Source: Corticibacter populi (GTDB lineage Bacteria > Pseudomonadota > Gammaproteobacteria > Burkholderiales > Burkholderiaceae_C). From it: a stretch of 64,000 bases of DNA. The stretch is from positions 1,116,001 through 1,180,000 of the forward strand of contig NZ_SGWR01000001.1 in the NCBI RefSeq assembly GCF_004217315.1. Direction: 5' to 3'. A program made the translations under genes and the position numbers. Under the pieces are notes generated by a model. The model was not told where the DNA came from. It worked only from the letters and a program-made list of their open reading frames with translations, and did not search any database. Positions 1 through 64,000 of this stretch are shown one piece after another; the first letter of the stretch is position 1, and each line of letters opens with the position of its first letter.

Positions 1-2
1 GC

Positions 3-956
3 GCCCAACGCAAGACCCCTTTCAAGTTCAACCTCGGCTGGAAGTTCGAGGCCTCCGGTGCCGGCTTCTTCCTGGCCAAGCAACGCGGCTATTACGACGA
101 GGCCGGCCTGGATGTGACCATCGACTCGGGCAATGGCTCCACGGCCGCCATCAGCTTGGTCGCCAGCGGCGCCTATGACGCCGCCTCGGCCGACCTGGCC
201 TCGATGATCGAATTCAACGTCAAGCACCCGGAAGCCGGCCTCAAGGCCGTGGCCATGCAGTACGACCTCAACCCCAACGCGCTGATCGTGCGCAAGGGCG
301 GGCCGATTGCCAAGCCTGGCGATTTCGCCGGCAAACGCATCCTGGGGCAGCCCTTCAATGCCTCGCGCAAGCTGTTTCCGGTGTTCGCCAAGGCCCAGGG
401 CTTCGATCCGAGCGGCGTGGTCTGGGAGAACATGGATCCGGGCGTGGGCGATACGCGCTTCGCGCAGGGCGACTTTGACGCCGCCGCCTATTTCTATTTC
501 ACCGGCCTGCTCAATCTCAAGGGCCGGGGCGTCGATCTCGATACGCTGCAGGTCTATCGCTACTGCGATTACGGCATGAAGTCCTATGGCAATGGCCTTG
601 TTGCCAACCCCAAGTCCATGGCCAACGCCGAGGCCATGAAAGCCTTCGTGGCGGCATCGACGCGTGGCTGGCTCGACGCCATCGCCGACCCTGCAGCAGG
701 CGGCGCCGCTGTCAAGCAGCAGGAACCGCTGGCCAACCAGGCGCTGGAGACCGAGCGCCTGCAGCTCATCACCACCGGCACCATGCAGACGCCGGATACC
801 ACCGCCAACGGCTGGGGTGCGGCCACGCCGGAACGCGTGCAGGCCACCATCGATGAGACGCTCGACGCCTTCGGCCTGCAGGCCATGCTGCGCCCTGCCG
901 ACATCTGGGATGATGCCTTCCTGCCGCCGCTGGAGGTGCGCAAGCTGCGCGTCTGA
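3..956 (+). CDS. ABC transporter substrate-binding protein, NMT1/SsuA-like (5' end missing)
   Basis: Partial gene: the reading frame is already open at the first bases, so the signal peptide lies outside the window. The visible start (AQRKTPFKFNLGWKFEASGAGFF) followed by LAKQRGYYDEAGLDVTIDSG is the typical first lobe of the NMT1/SsuA/ThiY family, periplasmic proteins that bind nitrate, taurine, sulfonates or thiamine precursors for ABC importers. The helix after GNGSTAAISLVASGAYDAASADLA is the usual ligand-proximal segment. It is followed 33 bp later by a 2OG-Fe(II)-type oxygenase, so the pair may import and oxidise one substrate (inference). The ligand cannot be deduced. Confidence 0.85.
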   Translation, partial: AQRKTPFKFNLGWKFEASGAGFFLAKQRGYYDEAGLDVTIDSGNGSTAAISLVASGAYDAASADLASMIEFNVKHPEAGLKAVAMQYDLNPNALIVRKGGPIAKPGDFAGKRILGQPFNASRKLFPVFAKAQGFDPSGVVWENMDPGVGDTRFAQGDFDAAAYFYFTGLLNLKGRGVDLDTLQVYRYCDYGMKSYGNGLVANPKSMANAEAMKAFVAASTRGWLDAIADPAAGGAAVKQQEPLANQALETERLQLITTGTMQTPDTTANGWGAATPERVQATIDETLDAFGLQAMLRPADIWDDAFLPPLEVRKLRV

Positions 957-989
957 ACCCGCAGACCCGTTCCACACCGGAGTGCCTGG

Positions 990-1958
990 ATGTCCATCCC
1001 CGTCATCGATCTCGCCGGGGCGCTGCGGCCTGGCGATGCCCACCATGCACGCAGCGCCGAAGTGGCGGAACAGATCCGCTCTGCCGGCGAGGCGGCCGGG
1101 TTCTTCTACATCGTCAACCATGGCCTTGATGCCGCACTGATCGCCCGGCAGTTCGATGCCGCCAAGGCCTTGTTCGACCTGCCCGAGACAGACAAGGAGG
1201 CGATCTCGCTCGCGCATTCGCGCGCCGCGCGTGGTCACGAGCGCATTGGCGCGCAGACGCTCGATGCCAATGCCCGGCCGGACGTCAAGGAGAGCTTCTA
1301 TTGCGGCATCGAGTATCCCCCTGACCATCCCTATGTCCAGCGGGGCTACTACTCGTACGGTGCCAACCAGTGGCCCGCGCAACGGCCCTGGATCGCCGCG
1401 CAAAGCCTGGCCTATACCGGCGCCATGTGCGCGCTGGCGCAGCGGCTGATGCAATTGCTTGCGCTCTCGCTGGGCCTGCCTGAAAGCCATTTCGACCACA
1501 TCCACGCCAGCCCGATGGTGACGCTGCGCATGATCCGCTATCCGGCCCACCCCGCCGATGCCGACGAGCGCACCTTCGGTGCCGGCGCGCACACCGACTG
1601 GGGCGCCATCACCCTGCTGGCGCAGGACGCCTGGGGCGGACTGGAAGTGCAAATGCCCGACGGCACCTGGACCGCGGCCACGCCACTCGAGGGTTCGCTG
1701 GTCATCAACCTGGGCGACATGATTCCGCGCTGGACCAACGGCCGCTACCACTCCAACCCGCACCGGGTGCGCAACACCCGTTCGGGCGGCGCGCCCCGCT
1801 ACGCCATCCCGTTCTTCTACACCCCTGATTACATGGCGCGCATCGAAGCCGTGCCCGGCAGCGTGCCGGACGGCGCGGCACCGCTCCATCCGCCCTGCAC
1901 GGTGGGCGAGCATCTGCAGGAGATGTACCGCAAGACCTACGGCGTTCAAGCCGCCTGA
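990..1958 (+). CDS. Isopenicillin N synthase-like 2-oxoglutarate/Fe(II) dioxygenase
   Basis: 322-aa cytosolic oxygenase of the isopenicillin N synthase family. The DIOX_N domain fills the first 120 residues (SIPVIDLAGAL, GFFYIVNHGLD). The C-terminal jelly roll carries the Fe(II) ligands in HTDWGAITLL (His and Asp) and the distal His in SNPHRVRN, then the RYAIPFFY segment whose Arg normally salt-bridges 2-oxoglutarate. All expected catalytic residues are present. It lies just downstream of an ABC binding protein in the same orientation and is probably co-transcribed. The substrate is unknown; family members include purine/pyrimidine oxidases, ethylene-forming enzymes and antibiotic synthases. 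Confidence 0.88.
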   Translation: MSIPVIDLAGALRPGDAHHARSAEVAEQIRSAGEAAGFFYIVNHGLDAALIARQFDAAKALFDLPETDKEAISLAHSRAARGHERIGAQTLDANARPDVKESFYCGIEYPPDHPYVQRGYYSYGANQWPAQRPWIAAQSLAYTGAMCALAQRLMQLLALSLGLPESHFDHIHASPMVTLRMIRYPAHPADADERTFGAGAHTDWGAITLLAQDAWGGLEVQMPDGTWTAATPLEGSLVINLGDMIPRWTNGRYHSNPHRVRNTRSGGAPRYAIPFFYTPDYMARIEAVPGSVPDGAAPLHPPCTVGEHLQEMYRKTYGVQAA

Positions 1959-1960
1959 GC

Positions 1961-2182
1961 ATGGACACGGCCATGCCCTCCACCATGCGGGTCTTCTTCA
2001 ACCTGTTCTGCCGCGACATCAAGGCCCCGTTGGCCTTCTGCCAGGGCCTGCCGGGGCAGCATGGCCCCACGCAAAGATCGTGAACAGGTTCTTACGCCAC
2101 CTCTTCACGCGAATGGCAGGCCGTGCCGGAATATCCCGAAGGCCAGGTTTTCCGCGTCAGCAGTGCGCTGGAGCTGGCCTAG
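1961..2182 (+). pseudogene. Remnant of a VOC (glyoxalase/bleomycin-resistance) family gene
   Basis: The 5' part begins at ATG 1961 and reads STMRVFFNLFCRDIKAPLAF, which resembles the first strand and helix of VOC proteins, then stops at TGA 2081-2083. In the same frame, 2111-2182 encodes EWQAVPEYPEGQVFRVSS, the usual C-terminal VOC strand (WQAV..DPEGxVFR), ending at TAG 2180-2182. The roughly 70-90 middle residues are missing and their place is taken by the dispersed repeat at 2053-2092, which supplies the stop. A decayed gene is the simplest reading; the family assignment rests on two short conserved segments. Confidence 0.6.
2053..2092 (+). repeat. Dispersed small repeat, copy A
   Basis: The segment contains GGCCCCACGCAAAGATCGTG followed by AACAGGTTC. 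Near-identical blocks occur at 18214-18257 and, inverted, at 32775-32812, with a diverged copy at 51027-51081. The shared core is GGCCC(C)AYGNAAAGATCRTGAACAGG. This copy sits inside the VOC remnant. Confidence 0.65.
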
Positions 2183-2348
2183 CCAGACCAGGGCCTAGTG
2201 CGCCCCGGTCGCTGTCCCATCCGCTTTTCCTGGATAATCGCCATCCATCTCCCGGGCCTGTTGCCACCCTGCGCCAGGCCCAGCGCCGCCGCCCCACCCG
2301 GATCAAGCCCCGTACACCTGCCAGCCTCCACATGGCCACCTCACCGCC

Positions 2349-4925
2349 ATGAATGACTTCACTGCCCACAGGGGGCTTTCCAAGCCACCGGAGGCCATCG
2401 ATCCATCGACCTGCGAGGCACACCGCCAGCGCATGGGCATCGATGCCGAGACGGCCGCGCTGCTGCATCGGCTGCAGCCCTTTTTCCAGCGCTACGGGCG
2501 TGATCTCGTCGATGGCTTCTACCGGCACTTCGCCAGTGCTCCGGAACTGCAGCCGCTGATCGGCGACGAGGCCACGCTCGAGCGCCTCAAGCAAGCCCAG
2601 TTCGACTACTTCCAGGAGCTGTGCTGCGGCCACTACGGGTCGGCGTATTTCGAAAAACGTGCCCGCATGGGCCGCGTGCATGCCGACATCGGCCTCTCGC
2701 CCAGCTGGCACCTGAGTGCCTATGCACATTACTTAGAGCAGATGCTGCCGATGCTGGCCCGCCAACTGGGTGAGGCCTCACAGCCGCTGATCCCCGCGCT
2801 GCAAGCCCTGCTCAAGATCATGCTGCTCGACATCGAGCTGGCCATCAGCGCCTACATCAAGCAACGCGATGCCATCATCGGCGAGCTGCACGACTACCGC
2901 ACGGTGTTTGCGCAACTGCCGTTCGCCACCATGGTGATCGACCAGGATCTGGTGGTGCATTTCGCCAACCAGGCCTTCGAGAAGCTGTTCGACATCGCGG
3001 TGCTGGACATCGAGGGCCAGGCGCTGGGACGCTTCATGGACTGTCCCGACCTGGCCCGCCTGACGCAGCAGGTCCGGCCCAAGCAGCAGTTCGAGGCCTT
3101 CACCTGGCTGTCGTGCCTGAATCGGCCGACGCCCGCGCGCTACCCCGTCAACCTCTGCATCAGCCTGTTGCCGGGCGTGCCGGCCGACCAGCGCCGCCTG
3201 CTGCTGGTGATCGAGGACCAGCGCCACCGCATCCAGCTCGAATCGGAACTGCAAAAGGCGCAGGCGGCCGCCGGCGTCGGCAGCTGGCGCATCAACATGC
3301 TCGACGACAGCCTGCTGCTGAGCCACGAGGCGGCCGACATCTACGGCCTGGGCCCGGCCACGCCGATGACGCTCAAGGCCTTTCTCGGTCTGGTGCACCG
3401 CGCCGACCGGCGCGCGCTGCGGCAGGCCTGGCGCAAGGCCCTCAGGGGCGAGCCGCTGCTCTTCGAGCACCGCTTCCGGCGCAATGGCCAGGAGCACTGG
3501 ATGGAGGTGCGCGGCCAGGTGGCGTTCGAGAAGATCTTCCAGGTGCCCATCAGCCTCTCGGGCATGGTCCATGACATCACCGAGCGCAAGCAGTCGGAGG
3601 CACAGATTCACCAGCTGGCTTTCTACGATCCGCTGACGGGCCTGCCCAACCGGGCCATGGCGCTGCAGCAGTTGCACAGCTGGCTGGCCCACCATGGCAG
3701 CGACCGCCTGGCCGGGCTGCTGTTCATCGATCTGGACCACTTCAAGAACATCAACGACTCCAAGGGCCATTCAGTTGGCGACCAGGTGCTGGTCGACGTG
3801 GTGCGGCGCCTCGCCCAGGTGCTGCGCCCGAACGAGATGCTCACGCGCATCGGCGGGGACGAATTCGTGGTGCTGCTGCACAACACCGAGCGCAGCGCCG
3901 CCAGCGCCACCGCCCGGCGTCTGCTCGGCATTCTGGAGCAGCCGGTGATCCACCAGCAGCAGCGCCTCTCGCTGGGCATGAGCATCGGCATCGCGCTGTT
4001 TCCCAGCGATGGCCGCAGCGCCGAGGACCTGCTCAAGCACGCCGACATCGCCATGTACAGTGCCAAGCGCGCCGGTGGCAACAACTTCGCCTTCTACCAC
4101 CCGGACATGAGCCGGGACATCGAGCGCGCCACCTTCCTGCAGGGCAAGCTCGAGCACGCGCTGCAGCATGGCCTGCTGCGCGTGCATTACCAGCCCATCA
4201 TCGCACTGCGCCACAGCCAGGCCAGGCGCATGCAGGGCGCCGAGGCGCTGCTGCGCTGGGATGACAGCGAGTGGGGCTGGATCAGCCCGTCCGAATTCAT
4301 CCCGCTGGCCGAGGCGCGCGGGATGATCCACCGCGTCGGCGACTGGACACTCTCGGAAGTCTGCCGGCAGATCCGCCGCTGGAAGGACGCCGCCCTCAGC
4401 CCCAACGGGCGCATCTCGGTCAACATCTCGGCCCAGCAGATCGAGCGCGTGGACTTCGTCGACCACATCTCGCGGCTGGTGCGCAATGCCGGCATCGCGC
4501 CGGCCGATCTCGAACTGGAGCTGACCGAGCGCGTGCTCATCAAGAATCCGCAGGCCGCCTGGCAGGTGGGCCAGGAGCTGAGCGCGCGCGGCTTCCTGCT
4601 CTCGATCGACGACTTCGGCACCCACTATTCGTCGCTGGAGCAGCTGCAGCGCATACCGGCGCAAAAGCTCAAGCTGGACATGGTCTTCATCCGCGACATG
4701 CTCAAGAGCCCCAAGCACTTCAAACTGGTGCAGTCCATCATCCGCATGGCCCACAGCATGCAGATGCGCACCGTCGCCGAAGGGGTCGAGAACGTCCAGC
4801 AGGCGCTGGCGCTGGCGGAGATGGGCTGCAACCAGGCCCAGGGTTTCCTGTTCAGCCGCGCACTGGCGGCCGACGAGCTCGCAGATCACTGGCTGATGCC
4901 GGCGTTCAGCCGCACCCAGCATTGA
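2349..4925 (+). CDS. Globin-coupled GGDEF-EAL cyclic-di-GMP enzyme
   Basis: 858-aa cytosolic signalling protein. Residues about 25-180 form a protoglobin-type heme sensor; His111 in GRVHADIGLSPSW matches the proximal heme ligand of globin-coupled sensors such as DosC. Two PAS-like domains follow (about 185-295 and 300-420, the second ending in a PAC-like LSGMVHDITERKQ). The diguanylate cyclase domain (about 425-590) keeps GGDEF at 502-506. The phosphodiesterase domain (about 600-850) keeps EAL at 632-634, DDFGT and AEGVEN. The inhibitory I-site position reads RPNE, not RxxD. Oxygen or another gas ligand probably sets c-di-GMP level, which may feed the pga biofilm operon at 25.5 kb (inference). 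No clear ribosome site precedes ATG 2349. Confidence 0.92.
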   Translation: MNDFTAHRGLSKPPEAIDPSTCEAHRQRMGIDAETAALLHRLQPFFQRYGRDLVDGFYRHFASAPELQPLIGDEATLERLKQAQFDYFQELCCGHYGSAYFEKRARMGRVHADIGLSPSWHLSAYAHYLEQMLPMLARQLGEASQPLIPALQALLKIMLLDIELAISAYIKQRDAIIGELHDYRTVFAQLPFATMVIDQDLVVHFANQAFEKLFDIAVLDIEGQALGRFMDCPDLARLTQQVRPKQQFEAFTWLSCLNRPTPARYPVNLCISLLPGVPADQRRLLLVIEDQRHRIQLESELQKAQAAAGVGSWRINMLDDSLLLSHEAADIYGLGPATPMTLKAFLGLVHRADRRALRQAWRKALRGEPLLFEHRFRRNGQEHWMEVRGQVAFEKIFQVPISLSGMVHDITERKQSEAQIHQLAFYDPLTGLPNRAMALQQLHSWLAHHGSDRLAGLLFIDLDHFKNINDSKGHSVGDQVLVDVVRRLAQVLRPNEMLTRIGGDEFVVLLHNTERSAASATARRLLGILEQPVIHQQQRLSLGMSIGIALFPSDGRSAEDLLKHADIAMYSAKRAGGNNFAFYHPDMSRDIERATFLQGKLEHALQHGLLRVHYQPIIALRHSQARRMQGAEALLRWDDSEWGWISPSEFIPLAEARGMIHRVGDWTLSEVCRQIRRWKDAALSPNGRISVNISAQQIERVDFVDHISRLVRNAGIAPADLELELTERVLIKNPQAAWQVGQELSARGFLLSIDDFGTHYSSLEQLQRIPAQKLKLDMVFIRDMLKSPKHFKLVQSIIRMAHSMQMRTVAEGVENVQQALALAEMGCNQAQGFLFSRALAADELADHWLMPAFSRTQH

Positions 4926-4948
4926 GCGCCTGTGAATGCGGGTAGAAT
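4922..4948 (+). promoter_or_regulatory. Candidate sigma-70 promoter for ileS
   Basis: TTGAGC at 4922-4927 and TAGAAT at 4943-4948 are separated by 15 bp, just at the end of the upstream gene. The spacing is short, so this is tentative. Transcription from here would give ileS a leader of about 300 nt. Confidence 0.4.
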
Positions 4949-4993
4949 GCCCCGCAATGTGCACCGCCTCCGCTCCCCACTGCTCAGAAGCTG

Positions 4994-5044
4994 CCCGCCT
5001 GCCGGCGGGATCGCTGGTGGCATCGGCGCTGGCATGCGCCGATG
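4994..5044 (+). other. Two hairpins in the ileS leader
   Basis: In the 335-bp gap before ileS, CCCGCC (4994-4999) pairs with GGCGGG (5004-5009), and CATCGGCGC (5021-5029) pairs perfectly with GCGCCGATG (5036-5044) across a 6-nt loop. No U-tract follows, so they are not intrinsic terminators. Nothing else recognisable is seen in 4949-5260; ribF, the usual upstream neighbour of ileS, is absent. Confidence 0.5.
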
Positions 5045-5260
5045 GCCAGACCTGCTTCACGCAGACCCGCCGCCAGACCACGCGCGATCGAATTTGACGC
5101 CCTCTGCGGCCTGCGGCCATCGCTTGGCACCGGCTGCCGCACAACCAGCGACCGGCGCATGGCCCCACCCATCACGCGGTGGCCGCCACCCCATGGAACA
5201 CCCCTGAATCACCTCGCCAGACGGACACCGCCTGCCCGGCTGGCCCAGCAAGGATCGAGC

Positions 5261-8146
5261 ATGTCCGAGACCCCGAAGCCCACGACCGGCGACAAGACCG
5301 AAGCGTCCACCGACTACCGCAGCCGGCTGAACCTGCCCGACACGCCGTTCCCGATGCGCGGCGACCTGCCCAAGCGCGAACCCCGGTGGGTGCAGCAATG
5401 GGAGGAATCCGGCCTCTACCAGAAGCTGCGCGCCGCCCGCAAGGGCCAGCCCCTGTTCGTGCTGCATGACGGCCCGCCGTATGCCAATGGTCAGATCCAC
5501 ATCGGCCACGCGGTCAACAAGATCCTCAAGGACATGATCGTCAAGTCTCGCCAGCTCGAAGGCTTCGATGCCGCCTACGTGCCCGGCTGGGACTGCCACG
5601 GCCTGCCGATCGAGAACGCCATCGAGAAGAAGTACGGCCGCAATCTCGGCCGTGACGACATGCAGGCCAAGGCACGCGCCTTCGCGCAGGAGCAGATCGA
5701 CCAGCAGATGGCCGACTTCAAGCGCCTGGGCGTGCTGGGCGACTGGGACCACCCCTACAAGACCATGAACCACGCCAACGAGGCTGGCGAGTTGCGGGTG
5801 CTCAAGAAAGTCATGGAACGCGGCTTTCTCTACCGCGGCCTCAAGCCCGTGTACTGGTGCTTCGACTGCCAGTCGTCGCTGGCCGAGTTCGAGATCGAGT
5901 ACGCCGACAAGAAGTCCGACACGCTGGACGTGGCCTTCAAGGCCGATGACGCGCAGGCGCTCGCGGCGGCCTTCGGCCTGTCGGGCCTGCCCGATGCCGG
6001 CAAGAATGCCTTTGCGGTGATCTGGACCACCACCGCCTGGACCATTCCCGCCAACCAGGCGCTCAACCTCAACCCCGAGATCGACTATGCGCTGGTCGAC
6101 ACTCCCAAGGGCTACCTGGTGCTCGCCGAGGTGCTGGTCGAGCCATGCCTGGAGCGCTTTGGCCTGCCCGGTCAGGTCGTGGCCACCGCCAAGGGCCTGG
6201 CCCTGGCCGGCCTGCAGTTCCAGCACCCGCTCTTCGATGCCGACGCCGGCTACCGCCGCACCGCCCCCGTCATCCTGGCCGACTACGCCACCGCCGAGGA
6301 CGGCACCGGCATCGTGCACTCGGCCCCTGCCTACGGCGTGGACGACTTCAACTCCTGCACCTCGCACGGCTTCAAGCACGGCGACATCCTCACGCCGGTG
6401 CAAAGCAATGGCGTGTATGCCCAGGAGCTGCCGCTGTTCGGCGGCCTGCATATCTGGAAGGCCGTGCCGGTCATCCTCGACGCGCTCCGGCTCGCCGGGC
6501 GCCTGCTGGCCACGCAGCCCATCACGCACAGCTACCCGCACTGCTGGCGCCACAAGACCCCGGTGATCTACCGTGCCACCGCGCAATGGTTCATCCGCAT
6601 GGACGAGGGCGAAGGCCTGTTCGCCCAGGAGAAGCCGGCAATGACGCTGCGCCAGACCGCGCTGGCGGCCATCGAGGAGACCAGCTTCTACCCGGCCAAC
6701 GGCAAGGCGCGCCTCTACGACATGATTGCCAATCGGCCGGACTGGGGCATCTCGCGCCAGCGCAACTGGGGCGTGCCACTGCCCTTCTTCCTGCACAAGG
6801 ACACCGAGGAACTGCACCCGCGCACGCTCGAACTGCTGGACCAGGCCATCGCCATCGTCGAGGCCGGCGGCATCGAGGCCTGGAGCCGCGCCAGCACCGA
6901 GGACATCCTCGGCACCGGGGAAGCGGCGCAATACAACAAGGTGAATGACATCCTGGACGTGTGGTTCGACTCGGGCTCGACCTTCTCGCACGTGCTGCAC
7001 GGCACGCACCAGGAGGCCGGCCACCAGCGCGGCCAGGAGGCCGACCTGTACCTCGAAGGCCACGACCAGCACCGCGGCTGGTTCCACAGCTCGCTGCTGC
7101 TGTCCTCGGCCCTCAACGGCCGCGCGCCATACAAGGGCCTGCTCACGCACGGCTTCACGGTGGACGGTCAGGGCAAGAAGATGAGCAAATCGCTGGGCAA
7201 CACCGTCGCGCCCCAGCAGGTCAGCAGCAAGCTCGGCGCCGAGATCATCCGCCTGTGGGTGGCCTCGACCGACTATTCGGGCGATCTGGCCATCGACGAC
7301 AAGATCCTCGCGCGCGTCGTCGATGCCTATCGCCGCATCCGCAACACGCTGCGCTTCCTGCTGGCCAACACCAGCGATTTCGACCCCGCCACCGATGCCG
7401 TGCCGCTCGAGCAGATGCTGGAGATCGACCAGTACGCGCTGGCGCGCGCCGCCGCCTTCCAGCAGGAGATCCTGGCCCACTACCACGTCTACGAATTCCA
7501 CCCGGTGGTCGCCAAGCTGCAGGTCTACTGCTCGGAGGATCTGGGCGCCTTCTACCTGGACGTGCTCAAGGACCGGCTCTACGTCACCCAGGCTGGCAGC
7601 CTGGCGCGCCGCAGCGCGCAAACGGCACTGTGGCACATCACCAACGCCATGCTGCGCTGGATGGCGCCATTCCTCTCGTTCACCGCCGAGGAGGCCTGGC
7701 CAATCTTCGCGCCCGGCCAGTCCGAAAGCATCTTCTTCGAGACCTTCCACACCGTGCCGGTAACGGCCGACGCCGCGCAACTGGGCGCCAAGTGGGAGCG
7801 CATCCGCGCCATCCGCGAGGTCGCCAACAAGGAAATCGAGAAAGTGCGCGAGGCCGGCCAGCTCGGCGCCTCGCTGCAGGCGGCCATCACCATCACCGCT
7901 GCCCCCGAGGACTATGAACTGCTCGCCAGCCTGGGCGCCGATCTGAAGTACGTGTTCATCACCTCGGTGGCCACGCTGCGCGCCGGCGACGCACTGGCCG
8001 TGCAGGTCGAGCTGGCCCCGGGCAAGAAGTGCGCCATGACCTGGCACTACAGCGAGGACGTCGGCCAGGACCCGGCCCACCCGGAACTCTCGGCCCGCGC
8101 CATCAGCAACCTCTACGGCAGCGGCGAAGTGCGCAGCGTGGCCTGA
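5261..8146 (+). CDS. ileS: Isoleucyl-tRNA synthetase
   Basis: 961-aa class I aminoacyl-tRNA synthetase that charges tRNA-Ile. The start at ATG 5261 gives the usual betaproteobacterial N-terminus ([16 protein letters not shown]); the frame stays open upstream but that part is not protein-like. The HIGH motif lies in [11 protein letters not shown] and the KMSKS loop in KKMSKSLGN, with the editing (CP1) domain between, including [13 protein letters not shown]. The C-terminal zinc-knuckle region reads KKCAMTW...LSARAISN, so only one of the four Cys found in E. coli IleS remains. It is not followed by lspA, its common neighbour, and meets a convergent HAD gene. Confidence 0.97.
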
Positions 8147-8200
8147 TCATCCTGACCACCCCAACTGCCCCAGCCGCGCAGGCCCGCGGAGCGCCGCAGT

Positions 8201-8917
8201 TCAGGCGCGCGCGCCCAACAGCTCCAGCATGCCATCGAGGCTGCGGACGCTCACCGGCCCCGACTGCTCTTGCGCACCGGCGGCGCCGGGCCAGTCCCGG
8301 CCCTCGCGGTTGACCCAGAGGGCCTGCATGCCGGCGGCACGCGCACCCTGCACGTCTGCGTCAGGGTCGTCGCCAACGTGCAACAGCGCCTGTGCAGGCA
8401 GGCCGGCACGCTCGGCCGCCAGCCGGAAAATCCGCGCATCGGGCTTGGCCACGCCCACGTCCCGCGCGGAGATGCTGGCCGTGAAGTAGCGCCCGATCGG
8501 CATCTGCAGCACCTGCGCATTGCCATTGCTCAGCGCCAGCAGCGGATAGCGCGCCGCCAGCGCCTGCAGCGCCGCCTCGACCTCCTCGAAAGGCTCGACC
8601 TGCTGGCGTACCGCGAAGAAAAGCTCGAAGCCGGGCTCGGCCAGCGCCGGATCATCGCCCGCCTGACGCAGCATCTCGCGAATCATCTCCAGACGCAGAA
8701 ACGACAGGTCGTAGGCACGCTGCGGATGGCGTTGCTCGACGCGCTGGCGCGCCGCCTGGGCCACGCCCTCGCCCTGCCAGAGGGTGGCGGTGGCCGGGGC
8801 CTCCTCGCGCAGCCAGGCCTGCAAGGTGGCCTCGGCCTTGCGGATGGTGGGCCAGACCGGCCAGAGCGTGTCGTCCAGGTCGAGGCTGATGGCTCGGATG
8901 CGGTGAATATCGATCAT
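8201..8917 (-). CDS. HAD-superfamily hydrolase (subfamily IA)
   Basis: 238-aa cytosolic phosphatase-like protein. The start chosen is ATG at 8917 (MIDIHRIRAISLDLDDTLWP); the open frame continues 17 codons upstream without family similarity. HAD motif I is DLDDTLWP (nucleophile and acid Asp), motif II Ser is in LALSNGN, the motif III Lys in VGVAKPDARIF, and motif IV in HVGDDPDADVQGARAAGM. An alpha-helical cap lies between motifs I and II, as in Gph, YjjG and other small-molecule phosphatases. The substrate is unknown. The gene is convergent with ileS, 54 bp apart. Confidence 0.88.
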   Translation of the reverse strand: MIDIHRIRAISLDLDDTLWPVWPTIRKAEATLQAWLREEAPATATLWQGEGVAQAARQRVEQRHPQRAYDLSFLRLEMIREMLRQAGDDPALAEPGFELFFAVRQQVEPFEEVEAALQALAARYPLLALSNGNAQVLQMPIGRYFTASISARDVGVAKPDARIFRLAAERAGLPAQALLHVGDDPDADVQGARAAGMQALWVNREGRDWPGAAGAQEQSGPVSVRSLDGMLELLGARA

Positions 8918-9053
8918 GCGGGCAAGCATAGCGACAATGGCCGCGGCGCGCCCCGCAACCGCCATCATGGCCCCGTCACGCGGGGGAATAAAAACCTGTG
9001 TTCACGGGAGGTGACGCGCGGTCAATACCAATACCGCGCCCAGCCATAGGCAC

Positions 9054-9524
9054 TCAGCGCACGGCATCCGCGCCCGCCTGCGCCACCTGCGAGTCATTGG
9101 GACCGTGGGCGCCACTGACACCAACCGCCCCCACGACCTGCCCATTGAGGGTGATGGGAACGCCGCCTTCCAGCGGCGTGATTCCCGGCGTGGACAGGAA
9201 GCTGGGACGTCCGCTGTTGATGTGGTCCTCGAAGTTCTTGGAGGGCTGGCGCAGCAGCGCGGCTGTGCGCGCCTTGCCGTTGGCGCGATCGGCCTTGTGG
9301 AAGGCCGCCAGTTTTCCGCCCGAATCCACCTCCGCCAATGGAACTGGTGATTCCCTGGCTTGGGCTGGTGGCGCTGATAGAGTTCCGACGCCCCCGAAAC
9401 CGGGCGACGGGAGCTAGCGGCCCTTTGCGAGGGCTGCTTCTTTCAGGGTGTCGCGCCCCATCTTGAGCTTGGCCACAAGGTGTCTTTGAAACCGGCAGCA
9501 GCCCAGACAGGCGGGCCCTGCCAT
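9054..9524 (-). pseudogene. GlcG/HbpS-like (DUF336) gene with in-frame stop
   Basis: The downstream part (9338 to 9054) encodes the conserved second half of the GlcG/HbpS heme-binding family: AEVDSGGKLAAFHKADR, KARTAALLRQPSKNFED, PGITPLEGGVPI and GQVVGAVGVSG. In the same frame an ATG at 9524 opens 36 codons (ending KEAALAKGR) that stop at TAG 9414-9416. The stretch between the stop and the conserved part is Pro/Gly-rich and unlike the family. The gene seems disrupted by a small insertion or mutation. It follows the DUF2892 gene by 4 bp and probably was the last gene of the BigR-like operon. A functional short protein from the TTG at 9338 is possible. Confidence 0.55.
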
Positions 9525-9528
9525 ACAC

Positions 9529-9738
9529 TCACTGATCGACTCGTTTGGCTTTCTTCAGCGAGCAGGTATTCAGGCCCAGCAGAGGGTACAACGGACAAAA
9601 ACCAACCAGCCCGGTGAGCAACGGCACGATCCCCAGCCAGCCCCACCAGCCTACGATACCCTTGGCTGCCAGGCCAAGCAGCACGGCGCCCACCACAACG
9701 CGCAACACGCGGTCGATACCACCAACATTGGATTTCAT
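9529..9738 (-). CDS. DUF2892 small inner-membrane protein
   Basis: 69-aa protein with two membrane segments (VLRVVVGAVLLGLAAKGI and a second around WGWLGIVPLLTGLVGF), followed by CPLYPLLGLNTC, the hallmark of DUF2892/YgaP-like membrane domains. A strong AGGAGG lies just before ATG 9738. It sits 33 bp downstream of a YgaP-like rhodanese in a repressor-rhodanese-DUF2892 series typical of sulfide/persulfide stress loci. The two conserved cysteines may take part in sulfane sulfur transfer (inference). Confidence 0.85.
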   Translation of the reverse strand: MKSNVGGIDRVLRVVVGAVLLGLAAKGIVGWWGWLGIVPLLTGLVGFCPLYPLLGLNTCSLKKAKRVDQ

Positions 9739-9771
9739 AAGTCCTCCTGTAAAAGATAAAAGGGAAGCAGA

Positions 9772-10299
9772 TCAACGGGTAGAGGCCCTGCGGTTCCATG
9801 GCGCCTTCACCAGCACACGCGCCAGCCCGCAGAACCCGGTCACACCCGCGAACACCAGTCCGGCGCCAACGACGCCGGGCAGCACGTAGAACCACGGCGA
9901 CACCGCAGCGCCCAGCACTGTGCCGGCAAGCGCCAACGAGCCGGCGGCAATCTGTACCTGGCGCTGCAACTCCAGTGGCTGGCGCGGGTCGGTCGCCACG
10001 GGCAGGCCGGCGCGCTTCCATGCGTCGAGCCCGCCGTCGAGCACGTAGGCGTCGCAGGCCGCGCAGCCCTCCAGCAGCCGTGCGTTCATTCGTGTGCGGT
10101 GCCCCGAGCGGCAATGGAAGATGACGGCAGTCGCATTCTCGAAACGAGCGGCGCCTTGCGCCAGTTGCGCCAACGGCACATGGCAAGCCTGCGCGATGTG
10201 CTCACGCGCACGCTCGTCGGCCTGGCGGATGTCCACCAGCACCGCACCTTCGCTGAGGAGCTTGCAGGCAGCCTGGGGGGAAAGAGCCTTCAGATTCAT
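9772..10299 (-). CDS. ygaP: Membrane-anchored rhodanese, YgaP-like
   Basis: 175 aa, the same length and layout as E. coli YgaP (174 aa). An N-terminal rhodanese domain (residues 1-110) has the active-site loop FHCRSGHRT. It is followed by RQVQIAAGSLALAGTVLGA and a second membrane segment ending in TGFCGLARVL and the characteristic MPWNxR-like KAPWNRR. YgaP is a sulfurtransferase whose membrane part faces the inner membrane. Here it is 23 bp downstream of a BigR-like repressor and just upstream of DUF2892, consistent with detoxification or relay of sulfane sulfur. Confidence 0.93.
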   Translation of the reverse strand: MNLKALSPQAACKLLSEGAVLVDIRQADERAREHIAQACHVPLAQLAQGAARFENATAVIFHCRSGHRTRMNARLLEGCAACDAYVLDGGLDAWKRAGLPVATDPRQPLELQRQVQIAAGSLALAGTVLGAAVSPWFYVLPGVVGAGLVFAGVTGFCGLARVLVKAPWNRRASTR

Positions 10300-10322
10300 A
10301 GCGCGTGCTCCGGTGAAAAGAG

Positions 10323-10634
10323 TCAGGGGCAGAAGATGTCCTTGAGCGTGGCGATGAGTTTGGCCACGTTCGGATCATCGATCCGGTAGTACAGCGTCTG
10401 CGCCTCGCGCCGATACGTCACCAAGCCCTCATCGCGCATCCGGGCCAGGTGCTGCGACAGCGCCGAAGGACTCAGGGGCACCATCTCATTGAGCGCGCCC
10501 ACGCTCATCTCGCCCCGCTCTATCAACAGGCACAACACCAGCAACCGGTTGGGATTCCCCACGGCTTGCAGCAAAGCCGCAGCCTGCGCGGCGCTGTCCT
10601 GCAGCAGTTCAAGGTCGGATTTGCTTCGGGTCAT
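10323..10634 (-). CDS. bigR: ArsR-family repressor, BigR/SqrR-like persulfide sensor
   Basis: 103-aa winged-helix repressor. The recognition helix is in LSPSALSQHLARMRDEGLV and the wing in TYRREAQTLYYRI. Two cysteines, Cys35 (LLVLCLLIE) and Cys102 (DIFCP-end), occupy the positions that in BigR and SqrR form a disulfide or tetrasulfide on reaction with reactive sulfur species, which releases DNA. No metal-binding CxC motif of classical ArsR is present. It heads the ygaP-DUF2892 operon and is divergent from the AhpD/DsrE pair, with a palindromic site between, so autoregulation and control of both arms is likely. The gene name is by family resemblance. Confidence 0.88.
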   Translation of the reverse strand: MTRSKSDLELLQDSAAQAAALLQAVGNPNRLLVLCLLIERGEMSVGALNEMVPLSPSALSQHLARMRDEGLVTYRREAQTLYYRIDDPNVAKLIATLKDIFCP

Positions 10635-10670
10635 GCTTTCGGTCCTCCTGCAGAGCCATTTATTTAGGTA

Positions 10671-10700
10671 TTGCTAATTTAGCATTAACTGAATTATAGT
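10671..10700 (+). promoter_or_regulatory. Divergent promoter with BigR-like operator palindrome
   Basis: TGCTAA (10672-10677) and TTAGCA (10679-10684) form a perfect inverted repeat around one base in an AT-rich island between the divergent genes. For the rightward genes TTGCTA (10671-10676) and TATAGT (10695-10700) are -35/-10-like with 18 bp spacing, so the palindrome covers the -35 box. On the opposite strand it lies between a possible -35 TTAATG and -10 TAAATA. A dimer bound here would block both promoters. Confidence 0.6.
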
Positions 10701-10770
10701 CCATGGAAAGGGCGATTCCGCTGCAGAGGACTCGCCGCCCGCGTTCACTTCATCGACCAGGAACCTTCCA

Positions 10771-11124
10771 ATGACCATGCAATACAAGCAACTCACCCAG
10801 ACCATCTCCACCCACCTCGCCCATTTGCACAAGACGCAGGCGGGCGTGATGAAGGGCTTCGGCGACATGGGCAAGACCGCCATGGCGGGTGGCGCGCTCG
10901 ATCCCAAGACCAAGGAACTGATCGCCCTGGCCGTGGGCGTGGCCGCCCGCTGCGACGGTTGCATCGGCTTTCACACCAAGGCGCTCGCACGGCTGGGTGC
11001 CACCACTGAAGAGGTGCACGAGGCCCTGGGTGTAGCCATCTACATGGGTGGTGGCCCTGTGGCCATGTACGCGGCCAATGCCGTGGCCGCGTTCACCGAA
11101 TTCGCCGCGCCCGTTCAGGCGTGA
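10771..11124 (+). CDS. AhpD-like carboxymuconolactone decarboxylase-family protein
   Basis: 117-aa all-helical protein of the AhpD/CMD family. It carries the redox motif Cys61-x-x-Cys64 and His68 in CDGCIGFH, preceded by LDPKTKELIALAVGVAARC, the same arrangement used by AhpD-type peroxidase/thiol reductants. ATG 10771 has AGGAA 8 bp upstream. It is divergent from the BigR-like repressor and its stop overlaps the GTG just before the next gene, so both are one transcript. The likely role is thiol or peroxide chemistry in sulfur stress; true decarboxylase activity is unlikely because the CxxC form predominates. Confidence 0.9.
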   Translation: MTMQYKQLTQTISTHLAHLHKTQAGVMKGFGDMGKTAMAGGALDPKTKELIALAVGVAARCDGCIGFHTKALARLGATTEEVHEALGVAIYMGGGPVAMYAANAVAAFTEFAAPVQA

Positions 11125-11138
11125 GCAGGAGCATGAAC

Positions 11139-11513
11139 ATGGTGACCACCGCCGACTTCGTCTCCACCCTGTTCCATGGCCGGAGCAACCCCGACAAGGT
11201 GACCGTGGCCCTCACCATGGCACTCAACGCGCGGCTCAAGAGCCACACGGCCTGCCTGATCCTGATGACCGAGGGCGTCGTGCTGGGCCTGCCGGGCGCA
11301 GCGGACAGCATGGACATCGGCCAGCCGTTCGAGCCTGCGGCCGATTTACTGCGCAAATACCTGGCTGAAGGCGGACGCGTGGCCGTGTGCAAGTCATGCA
11401 TGTTGCACAACGGCCTGACGGCCGGACAGATGGATGCCCGCTTCGAGATCATCACGGCACCCGACGTCATCGATCTGCTGATGGGGGCCAGGGGGTCGTT
11501 GCAGGTGGCTTGA
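11139..11513 (+). CDS. DsrE-family sulfur-relay protein
   Basis: 124-aa DsrE/F-like protein. The start at ATG 11139 is preferred because AGGAG (11127-11131) lies 7 bp upstream; ATG 11133 is too close. Family features are VALTMALNARLKSHTACLILMTEG, the GVVLGLPGAADSMDI loop and a CxxC-like VCKSCML near residue 90. The conserved Cys of DsrE proteins carries persulfide in sulfur-relay systems. It lies 14 bp downstream of the AhpD-like gene and facing a BigR-like regulator, so it probably handles sulfane sulfur. Confidence 0.85.
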   Translation: MVTTADFVSTLFHGRSNPDKVTVALTMALNARLKSHTACLILMTEGVVLGLPGAADSMDIGQPFEPAADLLRKYLAEGGRVAVCKSCMLHNGLTAGQMDARFEIITAPDVIDLLMGARGSLQVA

Positions 11514-11544
11514 GCAGCATGCCTGCGCCGACACCAGGAACGAC

Positions 11545-11574
11545 AAAAAAAAGAGCCGCCCACCACGGCGGCTC
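11545..11574 (-). terminator. Intrinsic terminator of the porin gene
   Basis: On the minus strand GAGCCGCC pairs with GGCGGCTC across a 6-nt loop and is followed by eight T. It lies about 90 bp past the porin stop. In the plus direction only an A-run precedes it, so it acts mainly for the minus strand. Confidence 0.85.
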
Positions 11575-11664
11575 AAATGTCTTGGAGTATCCATCTCACA
11601 CGGCGAAGGGCTGGCCCCCGCCGTGTTTCCTAAGCACATTACGTGCCATATTCAATCAGATCAA

Positions 11665-12672
11665 TCAGAACTTGTGGACGACACCCAGGCCGAAGGTGTT
11701 CTTCGAGCCATAGTTGCGGCCATTCTGGGCTTCCTTGTTGACGCGGCCGTAGTTGGCGTACAGGCGGGTGCGCTTGGAGAGCTTGTAGTCGCCGAACAGT
11801 TCGAATGCCGTGGCATCTTCCCAGGCCGAGACGCTGCTGTCGGTGATGCGGGCCACTTGCAGGCCAGCCGTCAGATTGCCGAGCGGCACCGCTGCGCCCA
11901 GGCCAAAACCGCGGCCGACGGCCTTGGATTCGTCCTGCGTGTACAGACCGCTGATCACGAAGCTCGTGAAGTCGTACTTGGCAGCCACGGCATAGCCGGT
12001 GCGGGCGTCGGTGCTGTTCTTGACCAGCTTGCTCTGCACGGCCGCGCCGATGGCCAGGCCGCCATTCTTGTACTCGACGGCGCCCTGCACGAAGGCCTTG
12101 TTGTTGCTGGCGGGATCGCCACCGGTGCGGTTGTCTTCCGGCACATAGGCGATGCGACCCTGGAAGCCGTTGAGCTTGGGCGTTGCGTACTGGATCTGCG
12201 CGTCCTGGCGCGAACCGCCGAAGCTGCCGTTGGCTTCCAGGCGCACGGCCTTCAGGGCCGAGGAGCCATCGGCCGTGTCGTTCAGGTCGAACTGGCCCAT
12301 GATGCGGTTTTGCGGGGTGGTGGTGCGGCCGATCATGACGCTGCCGAAGCCACCGCTGAGGCCCACCCAGGCCTGGCGGTTGAAGCCGCCATTGCCACCA
12401 ATCGAGCCACTTTTCAAATCGATGGCACCAGATTCGAGGTTGAAATCAGCCTTCAGACCATTGCCCAGGTCTTCGCTGCCGCGCAGGCCCCAGCGGGACG
12501 TGCCGTCGTAGTTGGTGATGACACCACGTTCCTTGTTGCCGGCTGCATCGTAGTAGCGCTGGCCGACGCCGGCGTCCAGTTCACCATAGATGGTCACGTT
12601 CGACTGGGCGAACGCGGTACCGGCCATCATGGCAGCAACCGCGGCTACCAGGGACATCTTCTGCATTGTCAT
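11665..12672 (-). CDS. Outer-membrane general porin
   Basis: 335-aa trimeric porin of the betaproteobacterial Gram-negative porin family (Omp32-like). The start at ATG 12672 is chosen because GGAG lies 5 bp upstream; two ATG lie close together. A signal peptide MQKMSLVAAVAAMMAGTAFA precedes the mature QSNVTIYGELDAGV, and the last residue is Phe (GLGVVHKF), as required for outer-membrane assembly. SRWGLRGSEDLGNGLKADF is the classic first-strand signature, and PEDNRTGGDPASN likely lies in the pore-constricting loop. It is a monocistronic gene with its own terminator. Confidence 0.95.
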   Translation of the reverse strand: MTMQKMSLVAAVAAMMAGTAFAQSNVTIYGELDAGVGQRYYDAAGNKERGVITNYDGTSRWGLRGSEDLGNGLKADFNLESGAIDLKSGSIGGNGGFNRQAWVGLSGGFGSVMIGRTTTPQNRIMGQFDLNDTADGSSALKAVRLEANGSFGGSRQDAQIQYATPKLNGFQGRIAYVPEDNRTGGDPASNNKAFVQGAVEYKNGGLAIGAAVQSKLVKNSTDARTGYAVAAKYDFTSFVISGLYTQDESKAVGRGFGLGAAVPLGNLTAGLQVARITDSSVSAWEDATAFELFGDYKLSKRTRLYANYGRVNKEAQNGRNYGSKNTFGLGVVHKF

Positions 12673-12936
12673 CTTTACTCCATCGAGATTGGACATGCCC
12701 GCGGCTGATAAGTCCGCAGAGCATGGGTTGTTGATAAGTCGCGAACGGCCAGCAACTGAGCAACTGGCCCTTCAGCGCAGCGGATTAGGCCCACCGAATG
12801 TGACAAGACAGATACACGCAACACGGCATGTTGCACCGCCACAACGTCAAATTCCTGTCACTGCATATCCGGCGAACGCATTTCGCCATCCCTGCCTGCC
12901 ACCACGCCCCCGGCACAGGACGGATAATCGCAGCCC

Positions 12937-14157
12937 ATGAATCCACGCCTAGACAGCCTCCACCCCTACCCGTTCGAGCGTCTGCGCCAGCTCTTTGCGG
13001 GCCTCGCACCGAACCCGCAGTTGCGCCCCATCAGCCTGGGCATCGGCGAGCCGCGCCATGCCACGCCGGCCTTTGTGCTGCAGGCCTATACCGACGCTCT
13101 GCACAGTGCCACCCAGGGCCTGGCCAGCTACCCGGCCACGGCCGGCACGCCCGCGCTGCGCCAGGCCTTCGCGGCCTGGCTGCAGCAGCGCTACGGCATC
13201 GCCGTCGATGCCGATCGCCAGACCCTGCCCGTCAATGGCTCGCGCGAGGCGCTGTTTGCGCTGACCCAGGCGGTGGTCAATCCAGGCAACCCGCAGGCCG
13301 TCGTGGTCTGCCCCAATCCGTTCTATCAAATCTACGAAGGCGCGGCGCTGCTGGCCGGCGCCACGCCGCACTACGCCAACAGCGACCCGGCGCGCAACTT
13401 CGCGGTGGATTGGGATGCCATACCGGAGGACGTGTGGCAGCGCGCCGAACTGGTGTTCGTCTGCTCGCCGGGCAACCCCACCGGCGCGGTGATGCCGCTG
13501 GCCGAATGGCAGAAGCTTTTTGCGCTCAGCGACCGCCACGGCTTCGTGATTGCCAGCGACGAGTGCTACAGCGAGATCTATTTCCAGGGGGAGGCGCCGC
13601 TGGGCGGCCTGCAGGCGGCCAGCCAGCTCGGCCGCACCGACTTCCGCAATCTGGTGATGCTCACCAGCCTCTCCAAGCGCAGCAACGTGCCGGGCATGCG
13701 CAGCGGCTTCGTGGCCGGTGATGCGCGCATCCTCCAGCAATTCCTGCTCTACCGCACCTACCATGGCTGCGCGATGGCGCCACCGGTGCAGGCCGCCAGC
13801 CTCGCCGCCTGGGGCGACGAGGCGCACGTCGCGGCCAACCGCGAGCTGTATCGCCAGAAGTTCGAGCAGGTCACCCCCATCCTCGCCGAGGTGCTGGACG
13901 TGGCCCTGCCCGATGCCGGCTTCTACCTGTGGGCCGGCATTCCCGCCGCGCTGGGCATGGACGACACCCGTTTTGCCCAGGAACTCTATGTGCGTCAGCA
14001 CGTCACGGTGCTGCCGGGCAGCTACCTGGCACGTGCGACGCCGGCGGGCAACCCGGGTGCGGGCCGGCTGCGCATGGCGCTGGTCGCCGAGGTGGATGAA
14101 TGCCTGGAAGCCGCCCATCGCATCGCCAGCTGCGTGGAGCAGTTGCGCGGCCAATGA
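12937..14157 (+). CDS. dapC: Succinyldiaminopimelate aminotransferase
   Basis: 406-aa class I/II PLP aminotransferase of the DapC type, converting N-succinyl-2-amino-6-ketopimelate to N-succinyl-LL-diaminopimelate in lysine and peptidoglycan synthesis. ISLGIGEPRHATP is the DapC N-terminal signature. The PLP phosphate and ring contacts are in PVNGSREALF, CSPGNPTGA and SDECYSEIYF, and the Schiff-base Lys in LTSLSKRSNVPGMR. Burkholderiales often place dapC before dapD-dapE; here an ABC importer follows instead. Confidence 0.92.
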   Translation: MNPRLDSLHPYPFERLRQLFAGLAPNPQLRPISLGIGEPRHATPAFVLQAYTDALHSATQGLASYPATAGTPALRQAFAAWLQQRYGIAVDADRQTLPVNGSREALFALTQAVVNPGNPQAVVVCPNPFYQIYEGAALLAGATPHYANSDPARNFAVDWDAIPEDVWQRAELVFVCSPGNPTGAVMPLAEWQKLFALSDRHGFVIASDECYSEIYFQGEAPLGGLQAASQLGRTDFRNLVMLTSLSKRSNVPGMRSGFVAGDARILQQFLLYRTYHGCAMAPPVQAASLAAWGDEAHVAANRELYRQKFEQVTPILAEVLDVALPDAGFYLWAGIPAALGMDDTRFAQELYVRQHVTVLPGSYLARATPAGNPGAGRLRMALVAEVDECLEAAHRIASCVEQLRGQ

Positions 14158-14275
14158 GTTGTCATGAAAGCATCACATTGACGCCATACGCTGTGCGGTT
14201 CTCACGGGGCGACGCCCGCAAGGCAGCCCGCCCGCATTGCCTTTCCATACAGAGACACGACAGAGACACGCCGCC

Positions 14276-15259
14276 ATGCCCACACTCCGCACCTTCCTGC
14301 CGGCCCTGATGGCCGTGGCCACGCTCGCCACCACCGCCGCCAACGCGCAGACCATCACGCTCTACACCAGCCAGCCCAATGCCGACGCACAGGCCACGGT
14401 GGATGCGTTCATGGCGCAAAACCCCGGCATCAAGGTCGAATGGGTGCGTGATGGCACCACCCAGCTGCTGACACGGCTGGAAGCCGAGATCAGCGCCAAC
14501 GCCGTTAAGCCGGACGTGCTGCTGATCGCCGATGCGGTCACGCTCGAGTCGCTCAAGCAGCGCGACCTGCTGCAGCCCTACCAAAGCCCCGAACGCACGC
14601 ACTACGACGCCGCCCTCTACGATGCCGATGGCTACTACCACGGCACCAAGCTGATCACCACCGGCATTGCCTACCACCAGGCCGCGCCGCAACGCCCGAC
14701 CAGCTGGCAAGACCTGACCCGGCCCGAATACAGGGGGCTGGTGGCCGCGCCCAGCCCGCTCTACTCAGGGGCCGCGCTGATTCACTTGCAGACGCTGGTC
14801 AACCTGCCACAGTTCGGCTGGCCCTATTACGAAGCACTCAAGGCCAATGGCGCGCAGGTCCAGGGCGGCAATGGCGGTGTGCTCAAGGCGGTGGCCACCG
14901 GCACCAAACCCTACGGCGTGCTGGCCGACTATCTGGCCATCCGCGAGAAGGCCAAGGGCGCGCCCGTCGAATTCGTCTTCCCCACCGAAGGCGTCTCGGT
15001 GGTGACCGAGCCAGTGGCCATCCTCAAGGGCAGCGCTCAGCCGGCGGCGCGCAAACTGGTCGACTTTCTGCTCTCCGAAACCGGCCAGCAACTGGTGTTC
15101 GAGCAAGGCTATCTGCCGGCCCGCCAGGATGCGCCGGTGCCGGCCGGTTTTCCGGCGCGTGATGCCATCCAGCCGCTGCCACTCGATGCAGCCCGGGCCC
15201 TGCAGCAGACCGAGGCCGACAAAACCCGCTTTGGCCAGATCTTCGACAGCGCGCCCTGA
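14276..15259 (+). CDS. Periplasmic binding protein of Fe3+/phosphonate-type ABC importer
   Basis: 327 aa. The signal peptide is MPTLRTFLPALMAVATLA...ANA, cleaved before QTITLYTSQPNADAQATVDAF, the usual start of the AfuA/FutA/PhnS-like periplasmic binding family. ATG 14276 is preferred over the open frame upstream because the signal begins there. GGNGGVLKAVATGTKPYGVLADY and FPTEGVSVVTEPVAILKGSAQPAAR are family segments. The adjacent Tyr pair that ligates iron in FbpA is not evident, so the cargo may be an organophosphonate or other anion, not ferric iron. First gene of a three-gene importer operon. Confidence 0.87.
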   Translation: MPTLRTFLPALMAVATLATTAANAQTITLYTSQPNADAQATVDAFMAQNPGIKVEWVRDGTTQLLTRLEAEISANAVKPDVLLIADAVTLESLKQRDLLQPYQSPERTHYDAALYDADGYYHGTKLITTGIAYHQAAPQRPTSWQDLTRPEYRGLVAAPSPLYSGAALIHLQTLVNLPQFGWPYYEALKANGAQVQGGNGGVLKAVATGTKPYGVLADYLAIREKAKGAPVEFVFPTEGVSVVTEPVAILKGSAQPAARKLVDFLLSETGQQLVFEQGYLPARQDAPVPAGFPARDAIQPLPLDAARALQQTEADKTRFGQIFDSAP

Positions 15260-15328
15260 CCGTCTGCTGCCCGTACCTTGCCGCATTCCTCCGGTTTCCG
15301 CCCTGCTTCGGCCGCCACGCCACGCCAG

Positions 15329-17026
15329 ATGGGCCAGCACCGCTGGCTGACACTGGGCCTGCTGGTGCTGGCGGCCCTCATCTGCCTGCTGCCCATGCTG
15401 CGGCTCGCAGGCGTGGCCGTGGCCGACTGGGCCGAAGGCGACCAGTCGGCCGCCTGGCAGGTACTGCGCCAACGGGCGACCTGGCTGGCGCTGTGGCACA
15501 GCATCGCCACCAGCGCGGGCGGCATGCTGGTGGCGATGCTGCTGGGCGGGCTGTTCGCCACGCTGGTGACGCTGACCGACATCCGCGCCAAGGCGCTGTG
15601 GGTGTTCGGCCTGATGCTGCCGATGATGATTCCGCCACAGGTCACGGCGCTGGCCTGGCTGCAGATGACGGGGCCTTCGAGCGCGCTGCTGCAGGCGCTG
15701 GGCATGGCGCCGCCGCTGGGCAGCCCGCAGCCGCTCTACTCGGCCGGCGGCATCATGCTGCTGCTGGGCGTGCAACATGCCGCGCTGGTCTATCTGGCGG
15801 TGCGCACCAGCCTGCTGAGCGTGCCGGCCGATCTGATCGAGGCCGCTCAGCAAGCCGGCGCCTCGCGCTGGCGCGCCGCGCGCGATGTGCTGTGGCCACT
15901 GGCGCAGCGGGGCCTGGGCGTGGGCGCGGCACTGGCCTTCGTCTCGGCGCTGGGCAACTTCGGCATTCCGGCGTTGCTGGGCATCCCGGTCAGCTACTAC
16001 GTGCTGCCCACGCTGATCTACCAGAAGATGGCGGGCCTGGGCAGCGCCATGCTGCCGCAGGTGGCCACGCTCTCGATGCTCACCGGCCTGGTCGCGCTGG
16101 CGGGACTGGCACTGCAGCATGGCCTGCAAAAGCGCCGCAGCCACCGTCTGCTCGGCCACATCGGCCAGCCGCTGCAATGGCGCCTGGGCGGCTGGCGCTG
16201 GTGCTGGGAGGCACTCCTCGCAATCATCCTGCTGGCCGTGCTGGCCGCGCCCTTGCTGGCGCTGCTGGCCGCCTCGCTGGTGCCGGCGCTGGGCGTGCGG
16301 CTGACACCGGAGTCCCTGAGCTGGGCGGCCTATGCCGAGATGCTGGGCCGCCAGGGCGTCACCTGGCGGGCAGGCGGCAACAGCCTGCTGCTGTCGCTGG
16401 CGGCGGCGCTGCTGCTGGTGCTGCTGTCGCTGCCACTGGCCTGGCTGCTGACGCGCCGCAACGGCCTGCTGGGCCGGCAGGCCCGCCTGGGCACCTGGCT
16501 GCAAGGCCTCTTGGAGCTGCCCTATGCAATCCCCGGTGTGGTGCTGGCCGTGGCCTGCATCCTGGCCTTCGCGCGGCCGCTGCCATGGTGGAATGTCGGC
16601 CTCTATGGCACGCTGTGGCTGATTCTGCTGGCCTATCTGGCGCGCTTCTGGATCGTCGCGCTGCGGCCGGTGCTGGGCGCCATGCAGGAGCTGGATCCGG
16701 CCATGGAAGAAGCCGCGCAGCTCGCCGGTGCGGGCATGCGCCAACGCCTGCAGCACATCCTCGCGCCGCTGCTGGCACCGGCCATCTGGGCGGCAGGGCT
16801 GCTGGTGTTCCTGACCGCGCTCAACGAACTGACGGTGTCCGCACTGCTGTGGAGCGCCGGCAACGAGACCCTCGGCGTGCTGATCTTCAACTTCAACGAA
16901 AGCGGCGAAAGCGTGCTGGCCTCGGCCATCTCGGTGCTGATCGTGCTGTTCGTCGTGCTGGCCATGCTGCTGCTGGCACATCTGGGCCGGCATCTGCCGC
17001 GCGGAGCCATTCCATGGCGCAATTGA
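15329..17026 (+). CDS. ABC importer permease with two fused membrane halves (FbpB-like)
   Basis: About 565 aa with roughly 12 membrane helices arranged as two binding-protein-dependent transport domains, the form seen in FbpB/AfuB and related permeases. Each half has an EAA loop for contact with the ATPase: LIEAAQQAGASRWRAARDVLWPL, and MEEAAQLAGAGMRQRLQHILAPL. ATG 15329 is used; a TTG at 15278 would add 17 residues, and neither has a clear ribosome site. The stop overlaps the next gene by 13 bp, so the subunits are translationally coupled. Confidence 0.9.
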   Translation: MGQHRWLTLGLLVLAALICLLPMLRLAGVAVADWAEGDQSAAWQVLRQRATWLALWHSIATSAGGMLVAMLLGGLFATLVTLTDIRAKALWVFGLMLPMMIPPQVTALAWLQMTGPSSALLQALGMAPPLGSPQPLYSAGGIMLLLGVQHAALVYLAVRTSLLSVPADLIEAAQQAGASRWRAARDVLWPLAQRGLGVGAALAFVSALGNFGIPALLGIPVSYYVLPTLIYQKMAGLGSAMLPQVATLSMLTGLVALAGLALQHGLQKRRSHRLLGHIGQPLQWRLGGWRWCWEALLAIILLAVLAAPLLALLAASLVPALGVRLTPESLSWAAYAEMLGRQGVTWRAGGNSLLLSLAAALLLVLLSLPLAWLLTRRNGLLGRQARLGTWLQGLLELPYAIPGVVLAVACILAFARPLPWWNVGLYGTLWLILLAYLARFWIVALRPVLGAMQELDPAMEEAAQLAGAGMRQRLQHILAPLLAPAIWAAGLLVFLTALNELTVSALLWSAGNETLGVLIFNFNESGESVLASAISVLIVLFVVLAMLLLAHLGRHLPRGAIPWRN

Positions 17027-18213
17027 CGCCCTTCTCCCCCTCCTCTGCCTCCTCCCCGCAGGCGGCCAGGCCGCACCTGGTGCTGCAGCAGCTGCGGCGC
17101 AGCTATGGGCACCACACCGTCGTGCGCGACCTGAACCTGCAGGTCGCACGCGGCCAGTTCCTGGCTTTGCTGGGACCGAGCGGCTGCGGCAAGACCACCA
17201 CGCTGCGCATGATCGCTGGCTTCGAGCAGCCCGATGGCGGCAGCATCCAGCTCGACGGCCGGCTGCTCGCCAATGCCACCACCAGCGTACCGCCCGAAGC
17301 GCGCGGCATGGGCATGGTGTTCCAGTCCTATGCGCTGTGGCCGCACATGAGCGTGGCCGACAACGTCGGCTATGCGCTGCGGCTGCGCGGCATGCGCGGC
17401 GAGGACTACCGGCGCGCCGTCAACGAGGCGCTCGAACAGGTGGAACTGGCCGACAAGTCCGAGGCCATGCCCCAGCAGCTCTCGGGCGGCCAGAAGCAGC
17501 GCGTGGCGCTGGCGCGCTGCATTGCGGCCAAGCCGCAGCTGATTTTGCTGGACGAGCCGCTGGCCAACCTGGACCGCCACCTGCGCCGCACCATGGAGGC
17601 CGCGTTTCGCCAGTTGCATCGCCACAGCGGCGCCACCTTCATCTACGTCACGCACGACCAGGGCGAAGCCATGGCGCTGGCCGACGAGATCGCCGTGATG
17701 CATGCCGGCCAGCTGGTGCAGCGCGCCAGCCCGCAAAAGCTCTACCAGACGCCGCGCAGCACCTGGCTGGCGCGCTTCATCGGCCAGGGCAGCGTGCTGC
17801 GCATCGAAGCACCCGGCAACCGGCGAAGCAGCCCGCCGGCCACTTCCGGGCTGCTGCAGGAGCCGGCCGTGATCCACATGGCGCTGCGCCATGCGCATGC
17901 CGATTCGCTCAAGCCCCAGCAGCATATACTGGTGCGTCCCGAGCATGTGTCGCTGCAGGCGGCCACGCCGGTCGCATCGGCCACACCGGATGCACAGACC
18001 GCGCCGGAGGCGGCAGCGCCAACCGATGCGGCATTGTCCGGCAAGGTGCTGGACTGCGTGTTCAAGGGCGAGCGCTTCGAGGTCGAGGTGCTGCTGCAAC
18101 TGGCCACGCCGCAGCGCCTGCTGGGCTATGCCTCCCAACACCTGATCGCCGGACAAGCCGTGCGGGTTTCGATCCGGCAGGCTTGGTGCCTGCTGGATGA
18201 GCCGGCAGGCTAA
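17014..18213 (+). CDS. ABC importer ATP-binding protein (FbpC/PotA-like)
   Basis: 399-aa ATPase of the three-gene importer. Walker A is GPSGCGKTTT, the signature LSGGQKQRVALARC, Walker B LILLDEPLANLD, and the H-loop VTHDQGEAMALAD. A C-terminal regulatory TOBE-like domain (about 250-399) includes ILVRPEHVSLQA. The start ATG 17014 overlaps the permease stop. The TAA stop is immediately followed by the dispersed repeat copy at 18214. Confidence 0.93.
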   Translation: MAQLTPFSPSSASSPQAARPHLVLQQLRRSYGHHTVVRDLNLQVARGQFLALLGPSGCGKTTTLRMIAGFEQPDGGSIQLDGRLLANATTSVPPEARGMGMVFQSYALWPHMSVADNVGYALRLRGMRGEDYRRAVNEALEQVELADKSEAMPQQLSGGQKQRVALARCIAAKPQLILLDEPLANLDRHLRRTMEAAFRQLHRHSGATFIYVTHDQGEAMALADEIAVMHAGQLVQRASPQKLYQTPRSTWLARFIGQGSVLRIEAPGNRRSSPPATSGLLQEPAVIHMALRHAHADSLKPQQHILVRPEHVSLQAATPVASATPDAQTAPEAAAPTDAALSGKVLDCVFKGERFEVEVLLQLATPQRLLGYASQHLIAGQAVRVSIRQAWCLLDEPAG

Positions 18214-18257
18214 GAACCTGTTGGGGCAACGTGGCCCACGGAAAGATCGTGAACAGG
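18214..18257 (+). repeat. Dispersed small repeat, copy B
   Basis: Starts on the base after the TAA stop of the ABC ATPase. It begins GAACCTGTT, contains GTGGCCCACGGAAAGATCGT, and ends GAACAGG, so its ends form a short inverted repeat (CCTGTT/AACAGG). The core matches copies A and C. Confidence 0.65.
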
Positions 18258-18285
18258 AGCCAGGAGGAATCCCGGAAACAGGTTG

Positions 18286-21200
18286 TCAGACGCCAGGCGC
18301 GGCCGCGTGAGCCGGCCCGCCCGCTACAGCAGTGGTGTGGGCTGCTTCGTCATCAACCACGTCCATGCGCGCGCCGGGCACGCGCTGGCGCGCGAACAGC
18401 AGGTACACGGTCGGCACGACGTAAATGGTCAGCACGGTGCCCACCGTCAGGCCGCCGACGATGACCCAGCCGATCTGCATGCGGCTTTCGGCACCGGCAC
18501 CGCTGGCCAGCGCCAGCGGCAATGAGCCCAGCACCATCGCGCCGGTGGTCATCAGGATCGGCCGCAGGCGCTGGGTCGCCGCATGCACCACGGCATCGAC
18601 CCGGTCCATGCCCTGCTGGCGCATCTGGTTGGCGAACTCGACGATCAGAATGCCGTGCTTGGTGATCAGGCCCACCAGGGTGATGAGGCCGATCTGCGAG
18701 TACACGTTGAGCGAGCCGCCAGTCAGTCGCAGCGCCAGCAGGGCCCCCACCATCGACAGCGGCACCGAGACCATGATGACCAGCGGATCGATGAAACTCT
18801 CGAACTGCGCGGCCAGCACCAGGTAGATGAACAGCAGCGCCAGCATGAACACCATCGTCAGCGCGCCCTGCGAACTGCGGAACTCGCGCGAGGTGCCATT
18901 GAGGTCGGTGGCGTAGCCGGCCGGCAGGATGCGCGCGGCGGTCTGGTCCATGAAGTCCAGCGCCTCGCCGAGGGTGTGGCCGGGCGTGATGCGCGCCGTC
19001 AGCGTGGCCGAGCGCCGCTGGCCGAAATGGTTGAGCTCGCGCGGGCTGGTGGTCTCGCGCACCTGCACCAGCGCCGAGAGCGGCACCATCGCGCCGCTCT
19101 CGGCGCGCACATGGATGTGGTCGATGCTCTCGGGCGTGGCGCGTTCGCCGGCCTGCAGCTGCACCATCACGTCGTATTGCTCGGCGCCCTTCTTGTAGCG
19201 TGTGACGGTGCGGCTGCCGAGCATGGTCTCGAGCGTGCGCGCGATGGTGCCGGCATTGACGCCCAGGTCTGCGGCGCGCTCGCGATCGACCATGATGCGC
19301 AGCTCGGGCGTGCTCATGCGCAGGTCCACGTCTGGGCTGTCGATGGCCGGGTGCTGCTCCATGGCCACCATGAATTCCTGCACCACCGCGTCCAGGTTCT
19401 CGTAGCTGTCGCTGGTCATGATGACGTACTGCAAAGGCCGGGCATTGAAGCCCCCGCCCAGCGGCGGCGGCGTGTTCAGCAGCGTGAAGACGCCCGGCAG
19501 CTCCTGAACATCCTGGCGGATCAGTTGCGAGAGCTGATCGATGCTGCGGCTGCGCTCGCTCCAGTCCACCGTGCGCAGGATCACGTTGCCATTGACCACC
19601 GAGGGGTTGCCGATGTTGGCGAACACCCGGTCGAACTCCGGGTAGCGGGCCGCCAGCGCCTCGGCCTGGCGTGCATAGGCATCGGTGTAATCGAGCGAGG
19701 CGCCGTCGGGCGAGGTCATGCGCAGTTGCAGCGTGCCGCGGTCTTCCATCGGGGCCAGCTCCGAGGGTAGGCGCGGGTACAGCCAGGCCAGCAGCAGCAC
19801 GCAGGCCAGCATCACCAGCACCACCAGCGAGCGCCCCTGCAGCAATGCGCCGGCCGCGCCGCGCACGCGGGCCGTGACCAGCCAGCGCAGCGAACGCCCA
19901 TAGGCCGCGGAGAGGCCGCTGAGCGCGCGCTCCATGAAGCGGTCGAAGCGGCCTGGCCGCGGATTGTGCCGCAGGAACACGGCGCAGAGCATTGGCGAGA
20001 GCGTCAACGCCACGAAGCCCGAAACCAGCACCGCGCCCGCGAGCGCCAGCGCGAATTCGGCGAACAGCCGGCCGGTGCGCCCCGGCGTGAAGGCCAGCGG
20101 CGCGTAGACGGCCACCAGCGTCAGCGTCATCGCCACGATGGCAAAGCCGATCTCGCGCGCGCCCTTGATGGCGGCGGCAAACGGCGCCACGCCTTCCTCG
20201 ATGTGGCGGTAGATGTTCTCCAGCATCACGATGGCGTCATCGACCACCAGGCCGATGGCCAGCACCATCGCCAGCAGCGTCAGCGTGTTGACCGAGAAGC
20301 CGGCCAGCGCCATCAGCGCGAAGGCGCCGATCAAACTGACCGGGATGGTGATGATGGGAATGATGGACGCGCGCACCGTGCGCAGGAACACGAAGATCAC
20401 CAGCACCACCAGCACCACGGCTTCGACGATGGTGGCATAGACGCTCTCGATCGAGCGCTCGATGAAAACGGAGTTGTCGTTGGCCACCTCGACCTGCACA
20501 TCCTCGGGCAGTTCGGTGCGCAGCGTCTCCAGCTCGTTGCGGATGCCCTCGGCCACCTCCAGCGGATTGGCCGTGGCCTGCCGCACGATGCCCATCGACA
20601 CCGCGTCGATGCCATTGAAGCGCACGCGGCTGCGCAGGTTGGCCGGCCCTTCCTCGATGCGCGCGATGTCCCGCAGCCGCACCGGATGGCCGTTGACCGA
20701 GCGCAGCACGATATCGGCAAACTGCTCCTGGGTGGCCAGATCGGTCTGCGAGACGACGTTGAATTCGCGCTGCGCCGACTCGATGCGGCCGGCCGGCAGC
20801 TCCAGGTTGTTGCCGCGAATGGCGGCCTCCACGTCTTCGACCGTGAGGTCATAGGCGGCCATGCGCTGCGGCTCCAGCCAGATGCGCATGGCGTAGCGGC
20901 GTTCGCCATAGATGGGCGTATCGGCCACGCCCGGCACGGTTTGCAGGCGCGGCTTGGCAATGCGCTCCATCAGGTCGTTGATTTCCAGCTGGTTGCGCTG
21001 CTCGGAACTGAAGGCCAGCCACATCACCGGGGAAGCATCGGCCTCGACCTTGGCAATGACCGGCTCGTCGATCTCGTCGGGCAGCCGCCCGCGCACGCGC
21101 GAGACGCGGTCGCGCACCTCGGCGGCAGCGGTGTCGGCATTCTTCTCCAGCAGGAAGCGCACGCTGATCTGCGCCTGCTCGGCCCGGCTGATGGAGGTCA

Positions 21201-21438
21201 GCACATCGACACTGTCGATGCCGGCGATCGAATCCTCCAGCGGCTTGGCCACCTGGGTCTCGATGACCTCGGCCGAGGCCCCCGGATAGTTCACCCGCAC
21301 GGTCACCACCGGCTCGTCGATCTGCGGGTATTCGCGCACCGACAGGCCCAGAAAGCTCACCAGGCCGATCAGCACGATCAGCAGCGACAGAACGGCGGCA
21401 AAAACCGGCCGGCGGATCGAGATTTCGGAAAGCTGCAT
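18286..21438 (-). CDS. RND-family multidrug efflux inner-membrane transporter
   Basis: 1050 aa, normal for hydrophobe/amphiphile RND pumps. The start ATG 21438 (MQLSEISIRRPVFAAVLSLL) has GGAGG upstream; the frame stays open further 5' but is the shadow of the adaptor gene. The first helix is followed by a large periplasmic loop (PQIDEPVVTVRVNYPGASAEVIE). The helix-4 proton-relay Asp pair is in AIGLVVDDAIVMLENIYRH. A second loop has the docking regions, and helices 7-12 end near VYLLFA. It is paired with the adaptor 20 bp upstream. No outer-membrane channel gene is adjacent, so a shared TolC-like partner is likely. Confidence 0.95.
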   Translation of the reverse strand: MQLSEISIRRPVFAAVLSLLIVLIGLVSFLGLSVREYPQIDEPVVTVRVNYPGASAEVIETQVAKPLEDSIAGIDSVDVLTSISRAEQAQISVRFLLEKNADTAAAEVRDRVSRVRGRLPDEIDEPVIAKVEADASPVMWLAFSSEQRNQLEINDLMERIAKPRLQTVPGVADTPIYGERRYAMRIWLEPQRMAAYDLTVEDVEAAIRGNNLELPAGRIESAQREFNVVSQTDLATQEQFADIVLRSVNGHPVRLRDIARIEEGPANLRSRVRFNGIDAVSMGIVRQATANPLEVAEGIRNELETLRTELPEDVQVEVANDNSVFIERSIESVYATIVEAVVLVVLVIFVFLRTVRASIIPIITIPVSLIGAFALMALAGFSVNTLTLLAMVLAIGLVVDDAIVMLENIYRHIEEGVAPFAAAIKGAREIGFAIVAMTLTLVAVYAPLAFTPGRTGRLFAEFALALAGAVLVSGFVALTLSPMLCAVFLRHNPRPGRFDRFMERALSGLSAAYGRSLRWLVTARVRGAAGALLQGRSLVVLVMLACVLLLAWLYPRLPSELAPMEDRGTLQLRMTSPDGASLDYTDAYARQAEALAARYPEFDRVFANIGNPSVVNGNVILRTVDWSERSRSIDQLSQLIRQDVQELPGVFTLLNTPPPLGGGFNARPLQYVIMTSDSYENLDAVVQEFMVAMEQHPAIDSPDVDLRMSTPELRIMVDRERAADLGVNAGTIARTLETMLGSRTVTRYKKGAEQYDVMVQLQAGERATPESIDHIHVRAESGAMVPLSALVQVRETTSPRELNHFGQRRSATLTARITPGHTLGEALDFMDQTAARILPAGYATDLNGTSREFRSSQGALTMVFMLALLFIYLVLAAQFESFIDPLVIMVSVPLSMVGALLALRLTGGSLNVYSQIGLITLVGLITKHGILIVEFANQMRQQGMDRVDAVVHAATQRLRPILMTTGAMVLGSLPLALASGAGAESRMQIGWVIVGGLTVGTVLTIYVVPTVYLLFARQRVPGARMDVVDDEAAHTTAVAGGPAHAAAPGV

Positions 21439-21458
21439 GTGATGGCCTCCTGTCCGGC

Positions 21459-22751
21459 TCAATGCCCGGTGCCATCGGACGCGGCCCGCATGGCCGCATC
21501 CAGTCCGGCGTCTTCGGCGGCCGCGCCCTCGATGCCGGTCGCATCGAGCGGCTCGGTCGCGCCGGCCTGCGGCCAGCGCAGCCGCACCCGTTGCCCCGAG
21601 CGGCTGACACGGTGCTGACCAGCCGTCATCACCACATCGCCGGCCACCAGGCCACCGGCGCGCACCTCCACCAGGCCCGGCAGCCGCAAGCCCAGTTGCA
21701 CAGGCAGGCGCTCGGTGCGATACGCCGTCCCGGCGGGCAAGGCCGCCGGGTCCCGCCCCTGCAAGGCCTCGTCCCACGGGGTGACACGGATCAGCGCGGC
21801 CCCCCCGGTATCGGCGAGCACCGCCTGCTCGGGCACCACCACGGCGTCGGGGCGTTCCTGCAGCAACAGTTCGACGCGCGCAAACATGCCCGGACGCAGG
21901 CGATGCCGCGGGTTGGGCAGGCTGGCGCGCAGGGCCACCGAGCGCCCCTGCACATCCACCAGCGGATCGATCGCCATCACCTGCGCCTCGAACGATTCAC
22001 CGGGCAGCGCATCGACCATCAGGCGTGTCGTCTGCCCCTCGCGCAGGGCGCCCATCAGCCGCTCGGGCAGGCGGAAATCGACGAACAGCACATCCATGTC
22101 CTGCAGGTTCACGAGTTCATCACCCTCGCGGAGGTAATCGCCCACATGCACATTGCCGATGCCGGCGATGGCATCGAATGGCGCCAGCAGGCGAAGGCGC
22201 TCCACGGCGGTCTGCGCCAGCGCCAGGCGGGCCTCGCTGACCTGCAGGTTGGCAGCACTCTCGTCGAGCGCGCGCTGGCTGATGAAGCCCTGCTCGACCA
22301 GTTCGCGGTTGCGCTGATGGTTGGCGCGCGCCAGGTTCAGCTCGGCCTGGGCCTGCTGCAATTGGGCGCGTTCGAGCCGGTCGTCGAGCTGCAGCAGCAG
22401 TTGCCCCTTGCGCACCCGCTGGCCGTCCCGGAAATGAATGGCCTGCACCCGCCCGCTGCTCTCGGGCCGCAGGCTGGTGCTTTGGCGCGAAACCAGCGTG
22501 CCCACCGCCTGCACCTCGTCACGCAGCAGGCGTTGCTGGGCCTGCGCCACCTCGATGAGCGGCATGGCGCCGGCATTGCCTGTCTGCGCCCCGCCGGAAG
22601 GCGCGGCAGCGCCTGTGGTCTGCGGCGCACTGCCCCCTGCGGTGAACTTGGCGAGCAGGCCATGCCCTTCGGGCTGTTGCAGCCACCAGGCCGCAGCGAT
22701 CGCCAGGACCAGGGCGAGGAACAGGACAATCTTCAGGAGTGGGGAGCGCAT
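21459..22751 (-). CDS. RND periplasmic adaptor (membrane fusion protein)
   Basis: 430-aa adaptor linking the RND pump to an outer-membrane channel. The N-terminus MRSPLLKIVLFLALVLAIAAAWW is an uncleaved anchor or signal. Next come the lipoyl/barrel-sandwich segment (QAVGTLVSRQSTSLRPESSG), an alpha-helical hairpin about residues 125-190 (LERAQLQQAQAELNLARANHQ), the second lipoyl half (RLLAPFDAIAGIGNVHVGDYL) and a beta-barrel (VLFVDFRLPERLM). ATG 22751 fits the anchor best. It is first in the two-gene efflux operon. Confidence 0.93.
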   Translation of the reverse strand: MRSPLLKIVLFLALVLAIAAAWWLQQPEGHGLLAKFTAGGSAPQTTGAAAPSGGAQTGNAGAMPLIEVAQAQQRLLRDEVQAVGTLVSRQSTSLRPESSGRVQAIHFRDGQRVRKGQLLLQLDDRLERAQLQQAQAELNLARANHQRNRELVEQGFISQRALDESAANLQVSEARLALAQTAVERLRLLAPFDAIAGIGNVHVGDYLREGDELVNLQDMDVLFVDFRLPERLMGALREGQTTRLMVDALPGESFEAQVMAIDPLVDVQGRSVALRASLPNPRHRLRPGMFARVELLLQERPDAVVVPEQAVLADTGGAALIRVTPWDEALQGRDPAALPAGTAYRTERLPVQLGLRLPGLVEVRAGGLVAGDVVMTAGQHRVSRSGQRVRLRWPQAGATEPLDATGIEGAAAEDAGLDAAMRAASDGTGH

Positions 22752-23007
22752 GGGCGGCGGGCTCGCGATCTGGGGCTGGAAGGCTTCGGGACAGGCACGG
22801 TCCGTATGGGTGGTGCATGCCACCTTATCGGCATTGCGGCAAACACATTCGCCAAGCTGCGCAATTTACCGAATATTTACATTGCCACCCGCCTGCCGGA
22901 CGCAAATCCCAAAAAATACGGTGGGATTAAGAACCTGTTGATGCGGCCAGCGCCAGATCGCCCCCGAACGAAAGAACTGCAGAAAAAAGAACAAGCAAGA
23001 GCATGGG

Positions 23008-23047
23008 AAAAGCAAAAGCGGCCTGTGCCGCGAAGGAACAGACCGCT
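23008..23047 (-). terminator. Intrinsic terminator of the glutamate dehydrogenase gene
   Basis: On the minus strand AGCGGTCTGT pairs with ACAGGCCGCT (one G-U), followed by TTTTGCTTTTT. It lies about 35 bp after the gdhA stop. The rest of the 330-bp gap 22752-23081 shows only an AT-rich stretch and one GAACCTGTTGATG half-site at 22932 that resembles the end of the dispersed repeat. Confidence 0.75.
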
Positions 23048-23081
23048 GGAGAAAAAGCGCCACGAATCGGACGCGCGCAGA

Positions 23082-24458
23082 TCAGGGGTACAGGCCGCGC
23101 AACTCGCGTGCCTGCAGGATGCGCGAGCAGGCCACGATGAAGGTGGCCGTGCGCAGCGACACCTTGTGCTGCTGCGCCACCTGCCAGATGCTGTGGAAGG
23201 CTTCCTTCATGATCTTGACCAGGCGCTGGTTGATTTCGTCCTCGGTCCAGAAGAAGCTGGAGAAATCCTGCACCCACTCGAAGTAACTGACCGTGACACC
23301 ACCGGCGTTGGCGATCACATCGGGCAGCACCAGCACACCCCGGTCCTGCAGGATGTCGTCGGCGGTCGGCGTGGTCGGTCCGTTGGCGCCCTCGATCACC
23401 ATGCGGGCCTTGATCTTGCCGGCGTTGTCCTTGTTGATCTGCCCCTCCAGCGCCGCCGGAATGAGGATGTCGCAATCGACTTCCCAGAAAGCATCCTTGT
23501 CGATCACCTCGGCCTCGGCAAAGCCGCCGACGCCGCCATGCTCCTGCACATGCCGCAGCAAGGCCTCGACGTCCAGCCCCGAGGCACGATGGATGCTGCC
23601 GGTGTGGTCCTGCACCGCCACCACTTTGGCGCCAGCCTCGCCAAACAGCTTGGCGGCCGTGCCGCCCACGTTGCCGAAGCCCTGCACCGCCACCCGGGTG
23701 CCATCGATCGGCAAGCCGATCAGCTTGGCCGCCTCGACGCCGACGGTGAAAACGCCACGGCCCGTGGCTTCGCGCCGGCCCAGCGAGCCACCCAGCTCGA
23801 TGGGTTTGCCGGTCACCACGCCGGTGGCGGTGGAGCCGACATTCATCGAGTACGTGTCCATCATCCAGGCCATCACCTGCTCATTGGTGTTGACGTCGGG
23901 CGCCGGAATGTCCTTGGTAGGACCGATGATCAGGCCGATCTCGCTGGTGTAGCGGCGCGCCACCTTCTCCAGCTCGTTCTTCGAATACTTGCGCGGATCG
24001 ATGCGCACGCCCCCCTTGGCGCCGCCATAGGGGACATTGACAGCGGCGTTCTTGACCGACATCCAGGCCGACAAGGCCATCACCTCGGAGAGCGTCACGT
24101 CCTGGTGGAACCGCACGCCACCCTTGCCCGGGCCGCGCGAGAGGTTGTGCTGCACGCGGTAGCCCTCGAAGTGCGCCACCTCGCCGCTGTCCAACTCGAT
24201 CGGAATGTCGACGATCAGCGCGCGCTTGGGGCGCTTGAGGGTTTCGACCCAGCGCGCCAGATGCCCCAGGTAGGGCGTGACCCTGTCCACCTGCTTGAGG
24301 TAGATGCCCCAGGGGCCGAGGTGGTCCGCGTCCAGATAGGACGGCAATGCGTGCGGATGCTGGTAGGTCTTGCCGCTGGCCCGGGGCTGGCTGGCGTCGC
24401 CTGTGGGCGCAGTGCTGATCTTGGAAGCGGCGGCGGAATCCGCCTTTTTTGCGGGCAT
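23082..24458 (-). CDS. gdhA: Glutamate dehydrogenase (Glu/Leu/Phe/Val family)
   Basis: 458-aa cytosolic dehydrogenase interconverting glutamate and 2-oxoglutarate plus ammonia. The start ATG 24458 has AGGAG 7 bp upstream. The substrate domain includes [21 protein letters not shown] and the catalytic-Lys segment [15 protein letters not shown]. The Rossmann fold is [15 protein letters not shown]. The spacing and the NAD-type Rossmann region resemble the hexameric GudB/RocG group, so an NAD-linked catabolic role is likely, though cofactor choice is uncertain. The first 35 residues are Ala/Ser-rich and poorly conserved. A terminator follows. Confidence 0.93.
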
Positions 24459-24615
24459 GAATGGGCTCCTGAGTTGCGCAAGCGCCAAAGCATAGCGCCC
24501 TCCTGCGAGGTTTGTCCACGACCGTCCATGCCAGGCCACGAGGTTCCAGGACACCCTGGCAAAGTTGCCCGCAACAGGCTACAGTGGCGGGTTGCTCCTC
24601 TAACGTCCGCCCTCC

Positions 24616-25071
24616 ATGAAGCTGCAAGGCATCCGTCGCCGCATCGTCTACGTCGCTCTCTATGAGGCCATCGCCATCGCTGTCTCCAGCCTCGGCCTGG
24701 CCCTGGCGAGCCGCCACGACGTGGGGCACGCCCTGCCGGCAGCCGTTGCCGCATCGGCCGTCGCGGTGCTGTGGAACTATGTGTTCAACACCTTGTTCGA
24801 GCGCTGGGAGGCTCGCCAGCAGGTGCGCGGCCGCAATCTGCGCCGCCGCATCGTCCATGCGCTGGGCTTCGAGGGAGGGCTGATCTTCTTTCTGGTGCCG
24901 CTCTTCGCCGTGTGGTTCGGCGTCAGCCTCTGGCACGCCTTCATCATGGACTTCGGTCTGATGCTCTTCTTTCTGGTCTACACCTTCGTCTTCACGTGGT
25001 GTTTCGACCGCATCTTCGGCCAGCCCCACGCAGGCCGGACCACGCCCCGGGCCAGCCAGGCCGTCGCCTGA
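24616..25071 (+). CDS. PACE-family (AceI-like) efflux transporter
   Basis: 151-aa inner-membrane protein with four helices made of two tandem bacterial transmembrane pair domains, the proteobacterial antimicrobial compound efflux fold. Diagnostic features are RRRIVYVALYEAIAI with the conserved membrane Glu17, VLWNYVFNTLFERWE closing the first pair, RRRIVHALGFEGGL opening the second, and FVFTWCFDRIFG at the end. Family members export chlorhexidine, acriflavine and similar biocides or polyamines. It is divergent from gdhA. Confidence 0.9.
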   Translation: MKLQGIRRRIVYVALYEAIAIAVSSLGLALASRHDVGHALPAAVAASAVAVLWNYVFNTLFERWEARQQVRGRNLRRRIVHALGFEGGLIFFLVPLFAVWFGVSLWHAFIMDFGLMLFFLVYTFVFTWCFDRIFGQPHAGRTTPRASQAVA

Positions 25072-25497
25072 ACTGAGCAGGCTGCGGCCAGCCGCGCCGC
25101 GCCGCCCATGACATCCGCAACGTCCGGCCGTCGCTGAAATGGCCCGGATCAGCCGTTCCAGCCATGCCTGGACGGTACCTGCACTCCCCTTCCCAGACCA
25201 CGGCCCGGCAGCTCCGGCCAATCCGCTCCCGGCATGAAGCCGGCGGGACAGCGCGGTCCCACGCCCGGCGCCGGGCCCCCGCCTGCGTGCAGGCCATCGC
25301 CCGGCCGCTCCACAGCACGCACGGTCCGATCCTCTCATGGCGCACCTGTGCACCGGCAGCCATCCGCTTGCACGCTCCCGGAAGCTGACCGCCAACGGCC
25401 CCGATGTCGCTTCACCGGAACACAAAGGTCAATCAGTGTCAAACCGCACCAATGCACCCGAAGTTCCAGAACATTACTTCATATACTTTTCATTCCA

Positions 25498-25526
25498 TTG
25501 AAAATTAAATAATAAAAACAAATACT
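25498..25526 (+). promoter_or_regulatory. Candidate promoter and AT-rich leader of pgaABCD
   Basis: TTGAAA (25498-25503) and AATACT (25521-25526) are spaced 17 bp; an alternative -10 TATACA starts at 25527. This lies in an AT-rich island (about 25440-25560) that stands out from the GC-rich surroundings. The remaining gap 25072-25440 shows no gene or RNA that can be recognised. The ribosome site reads GAGGAGGAACG just before the TTG start and contains two GGA triplets, the core of CsrA sites; in E. coli CsrA represses pgaA by such sites (inference for this genome). Confidence 0.45.
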
Positions 25527-25566
25527 TATACATAAAAATTTACATTCCATCCATGAGGAGGAACGA

Positions 25567-28095
25567 TTGAGACATTCTCGCGAAAGCGCGCGGCCCGAGC
25601 ACACGTGCCGGCCCCGCCCATGCGCAGCAAACAGTGTGGCCATGGCCATCGGCATGCTGCTTGCCCTGGCCGGACAAGGCGCTGTGCAGGCCGCTCCAGC
25701 AGACGGCTACGAGCAGCGCATCCAGCAGGCCCGGCAGGGCGAATATGCGGCGGCGCTCGCCGCGTTCGAGCAGGACGCCCGGCAAGGCCCCCTTTCCAGC
25801 CGCCAGATCGACGACTGGCTGCTGATCAGCAGTTGGGCCGGCCGTGACCAGGACGTGCTGGACATCCACCAACGCCACGGAGCCAGCGCAGCACTCTCGG
25901 CCGACGCGCTTGCGGCGGTCGCGCGCGCCCTGCGCAACCTGCGGCAATGGGATGCCTCGGCGCGGCTCTATCAGGCGCTGATGCAGCGCGAGCCCGACCA
26001 GCCCGACTGGCAGCTGGGCGCCATCCACGCCCTCGCCGACGCCGGAAAGACGGGTGCGGCTCAACAGCAACTGGCGCAGTTCGGGCACCGTTTTCCGGAC
26101 CGGCAAGCCGACCACCTGCTGGCGAAAAGTTATCTGCAACGTGCCACGCATCAGCCGTATGCGGCCTTGCGGACCGCTGACGAGGCCGTGCGGCGATGGC
26201 CACGGAACGCGGCGGCTCAGGACAACCACCTGCTGAGCCTGGAAGCCGCAGGCCTGCCTCTGCCGGCGCTGCAAAGGTTGGATGGCAAGCCCGGGGCCCC
26301 GCTGGATGCCGCGACACAGCGCCGCCTGCAACTCGACCAGGCCGCCGAGCTGGTGCGTCTGTCATTCACTGCCACGCGCGCCGAGCACGAGCGCCTCGGC
26401 CTGGCCGACAAGGCGCTCGCCCTCTACGATGCGCTGCTGCCCGGATGGCAGCGCCAGATGGCGGATGCGCGGTCATCGGACGCGCAACTCGCGCACGACA
26501 TCCGTCGCGCACGAGTGGACCGTCTTGGCGCCTATTGGAATGCCCGTCAGTTGCCGGAGCTGCTGCAGGAGTACGAAGCCCTGCGCGCGCAAGAGCCGCA
26601 GATCACCGATTACGCGCTCGTCTGGGTGGGCGCGGCACTGCTGGAGCAGCGCCAGCCCGAACGCGCACGGGACGTCTTTGCAGCGCTGCTGGCGCGGCCC
26701 GGCCAGGCCCCGGAAATCGTCGAGTCGGCGCAGTCCGGGTTGTTCTATGCCCTGATCGAATCCGAGGCGCTCGATGAAGCCAGCGCCCTGGCGCACCGGA
26801 CCCTGGCCCGGACGCCGCCGCAGTTCCGGCTGCCTGGCGGCACCGCCGCCGAGCCCAACGGCCACTGGCCCGCAGCCCGCCGGGACCAGGCTCTGGGCGA
26901 TTACTACTCCGACCGCCTGGCCAGTGCCCAGGCCGGACTCGAAGCCATGCTGGCGTTGGGCGCGGGCGACCAGAACACCCGCATCGCGCTTGCCAACGCG
27001 TACCGCAGCCGCGGGTGGCCGCGCCGCGCCGCCGACGAGTTGCGCATCGCCCAAGCGAACGACAATCCGCTTCACCCCGAGCTGCTGCGGGCACAGGCCG
27101 GCGTGGCCACGGATTTGCAGGACTGGCGCACCGCCGAGGCCCTGGTCACCAACCTGTATCAGCGCTTTCCGGAGGAGGACTGGGCACGGCGCGCCATGCG
27201 CAGCTGGCAGACAACGCGTCAGCCGGAGCTGCGCATCGAGGCCGGCTGGAGCGACTCCAACGGCGCAACAGCCATCGGCCAAGGCGCCATCGACTATTCG
27301 CTGCTCGTCTACAGCGCCCCCGTGCAGCAGGACTGGCGCCTGTTCGCCGGCACCGCGCATGGCAGCGGCAGCTACCCCGAAGGCAAGGGGCATTACACCC
27401 ATTGGCGCGCCGGCCTCGAATGGCGCCACCGCGACACCCATGCCGAGGCCGAATTGTCCTCGCTGCGCGCGGCCGGACACGGCCACGCAGGTCTGCGTCT
27501 GATGCTGCGGCAGCAATGGGGCGACCATTGGCAGGCCCTGGCCAGTTGGGGCCGCAACAGCGTGAACACCCCGCTGCGTGCGCTGCGCAGCGGCATCAGT
27601 GCCGACGAAGGGCAAGTGCAACTGCAATGGCGGGCCCATGAAAGCAGCCGCTGGCAGCTCGGGCTGGGCACGCTGCGTTTCGACGACGGCAATCGCCGCA
27701 CCGAGCTGCAGCTGGCCGGCCAGCAGCGCGTGCTCACGGGCGCGCACTGGCAACTCGATGCCGAGCTGATGCTGGCACAAAGCCGCAACTCGCAGCCCGG
27801 CGGCCCCTACTTCGCGCCCAGCCGCGACCACAGCATCCTGCCGGGCCTGACTGCGCGTCACATCCTGCATCGCCGCTACGAACGGGCCTGGAGCCAGGAG
27901 CTGCATGCCGCACTGGGGCGCTACTGGCAGCGCGGCCATGGCAGCGGAGCCATCGAGCAGTTGCGCTACGGACAGCGCCTGGCATTCGACGAAGCCACGG
28001 AAATCGGCTTCCAGACCGGGCTGCAGTGGCGCCCTTATGACGGCAGGCGCGAGCGCGACCTGTTCTTCACCATCGATCTCACCCACCGGTTCTGA
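25567..28095 (+). CDS. pgaA: Poly-beta-1,6-N-acetylglucosamine export porin PgaA
   Basis: 842 aa (E. coli 807). It starts at TTG 25567, 6 bp after a strong GAGGAGGA; the next in-frame ATG at 25642 has no ribosome site. The signal helix is MAIGMLLALAGQGAVQA. Residues about 40-520 are TPR-like helical repeats (for example EYAAALAAFEQDARQGPLSS, YYSDRLASAQAGLEAMLALG) that bind the polymer in the periplasm. About 540-842 form a beta-barrel (EAGWSDSNGATAIGQ, DLFFTIDLTHRF) ending in Phe. First gene of pgaABCD; it exports partly deacetylated PNAG across the outer membrane. Confidence 0.93.
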   Translation: MRHSRESARPEHTCRPRPCAANSVAMAIGMLLALAGQGAVQAAPADGYEQRIQQARQGEYAAALAAFEQDARQGPLSSRQIDDWLLISSWAGRDQDVLDIHQRHGASAALSADALAAVARALRNLRQWDASARLYQALMQREPDQPDWQLGAIHALADAGKTGAAQQQLAQFGHRFPDRQADHLLAKSYLQRATHQPYAALRTADEAVRRWPRNAAAQDNHLLSLEAAGLPLPALQRLDGKPGAPLDAATQRRLQLDQAAELVRLSFTATRAEHERLGLADKALALYDALLPGWQRQMADARSSDAQLAHDIRRARVDRLGAYWNARQLPELLQEYEALRAQEPQITDYALVWVGAALLEQRQPERARDVFAALLARPGQAPEIVESAQSGLFYALIESEALDEASALAHRTLARTPPQFRLPGGTAAEPNGHWPAARRDQALGDYYSDRLASAQAGLEAMLALGAGDQNTRIALANAYRSRGWPRRAADELRIAQANDNPLHPELLRAQAGVATDLQDWRTAEALVTNLYQRFPEEDWARRAMRSWQTTRQPELRIEAGWSDSNGATAIGQGAIDYSLLVYSAPVQQDWRLFAGTAHGSGSYPEGKGHYTHWRAGLEWRHRDTHAEAELSSLRAAGHGHAGLRLMLRQQWGDHWQALASWGRNSVNTPLRALRSGISADEGQVQLQWRAHESSRWQLGLGTLRFDDGNRRTELQLAGQQRVLTGAHWQLDAELMLAQSRNSQPGGPYFAPSRDHSILPGLTARHILHRRYERAWSQELHAALGRYWQRGHGSGAIEQLRYGQRLAFDEATEIGFQTGLQWRPYDGRRERDLFFTIDLTHRF

Positions 28096-28098
28096 GCC

Positions 28099-30273
28099 AT
28101 GCCCAGTCTGCTCCCCTTCTTCTCGCCCATGCCCGGGATGCGAAGCCACCGCCTGCTGGTGTGGCTCCGGCGTGCCCCTCGCACCGCATCATTGCCACAC
28201 AGATCGCCTCGGAGGCTCTTGCTGCCGCTGCTGGGCGCATGGGTGCTGCTGGCCGCAGCACTGGCGCCTCAGGCCCTGCAGGCGGCCCAGCCAGTCTTCA
28301 CGACCCCGGAGCAACGGCCCGTGCCGCTGCGCAGCCAGCCCTGGCCCTCCGGCAGTTTCCTGGTGCTGGCCTACCACGACGTCGACGATGACGAGGCCGA
28401 CCAGCGCTACCTGGCGGTGACCACACGCAAGCTGGTGGGCGAGTTCGCCTGGCTGCGCGAGAATGGCTACCAGCCCGTGTCCGTGCAGCAAATCCTCGAC
28501 GCGCACGCCGGCCGCTCACCATTGCCCGAGAAAGCCGTGCTGCTGTCGTTCGATGATGGTTTCAGCAGCTTCTACACCCGGGTCTTCCCGCTGCTGCGGG
28601 CCTACCAGTGGCCGGCGCTGTGGGCACCGGTGGGCAGTTGGCTCGATGCGCTGCCAGACCAGCCCATCGACTTCGGCGGTCTCGTCACCCCCCGCGAACG
28701 CTTTGCCACCTGGGAACAGGTCCGCGAAGTACACCGAAGTGGTCTGGTGGAGATCGGTGCGCACACGCAGAACCTGCACTTCGGCCACATCGCCAACCCG
28801 CAGGGCAATACCCAGCCGGCTGCCGCCAGCCTGTTCTATGACCAGCAGGACGGACGCTACGAAAGCCATGCTCAGTTCGAGGCCCGCATCAGCCAGGATG
28901 TTCAGGCCATCACCGGCCGCATCGCTCGGCACACCGGCCAGCCGCCCCGCGCCTGGGTCTGGCCCTATGGCGCCATGCATGGCCGCAGTTGGCAGATCGC
29001 GCGCCAGCATGGCTACCAACTGTCCTTCAGCCTGGAGCCGGGCTTGGCCAACGCCGCCGACCTGGACAACATCCCGCGCTTTCTGATCAGCGCAGACCTG
29101 CGCCTCAGCCAGTTCGCCGACTTCATCACCGGCATCCAGGACGCCGAGCCGCTGCGCGCCGCGCATGTCGATCTCGACTACGTCTACGACAGCGACCCCG
29201 AACAACAGGAGCGCAACATCGACGCGCTGGTGCAGCGCATCCACGACATGCGTCTCAACACCGTGTTCCTGCAGGCGTTCGCGGACCCGCAGGGCGACGG
29301 ACTGGTGCGCGCCGTGTACTTCCCCAACCGGGTGCTGCCCATGCGCGCCGACCTCTTCAACCGCGTCGCCTGGCAACTGCGCACCCGCAGTCAGGCCCGC
29401 GTCTACGCCTGGATGCCGGTGCTCGCCTTTGACCTCGAGCCGGGGCTGGCCAGGGTCGGGCACGCCGCTGCCGTCGAACCGTTCGATGGAGGCAGCCATG
29501 AGGCCGCGCCATCGATACCCGCGCCTCCAGCGCCCGGCCAGTATTCCCGGCTTTCGCCCTTCGACCCGGCGGCGCGGCAGGCCATTCGCACCCTGTACGA
29601 AGACCTCGGCTGGCAGGCGGCCTTCAGCGGCGTGCTGTTCCATGACGATGCCATGCTGACCGAGGACGAGGACCTGAGCGCACCGGCACTGCAGGCCTAC
29701 CGCGACGCCGGCTTCACGGGAGCGCTGCCGGTGCCGCTCGAAGACGCGGAACAACAGCAGCGCTGGATGCGTTTCAAGACCGGCGCGCTGACCGATTTCA
29801 CGCTGGAGCTGGTGGACGCCGTACGCGGCGTGCGGGGCGCGCATGTGCGCAGCGCACGCAACGTCTTTGCCGGCACCATCACCGAGCCCGGGAGCGAGCG
29901 CTGGCTTGCGCAGAACTTCCGGCAGGCGCTGGCCGCTTATGACTGGACGGTGCCGATGGTCATGCCGCTGATGGAGCAGGTGCCGCGCCGGCAGATCGAC
30001 GCCTGGCTCGATGGCATCGTCGATGCCGTCGCCCGCATCCCGGGCGCGCTGGACAAGACCGTCTTCGAGGTGCAGGCGGTGGACTGGCTGCAGCCGGATC
30101 AGGAAGGCCGGCAGCGCCGCATCCCCAGTGCGGAAATCGCGCACTGGCTGCGCCGCCTGAATCTCCGGGGCGCCAGGCACCTTGCCTACTACCCGGACGA
30201 CTTCAAGCACCAGCACCCCGACGCCGCCAGCATGCGCCGGCACCTCTCCAATCACTGGTTTCCGCTGCCATGA
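28099..30273 (+). CDS. pgaB: PNAG N-deacetylase / hydrolase PgaB
   Basis: 724 aa. The N-terminal polysaccharide deacetylase domain (about 90-330) has [12 protein letters not shown], the metal Asp in [12 protein letters not shown] and the His pair in [11 protein letters not shown]. The C-terminal domain (about 350-724) is the PgaB glycoside-hydrolase-like barrel with [14 protein letters not shown]. It deacetylates PNAG before export through PgaA. E. coli PgaB is a lipoprotein, but here the signal region ([24 protein letters not shown]) has no lipobox Cys, so it is probably soluble in the periplasm. It starts 3 bp after pgaA; several in-frame ATG compete as start. Confidence 0.93.
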
Positions 30274-31598
30274 ACAACCGCCGCATCACGACTCCCATCC
30301 TGCTGTTCATGCTGTTCGGCCCGTTGCTGGCCATCTGGCTGCTGGGCTTTGACGCCGTCCTCGACTTCATCCTGTACTACCCGTTGCTGATGTCCTGCAT
30401 CTGGGTGACCGGCGGACTGGTGTTCTGGTGGCGCTGGGAGCGCCACTGGCCGTGGGGCGAGAAGGTGCCGCCCCCCAGGCTCGCCGACGCACCACTGATC
30501 TCCATCATCGTGCCGTGCTTCAACGAAGCCCGGCACGTGCGCGAGACCATTGGCGCGGCGCTCACCCAACGGTATCGCAACATCGAGGTCATCGCCGTCA
30601 ACGATGGCTCCAGCGACGACACCGGCGCGCTCCTGAACCAGCTCGCCAGCACCAACCCCAGGCTGCGCGTCATCCATCTGGCGCAGAACCAGGGCAAGGC
30701 GATTGCGCTGCAGATGGGCGCACTGGCGGCGCGCAGCGAATACCTGGTCTGCATCGACGGCGACGCCATGCTGGGCGCCGATTGCGCCGCCTATCTGGTC
30801 GAGCCGATGTTGCGCAATGCGCGCGTGGGCGCGGTCACCGGCAACCCGCGCATTCGCACCCGCAGCACGCTGGTGGGCCGCATCCAGGTGGGCGAGTTCT
30901 CTTCCATCATCGGGCTGATCAAGCGCACCCAGCGCATCTATGGGCGCCTCTTCACCGTCTCTGGAGTGATCGCGGCATTCCGCCGCAGCGCACTGCACCA
31001 TGCCGGCTACTGGAGCAGCGACATGATCACCGAGGACATCGACATCAGCTGGAAGCTCCAGATGAATGGCTGGAGCACGTTCTTCGAGCCGCGCGCGCTG
31101 TGCTGGATCCTGATGCCCGAGACCTTGCGCGGCCTCTGGAAGCAACGGCTGCGCTGGGCCCAGGGCGGCGCCGAGGTGTTCGTCAAGCAGCTGCCGGAAC
31201 TGGCGCAATGGCAGCACCGCAACATGTGGGGCCTGGCGGGCGAATTCATTCTCTCGGCACTCTGGTCGTTCTGCCTGTTCTATGCGCTGTGCCTGTACCT
31301 GATCGGGTGGCTGGTGCCGCTGCCCATCGAAATCGACCCGACGCGGCTGACGCCCTCGTCCTTCAGCGGCGTCATCCTGGCGGTGGCCTGCGTGGTGCAG
31401 ATGACCGTGAGCCTCTTCATCGAGCGCCGCTACGAGCGCGGCCTGCTGGGCCTGCTGCCCTGGATCATCTGGTATCCGGCCGCCTTCTGGCTGATCAGTT
31501 TCCTCAGTACCCTGGTGAGCTACCCCAAGGTCATGCTTCGCAAAAGCCGCGGGCGCGCCCGCTGGATCAGTCCAGACCGGGGGATCCAACATGGCTGA
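30270..31598 (+). CDS. pgaC: PNAG synthase glycosyltransferase PgaC
   Basis: 442-aa family-2 processive glycosyltransferase that polymerises UDP-GlcNAc into beta-1,6-GlcNAc. Two N-terminal membrane helices precede the GT-A domain: [26 protein letters not shown], the DxD-like CIDGDAML, the catalytic TEDIDISWK and the processivity motif QRLRW. Three helices follow. It overlaps pgaB by ATGA, so translation is coupled. With PgaD it forms the c-di-GMP-activated synthase; the globin-coupled GGDEF-EAL protein at 2.3 kb is a candidate regulator. Confidence 0.95.
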
Positions 31599-32295
31599 CA
31601 AGATGGCACTTGGGATGGCACCCGAAAATCCATCCGGAAAACCGCACCCGGTGAGTGCGGCAGCGGCTGCCCGCGCAAGCACCGCCCGGCGCAGCACCGC
31701 CACGCCACCTGCCCTGGTCTGGCACCATGGCCAGTGCCCGGTGCTGCCGCACCAGCCGGCCCAGTCCATCATCCTGCGGCCGCGCAAGGGCTCGCCGCGC
31801 CACCTCGTCGAGCTCTTCATCACCGCGCTGCTGTGGCTGGCCTTCATCTACCTTTGCCTGGCCTACCTGGGCAAGCGCTCGCTGCAGGAACTGCCCGGCT
31901 GGCGGGACTTCGGACTGGACTTCGCCACCAGCATCCTGATCATCGCCGTCCTGTACCTGGCCACGCTGGCGGCCGGCGCCATCGTCATGGGCATCTGGGC
32001 CGCATGCAACAAGTTCCTGGCCCTGCGACGACCGGCGAGCGCCCCGGCGCCAAGCCTCGAAGAGCGCCGCATCATGCGTGCCTTCGAAGTCTCGCGCACC
32101 ATGTTCGACCGACTGCAACAAGGCAACGTGGTGACCATGTTCCACGATGCGCATGGCGAGATCGAATCGATCCGCGCCGGCTGCCAGATTCCCGAGAACG
32201 GCGAGACCCTCTCCCAGCTGCCGCCCGACAGCTTCTACCCCACGCAGTGGGACAGTGCCTTCGAGGATGACGCGCCCAGGCTCATGCCATCCTGA
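31591..32295 (+). CDS. pgaD: PNAG synthase accessory subunit PgaD
   Basis: 234 aa, longer than E. coli PgaD (137 aa) because of an N-terminal Ala/Thr-rich extension of about 55 residues and a C-terminal tail. Two membrane helices ([21 protein letters not shown], and about 115-135 [20 protein letters not shown]) match PgaD, then [14 protein letters not shown], the conserved cytoplasmic segment. In E. coli PgaC and PgaD bind c-di-GMP together. It overlaps pgaC by 8 bp and is the last operon gene. Confidence 0.85.
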
Positions 32296-32296
32296 A

Positions 32297-32314
32297 CGCC
32301 TGCGGCAGCAGGCG
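32297..32314 (+). other. Hairpin after pgaD
   Basis: CGCCTGC (32297-32303) pairs with GCAGGCG (32308-32314) two bases after the pgaD stop. No U-tract follows, so at best it is a 3'-end stabilising or Rho-assisted structure. Confidence 0.35.
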
Positions 32315-32364
32315 AGCAGATGCGACGAGAGAAATCCGGAGCGAGAAATGCGATACTCGCGGCC

Positions 32365-32769
32365 ATGACTTCAGAAACCGCAAACGGCTACGCTGGCGAC
32401 CTGCCTCCGCAAGAAGCCTGGCAATGGGTGCAGGATGGCACGGCGATCCTGGTGGACGTGCGCAGCGACGCCGAGCGCGCCTGGGTCGGCCGGGTTCCGG
32501 ATGCCGCCGACATCGCCTGGAAGCAATGGCCCGGCATGGTGCCCAACGAAGACTTCGACCGCCAGTTGCAACAGTTGCCGAGAGACAAGAAGCTGCTCAT
32601 GCTCTGCCGCAGCGGCGTGCGCTCGATCGCCGCGGCCCGGCGCGCCACCGAACTGGGCTACACGGCCTACAACGTGCTCGAAGGCTTCGAGGGCGATCTG
32701 AACGAGCAAGGCCAGCGTGGCACGCTCGGCGGCTGGCGCAGGCGCGGCCTGCCCTGGGTACAGCAGTAA
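32365..32769 (+). CDS. Rhodanese-like sulfurtransferase domain protein
   Basis: 134-aa single rhodanese domain, cytosolic (no signal). The active-site loop is LCRSGVRS with the catalytic Cys; VDVRSDAERAWVGRVPDA is the first conserved half and GYTAYNVLEGFEGDLN the C-terminal end. The form with RGTLGGWRRRGLPW at the end is common as a stand-alone protein in Burkholderiales. ATG 32365 is chosen; the open frame extends 15 codons upstream. Its TAA stop is followed after 5 bp by a dispersed repeat copy. Confidence 0.88.
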   Translation: MTSETANGYAGDLPPQEAWQWVQDGTAILVDVRSDAERAWVGRVPDAADIAWKQWPGMVPNEDFDRQLQQLPRDKKLLMLCRSGVRSIAAARRATELGYTAYNVLEGFEGDLNEQGQRGTLGGWRRRGLPWVQQ

Positions 32770-32774
32770 AAACC

Positions 32775-32812
32775 GAACCTGTTCATGATCTTTTCATGGG
32801 CCGCGTCGCCGG
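32775..32812 (-). repeat. Dispersed small repeat, copy C (inverted)
   Basis: Plus strand begins GAACCTGTTCATGATCTTTT; the reverse complement contains GGCCCATGAAAAGATCATG followed by AACAGGTTC, aligning with copies A and B. It lies 5 bp after the rhodanese stop codon. Confidence 0.65.
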
Positions 32813-32965
32813 CGTAGGCCGGCACGGCACTTGCTTGGTCTGCCTGGCATCCCCGCCTTGCCTGCAGCGAGCAGGGGCAATGCCTCCACCGCATAATTCA
32901 TGGCTGCAGGCTTGCCGCGCTTCCGTCCGGGGCGCAAGCAGGTCTTGCCATGATCGGAAACCACC

Positions 32966-33373
32966 GTGAACGCACGCTCCAGACGCCACCTCAGGCTCCT
33001 TACCGCCCAGACTGCCGATCTGGGCCAGGCCGTACCACAGGTCATGGCCTATCGGCTCGGCAAGATGGCGCATGCCATGGCCCATCCGCATGACGCGGAC
33101 GCGGTCGAACTCAACCAGATGATCGTCGAAAAGCAGGTCGCCTTCTGGCAGGCCTGGACGGCCATGGGACTACACGGCATGAGTGCCGCCCAGAACTTTT
33201 CGCAGCAATGGCTGCGCTGGTCCTGCATGCCCTGGACCAGCCCGGCAGCCCTCACCCCGCTGGCGCTGACCGGACAGTTGCAGGCCTCGCTGCTCGAGAT
33301 GGCCACCAAGGGCCTCGCCCCGGTGCGCCGCAAGGCGGTGGCCAACTCACGGCGCCTGGCGCGGCGCCGCTGA
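32966..33373 (+). CDS. Phasin-like PHA granule-associated protein
   Basis: 135 aa, basic, helical. It resembles the small phasin proteins of Burkholderiales polyhydroxyalkanoate granules: VMAYRLGKMAHAMAHPHDADAVELNQMIVEKQVAFWQAW and a Lys/Arg-rich C-terminus. These coat PHA granules at the polymer-cytosol interface. It has no signal peptide and stands alone; no PHA synthase is in the window. Assignment is by the conserved central helix pattern. Confidence 0.75.
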   Translation: MNARSRRHLRLLTAQTADLGQAVPQVMAYRLGKMAHAMAHPHDADAVELNQMIVEKQVAFWQAWTAMGLHGMSAAQNFSQQWLRWSCMPWTSPAALTPLALTGQLQASLLEMATKGLAPVRRKAVANSRRLARRR

Positions 33374-33527
33374 CCATACCGACCCGCCCCGGGCCGGGCC
33401 GGTCGCATCTCCAATCTCACATCTGCCGCAGCCAATGTGGCAGCGCCGTTCGCCTGTCAGAACCTGTCCGACAACCGTCGGCAAAAGCGGCTGACAAGGA
33501 CTTTCTGCACACAAATTCGCCATTTGT

Positions 33528-33533
33528 TATAAT
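33528..33533 (+). promoter_or_regulatory. Consensus -10 box of the proVWX operon
   Basis: A perfect TATAAT lies in a local AT-rich stretch; the -35 region (CTGCAC at 17 bp) is weak, which suits an activator- or osmotically controlled promoter. Transcription from here gives a leader of roughly 530 nt before proV. Confidence 0.5.
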
Positions 33534-33539
33534 TTACGG

Positions 33540-34072
33540 CGTTATGGTTGTTAATTTGCAATAATTTCTGCAATTTCAATCATCATCCGTTCATGCATGC
33601 TGGAGGTCTCAACGGCTTGGCAGGCATGAAGTTGTTCAACGGTTGGCAGGCATCCACCACACAGGCCCGCCGACCATCTGGATGGTCGTGTTTTCGACCC
33701 GATGCCCGACGGCCAGTCGCAGTGCGACTGGCACGTTTGCGTGAGACGGAATGCTTTTCCGGCTCACTCGGCAGCCAGTCGGCGCCTGGATGGAGTTCAT
33801 CCGCCAGTGCCTGCTGTCTGAAGGCTTTCGCTTTTTTAGCGTTTTTTCTTCGTTGGTTCTTGTCGGTCCAGCCTGGCTGGGTTGGCGCATCGGGCGCCAC
33901 CTCTCCAGGCCGGGCCGAGCGGTCCCGCTGGACTTTCATGGGTCTCACCCACGAAGGGGCGGTGGATCGGTTCCGAACCAGTTGCCAGGCATCGCCTCGC
34001 CCCATGCCGTGCATGGAGGCGCCGATGTGCGTTTGCGCATCCTTCTTTAGAGAGTCAAGGAGTTGCAGCAAG
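33540..34072 (+). other. Long structured leader of proV
   Basis: No protein-like coding is seen. It holds a near-exact direct repeat (CAACGGCTTGGCAGGCAT at 33610 and the one-base-shorter form at 33637). A hairpin CGACCAT/ATGGTCG (33671-33688) is followed by TGTTTTCG. A perfect 9-bp hairpin GCCAGTCGC/GCGACTGGC (33712-33732) follows, and then a longer hairpin around CCATGC/GCATGG (33990-34027) lies just before the ribosome site. The U-rich tail after the first hairpin could act as an attenuator. Confidence 0.5.
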
Positions 34073-35350
34073 GTGGCCAAAAGTATTCAAATCGAACATG
34101 TCTTCAAGGTCTTTGGAGACAAACCCGAGCAGGCGCTCGCGTTGGCCCGGCAGGGCCTGGACAAGCAGACCATCCTGGAGAAGACTGGGCACTCGATCGG
34201 CGTGTACGACGCCAACTTCCACATCGAGGCCGGTGAGATATTCGTCATCATGGGCCTTTCGGGCTCGGGCAAATCCACGCTGGTGCGCATGCTCAACCGC
34301 CTGATCGAGCCCAGCAGCGGCAAGATCCTGGTCGATGGCCAGGACATCAACGACCTCAGCGACGCCAAGCTGCGCGCGCTGCGCCGCAAGGACATCAGCA
34401 TGGTGTTCCAATCCTTCGCGCTGATGCCGCACCTGACGGTGCTGGACAACACCGCTTTCGGCCTGGAACTCGCCGGCGTGGACAAGGCCACGCGCCAGCA
34501 GGCCGCGCAGGACGCGCTCGAGCAGGTCGGCCTGGGTGCCTGGGGCGCAAGCTACCCCGACGAGCTCTCCGGCGGCATGCAGCAGCGCGTCGGCCTGGCC
34601 CGGGCGCTGGCGGCGGACCCCTCCATCCTGCTGATGGACGAGGCCTTCTCGGCCCTCGATCCGATCATCCGCACCGACATGCAGTCCGAATTGCTGCGCC
34701 TGCAGGAAGTCAAGCAGCGCACCATCGTCTTCATCTCGCATGATCTGGACGAAGCGATGCGCATCGGCAACCGCATCGCCATCATGAAGGACGGCCATGT
34801 GGTGCAGGTGGGCACGCCCGAAGAGATTCTGCGCAACCCGGCCGACGATTACGTGCGCAGCTTTACCAAGGGCGTCGACGCCTCGGTGGTGTTCAAGGTG
34901 GCCGACATCGCCCGCGTCACCCAACCGGTGCTGGAGATGCACAAACCGGGCACCGGCCTGCGGGCGGCACTGCGCATCCTGCAGGATCAGGACCGCGACT
35001 ACGGCTATGTGGTCTCGCGCGGTTACCACTTCGAAGGCATCGTCTCCACCGATTCGCTGCGCAACGCCCGCAATGGCACCACCGAGTTGCAGCCGCTCTC
35101 GGACGCCTTTCTTCCAGAGCCCATCGTCGTGCGCGGCGATGAACTGGTGGCCGACGTGGTGGGCCGCGCCGCCGAGCCACGCTATCCGCTGCCGGTGATC
35201 GATGAGACCGGCAGGTTCCTGGGTGTGGTCAGCCGCACACGCCTGCTGCGCTTTCTCGACCGCGACACGCCGCCCCTGCCCGAGGAAGCCGGTGCCGGGC
35301 ACGCCCCAGCGCAAGCCACCGCGGCAGCCGCAATGGCCGCCACCGTTTGA
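34073..35350 (+). CDS. proV: Glycine betaine/proline ABC importer ATPase ProV
   Basis: 425 aa. It starts at GTG 34073 with AAGGAG 10 bp upstream; residues [15 protein letters not shown] match the ProV start, whereas the frame upstream is not protein-like. Walker [11 protein letters not shown], signature [15 protein letters not shown], Walker [14 protein letters not shown] and the H-loop ISHDLDEAM are intact. The C-terminal third (about 290-400) carries two CBS domains, the ionic-strength sensor in this family. First gene of proVWXX, for osmoprotectant uptake. Confidence 0.95.
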
Positions 35351-35364
35351 AAGGCACACGCACC

Positions 35365-36687
35365 ATGACAGATACCACCCATACCACACTGCTGGCCCAG
35401 AACACCGTTGCCACCGACAACCCCTGGGCCACCACCGCCGCGCCACCGGCTGCGGCAGCCGAATCCAGCGGCGCGGCCAGCAATGGCAGCAACCCTTGGG
35501 CAACAGCCGGCAGCGCGCCTGCCGAAGCGCCCGCATCAACCCCTGCGGACAATCCCTGGGGCGGCAGTGCCGGTGCGACACCGGACGCCGCGGGCGCCGG
35601 CAGCAATGACTGGCTCTCCGCAGGCAGCAGTGCCACGCCAGTCAATGAGGGCTTCCAGATCAACCAGCTGTGGGACGGCTCCCTGCCCATCCAGAGCTGG
35701 ATCAACGATGGCCTGGCCTGGTTCGTCGCCAGCTTCCGCCCCTTCTTCCAGGCCGTTCGCACCCCCATCGACGCAACGCTCGGCGGCATCCAGGATGCAC
35801 TGCTGGCCGTGCCGACCCTGGGCATGATCGGCCTGCTAACGCTGCTGGCCTGGCAGTTCGCCGGCCGCGGTGTCGCCATCGGCTCGCTGATCTCGCTGCT
35901 CGTGGTCGCCATGCTGGGCGTCTGGCCCGAAGCCATGATCACGCTGGCGCTGGTGCTGACCTCGCTGGTGTTCTGCATGCTGATCGGCCTGCCGCTGGGC
36001 ATCGTGCTAGCCAGCAGTGACCGGGCGCAGCGCATTGCCCGCCCGATACTCGACGCCATGCAGACCACGCCGGCCTTCGTCTACCTGGTGCCGGTGGTGA
36101 TGCTGTTCGGCATCGGCAACGTGCCAGGCGTGATCGTCACCATCGTCTTCGCGCTGCCGCCGCTGGTGCGCCTGACCAACCTGGGCATCCGACAGGTGCG
36201 GCCCGACCTGATCGAGGCCGCCAAGGCCTACGGCGCCTCGCCCATGCAGATGCTCGCCAAGGTGCAGCTGCCGCTGGCCATGCCATCCATCATGGCCGGC
36301 ATCAACCAGGCGCTGATGCTGTCGCTGTCGATGGTGGTGATCGCCTCGATGATCGCCGTCGGCGGTCTCGGCCAGATGGTGCTGCGCGGCATCGGCCGCC
36401 TGGACATGGGCCTGGCCACCGTCGGCGGCCTGGGCATCGTGCTGCTGGCCATCATGCTCGACCGCATCACCCAGGCAATGGGCCAGCCCAAACGCGGCGG
36501 CCAGTCCTGGCGGGACAACGGCCCGCTCGGCCTGCTGCGCCGCCTGCAGGCACCCAAGCCCGCGGCGGGCCCCGCCAAGGCGAATACCGCCGACGCTGCC
36601 GAGGCCGCGCCCCGCGCCGGCCAGAAGCAGGCCGGCACGGCGCGCCAGCCGGTCGCCGCCGACCCCGGGCATGCACAGCAAGCCTGA
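35365..36687 (+). CDS. proW: Glycine betaine/proline ABC importer permease ProW
   Basis: 440 aa. The start ATG 35365 follows proV by 14 bp (a TTG overlapping the proV stop is an alternative). The cytoplasmic N-terminus (residues 1-95) is Ala/Ser-rich with three NPW repeats ([21 protein letters not shown]); E. coli ProW also has an NPW at its start. The membrane domain includes [27 protein letters not shown] and the EAA loop [16 protein letters not shown]. The C-terminal tail is longer and more Ala/Gln-rich than in E. coli. Confidence 0.94.
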
Positions 36688-36729
36688 ATCCACCGCTTTC
36701 GACCACCCAGACATGGAGACCATCAACGG

Positions 36730-37770
36730 ATGCCTTTGAAAACCCTTCGACTTCGCAGTGCCGCCACCCTTGCCACTTTTGTCACGCTTGCCGTCACCTG
36801 TGCCCTGAGCCTGGGCGCAGCCCCCGCCGCCGCGCAGGACGCGCTGCCCGGCAAGGGCGTGGCCGTGCAACCGGTGCAGACCAACATCGCCGAAGAAACC
36901 TTCCAGACGCTGCTGGTGCTGCGCGCCCTCGAGAAGCTGGGCTATGACGTGAAAAGGATCCAGGAGACCGACTACTCGGCCGCCTACCTGGCCATCGGCA
37001 ATGGCGATGCCACCTTCATCGCCACCAACTGGCAGCCGCTGCACGACGACTTCTACAAGCAGTCCGGCGGCGACACCAGGTTCTACCGGCCCGGCACCTA
37101 TGTGACCAACCTGCTGCAGGGCTACCTGATCGACAAGAAGACCGCCGACGCGCATGGCATCACAAGTGTCGAGCAGCTCAAGGACCCGGCCATCGCCAAG
37201 CTGTTCGACACCAATGGTGACGGCAAGGCCGATCTCACGGGCTGCAACCCCGGCTGGGGCTGCGAGGCGGTGATCGAACACCACCTCGACGCCTATGGCC
37301 TGCGCGGCACCGTGACCCACAACCAGGGCAACTACTCGGCACTGATCGCCGACACCATCGCGCGCTACCGCGCCGGCCAACCGATCTTCTATTACGCCTG
37401 GACGCCCTACTGGGTCAGCGGCGTGCTCAAGCCCGATCAGGACGTGGTGTGGCTGCAGGTGCCCTTCTCCTCGCTGCCCGGCGAGCAAAAAGGCATCGAC
37501 ACCCAGCTGCCCGACGGCTCGAACTATGGCTTCCCGGTCAACACCATGCACATCGCCGCCAATCGGGCCTTTGCCGAACAGAATCCGGCAGCGGCCAAGC
37601 TGTTCGAGATCATGCGGCTGCCCATTGGCGACATCAGCGCGCAGAACCTGCGCATGCAGGAGGGTGAAAACCGGCAAGCCGACATCGAACGCCATGTCGA
37701 TGCCTGGATCAAGGCCAACCAGGCCACCTTCGACGGCTGGCTGGAACAGGCGCTCGCCGCCGCCCGCTAG
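36730..37770 (+). CDS. proX: Glycine betaine-binding protein ProX (first copy)
   Basis: 346 aa with a signal peptide ending [12 protein letters not shown]. The ProX fold segments are [24 protein letters not shown] with aromatic Trp for the trimethylammonium cage, [18 protein letters not shown] and [13 protein letters not shown]. It is the first of two tandem ProX paralogs. Long stretches of DNA are shared with the next gene around CDS positions 470-560, which suggests recent duplication or conversion. Confidence 0.94.
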
Positions 37771-37828
37771 GCCCGGGCCTCGCCCGCCAGCCGACTCTTC
37801 CATTCATCATTGACCCCAAGGAGTCTCC

Positions 37829-38845
37829 ATGAAAACCACCATCTCTCCCTTTGCGCTGCGCCACCTGCTGGCCGCCTCCCTGTTCGGCCTCGGCCTGGGC
37901 GCGGCACAGGCACAGGACCTGCCCGGCAAAGGCGTTACCGTGCAAGCCACCAAGAGTTCCATCGCCGAGGAAGGCTTCCAGACCGAGCTGGTCAACCGTG
38001 CGCTCGAGCAACTGGGCTACACCATCAAGCCCACCCAGGAGACCGAGTACGTCACCGGCTTCGTGGCCATCGCCAACGGCGACGCAACCTTCATGGCCGT
38101 CAACTGGCAGCCGCTGCACGACGACTTCTACAGGAACGCCGGCGGCGACGCCAAGTTCTACCGCCAGGGCACCTATGTCAACAACTCGCTGCAGGGCTAC
38201 CTGATCGACAAGAAGACCGCCGACGCGCATGGCATCACCAACCTCGCGCAGCTCAAGGACCCGGCCATCGCCAAGCTGTTCGACACCAATGGTGACGGCA
38301 AGGCCGATCTCACGGGCTGCAATCCCGGCTGGGGTTGCGAGGCGGTGATCGAACATCATCTCAAGGCCTATGAACTGGGCAATACCGTGACCCACAACCA
38401 GGGCAGCTACTCGGCGCTGATCGCCGACACCATCGCACGCTACCGCGCAGGCCAGCCGGTGCTCTACTACACCTGGACGCCCTACTGGGTCAGCGGCGTG
38501 CTCAAGCCCGGCCAGGACGTGATCTGGCTGCAGGTGCCCTTCACCGCCCTGCCGGGTGAACAGGCCAAGGTCGAGACCAAGCTGCCCGATGGCTCGAACT
38601 ATGGCTTCCCGGTCAACACCCAGCACATCGTCGCCAACAAGGTCTTTGCCGAGCAGAACCCGGCCGCGGCCAAGCTGTTCGCCGTCATGCGGCTGCCCAT
38701 CGCCGACATCAATGCGCAGAACCTGCGCATGCAGCAGGGCGAGAACAGCGCCGCCGACATCAACCGCCACGTGGATGCCTGGATCAAGGCCAACCAGGCC
38801 ACCTTCGATGGCTGGCTCGAACAGGCCAAGGCTGCCGCGCAGTAA
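37829..38845 (+). CDS. proX: Glycine betaine-binding protein ProX (second copy)
   Basis: 338 aa, paralogous to the preceding gene across the whole length. The signal peptide is [17 protein letters not shown] and the mature start [16 protein letters not shown]. The same cage residues occur in [12 protein letters not shown] and [13 protein letters not shown], and the Cys pair in [13 protein letters not shown] ribosome site AAGGAG lies 8 bp before ATG. Differences near the binding site between copies (ATNW/AVNW, YYAW/YYTW) may alter affinity or specificity. An intrinsic terminator follows. Confidence 0.94.
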
Positions 38846-38887
38846 AGACAAGGCGCAAGCCATCACCGCGCCACGAGGCGCTCCATG

Positions 38888-38912
38888 CACCCCGCTTTGG
38901 CGGGGTGTTTTT
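38888..38912 (+). terminator. Intrinsic terminator of the proVWXX operon
   Basis: CACCCCGC pairs with GCGGGGTG across a TTTG loop and is followed by TTTTT. It lies about 40 bp after the second proX stop. Confidence 0.92.
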
Positions 38913-39039
38913 CATGGCGCAGGCAGATAGGAACCTGTTCAGCCGCGAAAACCGCCGCCAGTTCGGGCAGCCGCCGGCACAGGGTGCCGAGCGCCTGCGC
39001 CGAAAACGGCCGTCTCGCCAACGCAGCGCAAGGCCTTGA

Positions 39040-39975
39040 TCAGCTTTCCGTCAATGGCGTGGCGGTATGGGCCCTGTTCTGTGCGGGCTGCGCAAGTGCA
39101 CGGCTGGGCAGCGGCACCTCTCCGCTGGCCATGCGGCTGAGCAGGCAATGCAGCATCTCCGTCGAGAGGCCGTGCAGCACCAGCCGGTGACCGGCGCGCA
39201 GCGTGCTCTCAGGCACCAGCGGGTGCTTGTTGTTGAGAAGCACCAGATGCTCGGGTGCGGCAAGGATGCGGGCCACGTAGATCGCCACGGTCTCATCGAG
39301 CTGCAGCGAATTGCTGGCACGCCAGAAATCGTGGTCGGTCAGCAGCAACTGATAGACCGGCGTGTAGAGCTCGATGGCGGTTTGCAAATCCAGCACATTG
39401 AGGCGTCCGCTCGGCAGGTCCTCGAGGCGCAGCGGCGGCTCGACGATCATCGAGAAATCCGGCTCGGCCACCGGCCCCAGTTCGGCGCCCGCGGCGCGCA
39501 GCGCGGTATTGAGGCGGATCACGAAGTTGAAGAGATTGAGGTCGTGCTTGAGGAACAACTCGTCCTTGACGTCATCGATGGCCAGCGGCTCCAGCGGGCT
39601 GGTGGCCACTGGCGTGGGCGCGTTGCGCGCGACGAAGGACAGCACCTGCGAACCCAGATGGAAGTGCCGCAGGATGAACCAGTTGGCCTCCGGCGAGATG
39701 AAGTTGCGCATGCTCCAGGCCAGCAGGCGGTGCAGCAGCCGCGAGTGCGCCCATTTCCTTGGCAGCAGCACCTTGACGAGCTGGATCAGGACGATCGACA
39801 GGCGCGCCAGCGGCCGCGCGAACGGCAACAGGTACTGGCGCGAGGCGCTGCTGGAATCGCGCAGCCAGGCGGCCTTGACGGCATCGGGCAGCGGCGTGCT
39901 CCGGTCCAGGTACAGCGCCAGCCAGGGGCTGGGGTCACGCTCGTCGTGCGGCTGGTCGCGAAAGTCGGTGCTCAT
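39040..39975 (-). CDS. Unrecognised protein coupled to the KAS III fusion gene
   Basis: 311-aa protein I do not recognise. It has no signal peptide. The composition is that of a soluble or peripheral helical protein, with one hydrophobic stretch (LSIVLIQLVKVLLPRK) around residues 60-75. Notable segments are NWFILRHFHLGSQVLSFV, DELFLKHDLNLFNFVI with two acidic/His clusters, and TDHDFWRASNSLQLDE. Its ATG overlaps the stop of the KAS III-diiron gene (ATGA), so the two proteins are made together and probably act on the same substrate. Confidence 0.8.
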   Translation of the reverse strand: MSTDFRDQPHDERDPSPWLALYLDRSTPLPDAVKAAWLRDSSSASRQYLLPFARPLARLSIVLIQLVKVLLPRKWAHSRLLHRLLAWSMRNFISPEANWFILRHFHLGSQVLSFVARNAPTPVATSPLEPLAIDDVKDELFLKHDLNLFNFVIRLNTALRAAGAELGPVAEPDFSMIVEPPLRLEDLPSGRLNVLDLQTAIELYTPVYQLLLTDHDFWRASNSLQLDETVAIYVARILAAPEHLVLLNNKHPLVPESTLRAGHRLVLHGLSTEMLHCLLSRMASGEVPLPSRALAQPAQNRAHTATPLTES

Positions 39976-41969
39976 GCGTGGTCTCCGGTCAGCACATGTT
40001 CGAACTGCATCAGATAGAGCTGCGCGGTGCGCCTCGCCGTGGCGATGATGGCGCGCGCGACCTGCGCGCCATCGTCACCGGCCACGGCCATCTGCACGGC
40101 CACCAGCCAGCGCTCCAGGTGGTCTTCGTCGTTCTCGCCATGGTATTCGAGAAAGCGGAAGCACTCGGGCCCGAGCGGCAGGCTCGCGCGCAGCAGCGGC
40201 AGCAGGCTGGGCACGATGCGCTGGCCGGTACCCTCGATGATGTAGATGGCGCCCAGCAGACCCAGCGGGTCGGGCGTGGCAGCCAGCCCGTGCAGGTAGG
40301 CGTTGAGCGCCTCCCCGCCCGGGTTGCGGCGCAACTGCGTGATGTCCTCGGCCGTGCCGCCGGCCTTGCGGTAATCGCTGAACAGCACCAGGAAGTCGTT
40401 CTGCTCCTCGCCCGCGTGCAGACTGATCAGCGCCGCCAGCGCGGCATGGCGCTGCGTCAGCGAGGCCGCGCCCTCGCGCATCCACAAGCTGCCTTCGCGC
40501 ACCTGCGGAATCCACTGCTGCATCCACTGCACATAGTCGTCCACCGCCATGGCGCCGCCACGGATGCGCTGCACCAGCGGCGTGCGCCAGACCTGCGAGC
40601 GGTAGTCGTGCCAGATGCTGGCCAGCTCGGTCAGCAGGGACGCCAACTGCGGTGGCGCCGCAGCCGGGTCGTGCGGCGGTGCAATCGCCGGGGCATCGGC
40701 TTCAGCCGGCGCGGTGATGGCACTGCCACTGCCACTGGTGCTCGTGTTCGTGTTTGCGCTGTCGCTTGTGTTGGCAGGCCGTACCCCGGCGGTCACAGCA
40801 GCAGCTGTGGAGGCGCCGGTATCCTCCCCATGCGCCTCGACCTCCCAGAGCAGATAACCCGCCGTGAAGCGCCCCGACTCGGGCACGAAACACAGCACCG
40901 TATCGCCCGGCCGCAGGCGAGCTTTTTCCTGTTGCAGGAACTCGGCCAGCATGATGAAGATCGAGGCGGCGCCGGTGTTGCCACGCCAGGCCAGGTTGCT
41001 CCACCAACGCTCGCGCGGGATGGCCAGTTGCGCCTTCTCCAGCAGATCCTGCACCACCGGGATGAAGCGCTCGGATGAGTAGTGGCAGAGGAAATGATCG
41101 ATGCCGCGTGCCGGCAGCCAGCCCTGGTGCGCCAGCTGCGCGTACTCATGGATGCAGACATCGAACAGGTGCGGCAGCAGCCGCGTGTCCTGCCGCAGCG
41201 CCAGCGCGCCGGCCGCCTCGGCCGCGCCCCAGGACGGGAAGTCCAGGTGGCTGGTGTGCCGGTCGGCCGTCAGCCCGAGCTGCATGCATACCGGGTAGTC
41301 GCCGGCGAAGCTGCGCAGATGGCTCCAGCGCAAGCGCATCCGCAATGGCTTTGCCCCGCTGCCGGGCAAGGCGGCCGGCCCGCCCAGCAGTACCGCCCCG
41401 GCGCCATCAGAGAGCATCCAGCGCAGGAAGTGGGCATCGAAGTCGGTTTCGTAACCTTGCGCGGCATAGCGCGAACGCTTGAAAAGCCGCGAAGGCATCT
41501 CGCTGGCCGCGGCCAGCGCCAACGGCTGCCGACCATGCTCGATGGCCAGCGCGGCCGCCTGCAGCGCCCCCACACTGGCGGCGCAGACGCCATGCACCGA
41601 AAGCGTCTCCATCGGCGGCGCCGCCAGCTCGCCCTGGATCATGCTGGCAAAGCCGGGCATCAGCGCATCGCCGCCCGATGAGCCGCTGGCCAGGTAGCCC
41701 AGCTCGGCGAGCTGACGGCCGGCCTGCGACAGGCACTGGCGCACGGCAGCGGCAGCCATGCCGGCGTTGCCGATGACGGTCTGCCCTGCGGGATCGATGG
41801 CATAGTGCCGCTGGCGAATGCCGTTCTCGGCCAGGATGCGCCGCTTGATGCGGCCCGACAGGCGGTTGAGCGGCGCCACATAGGCATCCATGCCGTCGTT
41901 GTCGACGGGCTCACCGGGCAACCAGGCGCTGGCCGACTGCAGGAATACATTGGAATAGGAAACGGGCAT
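39972..41969 (-). CDS. Ketoacyl synthase III fused to a heme-oxygenase-like diiron domain
   Basis: 665 aa. The start ATG 41969 has AAGGAG upstream; the frame stays open further 5' without similarity. Residues 1-380 are a thiolase-fold KAS III with a full triad: Cys129 (HGVCAASVG), His296 (LCHYSSERF) and Asn331 (RGNTGAASI). A Ser/Thr/Ala/Pro-rich linker spans about 385-435. Residues 440-665 are a helical heme-oxygenase-like (TenA/HDO) domain with E521/E522, E579 (IIEGTGQR), H610, D614 and H617; the E-31-H-x3-D-x2-H spacing matches diiron HDO enzymes such as UndA and SznF. A likely role is acyl condensation followed by oxidation of the product (inference). The product is unknown. Confidence 0.82.
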   Translation of the reverse strand: MPVSYSNVFLQSASAWLPGEPVDNDGMDAYVAPLNRLSGRIKRRILAENGIRQRHYAIDPAGQTVIGNAGMAAAAVRQCLSQAGRQLAELGYLASGSSGGDALMPGFASMIQGELAAPPMETLSVHGVCAASVGALQAAALAIEHGRQPLALAAASEMPSRLFKRSRYAAQGYETDFDAHFLRWMLSDGAGAVLLGGPAALPGSGAKPLRMRLRWSHLRSFAGDYPVCMQLGLTADRHTSHLDFPSWGAAEAAGALALRQDTRLLPHLFDVCIHEYAQLAHQGWLPARGIDHFLCHYSSERFIPVVQDLLEKAQLAIPRERWWSNLAWRGNTGAASIFIMLAEFLQQEKARLRPGDTVLCFVPESGRFTAGYLLWEVEAHGEDTGASTAAAVTAGVRPANTSDSANTNTSTSGSGSAITAPAEADAPAIAPPHDPAAAPPQLASLLTELASIWHDYRSQVWRTPLVQRIRGGAMAVDDYVQWMQQWIPQVREGSLWMREGAASLTQRHAALAALISLHAGEEQNDFLVLFSDYRKAGGTAEDITQLRRNPGGEALNAYLHGLAATPDPLGLLGAIYIIEGTGQRIVPSLLPLLRASLPLGPECFRFLEYHGENDEDHLERWLVAVQMAVAGDDGAQVARAIIATARRTAQLYLMQFEHVLTGDHA

Positions 41970-42234
41970 GGCAACTCCTTGGAGGGCTCGACTATATCGG
42001 CACCGCGCCGCCTGCTCTTGCGCTGCGGCGGGCCTTGGCAGGCATTCTGTTGCCATCGATACCAAATTCTTCTCAGTTGCTTCCCGGTATCGAAAAACGC
42101 ATCTCTTGGCACGATCCGGTGGCCATTCCGTCCTCCAACCGCACTGAAAAGGCGCCATGGATTCCGTAGAATCCGAGGTCACTCTTCTGCTTCTGGCCGC
42201 CCGCTGCGGGGGCTCCTCACCCATTCCCACTCCC

Positions 42235-42942
42235 ATGCACGCATTCCTCAAAGGGCTTGGCGGCAGCCTCTCCATTGCGGCGGGCTATTTCCCGGTCGCC
42301 ATCTCGTTTGGCCTGGCGGCCATGGAAGCGGGGCTGCCGGCCTGGGCCGTGATGATGGTATCCGTGCTCGTGTATGCGGGCGCCAGCCAGTTCCTTCTCA
42401 TCAGCCTGCTGGGCTCCGGCGCCGGCCTGGCCGCCAGCGTCTCGACCGTGCTGCTGATGAACCTCCGCCATGTGTTCTACGGGCCGGCACTGGCCACGCA
42501 GTTGCCGGCGCCCGGTCACGGCCCGCAATTGCCCTCGCCGCTGCTGGCCTTCGGACTGACCGATGAAGTGTTTGCCACCAGCATGAGCAAGATCGGACAG
42601 GTGCCTCCAAGGCAGCGCCAGGCCTGGTATGCGGGCATGGCGCTGGGCGCCTATGCGGCCTGGATCGCCGGCACCGCGTGCGGAACCTTGCTGGTGGGAG
42701 ACCTGGGCGCCTGGCCACAGTGGCTGCGCGATGGCCTGGCCTTCGTGCTGCCGGCGCTCTTCTTCACACTGCTGCTCGACGCCGGGTTGCGTCGCTGGCG
42801 CATGGCCGTCTGCACAGCGGCGCTGGCCGCTGCGCTGCTGTCCCGGTGGCTGCCGGCACACCATGCATTGGTGCTGGCCATCGTGCTGGGCGCGGCTTGC
42901 CATGCGCTGAGCCAGCGCCAGCGTGCCCTCGTCCACGCCTGA
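42235..42942 (+). CDS. azlC: Branched-chain amino acid exporter large subunit AzlC
   Basis: 235-aa inner-membrane protein. AzlC signatures include LSIAAGYFPVAISFGLAAMEAGLP, YAGASQFLLISLLGSGAG, LLMNLRHVFYG and AFGLTDEVFATS. Five or more hydrophobic helices follow. ATG 42235 fits the family start; the frame is open from ATG 42157, which would add 26 residues. With AzlD it forms a branched-chain amino acid efflux pair. It is divergent from the KAS III operon; the 265 bp between show no recognisable regulatory site. Confidence 0.9.
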   Translation: MHAFLKGLGGSLSIAAGYFPVAISFGLAAMEAGLPAWAVMMVSVLVYAGASQFLLISLLGSGAGLAASVSTVLLMNLRHVFYGPALATQLPAPGHGPQLPSPLLAFGLTDEVFATSMSKIGQVPPRQRQAWYAGMALGAYAAWIAGTACGTLLVGDLGAWPQWLRDGLAFVLPALFFTLLLDAGLRRWRMAVCTAALAAALLSRWLPAHHALVLAIVLGAACHALSQRQRALVHA

Positions 42943-42956
42943 ACGGAAATCACCGC

Positions 42957-43313
42957 ATGTCGCGCATCGAATGGATCATCCTGCTCAGCGGCGTGGGCAC
43001 CTTTGCACTGCGCTGGCTGCCACTGCGGCAAGCCCGGCGCCGGCTTCGCCGGCCGCTGGCCGATGCCGCGCCCTCGGCACTGCAACGGCTGCTGGCTGGC
43101 ATTGGCCCGGCGGCCATTGCCGCACTGCTGATGGTTTCGCTGCTGTCTCTGCCGGCCACGGCGGGCCCGGCGCAGGGGCTGCCAGGCCGTCAGATCATCG
43201 CCGCAGCGCTGGCACTGCTGCTGGTCTGGCTGCTGCGCCTGCGCGTCAAGGGCATCGCCATGCCCACGCTGGCCGGCGCATTGGCCTATGGCCTGCTGCT
43301 GCAGTGGCTGTAG
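42957..43313 (+). CDS. azlD: Branched-chain amino acid exporter small subunit AzlD
   Basis: 118-aa protein with four hydrophobic helices (IEWIILLSGVGTFALRWLPL; IGPAAIAALLMVSLLSL; two more) in the AzlD family. It begins 14 bp after azlC, and GAACGGAAA is a weak ribosome site. It is convergent with lolA over a shared hairpin. Confidence 0.87.
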   Translation: MSRIEWIILLSGVGTFALRWLPLRQARRRLRRPLADAAPSALQRLLAGIGPAAIAALLMVSLLSLPATAGPAQGLPGRQIIAAALALLLVWLLRLRVKGIAMPTLAGALAYGLLLQWL

Positions 43314-43315
43314 CC

Positions 43316-43333
43316 GCCGCCCTGGCGGGCGGC
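43316..43333. other. Hairpin between convergent azlD and lolA
   Basis: A 7-bp perfect GC stem (GCCGCCC/GGGCGGC) with a TGGC loop fills the 21-bp gap between the two stop codons. It lacks U-tracts on either side but may stop or stabilise both transcripts. Confidence 0.4.
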
Positions 43334-43334
43334 A

Positions 43335-43976
43335 TCACTGAGCAGCGTCGTGGATCACGTCGGCATCGGCCGGAGGCGTGAAGCGAAACTGCGCCGCATC
43401 GACCGGCGCGTTGGGTTCAAAGTTCTCGAAACGCAGCGCCGAGTGCTGCGAGAAGCTGTCCTCGATGTCCAGCGCCGCCAGGTGCTCGCCCTGGAAACCG
43501 ATGCGCACGCTGCGCAACTGGCCATCGGTGGCCTTGGGCGTGGCCACCACCCATTGCAGCCCATCGGCCGCAGGGCCGCTTTGCAGCGTGAAGTCGCGCT
43601 CCAGCGACGCGCGCGAAGTGGCCGACGAGAGGATCGCCGCCGGCGTGCTGTCGAGTGCCTGTTGCTGCGGGCGCGAGGTGGCCTGGTTCAGATCCTCGTC
43701 ATACACCCACAGGGTCGTGCCGTCGCCGACGATCTGCTGCGGGAAGGGCTTGAGGTAGTCGAAGCGGAACTTGCCGGGCCGCTCGAAGGCGAAGGTGCCG
43801 CTCGAGCGGCTCACCCGGCCCGGCTGGCCGTCGCGCTCCGGCGCGGTGACGGTCTGCGTGAAGCTCGATTGGCCCGAGCGCACGTTCTGCAGGAACGCAT
43901 CGAGCGCCTGCAGGCCATCGGCCATGGCCAGACTGGACGCCAGCGACAAAGCCAGCATTGCAATGGATTTCTTCAT
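43335..43976 (-). CDS. lolA: Outer-membrane lipoprotein carrier LolA
   Basis: 213 aa with the signal peptide MKKSIAMLALSLASSLAMA cleaved before DGLQALDAFLQNV. LolA ferries lipoproteins from LolCDE to LolB across the periplasm. Family segments are SSFTQTV, SSGTFAFERPGKFRFDYLKPFPQQIVGDG and LWVYDEDLNQATSR. ATG 43976 has AAGGTGAGG upstream. Its usual neighbour ftsK is not present. The 337-bp gap 43977-44313 to amn holds a short hairpin (CGGAGC/GCTCCG, 44128-44144) and nothing else I can identify. Confidence 0.93.
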   Translation of the reverse strand: MKKSIAMLALSLASSLAMADGLQALDAFLQNVRSGQSSFTQTVTAPERDGQPGRVSRSSGTFAFERPGKFRFDYLKPFPQQIVGDGTTLWVYDEDLNQATSRPQQQALDSTPAAILSSATSRASLERDFTLQSGPAADGLQWVVATPKATDGQLRSVRIGFQGEHLAALDIEDSFSQHSALRFENFEPNAPVDAAQFRFTPPADADVIHDAAQ

Positions 43977-44313
43977 CCTCACCTTTCTGTCAATCGTGTA
44001 CTCATATGCCGCGCCGGCGGTGCCGGCACGCGGCCCTGCGTGGGAAGAGGCTTGGAGGGCCGGGAGGGCCGCAAGTTCGACGCGTCCAACTACAACGCGC
44101 GGGCTTTGCCGAAGTTTACAGAGCATCCGGAGCCATTAGCTCCGCCGGGGGGGCTGGGGTCTTGCACGTCTTGCGCCGTCATGCCGCGGACTTGTTCGGC
44201 GGCATAATCCCTGCAAGAGAGTACAGGCGCCCAGAACACGACCTCCGCCTCCTGACGCGCCCGGGCGTCTCCGCAAGCACGACACCGCCACGGGCCCTGC
44301 CACCACCATCCGC

Positions 44314-45828
44314 ATGACGCAAACTCCCCATTTCAGCCTCCATCACGATGCCGCCAGCGCGCTGGCGGCCGTGCAGACCATCTACAACCAGCAGATTGCC
44401 CATCTGCGCGAGGGTCTGGCGCGCTTCATCGCCGGCGAGGACACGGGCCGCATCCAGGCCTTCTACCCCTGTGTGCGCATCGAACCGGCCCCCACCGCCG
44501 GCAGCGCGCTGGCCTCGTTCGATACCCAGTCGGCCTATGGCTTCGTGGCCGGGCCGGGCCGCTACGAATCGACGCTGACCCGCCCCGACCTGTTCGCCCA
44601 TTACTACCGCGAGCAGTTCGAGCTGCTGATCCGCCACCACGGCGTGCCGCTGGAAGTGGGCTTGAGCCAGGAGCCAATCCCGGTGCACTTCGCCGCCAGC
44701 GAGCAAGGCCTGGCCGAGGCCGATTTCGACTTCGCCCGCAAGCAGTTGATGCACATGTATTTCGATGCACCCGATCTGGCCGCAGTGGACGACACGGTCG
44801 CCAATGGCACGCGCTTCTACGCGCCGGGCGAGGCCATGCCGCTGTCGCTGTTCTCGGCCCAGCGCGTCGATCTGTCGCTGCAGCGCCTGCGGCACTACAG
44901 CGGCACCTCGGCCGAATGTTTCCAGAACTTCGTGCTGTTCACCAACTACCAGTTCTATGTGGAAGAGTTCGTGCGCATGGGATTGGCGCAGATGCAGGAT
45001 CCGGCCAGCCCCTACATCGCCTTCATCGAACCGGGCAACCGCGTCACCTGGCGCGAGGGCTACACGCCGCCTGCCGGCCACCTCTACCCCGCCAACAGTC
45101 GATCCGGCCGCCACAGCGGCGGCGCCACCGGGCGGCTGCCGCAAATGCCGGCCTACCACCTGGTCAGGGAAGGCAACCAGGGCATCAGCCTGATCAACAT
45201 CGGCGTGGGCCCGGCCAATGCCAAGAACATCACCGACCACATCGCCGTGCTGCGCCCGCATGCGTGGATCATGGTGGGCCATTGCGCCGGCCTGCAGAAC
45301 AGCCAGAAGCTGGGCGACTACGTGCTCGCGCACGGCTATATCCGCGACGACCACGTGCTCGACGACGATCTGCCGGTGTGGGTGCCGATCCCGGCGCTGG
45401 CCGAGGTGCAGCTGGCCCTGGAGCAGGCCGTGGCCGAAGTGGCCGGCGTGCAGGGCGTGGCCCTCAAGAGCGTAATGCGCACCGGCTCGGTGGCCAGCAC
45501 CGACAACCGCAACTGGGAACTGCTGGACCATCGCATCCCGCTGCAGCGCTTCCGCCAGGGCCGCGCCATCGCACTGGACATGGAAAGCGCCACCATCGCC
45601 ACCAACGGCTATCGCTTTCGCGTGCCGTATGGCACGCTGCTGTGCGTGAGCGACAAGCCCTTGCATGGCGAGCTGAAGCTGCCCGGCATGGCCGACCAGT
45701 TCTATCGCGGCCGCGTGCTGCAGCACCTGCAGATCGGCATCAAGGCCATCGAGATCCTGCAGGTGCAGGAGGCCGTGCGCCTGCACAGCCGCAAGCTGCG
45801 CAGCCACGCCGACGTGGCCTTCCGCTGA
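44314..45828 (+). CDS. amn: AMP nucleosidase
   Basis: 504 aa (E. coli 484). It cleaves AMP to adenine and ribose 5-phosphate, a control point of the adenylate pool. The N-terminal regulatory domain is residues 1-180 (YPCVRIE, GRYESTLTRPDLF). The catalytic nucleoside-phosphorylase-like domain includes SLINIGVGPANAKNITDHIAVLRP, WIMVGHCAGL, LALDMESATIATNGY (active-site Glu) and LLCVSDKPLHGELK. It ends 10 bp before a small kinase gene and is likely co-transcribed with it. Confidence 0.96.
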   Translation: MTQTPHFSLHHDAASALAAVQTIYNQQIAHLREGLARFIAGEDTGRIQAFYPCVRIEPAPTAGSALASFDTQSAYGFVAGPGRYESTLTRPDLFAHYYREQFELLIRHHGVPLEVGLSQEPIPVHFAASEQGLAEADFDFARKQLMHMYFDAPDLAAVDDTVANGTRFYAPGEAMPLSLFSAQRVDLSLQRLRHYSGTSAECFQNFVLFTNYQFYVEEFVRMGLAQMQDPASPYIAFIEPGNRVTWREGYTPPAGHLYPANSRSGRHSGGATGRLPQMPAYHLVREGNQGISLINIGVGPANAKNITDHIAVLRPHAWIMVGHCAGLQNSQKLGDYVLAHGYIRDDHVLDDDLPVWVPIPALAEVQLALEQAVAEVAGVQGVALKSVMRTGSVASTDNRNWELLDHRIPLQRFRQGRAIALDMESATIATNGYRFRVPYGTLLCVSDKPLHGELKLPGMADQFYRGRVLQHLQIGIKAIEILQVQEAVRLHSRKLRSHADVAFR

Positions 45829-45838
45829 ACGCCTGCCC

Positions 45839-46354
45839 ATGTCTGCACGGATATTCAACCCGGATGCGTATCTGCAGACGCCTCAAGGCCGGATCTACAC
45901 CTCCGAGCGCAATGCCCAGGCTTGGGAACAGCTTTACCGGGACCTCGCAGCAGCACTGAAGCACGCCGATCCGGCCCGCAGCCGCCTCTACCTGGTCATG
46001 GGCCTGCAAGGCGGTGGCAAGACCCACTGGATTGCGCAGCAGGAGGCTCGCTCCGATTCGAATGTACTGTTTCTCGATGCAGCCCTGCCCGCCCGCCGAC
46101 ATCGCCAGCGCGCCATTGGGTTGGCGCGCGAACATGGCATACCGGTCATTGGCGTATGGGTCCAGGTGACACTGGAGTTGGCCCTGTCGCGGAATGCGCG
46201 GCGAACTGGCGATGAATTGGTGCCAGAAGCGGCGATCCGCAGCGTGTTTTCGATGCTGGAGCCGCCCTGCACCGAAGAAGGCTTCACGGACCTGATGATG
46301 ATGGACGCAACTGCTGCGCAAGCCGACGCGGCGGCCCGTACGGCTCAGCCCTGA
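45839..46354 (+). CDS. P-loop kinase-like protein (AAA_33/zeta-toxin-like)
   Basis: 171 aa, cytosolic. Walker A is GLQGGGKTHW (residues about 55-64), followed by NVLFLDAAL in the position of a substrate-side Asp, and VIGVWVQVTLELALSRNARRTGDELVPE, resembling the lid and Arg region of small AAA_33 nucleotide kinases. No antitoxin-like partner is next to it, so a toxin role is unlikely. Its 3' end overlaps the convergent yejF gene by 10 bp. Confidence 0.75.
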   Translation: MSARIFNPDAYLQTPQGRIYTSERNAQAWEQLYRDLAAALKHADPARSRLYLVMGLQGGGKTHWIAQQEARSDSNVLFLDAALPARRHRQRAIGLAREHGIPVIGVWVQVTLELALSRNARRTGDELVPEAAIRSVFSMLEPPCTEEGFTDLMMMDATAAQADAAARTAQP

Positions 46355-48027
46355 CTTCGCTGTGGACGGCTGTCCTGCCGGCCCATGCCGGCGGCCGCCA
46401 CCAGTGCCTGGGTGTAGGGGTGCCGGGGTTGCCCCAGCACCTGTTCGACGGTACCCGCCTCCACCTGCTGTCCATTCTTCATGACCAGCACACGGTGTGC
46501 CATGGCGCGCACCACATCCACATCGTGGGTGATCAGCAGATAGGCGAGGCCCCGCTCGCGCTGCAGGCGCTGCAGCAAGGCCAGTACCTGCTGCTGGATG
46601 GTGGCGTCGAGCGCACTGGTTGGCTCGTCGAGCACCAGCACGGCGGGCTCGACGACCAGGGCCCGGGCGATCGCAATGCGCTGGCGCTGGCCGCCGGAGA
46701 ACTCATGCGGATAGCGCTCGAGCAGGCCCGAAAACTGCGCCTCGTCCAGCCCGACCTCGGCGAGCATGGCCAGCACCCGGGCGCGCCGCTGAGCCGGCGC
46801 CAGCGTCGGTGCATGCACCAGCAGACCTTCCTCGACGATCTCGCCGATCGTCAGGCGCGGCGAGAGCGCCGAGTAAGGATCCTGGAACACCACCTGCACA
46901 TGCTGCCGCAAGCCCTGGTTATGGGCATTGTTGCGGGCGGCCGGCTGCTGCCAGCGGCGGCCGTCCAGCAGCAGTTCGCCACGGCACGGCAACAGGCCCA
47001 GCACGGCCTGTGCCAGCGTGGTCTTGCCCGAGCCCGATTCGCCAACGACAGCCAGTGTCTCGCCCGCATGCAGCCCGAAGTCCAACGCCTTGACGGCGGC
47101 AAAGCGGCCCTTGCGGAACCAGCCGCGCAGCCCGCCCAGCGGCACCTCGTAGTCGACCTCCAGCTGACGCGCCTGCAGCCACAGCGGGCCTGGCGGCTCG
47201 GGCAGCGCAACCACGTCGCGCGCCGGGCGGCTGCCGATGAGCTTGCGGGTGTAGGCCTGCTGTGGCACTTCGAAAATTTGCGCCACCGGCCCCTGCTCGA
47301 CGATGTGGCCGCTTTGCATGACGGCCACGCGGTCGGCGAACTGGCGCACTAGGTGCAGGTCGTGCGTGATGAGCAGAATGGCCATGCCGGTCTCGCGCTG
47401 CAAGTCGGCCAGCAGCCCGAGGATCTGCAGACGCAGGTTGACGTCCAGTGCGGTGGTGGGCTCGTCGGCAATCAGCAGCTTGGGCCGGTTGGCCAGTGCC
47501 ATGGCGATCATGGCGCGCTGGCGCTGGCCGCCGCTGAGCTGGTGCGGGTAGGCCGCGGCGCGGCGCACGGGCTCGGGGATGCCGGTTTTCTGCAGCAACT
47601 CGACGGCAGCCTGCCAGGCCGCGGGCCGCGCCAGCCCCTGCTTGAGCTGCACGACCTCGGCGATCTGCCGGCCCACCGTCATCAGCGGATTGAGTGCCGT
47701 CATCGGCTCCTGGAACACCACGGCGATCTCGCCGCCGCGCACGGCGCGCAGGCGGGCATCGCCCAGCTGCAACAAATCCTGGCCGTCGAACTGCGCCTGG
47801 CCCGAGACCTGCGCGCCTTCGAGCAGTCGCAGCAGACTCAGCGCAGTGACGGTCTTGCCCGAGCCGGACTCGCCCACCAGCGCCAGCTTCTCGCCAGGCT
47901 GGATCCGGAAATCCACACCAGCCACCACGCTCTTGCGACCACGCCCCTGGCCGAAGGCCACGCGCAGGCCGCGCACGTCCAGCAGCGGCGCATCGTGAGG
48001 CAGGTCGGGATGCAGGGCCTCGCTCAT
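46345..48027 (-). CDS. yejF: Oligopeptide ABC importer, double ATPase YejF
   Basis: 560 aa with two complete ABC domains. N-half: [40 protein letters not shown]-half: [39 protein letters not shown]. The [16 protein letters not shown] and oligopeptide-type tails ([15 protein letters not shown]) match the YejF/DppD-F group. YejABEF imports peptides, including microcin C-like compounds. Its start overlaps yejE (ATGA-type). Genes for yejA and yejB are not upstream. Confidence 0.93.
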
Positions 48028-49163
48028 AGCACCCCGCCCTTGAGACCGACGGCCTCCGGAGGCTGGCGGTGCACGGCTTCGCCGGGCGGTGCCTCGTCGT
48101 CATCGGGCTGGATCGGAGCCACCTCGGAGAGCGTCTTGCGCGGGTCCAGCGCATCGCGCAGGGCGTCGCCCATCAGCGTCAGCAGCAGCAGCGTGACCAC
48201 CATCACGAGAAAGGTGAAGGTGCCGATCCACCAGGCGTCGAGGCTGTTCTTGCCCTGGCCCAGTAGCTCGCCCAGCGAGGGGGTGCCCGGCGGCACACCC
48301 AGGCCCAGGAAATCCAGCGCCACCAGCGAGGCGATCGCCGCGCTCATGCGAAACGGCAGGAAAGTCACCACCGGCGTCATGCTGTTGGGCAGGATGTGGC
48401 GGCGGATCAGCTGCCAGTTGCCCACGCCGAGCGCACGCGCGGCCCTGACGTAATCGAGCTGGCGGTTGCGCAGGAACTCGGCGCGCACGTAGTCCGACAG
48501 GCCCATCCAGCCGAAGATGCTCAGGATGACCAGTAGCAGCACGATGCTGGGCTGGAAGATGGCGCTGAGGATGATGAGCAGGAACAACTCGGGCATCGAG
48601 CTCCAGACTTCGATGAAGCGCTGGCCGACCAGATCGACCTTGCCGGCGAAGAAGCCCTGGATGGCGCCAGCCAGCACGCCCAGCGCCACGCCAATGGCGG
48701 TGAGCGCGATGGCAAACAGCACGCTGACGCGAAAGCCATAGAGCAACTGGGCCAGCAGGTCGCGCCCGCGATCGTCGGTGCCCAGCCAGTTGTCGGCCGA
48801 CGGCGGCGCCGGGTCGGGTGCGGTGCTGTGGTAATTGATGGTGCGCGAGCCATATTCATTGAGCGGAAACAGTGCCCAATTGCCGTCACTGGTGATGCGC
48901 GCGCGGATGAACGGATCGAGGTAGTCGGCCTCGGTGTCGAAATCACCGCCGAAGGTCTTCTCGGGATAGTGCTTGACGATCGGGAAGTAATACTGCCCCT
49001 CGTAGCGCAGCACCAGCGGCTTGTCGTTCGAAAGCAGCTCGGCCAGCAGGGCGAGCACCAGCATGGCGGCGAACAGCAGAAAGCTCCAGTACCCCAGGCG
49101 GTTGCGCTTGAAGCGCCGCCAGGCGCGCTGGCGTGGGCTGAGGATGGCGGTTTCCACGGGCAT
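48024..49163 (-). CDS. yejE: Oligopeptide ABC importer permease YejE
   Basis: 379 aa. The N-terminal helix follows QRAWRRFKRNRLGYWSFLLFA; a long periplasmic insert (KHYPEKTFGGDFDTEADYLDPF) specific to YejE precedes NWLGTDDRGRDLLAQLLYGFRVS. The EAA loop is YVRAARALGVGNWQLIRRHILPN. ATG 49163 has no strong ribosome site. A yejB partner, needed for a working pore, is not found upstream; 49164-49309 is short and no clear gene is seen. Confidence 0.92.
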   Translation of the reverse strand: MPVETAILSPRQRAWRRFKRNRLGYWSFLLFAAMLVLALLAELLSNDKPLVLRYEGQYYFPIVKHYPEKTFGGDFDTEADYLDPFIRARITSDGNWALFPLNEYGSRTINYHSTAPDPAPPSADNWLGTDDRGRDLLAQLLYGFRVSVLFAIALTAIGVALGVLAGAIQGFFAGKVDLVGQRFIEVWSSMPELFLLIILSAIFQPSIVLLLVILSIFGWMGLSDYVRAEFLRNRQLDYVRAARALGVGNWQLIRRHILPNSMTPVVTFLPFRMSAAIASLVALDFLGLGVPPGTPSLGELLGQGKNSLDAWWIGTFTFLVMVVTLLLLTLMGDALRDALDPRKTLSEVAPIQPDDDEAPPGEAVHRQPPEAVGLKGGVL

Positions 49164-49309
49164 GTGGGCGGTCTTTTCGATGAAAAAGGGTTCGCGAAGC
49201 GCTGTTTATACACCAGCGCAGCGCGCCCGCCGCCGTCCGCGGACAGCACCAGCGCCGGCCTGGCCGCCGCGCCATGCCCCTGTGCCCGCGCCGCCGCCCG
49301 GGAGCCGGC

Positions 49310-50995
49310 TCACGCCGGCTCTTTTTCCTGCAGCAGCCGCCACATCACCTTGCCGCTGCCGCTCTTGGGCAGGGCCTGGACGAATTCGACGATGCGCGGC
49401 GTCTTGTAGACGGCCATGTTCTCGCGGCACCAGGCGATGATCTGCTCGGCATCGGTGTCCTCATGGCCGGGGCGCAGCACCACCACCGCCTTGACGGTCT
49501 CGCCGCGGTAGTCGTCGCGCGCGGCGATCACGCAGGCCTCCTGGATGGCCGGGTGGCGGAACATCAGCGCCTCGACCTCGGCGGGCCAGATCTTGAAGCC
49601 CGAGGCATTGATCATGCGCTTGAGGCGATCGGTGATGAAGAAGTAACCTTCGTCGTCGGTGCGCCCCAGATCGCCGGTGCGAAAAAAGCGCTCGCCCTCG
49701 AAGTCGATGAAAGCCCGCGCAGTGGCTTCGGGGTGCTTCCAGTAGCCCTCGAACACCTGCGGGCCGCGGACGATGATCTCGCCCTGCTCGCCCGGCGACA
49801 GCTCCGCCAGCGTGTCGGGGTCGATGATGCGCGCATCGACACCGATCAGCGGAATGCCAAGGCACTGTTGCTTGGGCCGGTCGGTCGGGTTGCTGTGCGA
49901 GGGCGCGGCAGTCTCCGTGAGGCCATAGCCCTCGACGTAGCGCAGCCCATACTGCTCCAGCAGGCGTTGAGCCACCGCCTGCGGCATGGCGGCCCCGCCA
50001 CCGCCGATGTGCCGCAGACTGGTGAGGTCGTAACTGGCGAAGTTCGGACTGGCCAGCAGGTCGATGACCATGGTGGGGATGTTGGTCCAGCTCGTCACGC
50101 GCCACTTGGAGATCAGGCGCCCGGCCAGGTCGCGGTCCCAGCGCGGCATCAGGATCTGCGTGGCGCCCAGGTAGATGCCGCCGTGCATCACCACCACCAT
50201 GCCGGTGATGTGGAACATCGGCACCACCGAGAGCGTGACGGTCTGCATGCTGTGGTAGCCCCACAGGGTCGAGGCCACGGCGTTGTAGTTGATGCTGCGA
50301 TGCAGGTGCATGCAGCCCTTGGGCAGGCCGGTGGTGCCGCTGGTATAGGGCAGCACGGCCAGGTCCTCCTGGCCCACCACATGCTCGGGCGCAGCCGCCG
50401 TACAAGCCAGCGCGTCCCGGTAGCGGTGCAGTTGCGCTCCCGCGATGGCGGGCGGCGGGTAATCGCGGCACAGCCAGTCCTGCCAGGCCGGTGGCGGTGC
50501 ATCCTCACCCTGCACGGCCGGATCGAAGGCGTCGGTGAACTGGGAGATGATCAGATGTTCGAGGCGCTGCCCGGCCGGCAATGCGTCGGAAGCCTTGGCC
50601 AGTTGCGGTGCCAGGTCGCCGGTGCTCAGTGCCACCCTGGCGCCCGAATCCTCGATGTAGTGCTGCAACTCGTGCGCCAGATTCATCGGGTTGACCGGCA
50701 CCACCACCGCGTTGGCGCGCAGGATGGCGTAGTGCGCGGCCACCAGTTGCGGGCAGTTCTGCATGAAGACGATGACCCGGTCGCCGCGCCGCACGCCCAG
50801 TCCGTGCAGGTAGGCGGCCAGCCGCTCGACCTGCGCGGCCAGTTCGGCATACGAGGTCTCGGTACCGAAGAACACCAGCGCCGCCTTGTCCGGGAAACGC
50901 GCGGCACTGACGGCCAGGTTGTGCCACACCGAACTGGCCGGCGGCGTGATGGTGCGGGGGATGTGATTCGGCCAGAACGGGTCATACAAGGCCAT
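49310..50995 (-). CDS. Long-chain fatty acid CoA ligase-like AMP-binding enzyme
   Basis: 561-aa member of the acyl-adenylate family. The start ATG 50995 has GGAGG upstream. The core motifs are YTSGTTGLPKGCMH (P-loop), YGLTETAAPSHSN, FRTGDLGRTDDEGYFFITDRLKRMI and the catalytic Lys near the end in LPKSGSGKVMWR. It activates fatty or aryl carboxylic acids to CoA thioesters; the substrate class is long-chain fatty acid by similarity, not proven. It could supply acyl-CoA to the KAS III fusion enzyme at 40-42 kb (speculative). Confidence 0.92.
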   Translation of the reverse strand: MALYDPFWPNHIPRTITPPASSVWHNLAVSAARFPDKAALVFFGTETSYAELAAQVERLAAYLHGLGVRRGDRVIVFMQNCPQLVAAHYAILRANAVVVPVNPMNLAHELQHYIEDSGARVALSTGDLAPQLAKASDALPAGQRLEHLIISQFTDAFDPAVQGEDAPPPAWQDWLCRDYPPPAIAGAQLHRYRDALACTAAAPEHVVGQEDLAVLPYTSGTTGLPKGCMHLHRSINYNAVASTLWGYHSMQTVTLSVVPMFHITGMVVVMHGGIYLGATQILMPRWDRDLAGRLISKWRVTSWTNIPTMVIDLLASPNFASYDLTSLRHIGGGGAAMPQAVAQRLLEQYGLRYVEGYGLTETAAPSHSNPTDRPKQQCLGIPLIGVDARIIDPDTLAELSPGEQGEIIVRGPQVFEGYWKHPEATARAFIDFEGERFFRTGDLGRTDDEGYFFITDRLKRMINASGFKIWPAEVEALMFRHPAIQEACVIAARDDYRGETVKAVVVLRPGHEDTDAEQIIAWCRENMAVYKTPRIVEFVQALPKSGSGKVMWRLLQEKEPA

Positions 50996-51026
50996 GATGC
51001 GAACCTCCAGGATGGCGAATGGGTGA

Positions 51027-51081
51027 GAACCTGCCGGCGATCTTGCTGCTTCACAATCTTTTCGCGCTCGCGCGCAGGTTC
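51027..51081. repeat. Diverged copy D of the dispersed repeat
   Basis: Bounded by GAACCTG (51027-51033) and CAGGTTC (51075-51081), with TCACAATCTTTTCGCG inside, resembling TCATGATCTTTTCATG of copy C but with an insertion between the end and core. It lies just upstream of the acyl-CoA ligase start. Assignment is tentative. Confidence 0.35.
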
Positions 51082-51207
51082 CAGGAACAGTCGCCCGCAG
51101 GCTATCGGCGATCACCGGCACCATCAACCGTGGCAGCCCCAGGTCCGGGGCGTTTTCGGTCACCTGGGTTACAGCATGCGCGACAGCGGATCCATCCAGG
51201 CAGCCGA

Positions 51208-51792
51208 TCAATCCAGCCAGCGCACCGTCCCCTGCGTCGCGTCGACCAGCGCCTGCCGCAGGGCCGGCGCCACGGCCTCGACAACGCTGGCGTGCACCGT
51301 GACCTGCTCGTCGTGCGCCACCTCCCACTGCGTGACGCCATGCTGCTGCAACAGATGCCGCACGACGCCCTCCTGCGGATACCGCACCGCAAAAGCCAAA
51401 GCGCAGACCGCCTGCAGCTCGACTTTCTCGGCCACCAGCAGCGCCTGTGCGACGGCATCCGTGTAGGCCCGCACCAGACCGCCCGCACCCAGCTTGACGC
51501 CGCCGAAGTAGCGCACCACCGTGGCCAGCACCCCTTCCAGGTGCTGATGGCGCAGCACCTCCAGCATCGGCCGACCGGCCGTGCCACTGGGCTCGCCATC
51601 ATCGACTGCGGCCGATTCGCCACCGGCCATCAAGGCCCAGCACACATGGCGCGCCTCCGGGTGCTGGCGCCACAACTCCAGCACGACCTGCTGCGCCTGG
51701 GCGCGCCCCTCCACCGGCTGCACACAGGCGATGAAGCGGCTTTTCTTGATGACGAGTTCGCTGTGGGCGGGGCTTTTGAGGGTCTGGCGCAT
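51208..51792 (-). CDS. yigZ: YigZ/IMPACT-family protein
   Basis: 194 aa. UPF0029/IMPACT N-terminal domain: SRFIACVQPVEGRAQAQQV, ARHVCWALMAGG, DDGEPSGTAGRPMLEVL and VVRYFGGVKLGAGGLVRAYTDAV, the family signature, followed by an EF-G-like C-terminal domain. The function is unclear; the eukaryotic homologue regulates GCN2, and bacterial forms are linked to RNA or translation. ATG 51792 is used (another ATG is 15 bp upstream). It is divergent from cobT with only 42 bp between. Confidence 0.92.
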   Translation of the reverse strand: MRQTLKSPAHSELVIKKSRFIACVQPVEGRAQAQQVVLELWRQHPEARHVCWALMAGGESAAVDDGEPSGTAGRPMLEVLRHQHLEGVLATVVRYFGGVKLGAGGLVRAYTDAVAQALLVAEKVELQAVCALAFAVRYPQEGVVRHLLQQHGVTQWEVAHDEQVTVHASVVEAVAPALRQALVDATQGTVRWLD

Positions 51793-51834
51793 GATTGCGC
51801 TTAGCATACTGCACTCCCCGTGCAGCACCGAACC

Positions 51835-52914
51835 ATGACTTCCTCCCCCGACACCCCCATCGCGGACGGCATTCCCCCTATCGCCTCGCTCGATGCCCCC
51901 GCCCTCTCCGAACGTCTCACCTCGCTGCTGGACCACAAGACCAAGCCGCTGCGCGCGCTCGGCCGCCTGGAAGATCTGGCGCACCAGCTCGGCCGCATCC
52001 TCGGCAGCACGGCGCCGGCATTGACGGCGCCGCAGGCGCTGGTCTTCGCCGCCGACCATGGCCTGGCCCGCCAGGGTGTCTCGGCCTATCCGGCCGACGT
52101 GACTTGGCAGATGGTGCGCAACATGCTCGCCGGCGGCGCCGCCATCAGCGTGCTGACCCGCCAGCACGGCATCGCGCTCAAACTCATCGACTGCGGCGTG
52201 GCGCAGGCCCTGCCGCCCCACCCTGACCTGATGAATTGCAAGGTCGCCACCGGCACCGCCGATGCCTCCGAACAGCCGGCCATGACAGCGGAGCAATGTG
52301 CGCAGGCCATCGCCGCCGGACGCCGCGCCGTCCAGGCCGTGCCGGGCAACGCCGTCCTGCTGGGCGAGATGGGCATCGGCAACACCTCCGCCGCGGCGCT
52401 GCTGCTGGCACGGCTGATCGACCAGCCCGTCGAGGCCTGCGCCGGTGCCGGCACTGGCGTGCAGGGCGAGGCGTTCGCGCGCAAACTGCAGGTGCTGCGC
52501 AAGGTGCTGGCACGCCATGCCGGTGCCCACGCACCGCTGGACGTCCTGGCCGCGATGGGAGGGCTGGAGATCGCCGGCATGGTCGGCGCCATACTGCAAG
52601 CCGCGCTGGAGCGGCGCGTCATCGTCGTCGATGGCTTCGTCACCAGCGCGGCCGTACTGGTGGCGGCGCGCCTGCAGCCGAACGTGCTGCAGCGCTGCGT
52701 GTTCTCGCACCTCTCGCATGAGCAGGGCCACCGCCTGATGCTCGATGCCATGGGCGTGCGGGCCCTGCTGCAGATGGACATGCGCCTGGGCGAAGGCTCG
52801 GGCGCGGCGCTGGCCTGGCCGCTACTGGAATCGGCCTGCCGCATCCTGCGCGAGATGGCCAGCTTCGAGTCGGCCCAGGTTTCCGGCCAGACTTCGAACC
52901 AGAGCATCCCATGA
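51835..52914 (+). CDS. cobT: Nicotinate-nucleotide:dimethylbenzimidazole phosphoribosyltransferase
   Basis: 359 aa. It makes alpha-ribazole phosphate from NaMN and DMB for the lower ligand of cobalamin. Motifs: FAADHGLARQGVSAYPADVTWQMV, LGEMGIGNTSAAALL, CAGAGTGVQ and the catalytic Glu region LGEGSGAALA. ATG 51835 is chosen over GTG 51820. It overlaps cobS by ATGA. No cobalamin riboswitch fits in the 42-bp upstream gap. Confidence 0.95.
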   Translation: MTSSPDTPIADGIPPIASLDAPALSERLTSLLDHKTKPLRALGRLEDLAHQLGRILGSTAPALTAPQALVFAADHGLARQGVSAYPADVTWQMVRNMLAGGAAISVLTRQHGIALKLIDCGVAQALPPHPDLMNCKVATGTADASEQPAMTAEQCAQAIAAGRRAVQAVPGNAVLLGEMGIGNTSAAALLLARLIDQPVEACAGAGTGVQGEAFARKLQVLRKVLARHAGAHAPLDVLAAMGGLEIAGMVGAILQAALERRVIVVDGFVTSAAVLVAARLQPNVLQRCVFSHLSHEQGHRLMLDAMGVRALLQMDMRLGEGSGAALAWPLLESACRILREMASFESAQVSGQTSNQSIP

Positions 52915-53786
52915 ATCCATGCCAGGGCCTGCGGCATTTTCTGCTCGCACTGCAGTACTTCACGCGCATTCCCGTCACCGGTGGGCTCGCGCGCTGGATG
53001 GGTTACCAACCCGAGTGGCTGCCGCGCGCACTCGGCCATCTGCCCGGCGTAGGCGCGCTGGTGGGCCTGCTCTCGGGTGGCGTGCTGGCCGCCATGCTGT
53101 GGCTGCTGCCCAGCGTGCAGATGGTGCCCGCCACGGCCTGGGTCGCCGCGCTGTTGGCCACCAGCGCCGGCCTGCTGCTGACCGGCGCGTTCCATGAAGA
53201 CGGCCTGGCCGACCTGGCCGATGGCCTGGGCGGCAGCCATGAGAGGGAGCGCGCACTGGAGATCATGAAGGATTCGCGCATCGGCGCCTTCGGTGCCATC
53301 GCCCTCGCCATGGCACTGCTGGGCAAAGTGGCGCTGCTGGCCGCCGTGGTGCAGGCCGCCAGCGTTGCATTGCCTGCCATGGCCGGCTGGCAGCCAGCAG
53401 CGCTGCTGGGCGGTGCGGCTCTGCTGGGCGCCCATGCATGCTCACGCATGATGCCCATCCTCATCACCGCGTGGCTGCCGCACATCGGCGACAGGCCGTC
53501 ATCCAAATCCAAGCCGATTGCCTCCCATGTCGCCGCGAGCACCGTGCTGGTGGCGCTGGTCTGGGTGGCGCTGATCCTGCTGCTGCTGTCCATCGCTCTG
53601 CCACACCTCGACTGGTGGCTGCCGCTGCTGGGCGCGCTGGCCGGCGGTGGCCTGGTCGGCTGGCGGCTCAAGGTCCGATTGCAGGGCTTCACCGGCGACG
53701 GACTGGGCGCGGCCCAGCAACTGGGCGAACTGGGCTTTTACCTGGTGCTGCTGGCCGGCCTGGGCCGCACCGGCGCGCCGGCCTGA
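52911..53786 (+). CDS. cobS: Adenosylcobinamide-GDP ribazoletransferase (cobalamin synthase)
   Basis: 291-aa inner-membrane enzyme joining adenosylcobinamide-GDP with alpha-ribazole (phosphate). FLLALQYFTRIPVTG is the usual start; TGAFHEDGLADLADGLGG and ERALEIMKDSRIGAFGA are the metal/active-site signature. Several hydrophobic helices follow, and QGFTGDGLGAAQQLGELGFYL is the conserved end. Translationally coupled to cobT; cobC follows 14 bp later. Confidence 0.96.
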   Translation: MNPCQGLRHFLLALQYFTRIPVTGGLARWMGYQPEWLPRALGHLPGVGALVGLLSGGVLAAMLWLLPSVQMVPATAWVAALLATSAGLLLTGAFHEDGLADLADGLGGSHERERALEIMKDSRIGAFGAIALAMALLGKVALLAAVVQAASVALPAMAGWQPAALLGGAALLGAHACSRMMPILITAWLPHIGDRPSSKSKPIASHVAASTVLVALVWVALILLLLSIALPHLDWWLPLLGALAGGGLVGWRLKVRLQGFTGDGLGAAQQLGELGFYLVLLAGLGRTGAPA

Positions 53787-53800
53787 ACAGGGAACCGGCC

Positions 53801-54397
53801 ATGCCCCTGTGGATCATGCGCCACCCCCGCGTCGTGCAGGCCGAGCCGACCTGCTACGGCGCCAGCGAAGTGCCGCTGGATACTGCACATCTGCAGACCT
53901 GTGCAGAAGCCCTGGCCGCTGCTCTGCCGCAAGGCAGCCGCATCACCACTTCGCAGCGGCAGCGCACCCAGGCACTGGCCACCGCACTGGCGGCGCTCAG
54001 GCCTGACCTGGCGGACTGGCAGACCGATGCGCGCCTCAATGAGATGGATTTCGGCTGCTGGGAACTCGTGCCCTGGCGCCAGATCCCGAAACCCGCCATC
54101 GACGCCTGGACGGCGGACTTTGCCAGCCATCGCTTCGGTGGCAGGGAGTCGGTGACCGACATCATCGGCCGCGCAGCCGCCATGCTCGACGATCACCGGC
54201 GCATCGCCGACACCGACGATGCGCCCCGGCTCTGGATCACTCATGCGGGCGTCCTCAACGCGCTGGCCCTGCTGCAGGAGCGGCCCGATGGCCGCATCCG
54301 CTCCGCCGCAGACTGGCCGCCCACCCGAGTCGGCTTTGGCCAATGGCTGATCTATCCCGATCGGGGAACGCACGAGCCTCGCAAGAGCAAGACATAG
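53801..54397 (+). CDS. cobC: Histidine phosphatase, CobC-like (alpha-ribazole phosphatase)
   Basis: 198-aa member of the histidine phosphatase superfamily. The catalytic loop reads LWIMRHPRVVQ with RHP in place of the usual RHG. The acid is in LNEMDFGCWE, and the second His in WITHAGVLNA. It follows cobS directly, so removal of the phosphate from alpha-ribazole phosphate (or adenosylcobalamin 5'-phosphate) is the likely job. The ATG at 53801 gives the family start; the frame is open further upstream inside cobS. Confidence 0.88.
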   Translation: MPLWIMRHPRVVQAEPTCYGASEVPLDTAHLQTCAEALAAALPQGSRITTSQRQRTQALATALAALRPDLADWQTDARLNEMDFGCWELVPWRQIPKPAIDAWTADFASHRFGGRESVTDIIGRAAAMLDDHRRIADTDDAPRLWITHAGVLNALALLQERPDGRIRSAADWPPTRVGFGQWLIYPDRGTHEPRKSKT

Positions 54398-54492
54398 GTG
54401 CTCTTTCCCAGCCCAGCGACCATCCCGGACAAAGAAAAAGCACCGCCATCGTGGCGCCCGGACCGGACGCACCATGGGAGTGCTTTCGAATA

Positions 54493-54568
54493 TGGCTCCC
54501 CGACCTGGGCTCGAACCAGGGACCTGCGGATTAACAGTCCGTCGCTCTACCGACTGAGCTATCGGGGA
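54493..54568 (-). tRNA. tRNA-Asn(GUU), left copy
   Basis: 76 nt with CCA encoded. Minus strand starts TCCCCGATAGCTCAG, has the D-loop GTCGGTAGAGC, anticodon GTT within GACTGTTAATC, the T-arm CTGGTTCGAGCCCAG, and ends TCGGGGAGCCA. All four stems pair. It differs from the right copy at 57545-57620 only by a compensatory acceptor-stem pair (C-G versus T-A) and marks the left end of the integrated element. Confidence 0.97.
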
Positions 54569-54697
54569 AAGAAGCCCGCGATCATAGCAGAGTTTTTTGC
54601 GTGACTGGCAAATGGCTCTTATGAACGCGGAATTTCCGTCTCTCCGTACCTGCTGACGTGGCCCGACTTTCTGACAACAGCTACGCAGGAGCTACGC

Positions 54698-54826
54698 ATG
54701 GATTCATTGAAGACAAACGGGGTGGGGGCCGCTGGCGGGAGGGGCAGCGCCCCTCCGGGGGCTGGAGCGAAGCGCAAGAAGGGGGTGCCCCCCCTGCTGA
54801 CCGCTCGCGGGAGGGCTGACGCATGA
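54698..54826 (+). CDS. 42-aa basic small protein of the integrated element
   Basis: ATG 54698 follows AGGAG by 6 bp. The product begins MDSLKTNGVGAAGG and is rich in Gly, Ala, Arg and Lys (AGAKRKKGVPPLL). No family is recognised. Its TGA overlaps the ATG of the next small ORF, which argues it is translated. The coding DNA includes a perfect hairpin GGAGGGGC/GCCCCTCC (54738-54756), so it may also have an RNA or origin role. Confidence 0.45.
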   Translation: MDSLKTNGVGAAGGRGSAPPGAGAKRKKGVPPLLTARGRADA

Positions 54827-55026
54827 AGAAGACGCCACCGCAAAAGATGAGCAGGTCGGTCGAGGATATCTACGTGATGCGTATCGCCGATCTGCTTTCC
54901 GATGACCCGATCCTGTTGGACGTGATCGGCCACCGCTTCAAGCTGGTGGCGGAATGCGACCGGGAGCGCCGCCGCGTCACGTACCAGTTTCGGGCCGTTG
55001 ACGACGATGGGCCGGGGACGCTGTAG
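54823..55026 (+). CDS. 67-aa small protein of the integrated element
   Basis: The product MKKTPPQKMSRSVEDIYVMR... with IADLLSDDPILLDVIGHRF and a beta-like tail VTYQFRAVDDDGPG has the look of a compact alpha/beta protein. It overlaps the previous ORF by ATGA. No family is recognised. Being encoded between att and rep, a regulatory or accessory replication role is plausible but unproven. The opposite strand is also open here (see rejected items). Confidence 0.55.
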   Translation: MKKTPPQKMSRSVEDIYVMRIADLLSDDPILLDVIGHRFKLVAECDRERRRVTYQFRAVDDDGPGTL

Positions 55027-55225
55027 GCACCGCCTGCTTAGCGAATCCGTGATAGCATTTGCGTTGCAACTAACGGACTGGCCCGTCGGAACTTGTAGGG
55101 GCTGCAGAGGCATACCAAAATCCGCGCCAAGCTCGCGTACCGAATAGAAAAGGTTGAGCTTAGGTAGCAAGCGATCACAAGTCCTCACAAACGCAAATAA
55201 TGCTGTTGCGAATTCCCTTTCATCC

Positions 55226-55264
55226 GGGGTTCGCTGCTGCATGTCTATGTTGTCAGCGAACCCC
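55226..55264 (+). other. Perfect 11-bp inverted repeat upstream of rep (candidate origin)
   Basis: GGGGTTCGCTG (55226-55236) pairs exactly with CAGCGAACCCC (55254-55264) across a 17-nt loop. It lies in the 322-bp non-coding stretch 55027-55348 ahead of the replication gene, where rolling-circle elements often keep the double-strand origin. No U-tract follows, so a terminator is less likely. Confidence 0.5.
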
Positions 55265-55348
55265 AATCACAGCATTGGAGTTCGCGTGTTTTTCCCCAAC
55301 GATAGATCAGACGTTCCGCATGGAAATGCGGAAGACATAAGCGGACGC

Positions 55349-56485
55349 ATGCCCGCCGCGCAGAGGGGCCCCGCTCGCGGGGACACTTGCGCGGCGGGCG
55401 GGCGCCCGCTGAAATCCACCACAGCGCCAGCCCCCCGTGTAGTAACCACGGGAGGAAAGCAACAGAAGGCCCCGAAGTACGCAGGGATCGACCAGGACAC
55501 CGGAGAACCTGTCGAACTCTACGTTACGGGTTCGCGGCTGGTCGTGACACGCCATCTGCAGCCTGACGCATCCTCGCATCCGGGTGCGGCCCTGGTCGAT
55601 GCCCTGGCCTTCAGCATCGTGCCGCCCGACGAGCTGTCCTATCCCTGGGTGCTGGAGAACCTGCGCCGCTTCATGGTTCTGGAGGGCTTCGAACAACGCC
55701 GCGGCATGTTCGGCTTCCGCTGTTCCGCCCGGCTGGGCGATGGTGCGGGCGTCATCGCCTGGGGCGGCGAAAGTCAGCGCGGGCGCGTCTACGTCAGCCT
55801 CATGGGCAAGGGTTGCGGCATGGTGTTTGACTGGCAGGGGCTTGCGTCCTGGCTGGAGGAACACCGCGCCAAGCTCAAGCGCGTGGACCTGGCCCATGAT
55901 GACTTCCAGGGCCAGCAGGTCAGCATCGATTGGGCCGTCGAGCAGTATCGGGCCGATGGCTTCAATGCAGGCGGGCGTCGGCCTGCACACGAAACCGTAG
56001 GCGATTGGCTGGCCGGCAATGAAGCGCGCAAGGGTCGAACCCTCTACATCGGCAACCGCACCAGCGGCAAGCTCTGCCGCATCTACGAAAAGGGCAAGCA
56101 ATTGGGCGACCCGGAAAGCGGCTGGGTGCGCGTGGAAGTCGAATGGCGCGACCAGGACAGGTTCATTCCATACGACGCCCTCACCCACCCTGGCCACTAT
56201 CTCGCCGGAGCGTATCCGTGCCTGGCCTTCCTGAGCGAGGAACAGTCGCGCATCAAGACCATCGCCAAGGGCGCATGCATCGCCTTCGACCGCGCCATCG
56301 AGAACGCCAAGCAGCACTGCGGCAAGCTGGTGAATCTCGCGCTGGAAGTGTTCGGCGGCGATTACGCCGAAGTGGTGGACCGGCTGCGCAGACCCGGCTA
56401 TCCGAGCCGCATCGATCCGTTCAGCTACCACGTGCAGCATGACCCGGCCATGCTCGATCCAGCATTGCGGGAGGCCTGCGCATGA
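55349..56485 (+). CDS. Replication initiation factor (Rep_trans/phage-Rep type)
   Basis: About 378 aa if ATG 55349 is used; the frame is open from 55154 and the true start is uncertain because the first 40 residues are low-complexity. The core resembles the replication initiation factor family of rolling-circle plasmids and filamentous phages: VDALAFSIVPPDE, LKRVDLAHDDFQGQQVSIDWAVEQY, RTLYIGNRTSGKLCRIYEKGKQLG and VRVEVEWRDQDRFIPYDAL, with a Tyr-containing stretch toward the nickase site. It overlaps the integrase gene by ATGA, so the two form one unit. Confidence 0.8.
   Translation: MPAAQRGPARGDTCAAGGRPLKSTTAPAPRVVTTGGKQQKAPKYAGIDQDTGEPVELYVTGSRLVVTRHLQPDASSHPGAALVDALAFSIVPPDELSYPWVLENLRRFMVLEGFEQRRGMFGFRCSARLGDGAGVIAWGGESQRGRVYVSLMGKGCGMVFDWQGLASWLEEHRAKLKRVDLAHDDFQGQQVSIDWAVEQYRADGFNAGGRRPAHETVGDWLAGNEARKGRTLYIGNRTSGKLCRIYEKGKQLGDPESGWVRVEVEWRDQDRFIPYDALTHPGHYLAGAYPCLAFLSEEQSRIKTIAKGACIAFDRAIENAKQHCGKLVNLALEVFGGDYAEVVDRLRRPGYPSRIDPFSYHVQHDPAMLDPALREACA
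55352..55398 (+). other. Cruciform-prone double inverted repeat at the rep 5' end
   Basis: CCCGCCGCGCA (55352-55362) pairs perfectly with TGCGCGGCGGG (55388-55398), enclosing a second hairpin CCCCG/CGGGG (55369-55382). It overlaps the putative first codons of rep and could occlude its ribosome site or act as a secondary origin. Confidence 0.5.
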
Positions 56486-57501
56486 GCCTCTACAAACGCA
56501 AGGATTCCCCGAATTGGTGGGTCAAACTGCCACCGATCCCCGGCGAGGGTGGAAAGCCGCTGCAGATCAGCACCGGCACGGCCAGCAAGCGGGATGCGCA
56601 GGCATTCCACGACCGGCTCAAGGTCGAGCGCTGGGAGCAGGCCAGGCTGGGTGTCAAGCCGCGCCGCAAGTGGGAAGATGCCGTCGCCAAGTTCCTGGAG
56701 GAAACCAGCCACAAGCGCACGCACAAACAGGACCAGGCCATGCTGGCATGGCTGACCCCTGAACTAGGGGGGAAATGGCTTGACGAGATCGACCGGGCGC
56801 AAATCGACCGCATCAAGGCCAAGCGTGCCAGGATCGCCAGCAAGGCACGCGCCAATCGTTATCTGGCGCTGCTGCGTTCCATCCTGCGCAAGGCGTGTCA
56901 TGAATGGGAATGGATCGACCACATCCCCAAGATGACGCTGTTCCGGGAAAACAATGGCCGCATCCGGGCGCTGACGCGGGAAGAGTTCTGGCGACTGCAC
57001 CGGGAATTGCCACCGCATCTGGCGGATATGGCGCTGTTCGCGGTTTCAACGGGCCTGCGTGCCGCGAATGTGCGCTTGCTGCAATGGGCATGGGTAGACA
57101 TGCCCCGCCGCCACATGCGGATTCCTGCCGACCAGTTCAAGAACGGGGAAGCGCACGGGGTGCCGCTCAATCAGACCGCCATGGACATTCTGAACAGGCG
57201 GGACGGCCTGAACGCGAAATACGTTTTCACCTTCAACGCGAAGCCGGTGGAACAGATTTCGACGCGGGCATGGCGTGCGGCACTAGCTCGCGCCGGAATC
57301 GAGGATTTCCACTGGCATGACCTGCGCCACACCTGGGCGACCTGGCAGCGCCAGGCTGGCACGCCGACGCATGAGCTGCAACGCTTGGGCGGCTGGAAAT
57401 CTCTGGTGATGGTGGAGCGCTACGCGCACGTTGCGCCGGAGGGCTTGCGCGTTGCGGCCGATCGGCTGGATAATGTGCTCGGCTACACGGCAGCTACGTA
57501 G
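56482..57501 (+). CDS. Tyrosine recombinase / integrase
   Basis: 339 aa. An N-terminal Arm/SAM-like DNA-binding region (KRKDSPNWWVKLPPIPGEGG) and a core-binding domain precede the catalytic domain. Active residues seen are Arg193 (STGLRAANV), Lys220 (QFKNGEAHG), His279-x-x-Arg282 (HDLRHTWA), Trp305 (LGGWKS) and the nucleophile Tyr314 (VERYAHV). It lies 43 bp from the right tRNA-Asn, the usual position of int next to attR or attL. It presumably recombines the element at the tRNA-Asn block. Confidence 0.94.
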   Translation: MSLYKRKDSPNWWVKLPPIPGEGGKPLQISTGTASKRDAQAFHDRLKVERWEQARLGVKPRRKWEDAVAKFLEETSHKRTHKQDQAMLAWLTPELGGKWLDEIDRAQIDRIKAKRARIASKARANRYLALLRSILRKACHEWEWIDHIPKMTLFRENNGRIRALTREEFWRLHRELPPHLADMALFAVSTGLRAANVRLLQWAWVDMPRRHMRIPADQFKNGEAHGVPLNQTAMDILNRRDGLNAKYVFTFNAKPVEQISTRAWRAALARAGIEDFHWHDLRHTWATWQRQAGTPTHELQRLGGWKSLVMVERYAHVAPEGLRVAADRLDNVLGYTAAT

Positions 57502-57544
57502 AAACGGCAAGGGGCAGACCGGATGGCCTGCCCCTTGGAAATAG

Positions 57545-57620
57545 TGGCTCCTCGACCTGGGCTCGAACCAGGGACCTGCGGATTAACAGTCCGTCGCTCT
57601 ACCGACTGAGCTATCGAGGA
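57545..57620 (-). tRNA. tRNA-Asn(GUU), right copy
   Basis: 76 nt with CCA. Minus strand starts TCCTCGATAGCTCAG and ends TCGAGGAGCCA; anticodon GTT. It is identical to the left copy except for one compensatory acceptor pair (T-A here, C-G there). It is likely functional and forms the right boundary of the element. Confidence 0.97.
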
Positions 57621-57684
57621 ACAAGCCCAAGATTATATACAGGAAAACGCCCGCACTCCGGCAAACGGCGCGGATTTTTCGATC

Positions 57685-58320
57685 TCAGTCGAGCAGACCG
57701 TTTTTCAGGGCGTAGTAGGTCAGGTCACTGTTGGAGTGCAAGGCCATCTTGGTCATCAGGCGCGTGCGGTAGGTGCTGACGGTCTTGACGCTCAGCGACA
57801 GTTCGTCGGCGATCTCCCCAGCCGTCTTGCCTTTGGCCAGCTTGAGAAAAACCTGGAACTCGCGCTCGGAGAGCTGCTCGTGGGGCAGGCCCTCGTCCTC
57901 GCCACGGCCCAGGTGCTGGGCCAGCAAGTCGGCCACGTTGGGGCTGATGTAGCGTTTGCCCAGCGAGATGACGCGGATGGCCTCGACGATCTCGGACGGA
58001 TCGCACTCCTTGTTCAGGTAGCCGCTGGCGCCCTGGCGGATCAGGTTGACGGCATAGTGCTCCTCCGGGTAGCCGCTGAGGATCAGAATGCCCATGTCGG
58101 GCGCTTTGGCGCGCAGCATCGCCAGCACATCCAGACCGCTCTGGCCGGGCATGGACAGGTCCATGATCAGCACATTGATCTCCTGCTGGCGCACCAGATC
58201 GATGGCCTCGCGCCCGGACGCGGCTTCGCCGACCACGCGCAGATCCACATGTTCGGAGAGGTATTGCCGCAGTCCCGAACGGACGATGGCGTGATCATCA
58301 ACAATCCCTACAGCGATCAT
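57685..58320 (-). CDS. NarL/LuxR-type response regulator
   Basis: 211 aa. The receiver domain has Asp8/Asp9 (IVDDHAIVRSGL), the phosphorylated Asp54 (LIMDLSMPGQSG), a conserved Ser (LILSGYPEEHY) and Lys (GASGYLNKECDP). The C-terminal LuxR helix-turn-helix is LSEREFQVFLKLAKGKTAGEIADELSLSVKTVSTYR. ATG 58320 has AAGGAG upstream; the open frame upstream is not conserved. It is divergent from a histidine kinase across 125 bp, so the two form a two-component system (GacA/UvrY-like in layout). The target genes are unknown. Confidence 0.95.
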   Translation of the reverse strand: MIAVGIVDDHAIVRSGLRQYLSEHVDLRVVGEAASGREAIDLVRQQEINVLIMDLSMPGQSGLDVLAMLRAKAPDMGILILSGYPEEHYAVNLIRQGASGYLNKECDPSEIVEAIRVISLGKRYISPNVADLLAQHLGRGEDEGLPHEQLSEREFQVFLKLAKGKTAGEIADELSLSVKTVSTYRTRLMTKMALHSNSDLTYYALKNGLLD

Positions 58321-58445
58321 GGTGGCTCCTTTTTCGAATACGGCAATGCCAAAGCGCGGCAAGCTTATCATGGCGCCGGACGATCTGACCCGCATTTCCT
58401 GCCCGGCCACCGCGCCGCCCTCCGACCCACAAGACAAACCCTTAC

Positions 58446-59891
58446 ATGCCCCTACCGAAAATGGCCCAAGAACGGGAAAAGCTGCTCGACCCGGCCTTTC
58501 TGCTGGTGCTGGCGCTGATGCTGGCCGCAGCCTTCCTGAGCATCAACGAGATCGCCTACCAGGGGGCGCGCCATGCGGCGCAGCAGACCTTTGCCTACCA
58601 GGACAGGCGCGCCGACATCAATCGCCTGGTGCAGGCATTGTTCAATGCCCAGACCCATCTGCGCGGCTACATGCTCTCGAGCCAGCCTGAACATCTCGAT
58701 CTCTATCAGCAAAGCCGCCAGCACCTGCGCGATGAGCTCGGCGCAGTGTCCACGCGCCTGTCCGCCAGTGACGCCGACCGCGCCACCTTTGGAAAACTGC
58801 AGGAAGAAGTCATCTACCAAATGTCGGAGATGGACCTGAGCCTGCGCCTCTTCCAGCAGGACAAACCCGAGGCGCTGCAATTCCTGCTGAGCGCCGATCG
58901 CGCATCGGAGCCGCTGCAGTCGATCCAGGCCATCAGCGACAACATCGTCCAGGAGCAGGGACAGGAGATGCGCCTGGGCCGGCAGACGCTGCTGCGCTCG
59001 CTGCTGATTTCGCGCATCGGCGTTGCCTTCCTCAGCGCTGCGGCCCTGCTGGCCTTCTGGCTGTATCTGCGGCAGGTCAAGGCGCGCAAGCGCATCGACG
59101 CGCAGATCCAGCAGCGCCTGATGGACGAACGCGACGCCCTGGAGAAACAGGTGCGCCAGCGCACCGCCTCGCTCTCCGAGCTGGCCAGCTACCTGCAGCA
59201 GGTGCGCGAAAACGAACGTGCCCACCTGGCCCGCGAGCTGCATGACGAACTGGGTGCGCTGCTGACTGCCGCCAAGCTCGACATCGCCCGCCTGCGTCCG
59301 CGCATCGACATGGGCAATGCCGAGATCAAGGAGCGCATCGCGCACCTGAGCGACACCCTAAACCAGGTCATCTCGCTCAAGCGCCGCATCATCGAGGATC
59401 TGCATCCCTCGACGCTGAGCACGCTGGGCCTCAATGCCGCACTGGAAATCCTGACACAGCGCTTTACCAACACCACCGGCGTCGGCGTCGAGAGCAACCA
59501 TGAGGTCGTCTCCATCCACAACGCAGACCTGCGCCTGACGATCTACCGCGTCATCCAGGAATCACTCAACAACATCGCCAAATACGCCAAGGCCTCTTCG
59601 GTGCAGACCTTCCTGCACCAGTACCCCAGCCACCTGTTCGTGCGCATTCGCGACGACGGCATCGGCTTCGATCCGGACAAGGTCGGCATCCACTCGCACG
59701 GCCTGCGCGGCATGCGCCACCGCATCGAGGCGATGGGCGGCCAACTGCGCATCGACACCGCGCCCGGCAAGGGCTGCACCATCACAGCGACGCTCCCGAT
59801 GGTGGCCGACCTGCCCGGCGCCAGTAGCCACCCGCTGCCGCCGCCACCCGTCGCACCCATACCCCCATCTGCACCTGAAGCCGCATCCTGA
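58446..59891 (+). CDS. Sensor histidine kinase with CHASE3-like domain (NarX/DegS class)
   Basis: 481 aa. Two membrane helices (about 15-32 and 190-208) flank a periplasmic helical CHASE3-like domain (QTFAYQDRRADINRLVQAL, AQTHLRGYMLSS). The dimerisation domain is HisKA_3 with the phosphorylated His266 in ARELHDELGALLTAAK. The ATPase has the N-box IQESLNNIAKYAKA and the G-box DDGIGFDPD and SHGLRGMRHRIEAMGG. The tail is Pro-rich (PLPPPPVAPIPPS). It is divergent from its likely partner regulator. The signal is unknown. Confidence 0.93.
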   Translation: MPLPKMAQEREKLLDPAFLLVLALMLAAAFLSINEIAYQGARHAAQQTFAYQDRRADINRLVQALFNAQTHLRGYMLSSQPEHLDLYQQSRQHLRDELGAVSTRLSASDADRATFGKLQEEVIYQMSEMDLSLRLFQQDKPEALQFLLSADRASEPLQSIQAISDNIVQEQGQEMRLGRQTLLRSLLISRIGVAFLSAAALLAFWLYLRQVKARKRIDAQIQQRLMDERDALEKQVRQRTASLSELASYLQQVRENERAHLARELHDELGALLTAAKLDIARLRPRIDMGNAEIKERIAHLSDTLNQVISLKRRIIEDLHPSTLSTLGLNAALEILTQRFTNTTGVGVESNHEVVSIHNADLRLTIYRVIQESLNNIAKYAKASSVQTFLHQYPSHLFVRIRDDGIGFDPDKVGIHSHGLRGMRHRIEAMGGQLRIDTAPGKGCTITATLPMVADLPGASSHPLPPPPVAPIPPSAPEAAS

Positions 59892-59998
59892 GTCTCAAAT
59901 GGCAATGATCCGGTGACAGGAATGCGATGTTCGACCAATGTCAACGGTCTTACGGATTGGAACCGTATCCTCTCTTACATTCGGTCAAAATGCGTGCC

Positions 59999-61477
59999 AT
60001 GCAAAAACACCTTCGATTCCATATCATCGGCGCCATTGCGGCCGGCCTGCTGGCTGCATGTGGCGGTGGAGAAAGCGATGGCGGCAATGACCTCCCCCCC
60101 GCACTCAGCATTCAAAAAGTCGATGGCCGCTATCACACCGGCAAGCAGGCGGCCATCACCACATTCAAAAGCCATGAGGCGCCTGCCAATCTGCAGGTCG
60201 GCCGCATCGACCTGCCGGCGCTCGCGGCCGAGAAATCCACCGCACTGCCAGAGCCGTTCGGCGCGCGCAGGATCGGCGAGGCACGCGAGATCGCCAGCAC
60301 CGCCAGTCCGGCCCTGCTGGCCGATCAGTTGCACTGGAGCGTTGCCGCCGATGGCAGCCAGCACGCCGCGATTCGCGTCCAGGCCGAGGCCGCCTTCGGC
60401 CTGCGGCTGGGTCTGCTGATCGAGCAATTACCCGATGCCGCGCTGCTGCGCCTCTACCACGACCAGAACGAGGATGAGGCCTATGAAGTCAGCGGCTCCA
60501 GCATCAATGCCCTGCTGGCCCTGAACGCCGAAGCGGGCGACACCAGTGCCGCAGGCAGGACCTGGTGGTCGCCCAATCTCGGCGGCGACCATGTGGTGCT
60601 CGAGTTGGAGCTGCCCGCCGGAGTGATGCCACAGGCCCTGCAAATCGCACTTCCAACCCTCTCGCACATCTTCACGGATCTCAGCCAGTACAGTGAAGAA
60701 GAGGCATCCGGCAGCATCGAGAAAGCCATTGGCGATGCGGAAAGCTGCAACCAGGATGTCAGCTGCTACAGAACCGGCCAGGAGCAGCGCGATGCCGTTG
60801 CCCGCATGCAATTCGTCGCCTCGGACGGCAAGAGCTACCTCTGCACCGGCACCTTGCTCAACGACGCGATTGCCTCGGACATTCCCTACTTCCTGACCGC
60901 CAACCACTGCATCGGCACGCAGGCCGAGGCCAGCTCGCTGCAAACCGACTGGTTCCTGCGCACGGCCAGTTGCTCGAGTGCCGCGATCGACAGTCGCCAC
61001 ACGGTCCGCGGCGGCGGCGCCCGCCTGCTGGTGAGCACCACCGGAACGCAAGGCTACGACGCCACCCTGCTGGTTCTCAATGACGCCGCGCCCGCCGGCA
61101 CCTACCTGGCCGGCTGGGATGCCAATCAGAACAATACCGTGCAGGCCATCTACGGCATTCACCATCCTGCGGGTGATCTGGCAAAGATCAGCGGTGGCCA
61201 GCTCGTCTCCTACGCCAGCTGCAATGGCAGCGGCAGTTGCTCGACAGAGGGAAGCGACAGCGACAACTACTACGCCGTAAGCTGGGCCAGCGGCACCACC
61301 GAAGGCGGCAGCAGCGGCTCGGCACTGTTCTCGTCGAGCGGGCACGTGCTGGGCACCCTTTACGGCGGCGCCGCCAGCTGCAGTGCGCAACAGGCGCCAG
61401 ACTTCTATGGCCGCTTCGACAAGGCGTTTGCAGCAGGCATGAACCGCTACCTGGCGGCCTCGGAACGGCCGCTGTGA
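59999..61477 (+). CDS. Lipoprotein trypsin-like serine protease
   Basis: 492 aa. The signal peptide IIGAIAAGLLAAC has a lipobox with Cys21, then a Gly/Ser/Asp linker. The pro-region spans about 30-250. The protease domain carries a lysyl-endopeptidase-like triad: His303 (LTANHCIG), Asp354 (GYDATLLVL), Ser439 (EGGSSGSALF). Many Cys in the domain suggest disulfides, so it works in the periplasm or on the surface. ATG 59999 is chosen; ATG 59990 or 59927 are alternatives. The substrate is unknown. Confidence 0.82.
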   Translation: MQKHLRFHIIGAIAAGLLAACGGGESDGGNDLPPALSIQKVDGRYHTGKQAAITTFKSHEAPANLQVGRIDLPALAAEKSTALPEPFGARRIGEAREIASTASPALLADQLHWSVAADGSQHAAIRVQAEAAFGLRLGLLIEQLPDAALLRLYHDQNEDEAYEVSGSSINALLALNAEAGDTSAAGRTWWSPNLGGDHVVLELELPAGVMPQALQIALPTLSHIFTDLSQYSEEEASGSIEKAIGDAESCNQDVSCYRTGQEQRDAVARMQFVASDGKSYLCTGTLLNDAIASDIPYFLTANHCIGTQAEASSLQTDWFLRTASCSSAAIDSRHTVRGGGARLLVSTTGTQGYDATLLVLNDAAPAGTYLAGWDANQNNTVQAIYGIHHPAGDLAKISGGQLVSYASCNGSGSCSTEGSDSDNYYAVSWASGTTEGGSSGSALFSSSGHVLGTLYGGAASCSAQQAPDFYGRFDKAFAAGMNRYLAASERPL

Positions 61478-61514
61478 CGGCAGGCAGGCTCCCGGCCCCC
61501 GACCGGGAGAAACA

Positions 61515-61539
61515 CATGGCGAGCCTGGTTCTCGCCATG
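61515..61539 (+). other. Hairpin after the protease gene
   Basis: CATGGCGAG (61515-61523) pairs exactly with CTCGCCATG (61531-61539) 38 bp past the stop. No T-run follows, so it is a weak or factor-dependent terminator candidate. Confidence 0.4.
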
Positions 61540-61671
61540 CACCGATGATCCCACGGCCCCGGCGCCAGATCGGGCACCATCTGCAGATGGTTTTGCACTG
61601 CGCTGCGCAGACCGGCAAGCTCAAGGAACCTCAAGGGCGGCCGGGAAACCAGACCGCCTTCGCCTTTCACC

Positions 61672-62331
61672 CTATCCGCCGCGATCATACTCGTCGTGCC
61701 GCTGTCGTCTTGACAGGCCCCACAAGGCCAGCATGCCGGGCGCCAGTACCAACGTCCAGATCAGCGTGGAGAGGTGCTGCTGCACCCAGGCCTGATGGCC
61801 CAGCAAGTAGCCCAGGCTGGAAATGCCCACGACCCACAGCAATGCGCCGATCACATTGAATGCGACGAAGGTGGGTCGATGCATGCGCGCCACGCCAGCG
61901 ACAAACGGCACGAAGGTGCGCAGAAATGGCATGAAACGCGCCAGCACCACGGTGATCGGGCCGTGACGTTCATAGTAGCCTTGGGCAAGATCGAACGCGC
62001 GGCGGTTGAAGAAGCGCGAGCCCTCGCGCCGGAACACCCGCAGGCCAACAAAGCGGCCAATCTGGAAATTGCACTGGTCACCCAGGATGGCTCCGGCAAG
62101 CAAGGCCCCCATGCCCAGCGGCAGACTGAGCAGACCTGCGCCCGCCAGCATGCCGACCACGAACAGCAGCGAATCGCCCGGCAGCAAAGGCATGACCACC
62201 AGGCCCGTCTCGACGAAGAGAACGGCGAACAGCAACAGATAGATCCAGGCGCCATACTGCTGTACGGCGACCTCCAGATAACGATCCACATGCAGGATGA
62301 AATCCAGCGGCAAGGTAAGCCATTCCATCAT
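61672..62331 (-). CDS. DedA-family membrane protein
   Basis: 219 aa. DedA/SNARE-associated fold: LLFAVLFVETGLVVMPLLPGDSLLFVVG, GALLAGAILGDQCNFQIGRFVG, HGPITVVLARFMPFLRTFVPFVAGVARM, and helical re-entrant segments. DedA proteins are undecaprenyl-phosphate or lipid flippases/transporters. ATG 62331 overlaps the stop of the upstream membrane gene (ATGA), so the two are coupled. Confidence 0.92.
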   Translation of the reverse strand: MMEWLTLPLDFILHVDRYLEVAVQQYGAWIYLLLFAVLFVETGLVVMPLLPGDSLLFVVGMLAGAGLLSLPLGMGALLAGAILGDQCNFQIGRFVGLRVFRREGSRFFNRRAFDLAQGYYERHGPITVVLARFMPFLRTFVPFVAGVARMHRPTFVAFNVIGALLWVVGISSLGYLLGHQAWVQQHLSTLIWTLVLAPGMLALWGLSRRQRHDEYDRGG

Positions 62332-63047
62332 GCCCGCCCCTGCGCGCTGCCCGCACACCGACCGAGCACGCGTCGCATGCGCCACTGGCCCAGCAGCAAG
62401 AAGAAGTAGGCCACAAGCTCGGCAAACTCCTCCAGGATCTGGCTGGCACCAGCATCCAGGCCCGGTACATGCAGGCCCATATGCCCTTCGGTGGCGGCAG
62501 ACACCATCATGCAGATGCCGAAGAGGCCCAGTTCCAGCCATGGCAACCCACCCTGGCGCCACAGCAGGGGCAGCAGCCGGTCGATGCGCCAACGCACAGC
62601 CGCCACGGCCATCACCGCCAGCAGAAAGCCCAATACGGGTGCCACCGCCCATTTGTAGAGCAGCTGTTGCGACGAGGAAAACACCGGACCCGTCACGGAG
62701 TCCACCGAAAGCGGCACCATCATGGTGGCGCCCCAGCTGAGTTCGCGCAGGGCCAGCGCAAACCAGAACGGTGCCACGATCCACCACACACAGCGCCGCA
62801 CCGGCTGCTCGGCCCGATACGCCTCACGCAGCGCCAACACCCCGCCGACCAAGAGCAGAGCAACCTGCAGATTCTCGATCGGACCGTTCTCCCAGCCGAT
62901 GCGCGGCGGCAGCGACGGCGCCAGCGCGTAGGCGACAAGCAGGAAAATGGTGGTTGCGGTGATGAGAACAGTGACACTGCGCCAGTTCTGGCGGTGTGGA
63001 AAAATCCATGCTGCCGGCGCAGCAGGCCCGGTCTTCGAAGCAGGCAT
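62328..63047 (-). CDS. Uncharacterised multi-pass membrane protein
   Basis: 239 aa, not recognised. About six hydrophobic helices: VLITATTIFLLVAYALAP, LQVALLLVGGVLALR, CVWWIVAPFWFALALREL, YKWAVAPVLGFLLAVMAVAAV, LGLFGICMMVSAATEG and FAELVAYFFLLLGQW. The conserved-looking polar bits REL-SWGATMM and EGHMGLHVP lie at membrane borders. Translationally coupled to a DedA gene, so a lipid-linked role is possible. The 240 bp between it and secG (63048-63287) hold no tRNA or gene I can see. Confidence 0.75.
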   Translation of the reverse strand: MPASKTGPAAPAAWIFPHRQNWRSVTVLITATTIFLLVAYALAPSLPPRIGWENGPIENLQVALLLVGGVLALREAYRAEQPVRRCVWWIVAPFWFALALRELSWGATMMVPLSVDSVTGPVFSSSQQLLYKWAVAPVLGFLLAVMAVAAVRWRIDRLLPLLWRQGGLPWLELGLFGICMMVSAATEGHMGLHVPGLDAGASQILEEFAELVAYFFLLLGQWRMRRVLGRCAGSAQGRA

Positions 63048-63287
63048 GCAAACAATGAATCAAGACAGATGGCGGACCAGCGTGGCGGAAACGCGTGCAA
63101 GGCAAGGCTGAACCAATCGCCATCTGCAGACGACGCGACACGGCGCCGACACGCCAAGCCAACAAGTCCCGCCAGGGCATTGGCCGCCGTGCATTGTCAA
63201 ATCGGATACGCCCATGGCGGGCAACACCACCTGGCCGGGTTCCTCACGCCTTCATGCAGGATGGGACCGAAACAGGGCCCCACGCCA

Positions 63288-63818
63288 TCATGGCTGGCTT
63301 GTCGTCCCTGGCGCCGCAGGCGCGGGCTGCGTGGGCTCTGCATCTGCAGGAGCGGCATTGCCTTCTTCCGCTGGCGCGGGGGCGGGAGCTGACCCTGATG
63401 CGGGTGCGCCAGTCTCGGCACCCGGGATGGCATCGACACGCTCATTGCCGGTAGCTGCCGGAGCCGGCGCCACAGGTGCAGGTGCATCAGCACCAGGAAT
63501 GGCGGATGCCGGGCCACTCTCGATGGGAGCGACAATCGGGGCGTTCTCCAGCACGCTGCTGCCGCCGCCGGAAGGCTGCTGCAAGCCCTTGCCGGCCATG
63601 AAGGCCAGCGCCAGGGTGGCCGCAAAGAACACGGTGGCCGACACCGCCGTCATGCGCGAGAGAAAGTTGGCGCTGCCGCTGGCGCCGAACAGGCTGCCGG
63701 CGCTACCGGTGCCAAAGGCGGCCCCCATGTCGGCACCCTTGCCGTGCTGCACCAGAATCAGGCCGGCCATGGTCAACGCGGCCAGGATCTGGATGGTCAA
63801 AACAACTGTCATCAGCAT
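63288..63818 (-). CDS. secG: Protein translocase subunit SecG
   Basis: 176 aa (E. coli 110). Two membrane helices: VVLTIQILAALTMAGLILVQ and TAVSATVFFAATLALAFMAG, separated by QHGKGADMGAAFGTGSAGSLFGASGSANFLSRM, the SecG signature. The Ala/Pro-rich tail of about 80 residues is typical of Burkholderiales. It sits 66 bp downstream of tpiA, as in that order. ATG 63818 has GAGG upstream. Confidence 0.96.
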   Translation of the reverse strand: MLMTVVLTIQILAALTMAGLILVQHGKGADMGAAFGTGSAGSLFGASGSANFLSRMTAVSATVFFAATLALAFMAGKGLQQPSGGGSSVLENAPIVAPIESGPASAIPGADAPAPVAPAPAATGNERVDAIPGAETGAPASGSAPAPAPAEEGNAAPADAEPTQPAPAAPGTTSQP

Positions 63819-63884
63819 GATGGTTCCTCGGTCTCAGTCAATAGTGTCTAGTGTCGTGTCAGTACAACCTGCGGCAAAAACGCC

Positions 63885-64000
<116 letters not shown>

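What the first reader, a model, noticed from the sequence alone, without database searches (positions are those of the whole stretch)
54493..57620. Compact tRNA-Asn-integrated replicon of about 3.05 kb
Two same-orientation tRNA-Asn genes bound a segment with only two small ORFs, a Rep-type initiator and a tyrosine integrase. That a self-replicating and self-integrating unit could be this small, with no capsid, relaxase or cargo, is unusual. It could be an integrated rolling-circle plasmid or a phage satellite borrowing a helper.
Basis: partly seen in the sequence, partly recalled or inferred. Interest (0 to 1): 0.75.

Follow-up and report, generated by a model that had tools for sequence, protein, structure and literature searches.

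The report
Tiny capsid-less integrating replicon family
A stretch of about 2.9 kilobases beside a tRNA gene looks like a stranded copy of a small mobile element that can copy and insert itself but has no coat genes, and it belongs to a wide family whose larger members often carry genes resembling defences against viruses.

Summary
The tRNAs are not the attachment repeats: tandem tRNA-Asn genes without the element occur in five of nine genus mates. The element is about 2.93 kb, sits in the right-hand tRNA, and its left site seems cut down to 6 bp. A Rep scan kept 80 genome loci (of 171 relatives): 52 have rep directly followed by a tyrosine integrase, 16 have the inovirus gene Zot, none both. 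Thirty-three relatives with a tRNA repeat of at least 24 bp span 2.9-8.7 kb; several carry restriction, NACHT, GmrSD, HEPN or dCTP-deaminase genes. Rep is of inovirus type, and the origin-like hairpin also occurs in 19 viral contigs, all with Zot. Capsid-less members are not one clade. Best reading: capsid-less integrating rolling-circle replicons; this copy is cargo-free and probably stranded. Transfer between cells is open: inovirus, conjugative or other phage helper.

The parts
54493..54568 (-). tRNA-Asn A, older left-hand gene of a tandem pair
   Evidence: flanks compared with genus mates
54613..54618 (.). TGGCTC, presumed remnant of attL (inferred)
   Evidence: only other copies in 54481-57700 are the two tRNA 3' ends; spacing
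54679..54696 (.). two AGCTACG repeats 11 bp apart, presumed left arm-type integrase sites
54755..54795 (.). G+C-rich block shared with G190 upstream of orf67
   Evidence: alignment; not found in viral contigs; folding not unusual, z 0.11
54823..55026 (+). orf67, 67 aa, unknown function
   Evidence: no family; no fold match
55196..55285 (+). conserved block before rep with inverted repeat GGGGTTCGCT/AGCGAACCCC
   Evidence: 9 sequences; folding z -4.0
55286..56485 (+). rep, Rep_trans initiator (likely GTG start; longest frame from 55154)
55434..55452 (+). origin-like hairpin CCCGTG-TAGTAAC-CACGGG inside rep
   Evidence: folding z -2.5
56482..57501 (+). int, tyrosine integrase; TGLR, HDLRH and MVERY stretches fit the catalytic boxes (recalled)
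57481..57498 (.). GGCTACA and AGCTACG 11 bp apart, presumed right arm-type sites
57508..57537 (.). 13-bp inverted repeat, terminator-like, between int and tRNA B
   Evidence: pair I6
57545..57620 (-). tRNA-Asn B, presumed integration target and attR

Best explanation
The segment is one cargo-free, probably immobilised member of a family of capsid-less integrative rolling-circle replicons of Beta- and Gammaproteobacteria. Shown by sequence: gene content and order, tRNA insertion with repeats from the tRNA 3' end to the anticodon in relatives, a conserved hairpin at the start of rep, codon-level constraint on the three genes, absence of Zot. Inferred: Int recombines attL and attR at the anticodon loop and releases a circle; Rep nicks the TAGTAAC hairpin and copies the circle by rolling circle; the circle re-integrates in a tRNA gene. 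In this copy the left site seems to have lost about 39 bp, so excision should be poor. Transfer between cells needs a helper, by an undetermined route.
For: Same orf67-rep-int order in G190 at tRNA-Thr, 2,944 bp, 47-bp repeat. 52 of 80 genome loci have rep then int; 42 of the 52 have a tRNA within 1.2 kb after int, 34 within 100 bp; 32 of the 42 have a repeat of 24 bp or more; with G190, 33 elements of 2,895-8,682 bp. 0 of 52 rep-int loci have Zot in the locus and 0 of 16 Zot loci have the pair. TAGTAA-loop hairpin at rep in 26 of 52 rep-int loci, 0 of 52 on the opposite strand. Codon position 3 differs in 0.46-0.62 of codons against 0.13-0.29 at positions 1 and 2, window against relatives. 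Tandem tRNA-Asn genes without the element in genus mates.
Against: No free circle, excision product or transfer seen; none of 9 short contigs has terminal overlap. The left boundary rests on 6 bp plus spacing, and left arm distances vary in other relatives: of 14, 5 show an 11-bp pair, 5 show no motif. The strict TAGTAA hairpin is missing in 26 of 52 rep-int loci, though a GTAATA-loop form is in 18 of 52 (sets overlap). 12 of 80 loci have neither int nor Zot by my profiles, and 18 of the 64 Zot-less loci end less than 4.5 kb after rep, so absence of Zot there is weak.
Confidence: 0.72

Rival explanations
1. Satellite of inoviruses: the excised circle is copied by Rep and its single strand is packaged and exported by a filamentous helper phage.
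For: Rep is of inovirus type; the hairpin is in 19 viral contigs, all with Zot; capsid-bearing and capsid-less Reps are intermixed on the tree; an inovirus (L091) has an integrase 48% identical; two of nine genus mates carry Zot-bearing inoviruses with a related Rep, 39% and 31%.
Against: No Zot in G000 or G190. In the window's clade 1 of 17 host genomes has Zot (3 of 20 if L129, L130 and L133 are added), against 33 of 250 in the order. Two conserved non-coding blocks were not found in viral contigs. No packaging signal is known. The viral collection is chosen for viral markers, so 19 of 19 with Zot is partly selection.
Confidence: 0.3
2. Integrative mobilisable element: the Rep_trans protein works as a MobT-like relaxase, the hairpin as nic site, and a conjugative helper moves the strand.
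For: Rep_trans proteins act as relaxases in streptococcal IMEs, and some IMEs with MobT sit in tRNA genes (PMC7563843, PMC5704250, passages). Two cargo ORFs match NikA-like weakly.
Against: Those cases are in Firmicutes; here Rep matches PHROG 453 strongly and the hairpin is shared with viruses. No coupling protein in the element. Conjugation genes elsewhere in G000 were not searched.
Confidence: 0.22
3. Decayed inovirus prophage that lost its structural genes by deletion in this strain.
For: Inovirus-type Rep; attL appears truncated.
Against: The same compact plan recurs in tens of loci with intact repeats around rep and int, and all three genes are under constraint.
Confidence: 0.06

Closest known systems
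Inoviruses with Rep_trans initiators, e.g. Xanthomonas phage Cf2 and IMG/VR contig L091
   Same: Rep family, small genome; in L091 also the hairpin at rep and a related integrase
   Different: No coat, ssDNA-binding, adsorption or Zot gene here; rep directly followed by int, seen in 0 of the 91 Zot-positive loci
[quoted passage not shown] text not held)
   Same: Replication of inovirus kind without the full structural set (recalled)
   Different: Own tyrosine integrase and tRNA sites; no helper shown; no antirepressor recognised
Streptococcal IMEs with Rep_trans/MobT proteins, e.g. IME_Sag2603_tRNAlys (PMC5704250, passages)
   Same: Rep_trans-family protein with an integrase at a tRNA gene
   Different: Firmicutes; there the protein is a proposed or shown relaxase
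tmRNA islands I23, I44, I55 in Pseudomonas (PMC12595487, abstract and passages)
   Same: Tyrosine integrase, AlpA, an inovirus Gp2-like protein, defence cargo, no transfer genes
   Different: From under 20 to over 70 kb, at tmRNA; I55 is moved by a jumbo phage

Membership tests
Inovirus | Zot/pI assembly ATPase | tested here: not met
   none in G000 nor in window 47001-62000 by my profile
Inovirus | coat and adsorption genes | tested here: not met
   three genes fill 54619-57544; no such match
Inovirus | inovirus-type initiator and origin | tested here: met
   PHROG 453; hairpin shared with 19 Zot-bearing viral contigs; nicking itself untested
Inovirus satellite | packaged by a helper inovirus | not testable with these tools
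   needs experiment; no resident helper gene in G000
Inovirus satellite | packaging signal shared with a helper | tested here: inconclusive
   two exact patterns from conserved blocks gave 0 viral contigs
IME with Rep_trans relaxase | tyrosine integrase plus Rep_trans protein | tested here: met
IME with Rep_trans relaxase | mobilisation by a conjugative helper | not testable with these tools
   needs mating assays
tRNA-site integrative element | repeat of the tRNA 3' part at both ends | tested here: inconclusive
   met in 33 relatives; in the window only TGGCTC remains at the left, and no degenerate 45-bp copy (355 of 500 shuffles as good)
Tailed-phage satellites (PICI, P4-like) | packaging or capsid-remodelling genes | tested here: not met
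   none among the three genes

The most novel reading that the evidence does not exclude
A widespread class of capsid-less inovirus satellites that act as micro defence islands: rep and int form a chassis of about 2.9 kb at tRNA genes, genes against tailed phages ride mostly upstream of rep, and filamentous phages carry the chassis between cells.
Probability: 0.27. Interest if true: 0.82.

Novelty: new variant of a known kind. Interest (0 to 1): 0.64.

Why it matters
If right, many tiny integrated elements have been overlooked, because a large inovirus survey started from pI/Zot proteins (PMC6813254, passages). The 2.9-kb plan is near the least DNA that can both copy and integrate itself, and carriage of defence-like genes would add a small vehicle for immunity against phages. 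The mixing of capsid-bearing and capsid-less lineages makes the origin of satellites testable. I found no description in print by the searches, which cover only openly licensed PMC papers.

Tried and rejected
Whole tRNAs as att sites (3,052-bp circle): rejected on tandem tRNA genes without the element, flank homology and paired acceptor-stem differences. Crossover at the tRNA 3' end in this copy: kept as an alternative; the right-hand spacing equals that of L128, and the left-hand spacing fits a deletion if G190, L118 and L119 are the guide.

Single-sequence Rep scans of genome contigs and viral contigs found no relative; alignment scans did. orf67 had no family or fold match (model mean pLDDT 74). 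Two conserved blocks were not found in viral contigs by exact pattern. None of 9 loci under 8 kb has overlapping ends. A resident inovirus helper as a rule: Zot is in 13 of 50 host genomes against 33 of 250 (order) and 14 of 274 (class), not matched by taxon, and 1 of 17 in the window's clade. Single origin of capsid-less forms: rejected.

Rows dropped: the tree leaves out L131, L142 and L150 and ORFs under 200 aa, and uses a chosen part of the viral loci (110 rows). Element sizes leave out 10 of the 42 tRNA-linked genome loci, which lack a repeat of 24 bp, and the window's own tRNA-tRNA row. The host Zot search took 50 of the 80 loci. Cargo scans used 87 ORFs of 70 aa or more from 32 loci; 10 of the 87 were read singly. 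L131, L155 and L190 appear to be the same contigs as in G278, G595 and G122 (equal contig lengths), so the sets overlap.
Full report
Observation. ARAGORN finds tRNA-Asn(GTT) at 54493-54568 and 57545-57620, both minus strand. Between them lie orf67 (54823-55026), rep (longest frame 55154-56485, likely start 55286) and int (56482-57501), all plus strand. Rep carries PF02486 and matches PHROG 453; int carries PF00589 and matches PHROG 1; orf67 matches nothing in Pfam, PHROGs or NCBIfam. The closest solved structure by sequence is 4cij, a Rep (E 7e-19, profile of five Reps). The window lies at G000:C1:1116001-1180000 of a 4.2-Mb genome in 9 contigs. Zot was not found in G000.

The tRNAs are older than the element. 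All 10 genomes of the genus match the tRNA. Read with ARAGORN in the fetched pieces: G086 and G263 have two same-strand genes 70 and 69 bp apart, G765 two 56 bp apart, G766 three 43 bp apart, G188 three 85 bp apart, G384 two in opposite orientation, G768 one, G326 and G767 single genes at two places each. In G086, G263 and G768 the DNA beside the tRNA matches the window's left flank up to about 54160; in G384 the other side matches the right flank from 57684. tRNA A with its 24-nt 5' flank is 98% identical over 101 columns to a G384 tRNA-Asn. A and B differ at two positions that pair in the acceptor stem, so each came as a unit. In the genus no other genome has this Rep: G766 (39%) and G765 (31%) have a related Rep beside Zot, i.e. 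inoviruses, and G384 has a marginal match.

Boundaries. In relatives the repeat runs from the tRNA 3' end to the anticodon loop, about 45 bp. In the window the only left-hand trace is TGGCTC at 54613-54618; no 45-bp copy is found even with mismatches (355 of 500 shuffles score as well). Two AGCTACG repeats 11 bp apart lie 61 and 72 bp to its right. In G190, L118 and L119 such a pair lies 63-64 and 74-75 bp from the end of the full repeat; on the right the window pair lies 64 and 53 bp before the tRNA, as in L128. Against this, among the 14 relatives checked the left pair is present in 5 (in L127 and L128 at about 100-120 bp), single or irregular motifs in 4, none in 5; a right-hand pair is present in 5, a single motif in 4, none in 5. 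My reading is insertion in tRNA B at the anticodon and later loss of about 39 bp of attL. It is inference, and predicts poor excision of this copy.

A sister copy. G190, another genus of the family, has orf67, rep and int in the same order (70, 58 and 62-66% identity) at tRNA-Thr(CGT), with a 47-bp repeat and a 2,944-bp unit. Its integrase gene is interrupted. Against relatives (G190, L118, L119, L120), the window's genes differ at codon position 3 in 0.46-0.62 of codons and at positions 1 and 2 in 0.13-0.29. In G278 the rep and an integrase (62%) lie at the ends of two contigs, the integrase beside tRNA-Phe; no left repeat of 12 bp was found there.

The family. Of 399 genomes of the family, 32 (own included) have a Rep match at E 0.001 or better, and 2 have orf67. 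Of 34 genomes with Rep matches, 26 have Zot; G000, G190, G278, G595, G328, G138, G131 and G384 do not. An alignment of five Reps found 171 relatives in the named genome collection, of which 80 were kept. By profiles built here, 52 of the 80 have int directly after rep on the same strand, 16 have Zot, 0 both, 12 neither; the first 58 listed (L117-L174) have no Zot in the locus. Of 80 viral contigs found in the same way, 75 have Zot and 0 have the rep-int pair; that collection is chosen for viral markers, so it is biased. Of the 52, 42 have a tRNA within 1.2 kb after int and 34 within 100 bp. Thirty-three elements with a repeat of 24 bp or more (32 genome loci and G190) measure 2,895-8,682 bp, median 4,022, in tRNA genes for Thr 9, Asn 6, Met 4, Pro 4, Arg 4, Phe 2, Lys 2, Val 1 and Ser 1. 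Hosts named include Acidovorax radicis N35, Polaromonas, Rhodoferax, Nitrosomonas, Propionivibrio, Noviherbaspirillum autotrophicum and Solimonas terrae. The Azonexus hydrophilus plasmid NZ_CP151407 has rep, an HTH gene and int in a row.

Origin. The hairpin CCCGTGTAGTAACCACGGG at 55434-55452 recurs in close form in G190, G278, G595 and Azonexus and in all 9 sequences of a clade alignment. An exact scan of viral contigs gave 19, all 19 with Zot and with a Rep match. A hairpin with stem of 6 bp or more and TAGTAA loop lies near the start of rep in 26 of 52 rep-int loci (opposite strand 0), with GTAATA loop in 18 of 52 (opposite strand 0; sets overlap), with TTAATA loop in 0 of 52 (opposite strand 5). 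In Zot-positive genome loci TAGTAA is in 1 of 16 and TTAATA in 3 of 16; in Zot-positive viral loci TAGTAA is in 8 of 75 (opposite strand 3) and TTAATA in 11 of 75 (opposite strand 0). So the loop varies by lineage and this form is commoner in the capsid-less loci than in the nearest inoviruses. The window hairpin folds with z -2.5. That Rep nicks it is inferred.

Evolution. A quick tree of 110 Reps needs 8 changes of the Zot label (at least 6 forced by starred branches; shuffled mean 35; 0 of 500 as low). Holding the 53 Zot-less rep-int rows together is rejected, p-AU 2e-53; long branches are present, and the direction of change is not shown. L091 is an inovirus with coat protein, Zot, the hairpin and an integrase 48% identical to the window's over 259 aa.

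Cargo. Eighty-seven ORFs of 70 aa or more from 32 elements were scanned. Ten were read singly: L127 dCTP deaminase (PADLOC dCTPase, E 5e-161), L128 GmrSD_N, L160 GmrSD_N (NsnA, PD-T4-2_A), L143 NACHT with SNaCT13, L140 HEPN_Swt1 (PDC-M34B), L165 AAA ATPase near AriA and PtuA, L134 BglII endonuclease, L183 C5 cytosine methylase, L176 pentapeptide repeats, L169 nothing. The tally also shows ParD, ParE, Vsr and MT-A70. These are names by similarity; no defence was tested, and the shortest elements have only small ORFs.

Helper. Zot is in 13 of 50 host genomes examined, 33 of 250 genomes of the order and 14 of 274 of the class. For G000, G190 and the hosts of L117-L128, L131, L132 and L150 it is 1 of 17; adding L129, L130 and L133, which fall in the same clade of the tree, it is 3 of 20. 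This neither shows nor excludes an inovirus helper. Other documented routes for comparable elements are conjugative helpers for Rep_trans IMEs (PMC5704250 and PMC7563843, passages) and a jumbo phage for tmRNA islands with an inovirus Gp2-like protein (PMC12595487, abstract and passages).

Verdict. A real element of a kind that I could not find described in the searches available, best filed as a new variant among integrative replicons that borrow their transfer. Replication and integration are well supported by anatomy; transfer is open.

Noticed in passing
L091 (IMGVR_UViG_3300025292_000035) 5725-6624 and 6659-7777: An inovirus with an integrase related to the window's, followed by a DUF4062 gene.
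   Followed up: partly
L072 (G595:C1:440000-454000), 1044 to 7410 in reverse orientation: An element of about 6.4 kb at tRNA-Phe with a related integrase and an HTH gene; one ORF matches the Tle1-like phospholipase domain, and no Rep match was seen in it.
   Followed up: partly
L107 (G188) 1179-1576 and L109 (G766) 1520-1833: Three tandem tRNA-Asn genes with repeated spacers: the array seems to change copy number in this genus.
   Followed up: no
genome of L157 (G828): Fourteen Zot stretches on many short contigs of one uncultured bin; rich in inoviruses or a mixed bin.
   Followed up: no
window 55327-55423: Imperfect inverted repeat with 36-nt arms (75% complementary) just before the hairpin; it also gives a reverse-strand self-match in the Rep search.
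   Followed up: no
L129, L130, L133: Three related Reps with hairpin CCCGTTTAGTAAAACGGG but neither Zot nor a recognised integrase in the locus; possibly a third arrangement.
   Followed up: no
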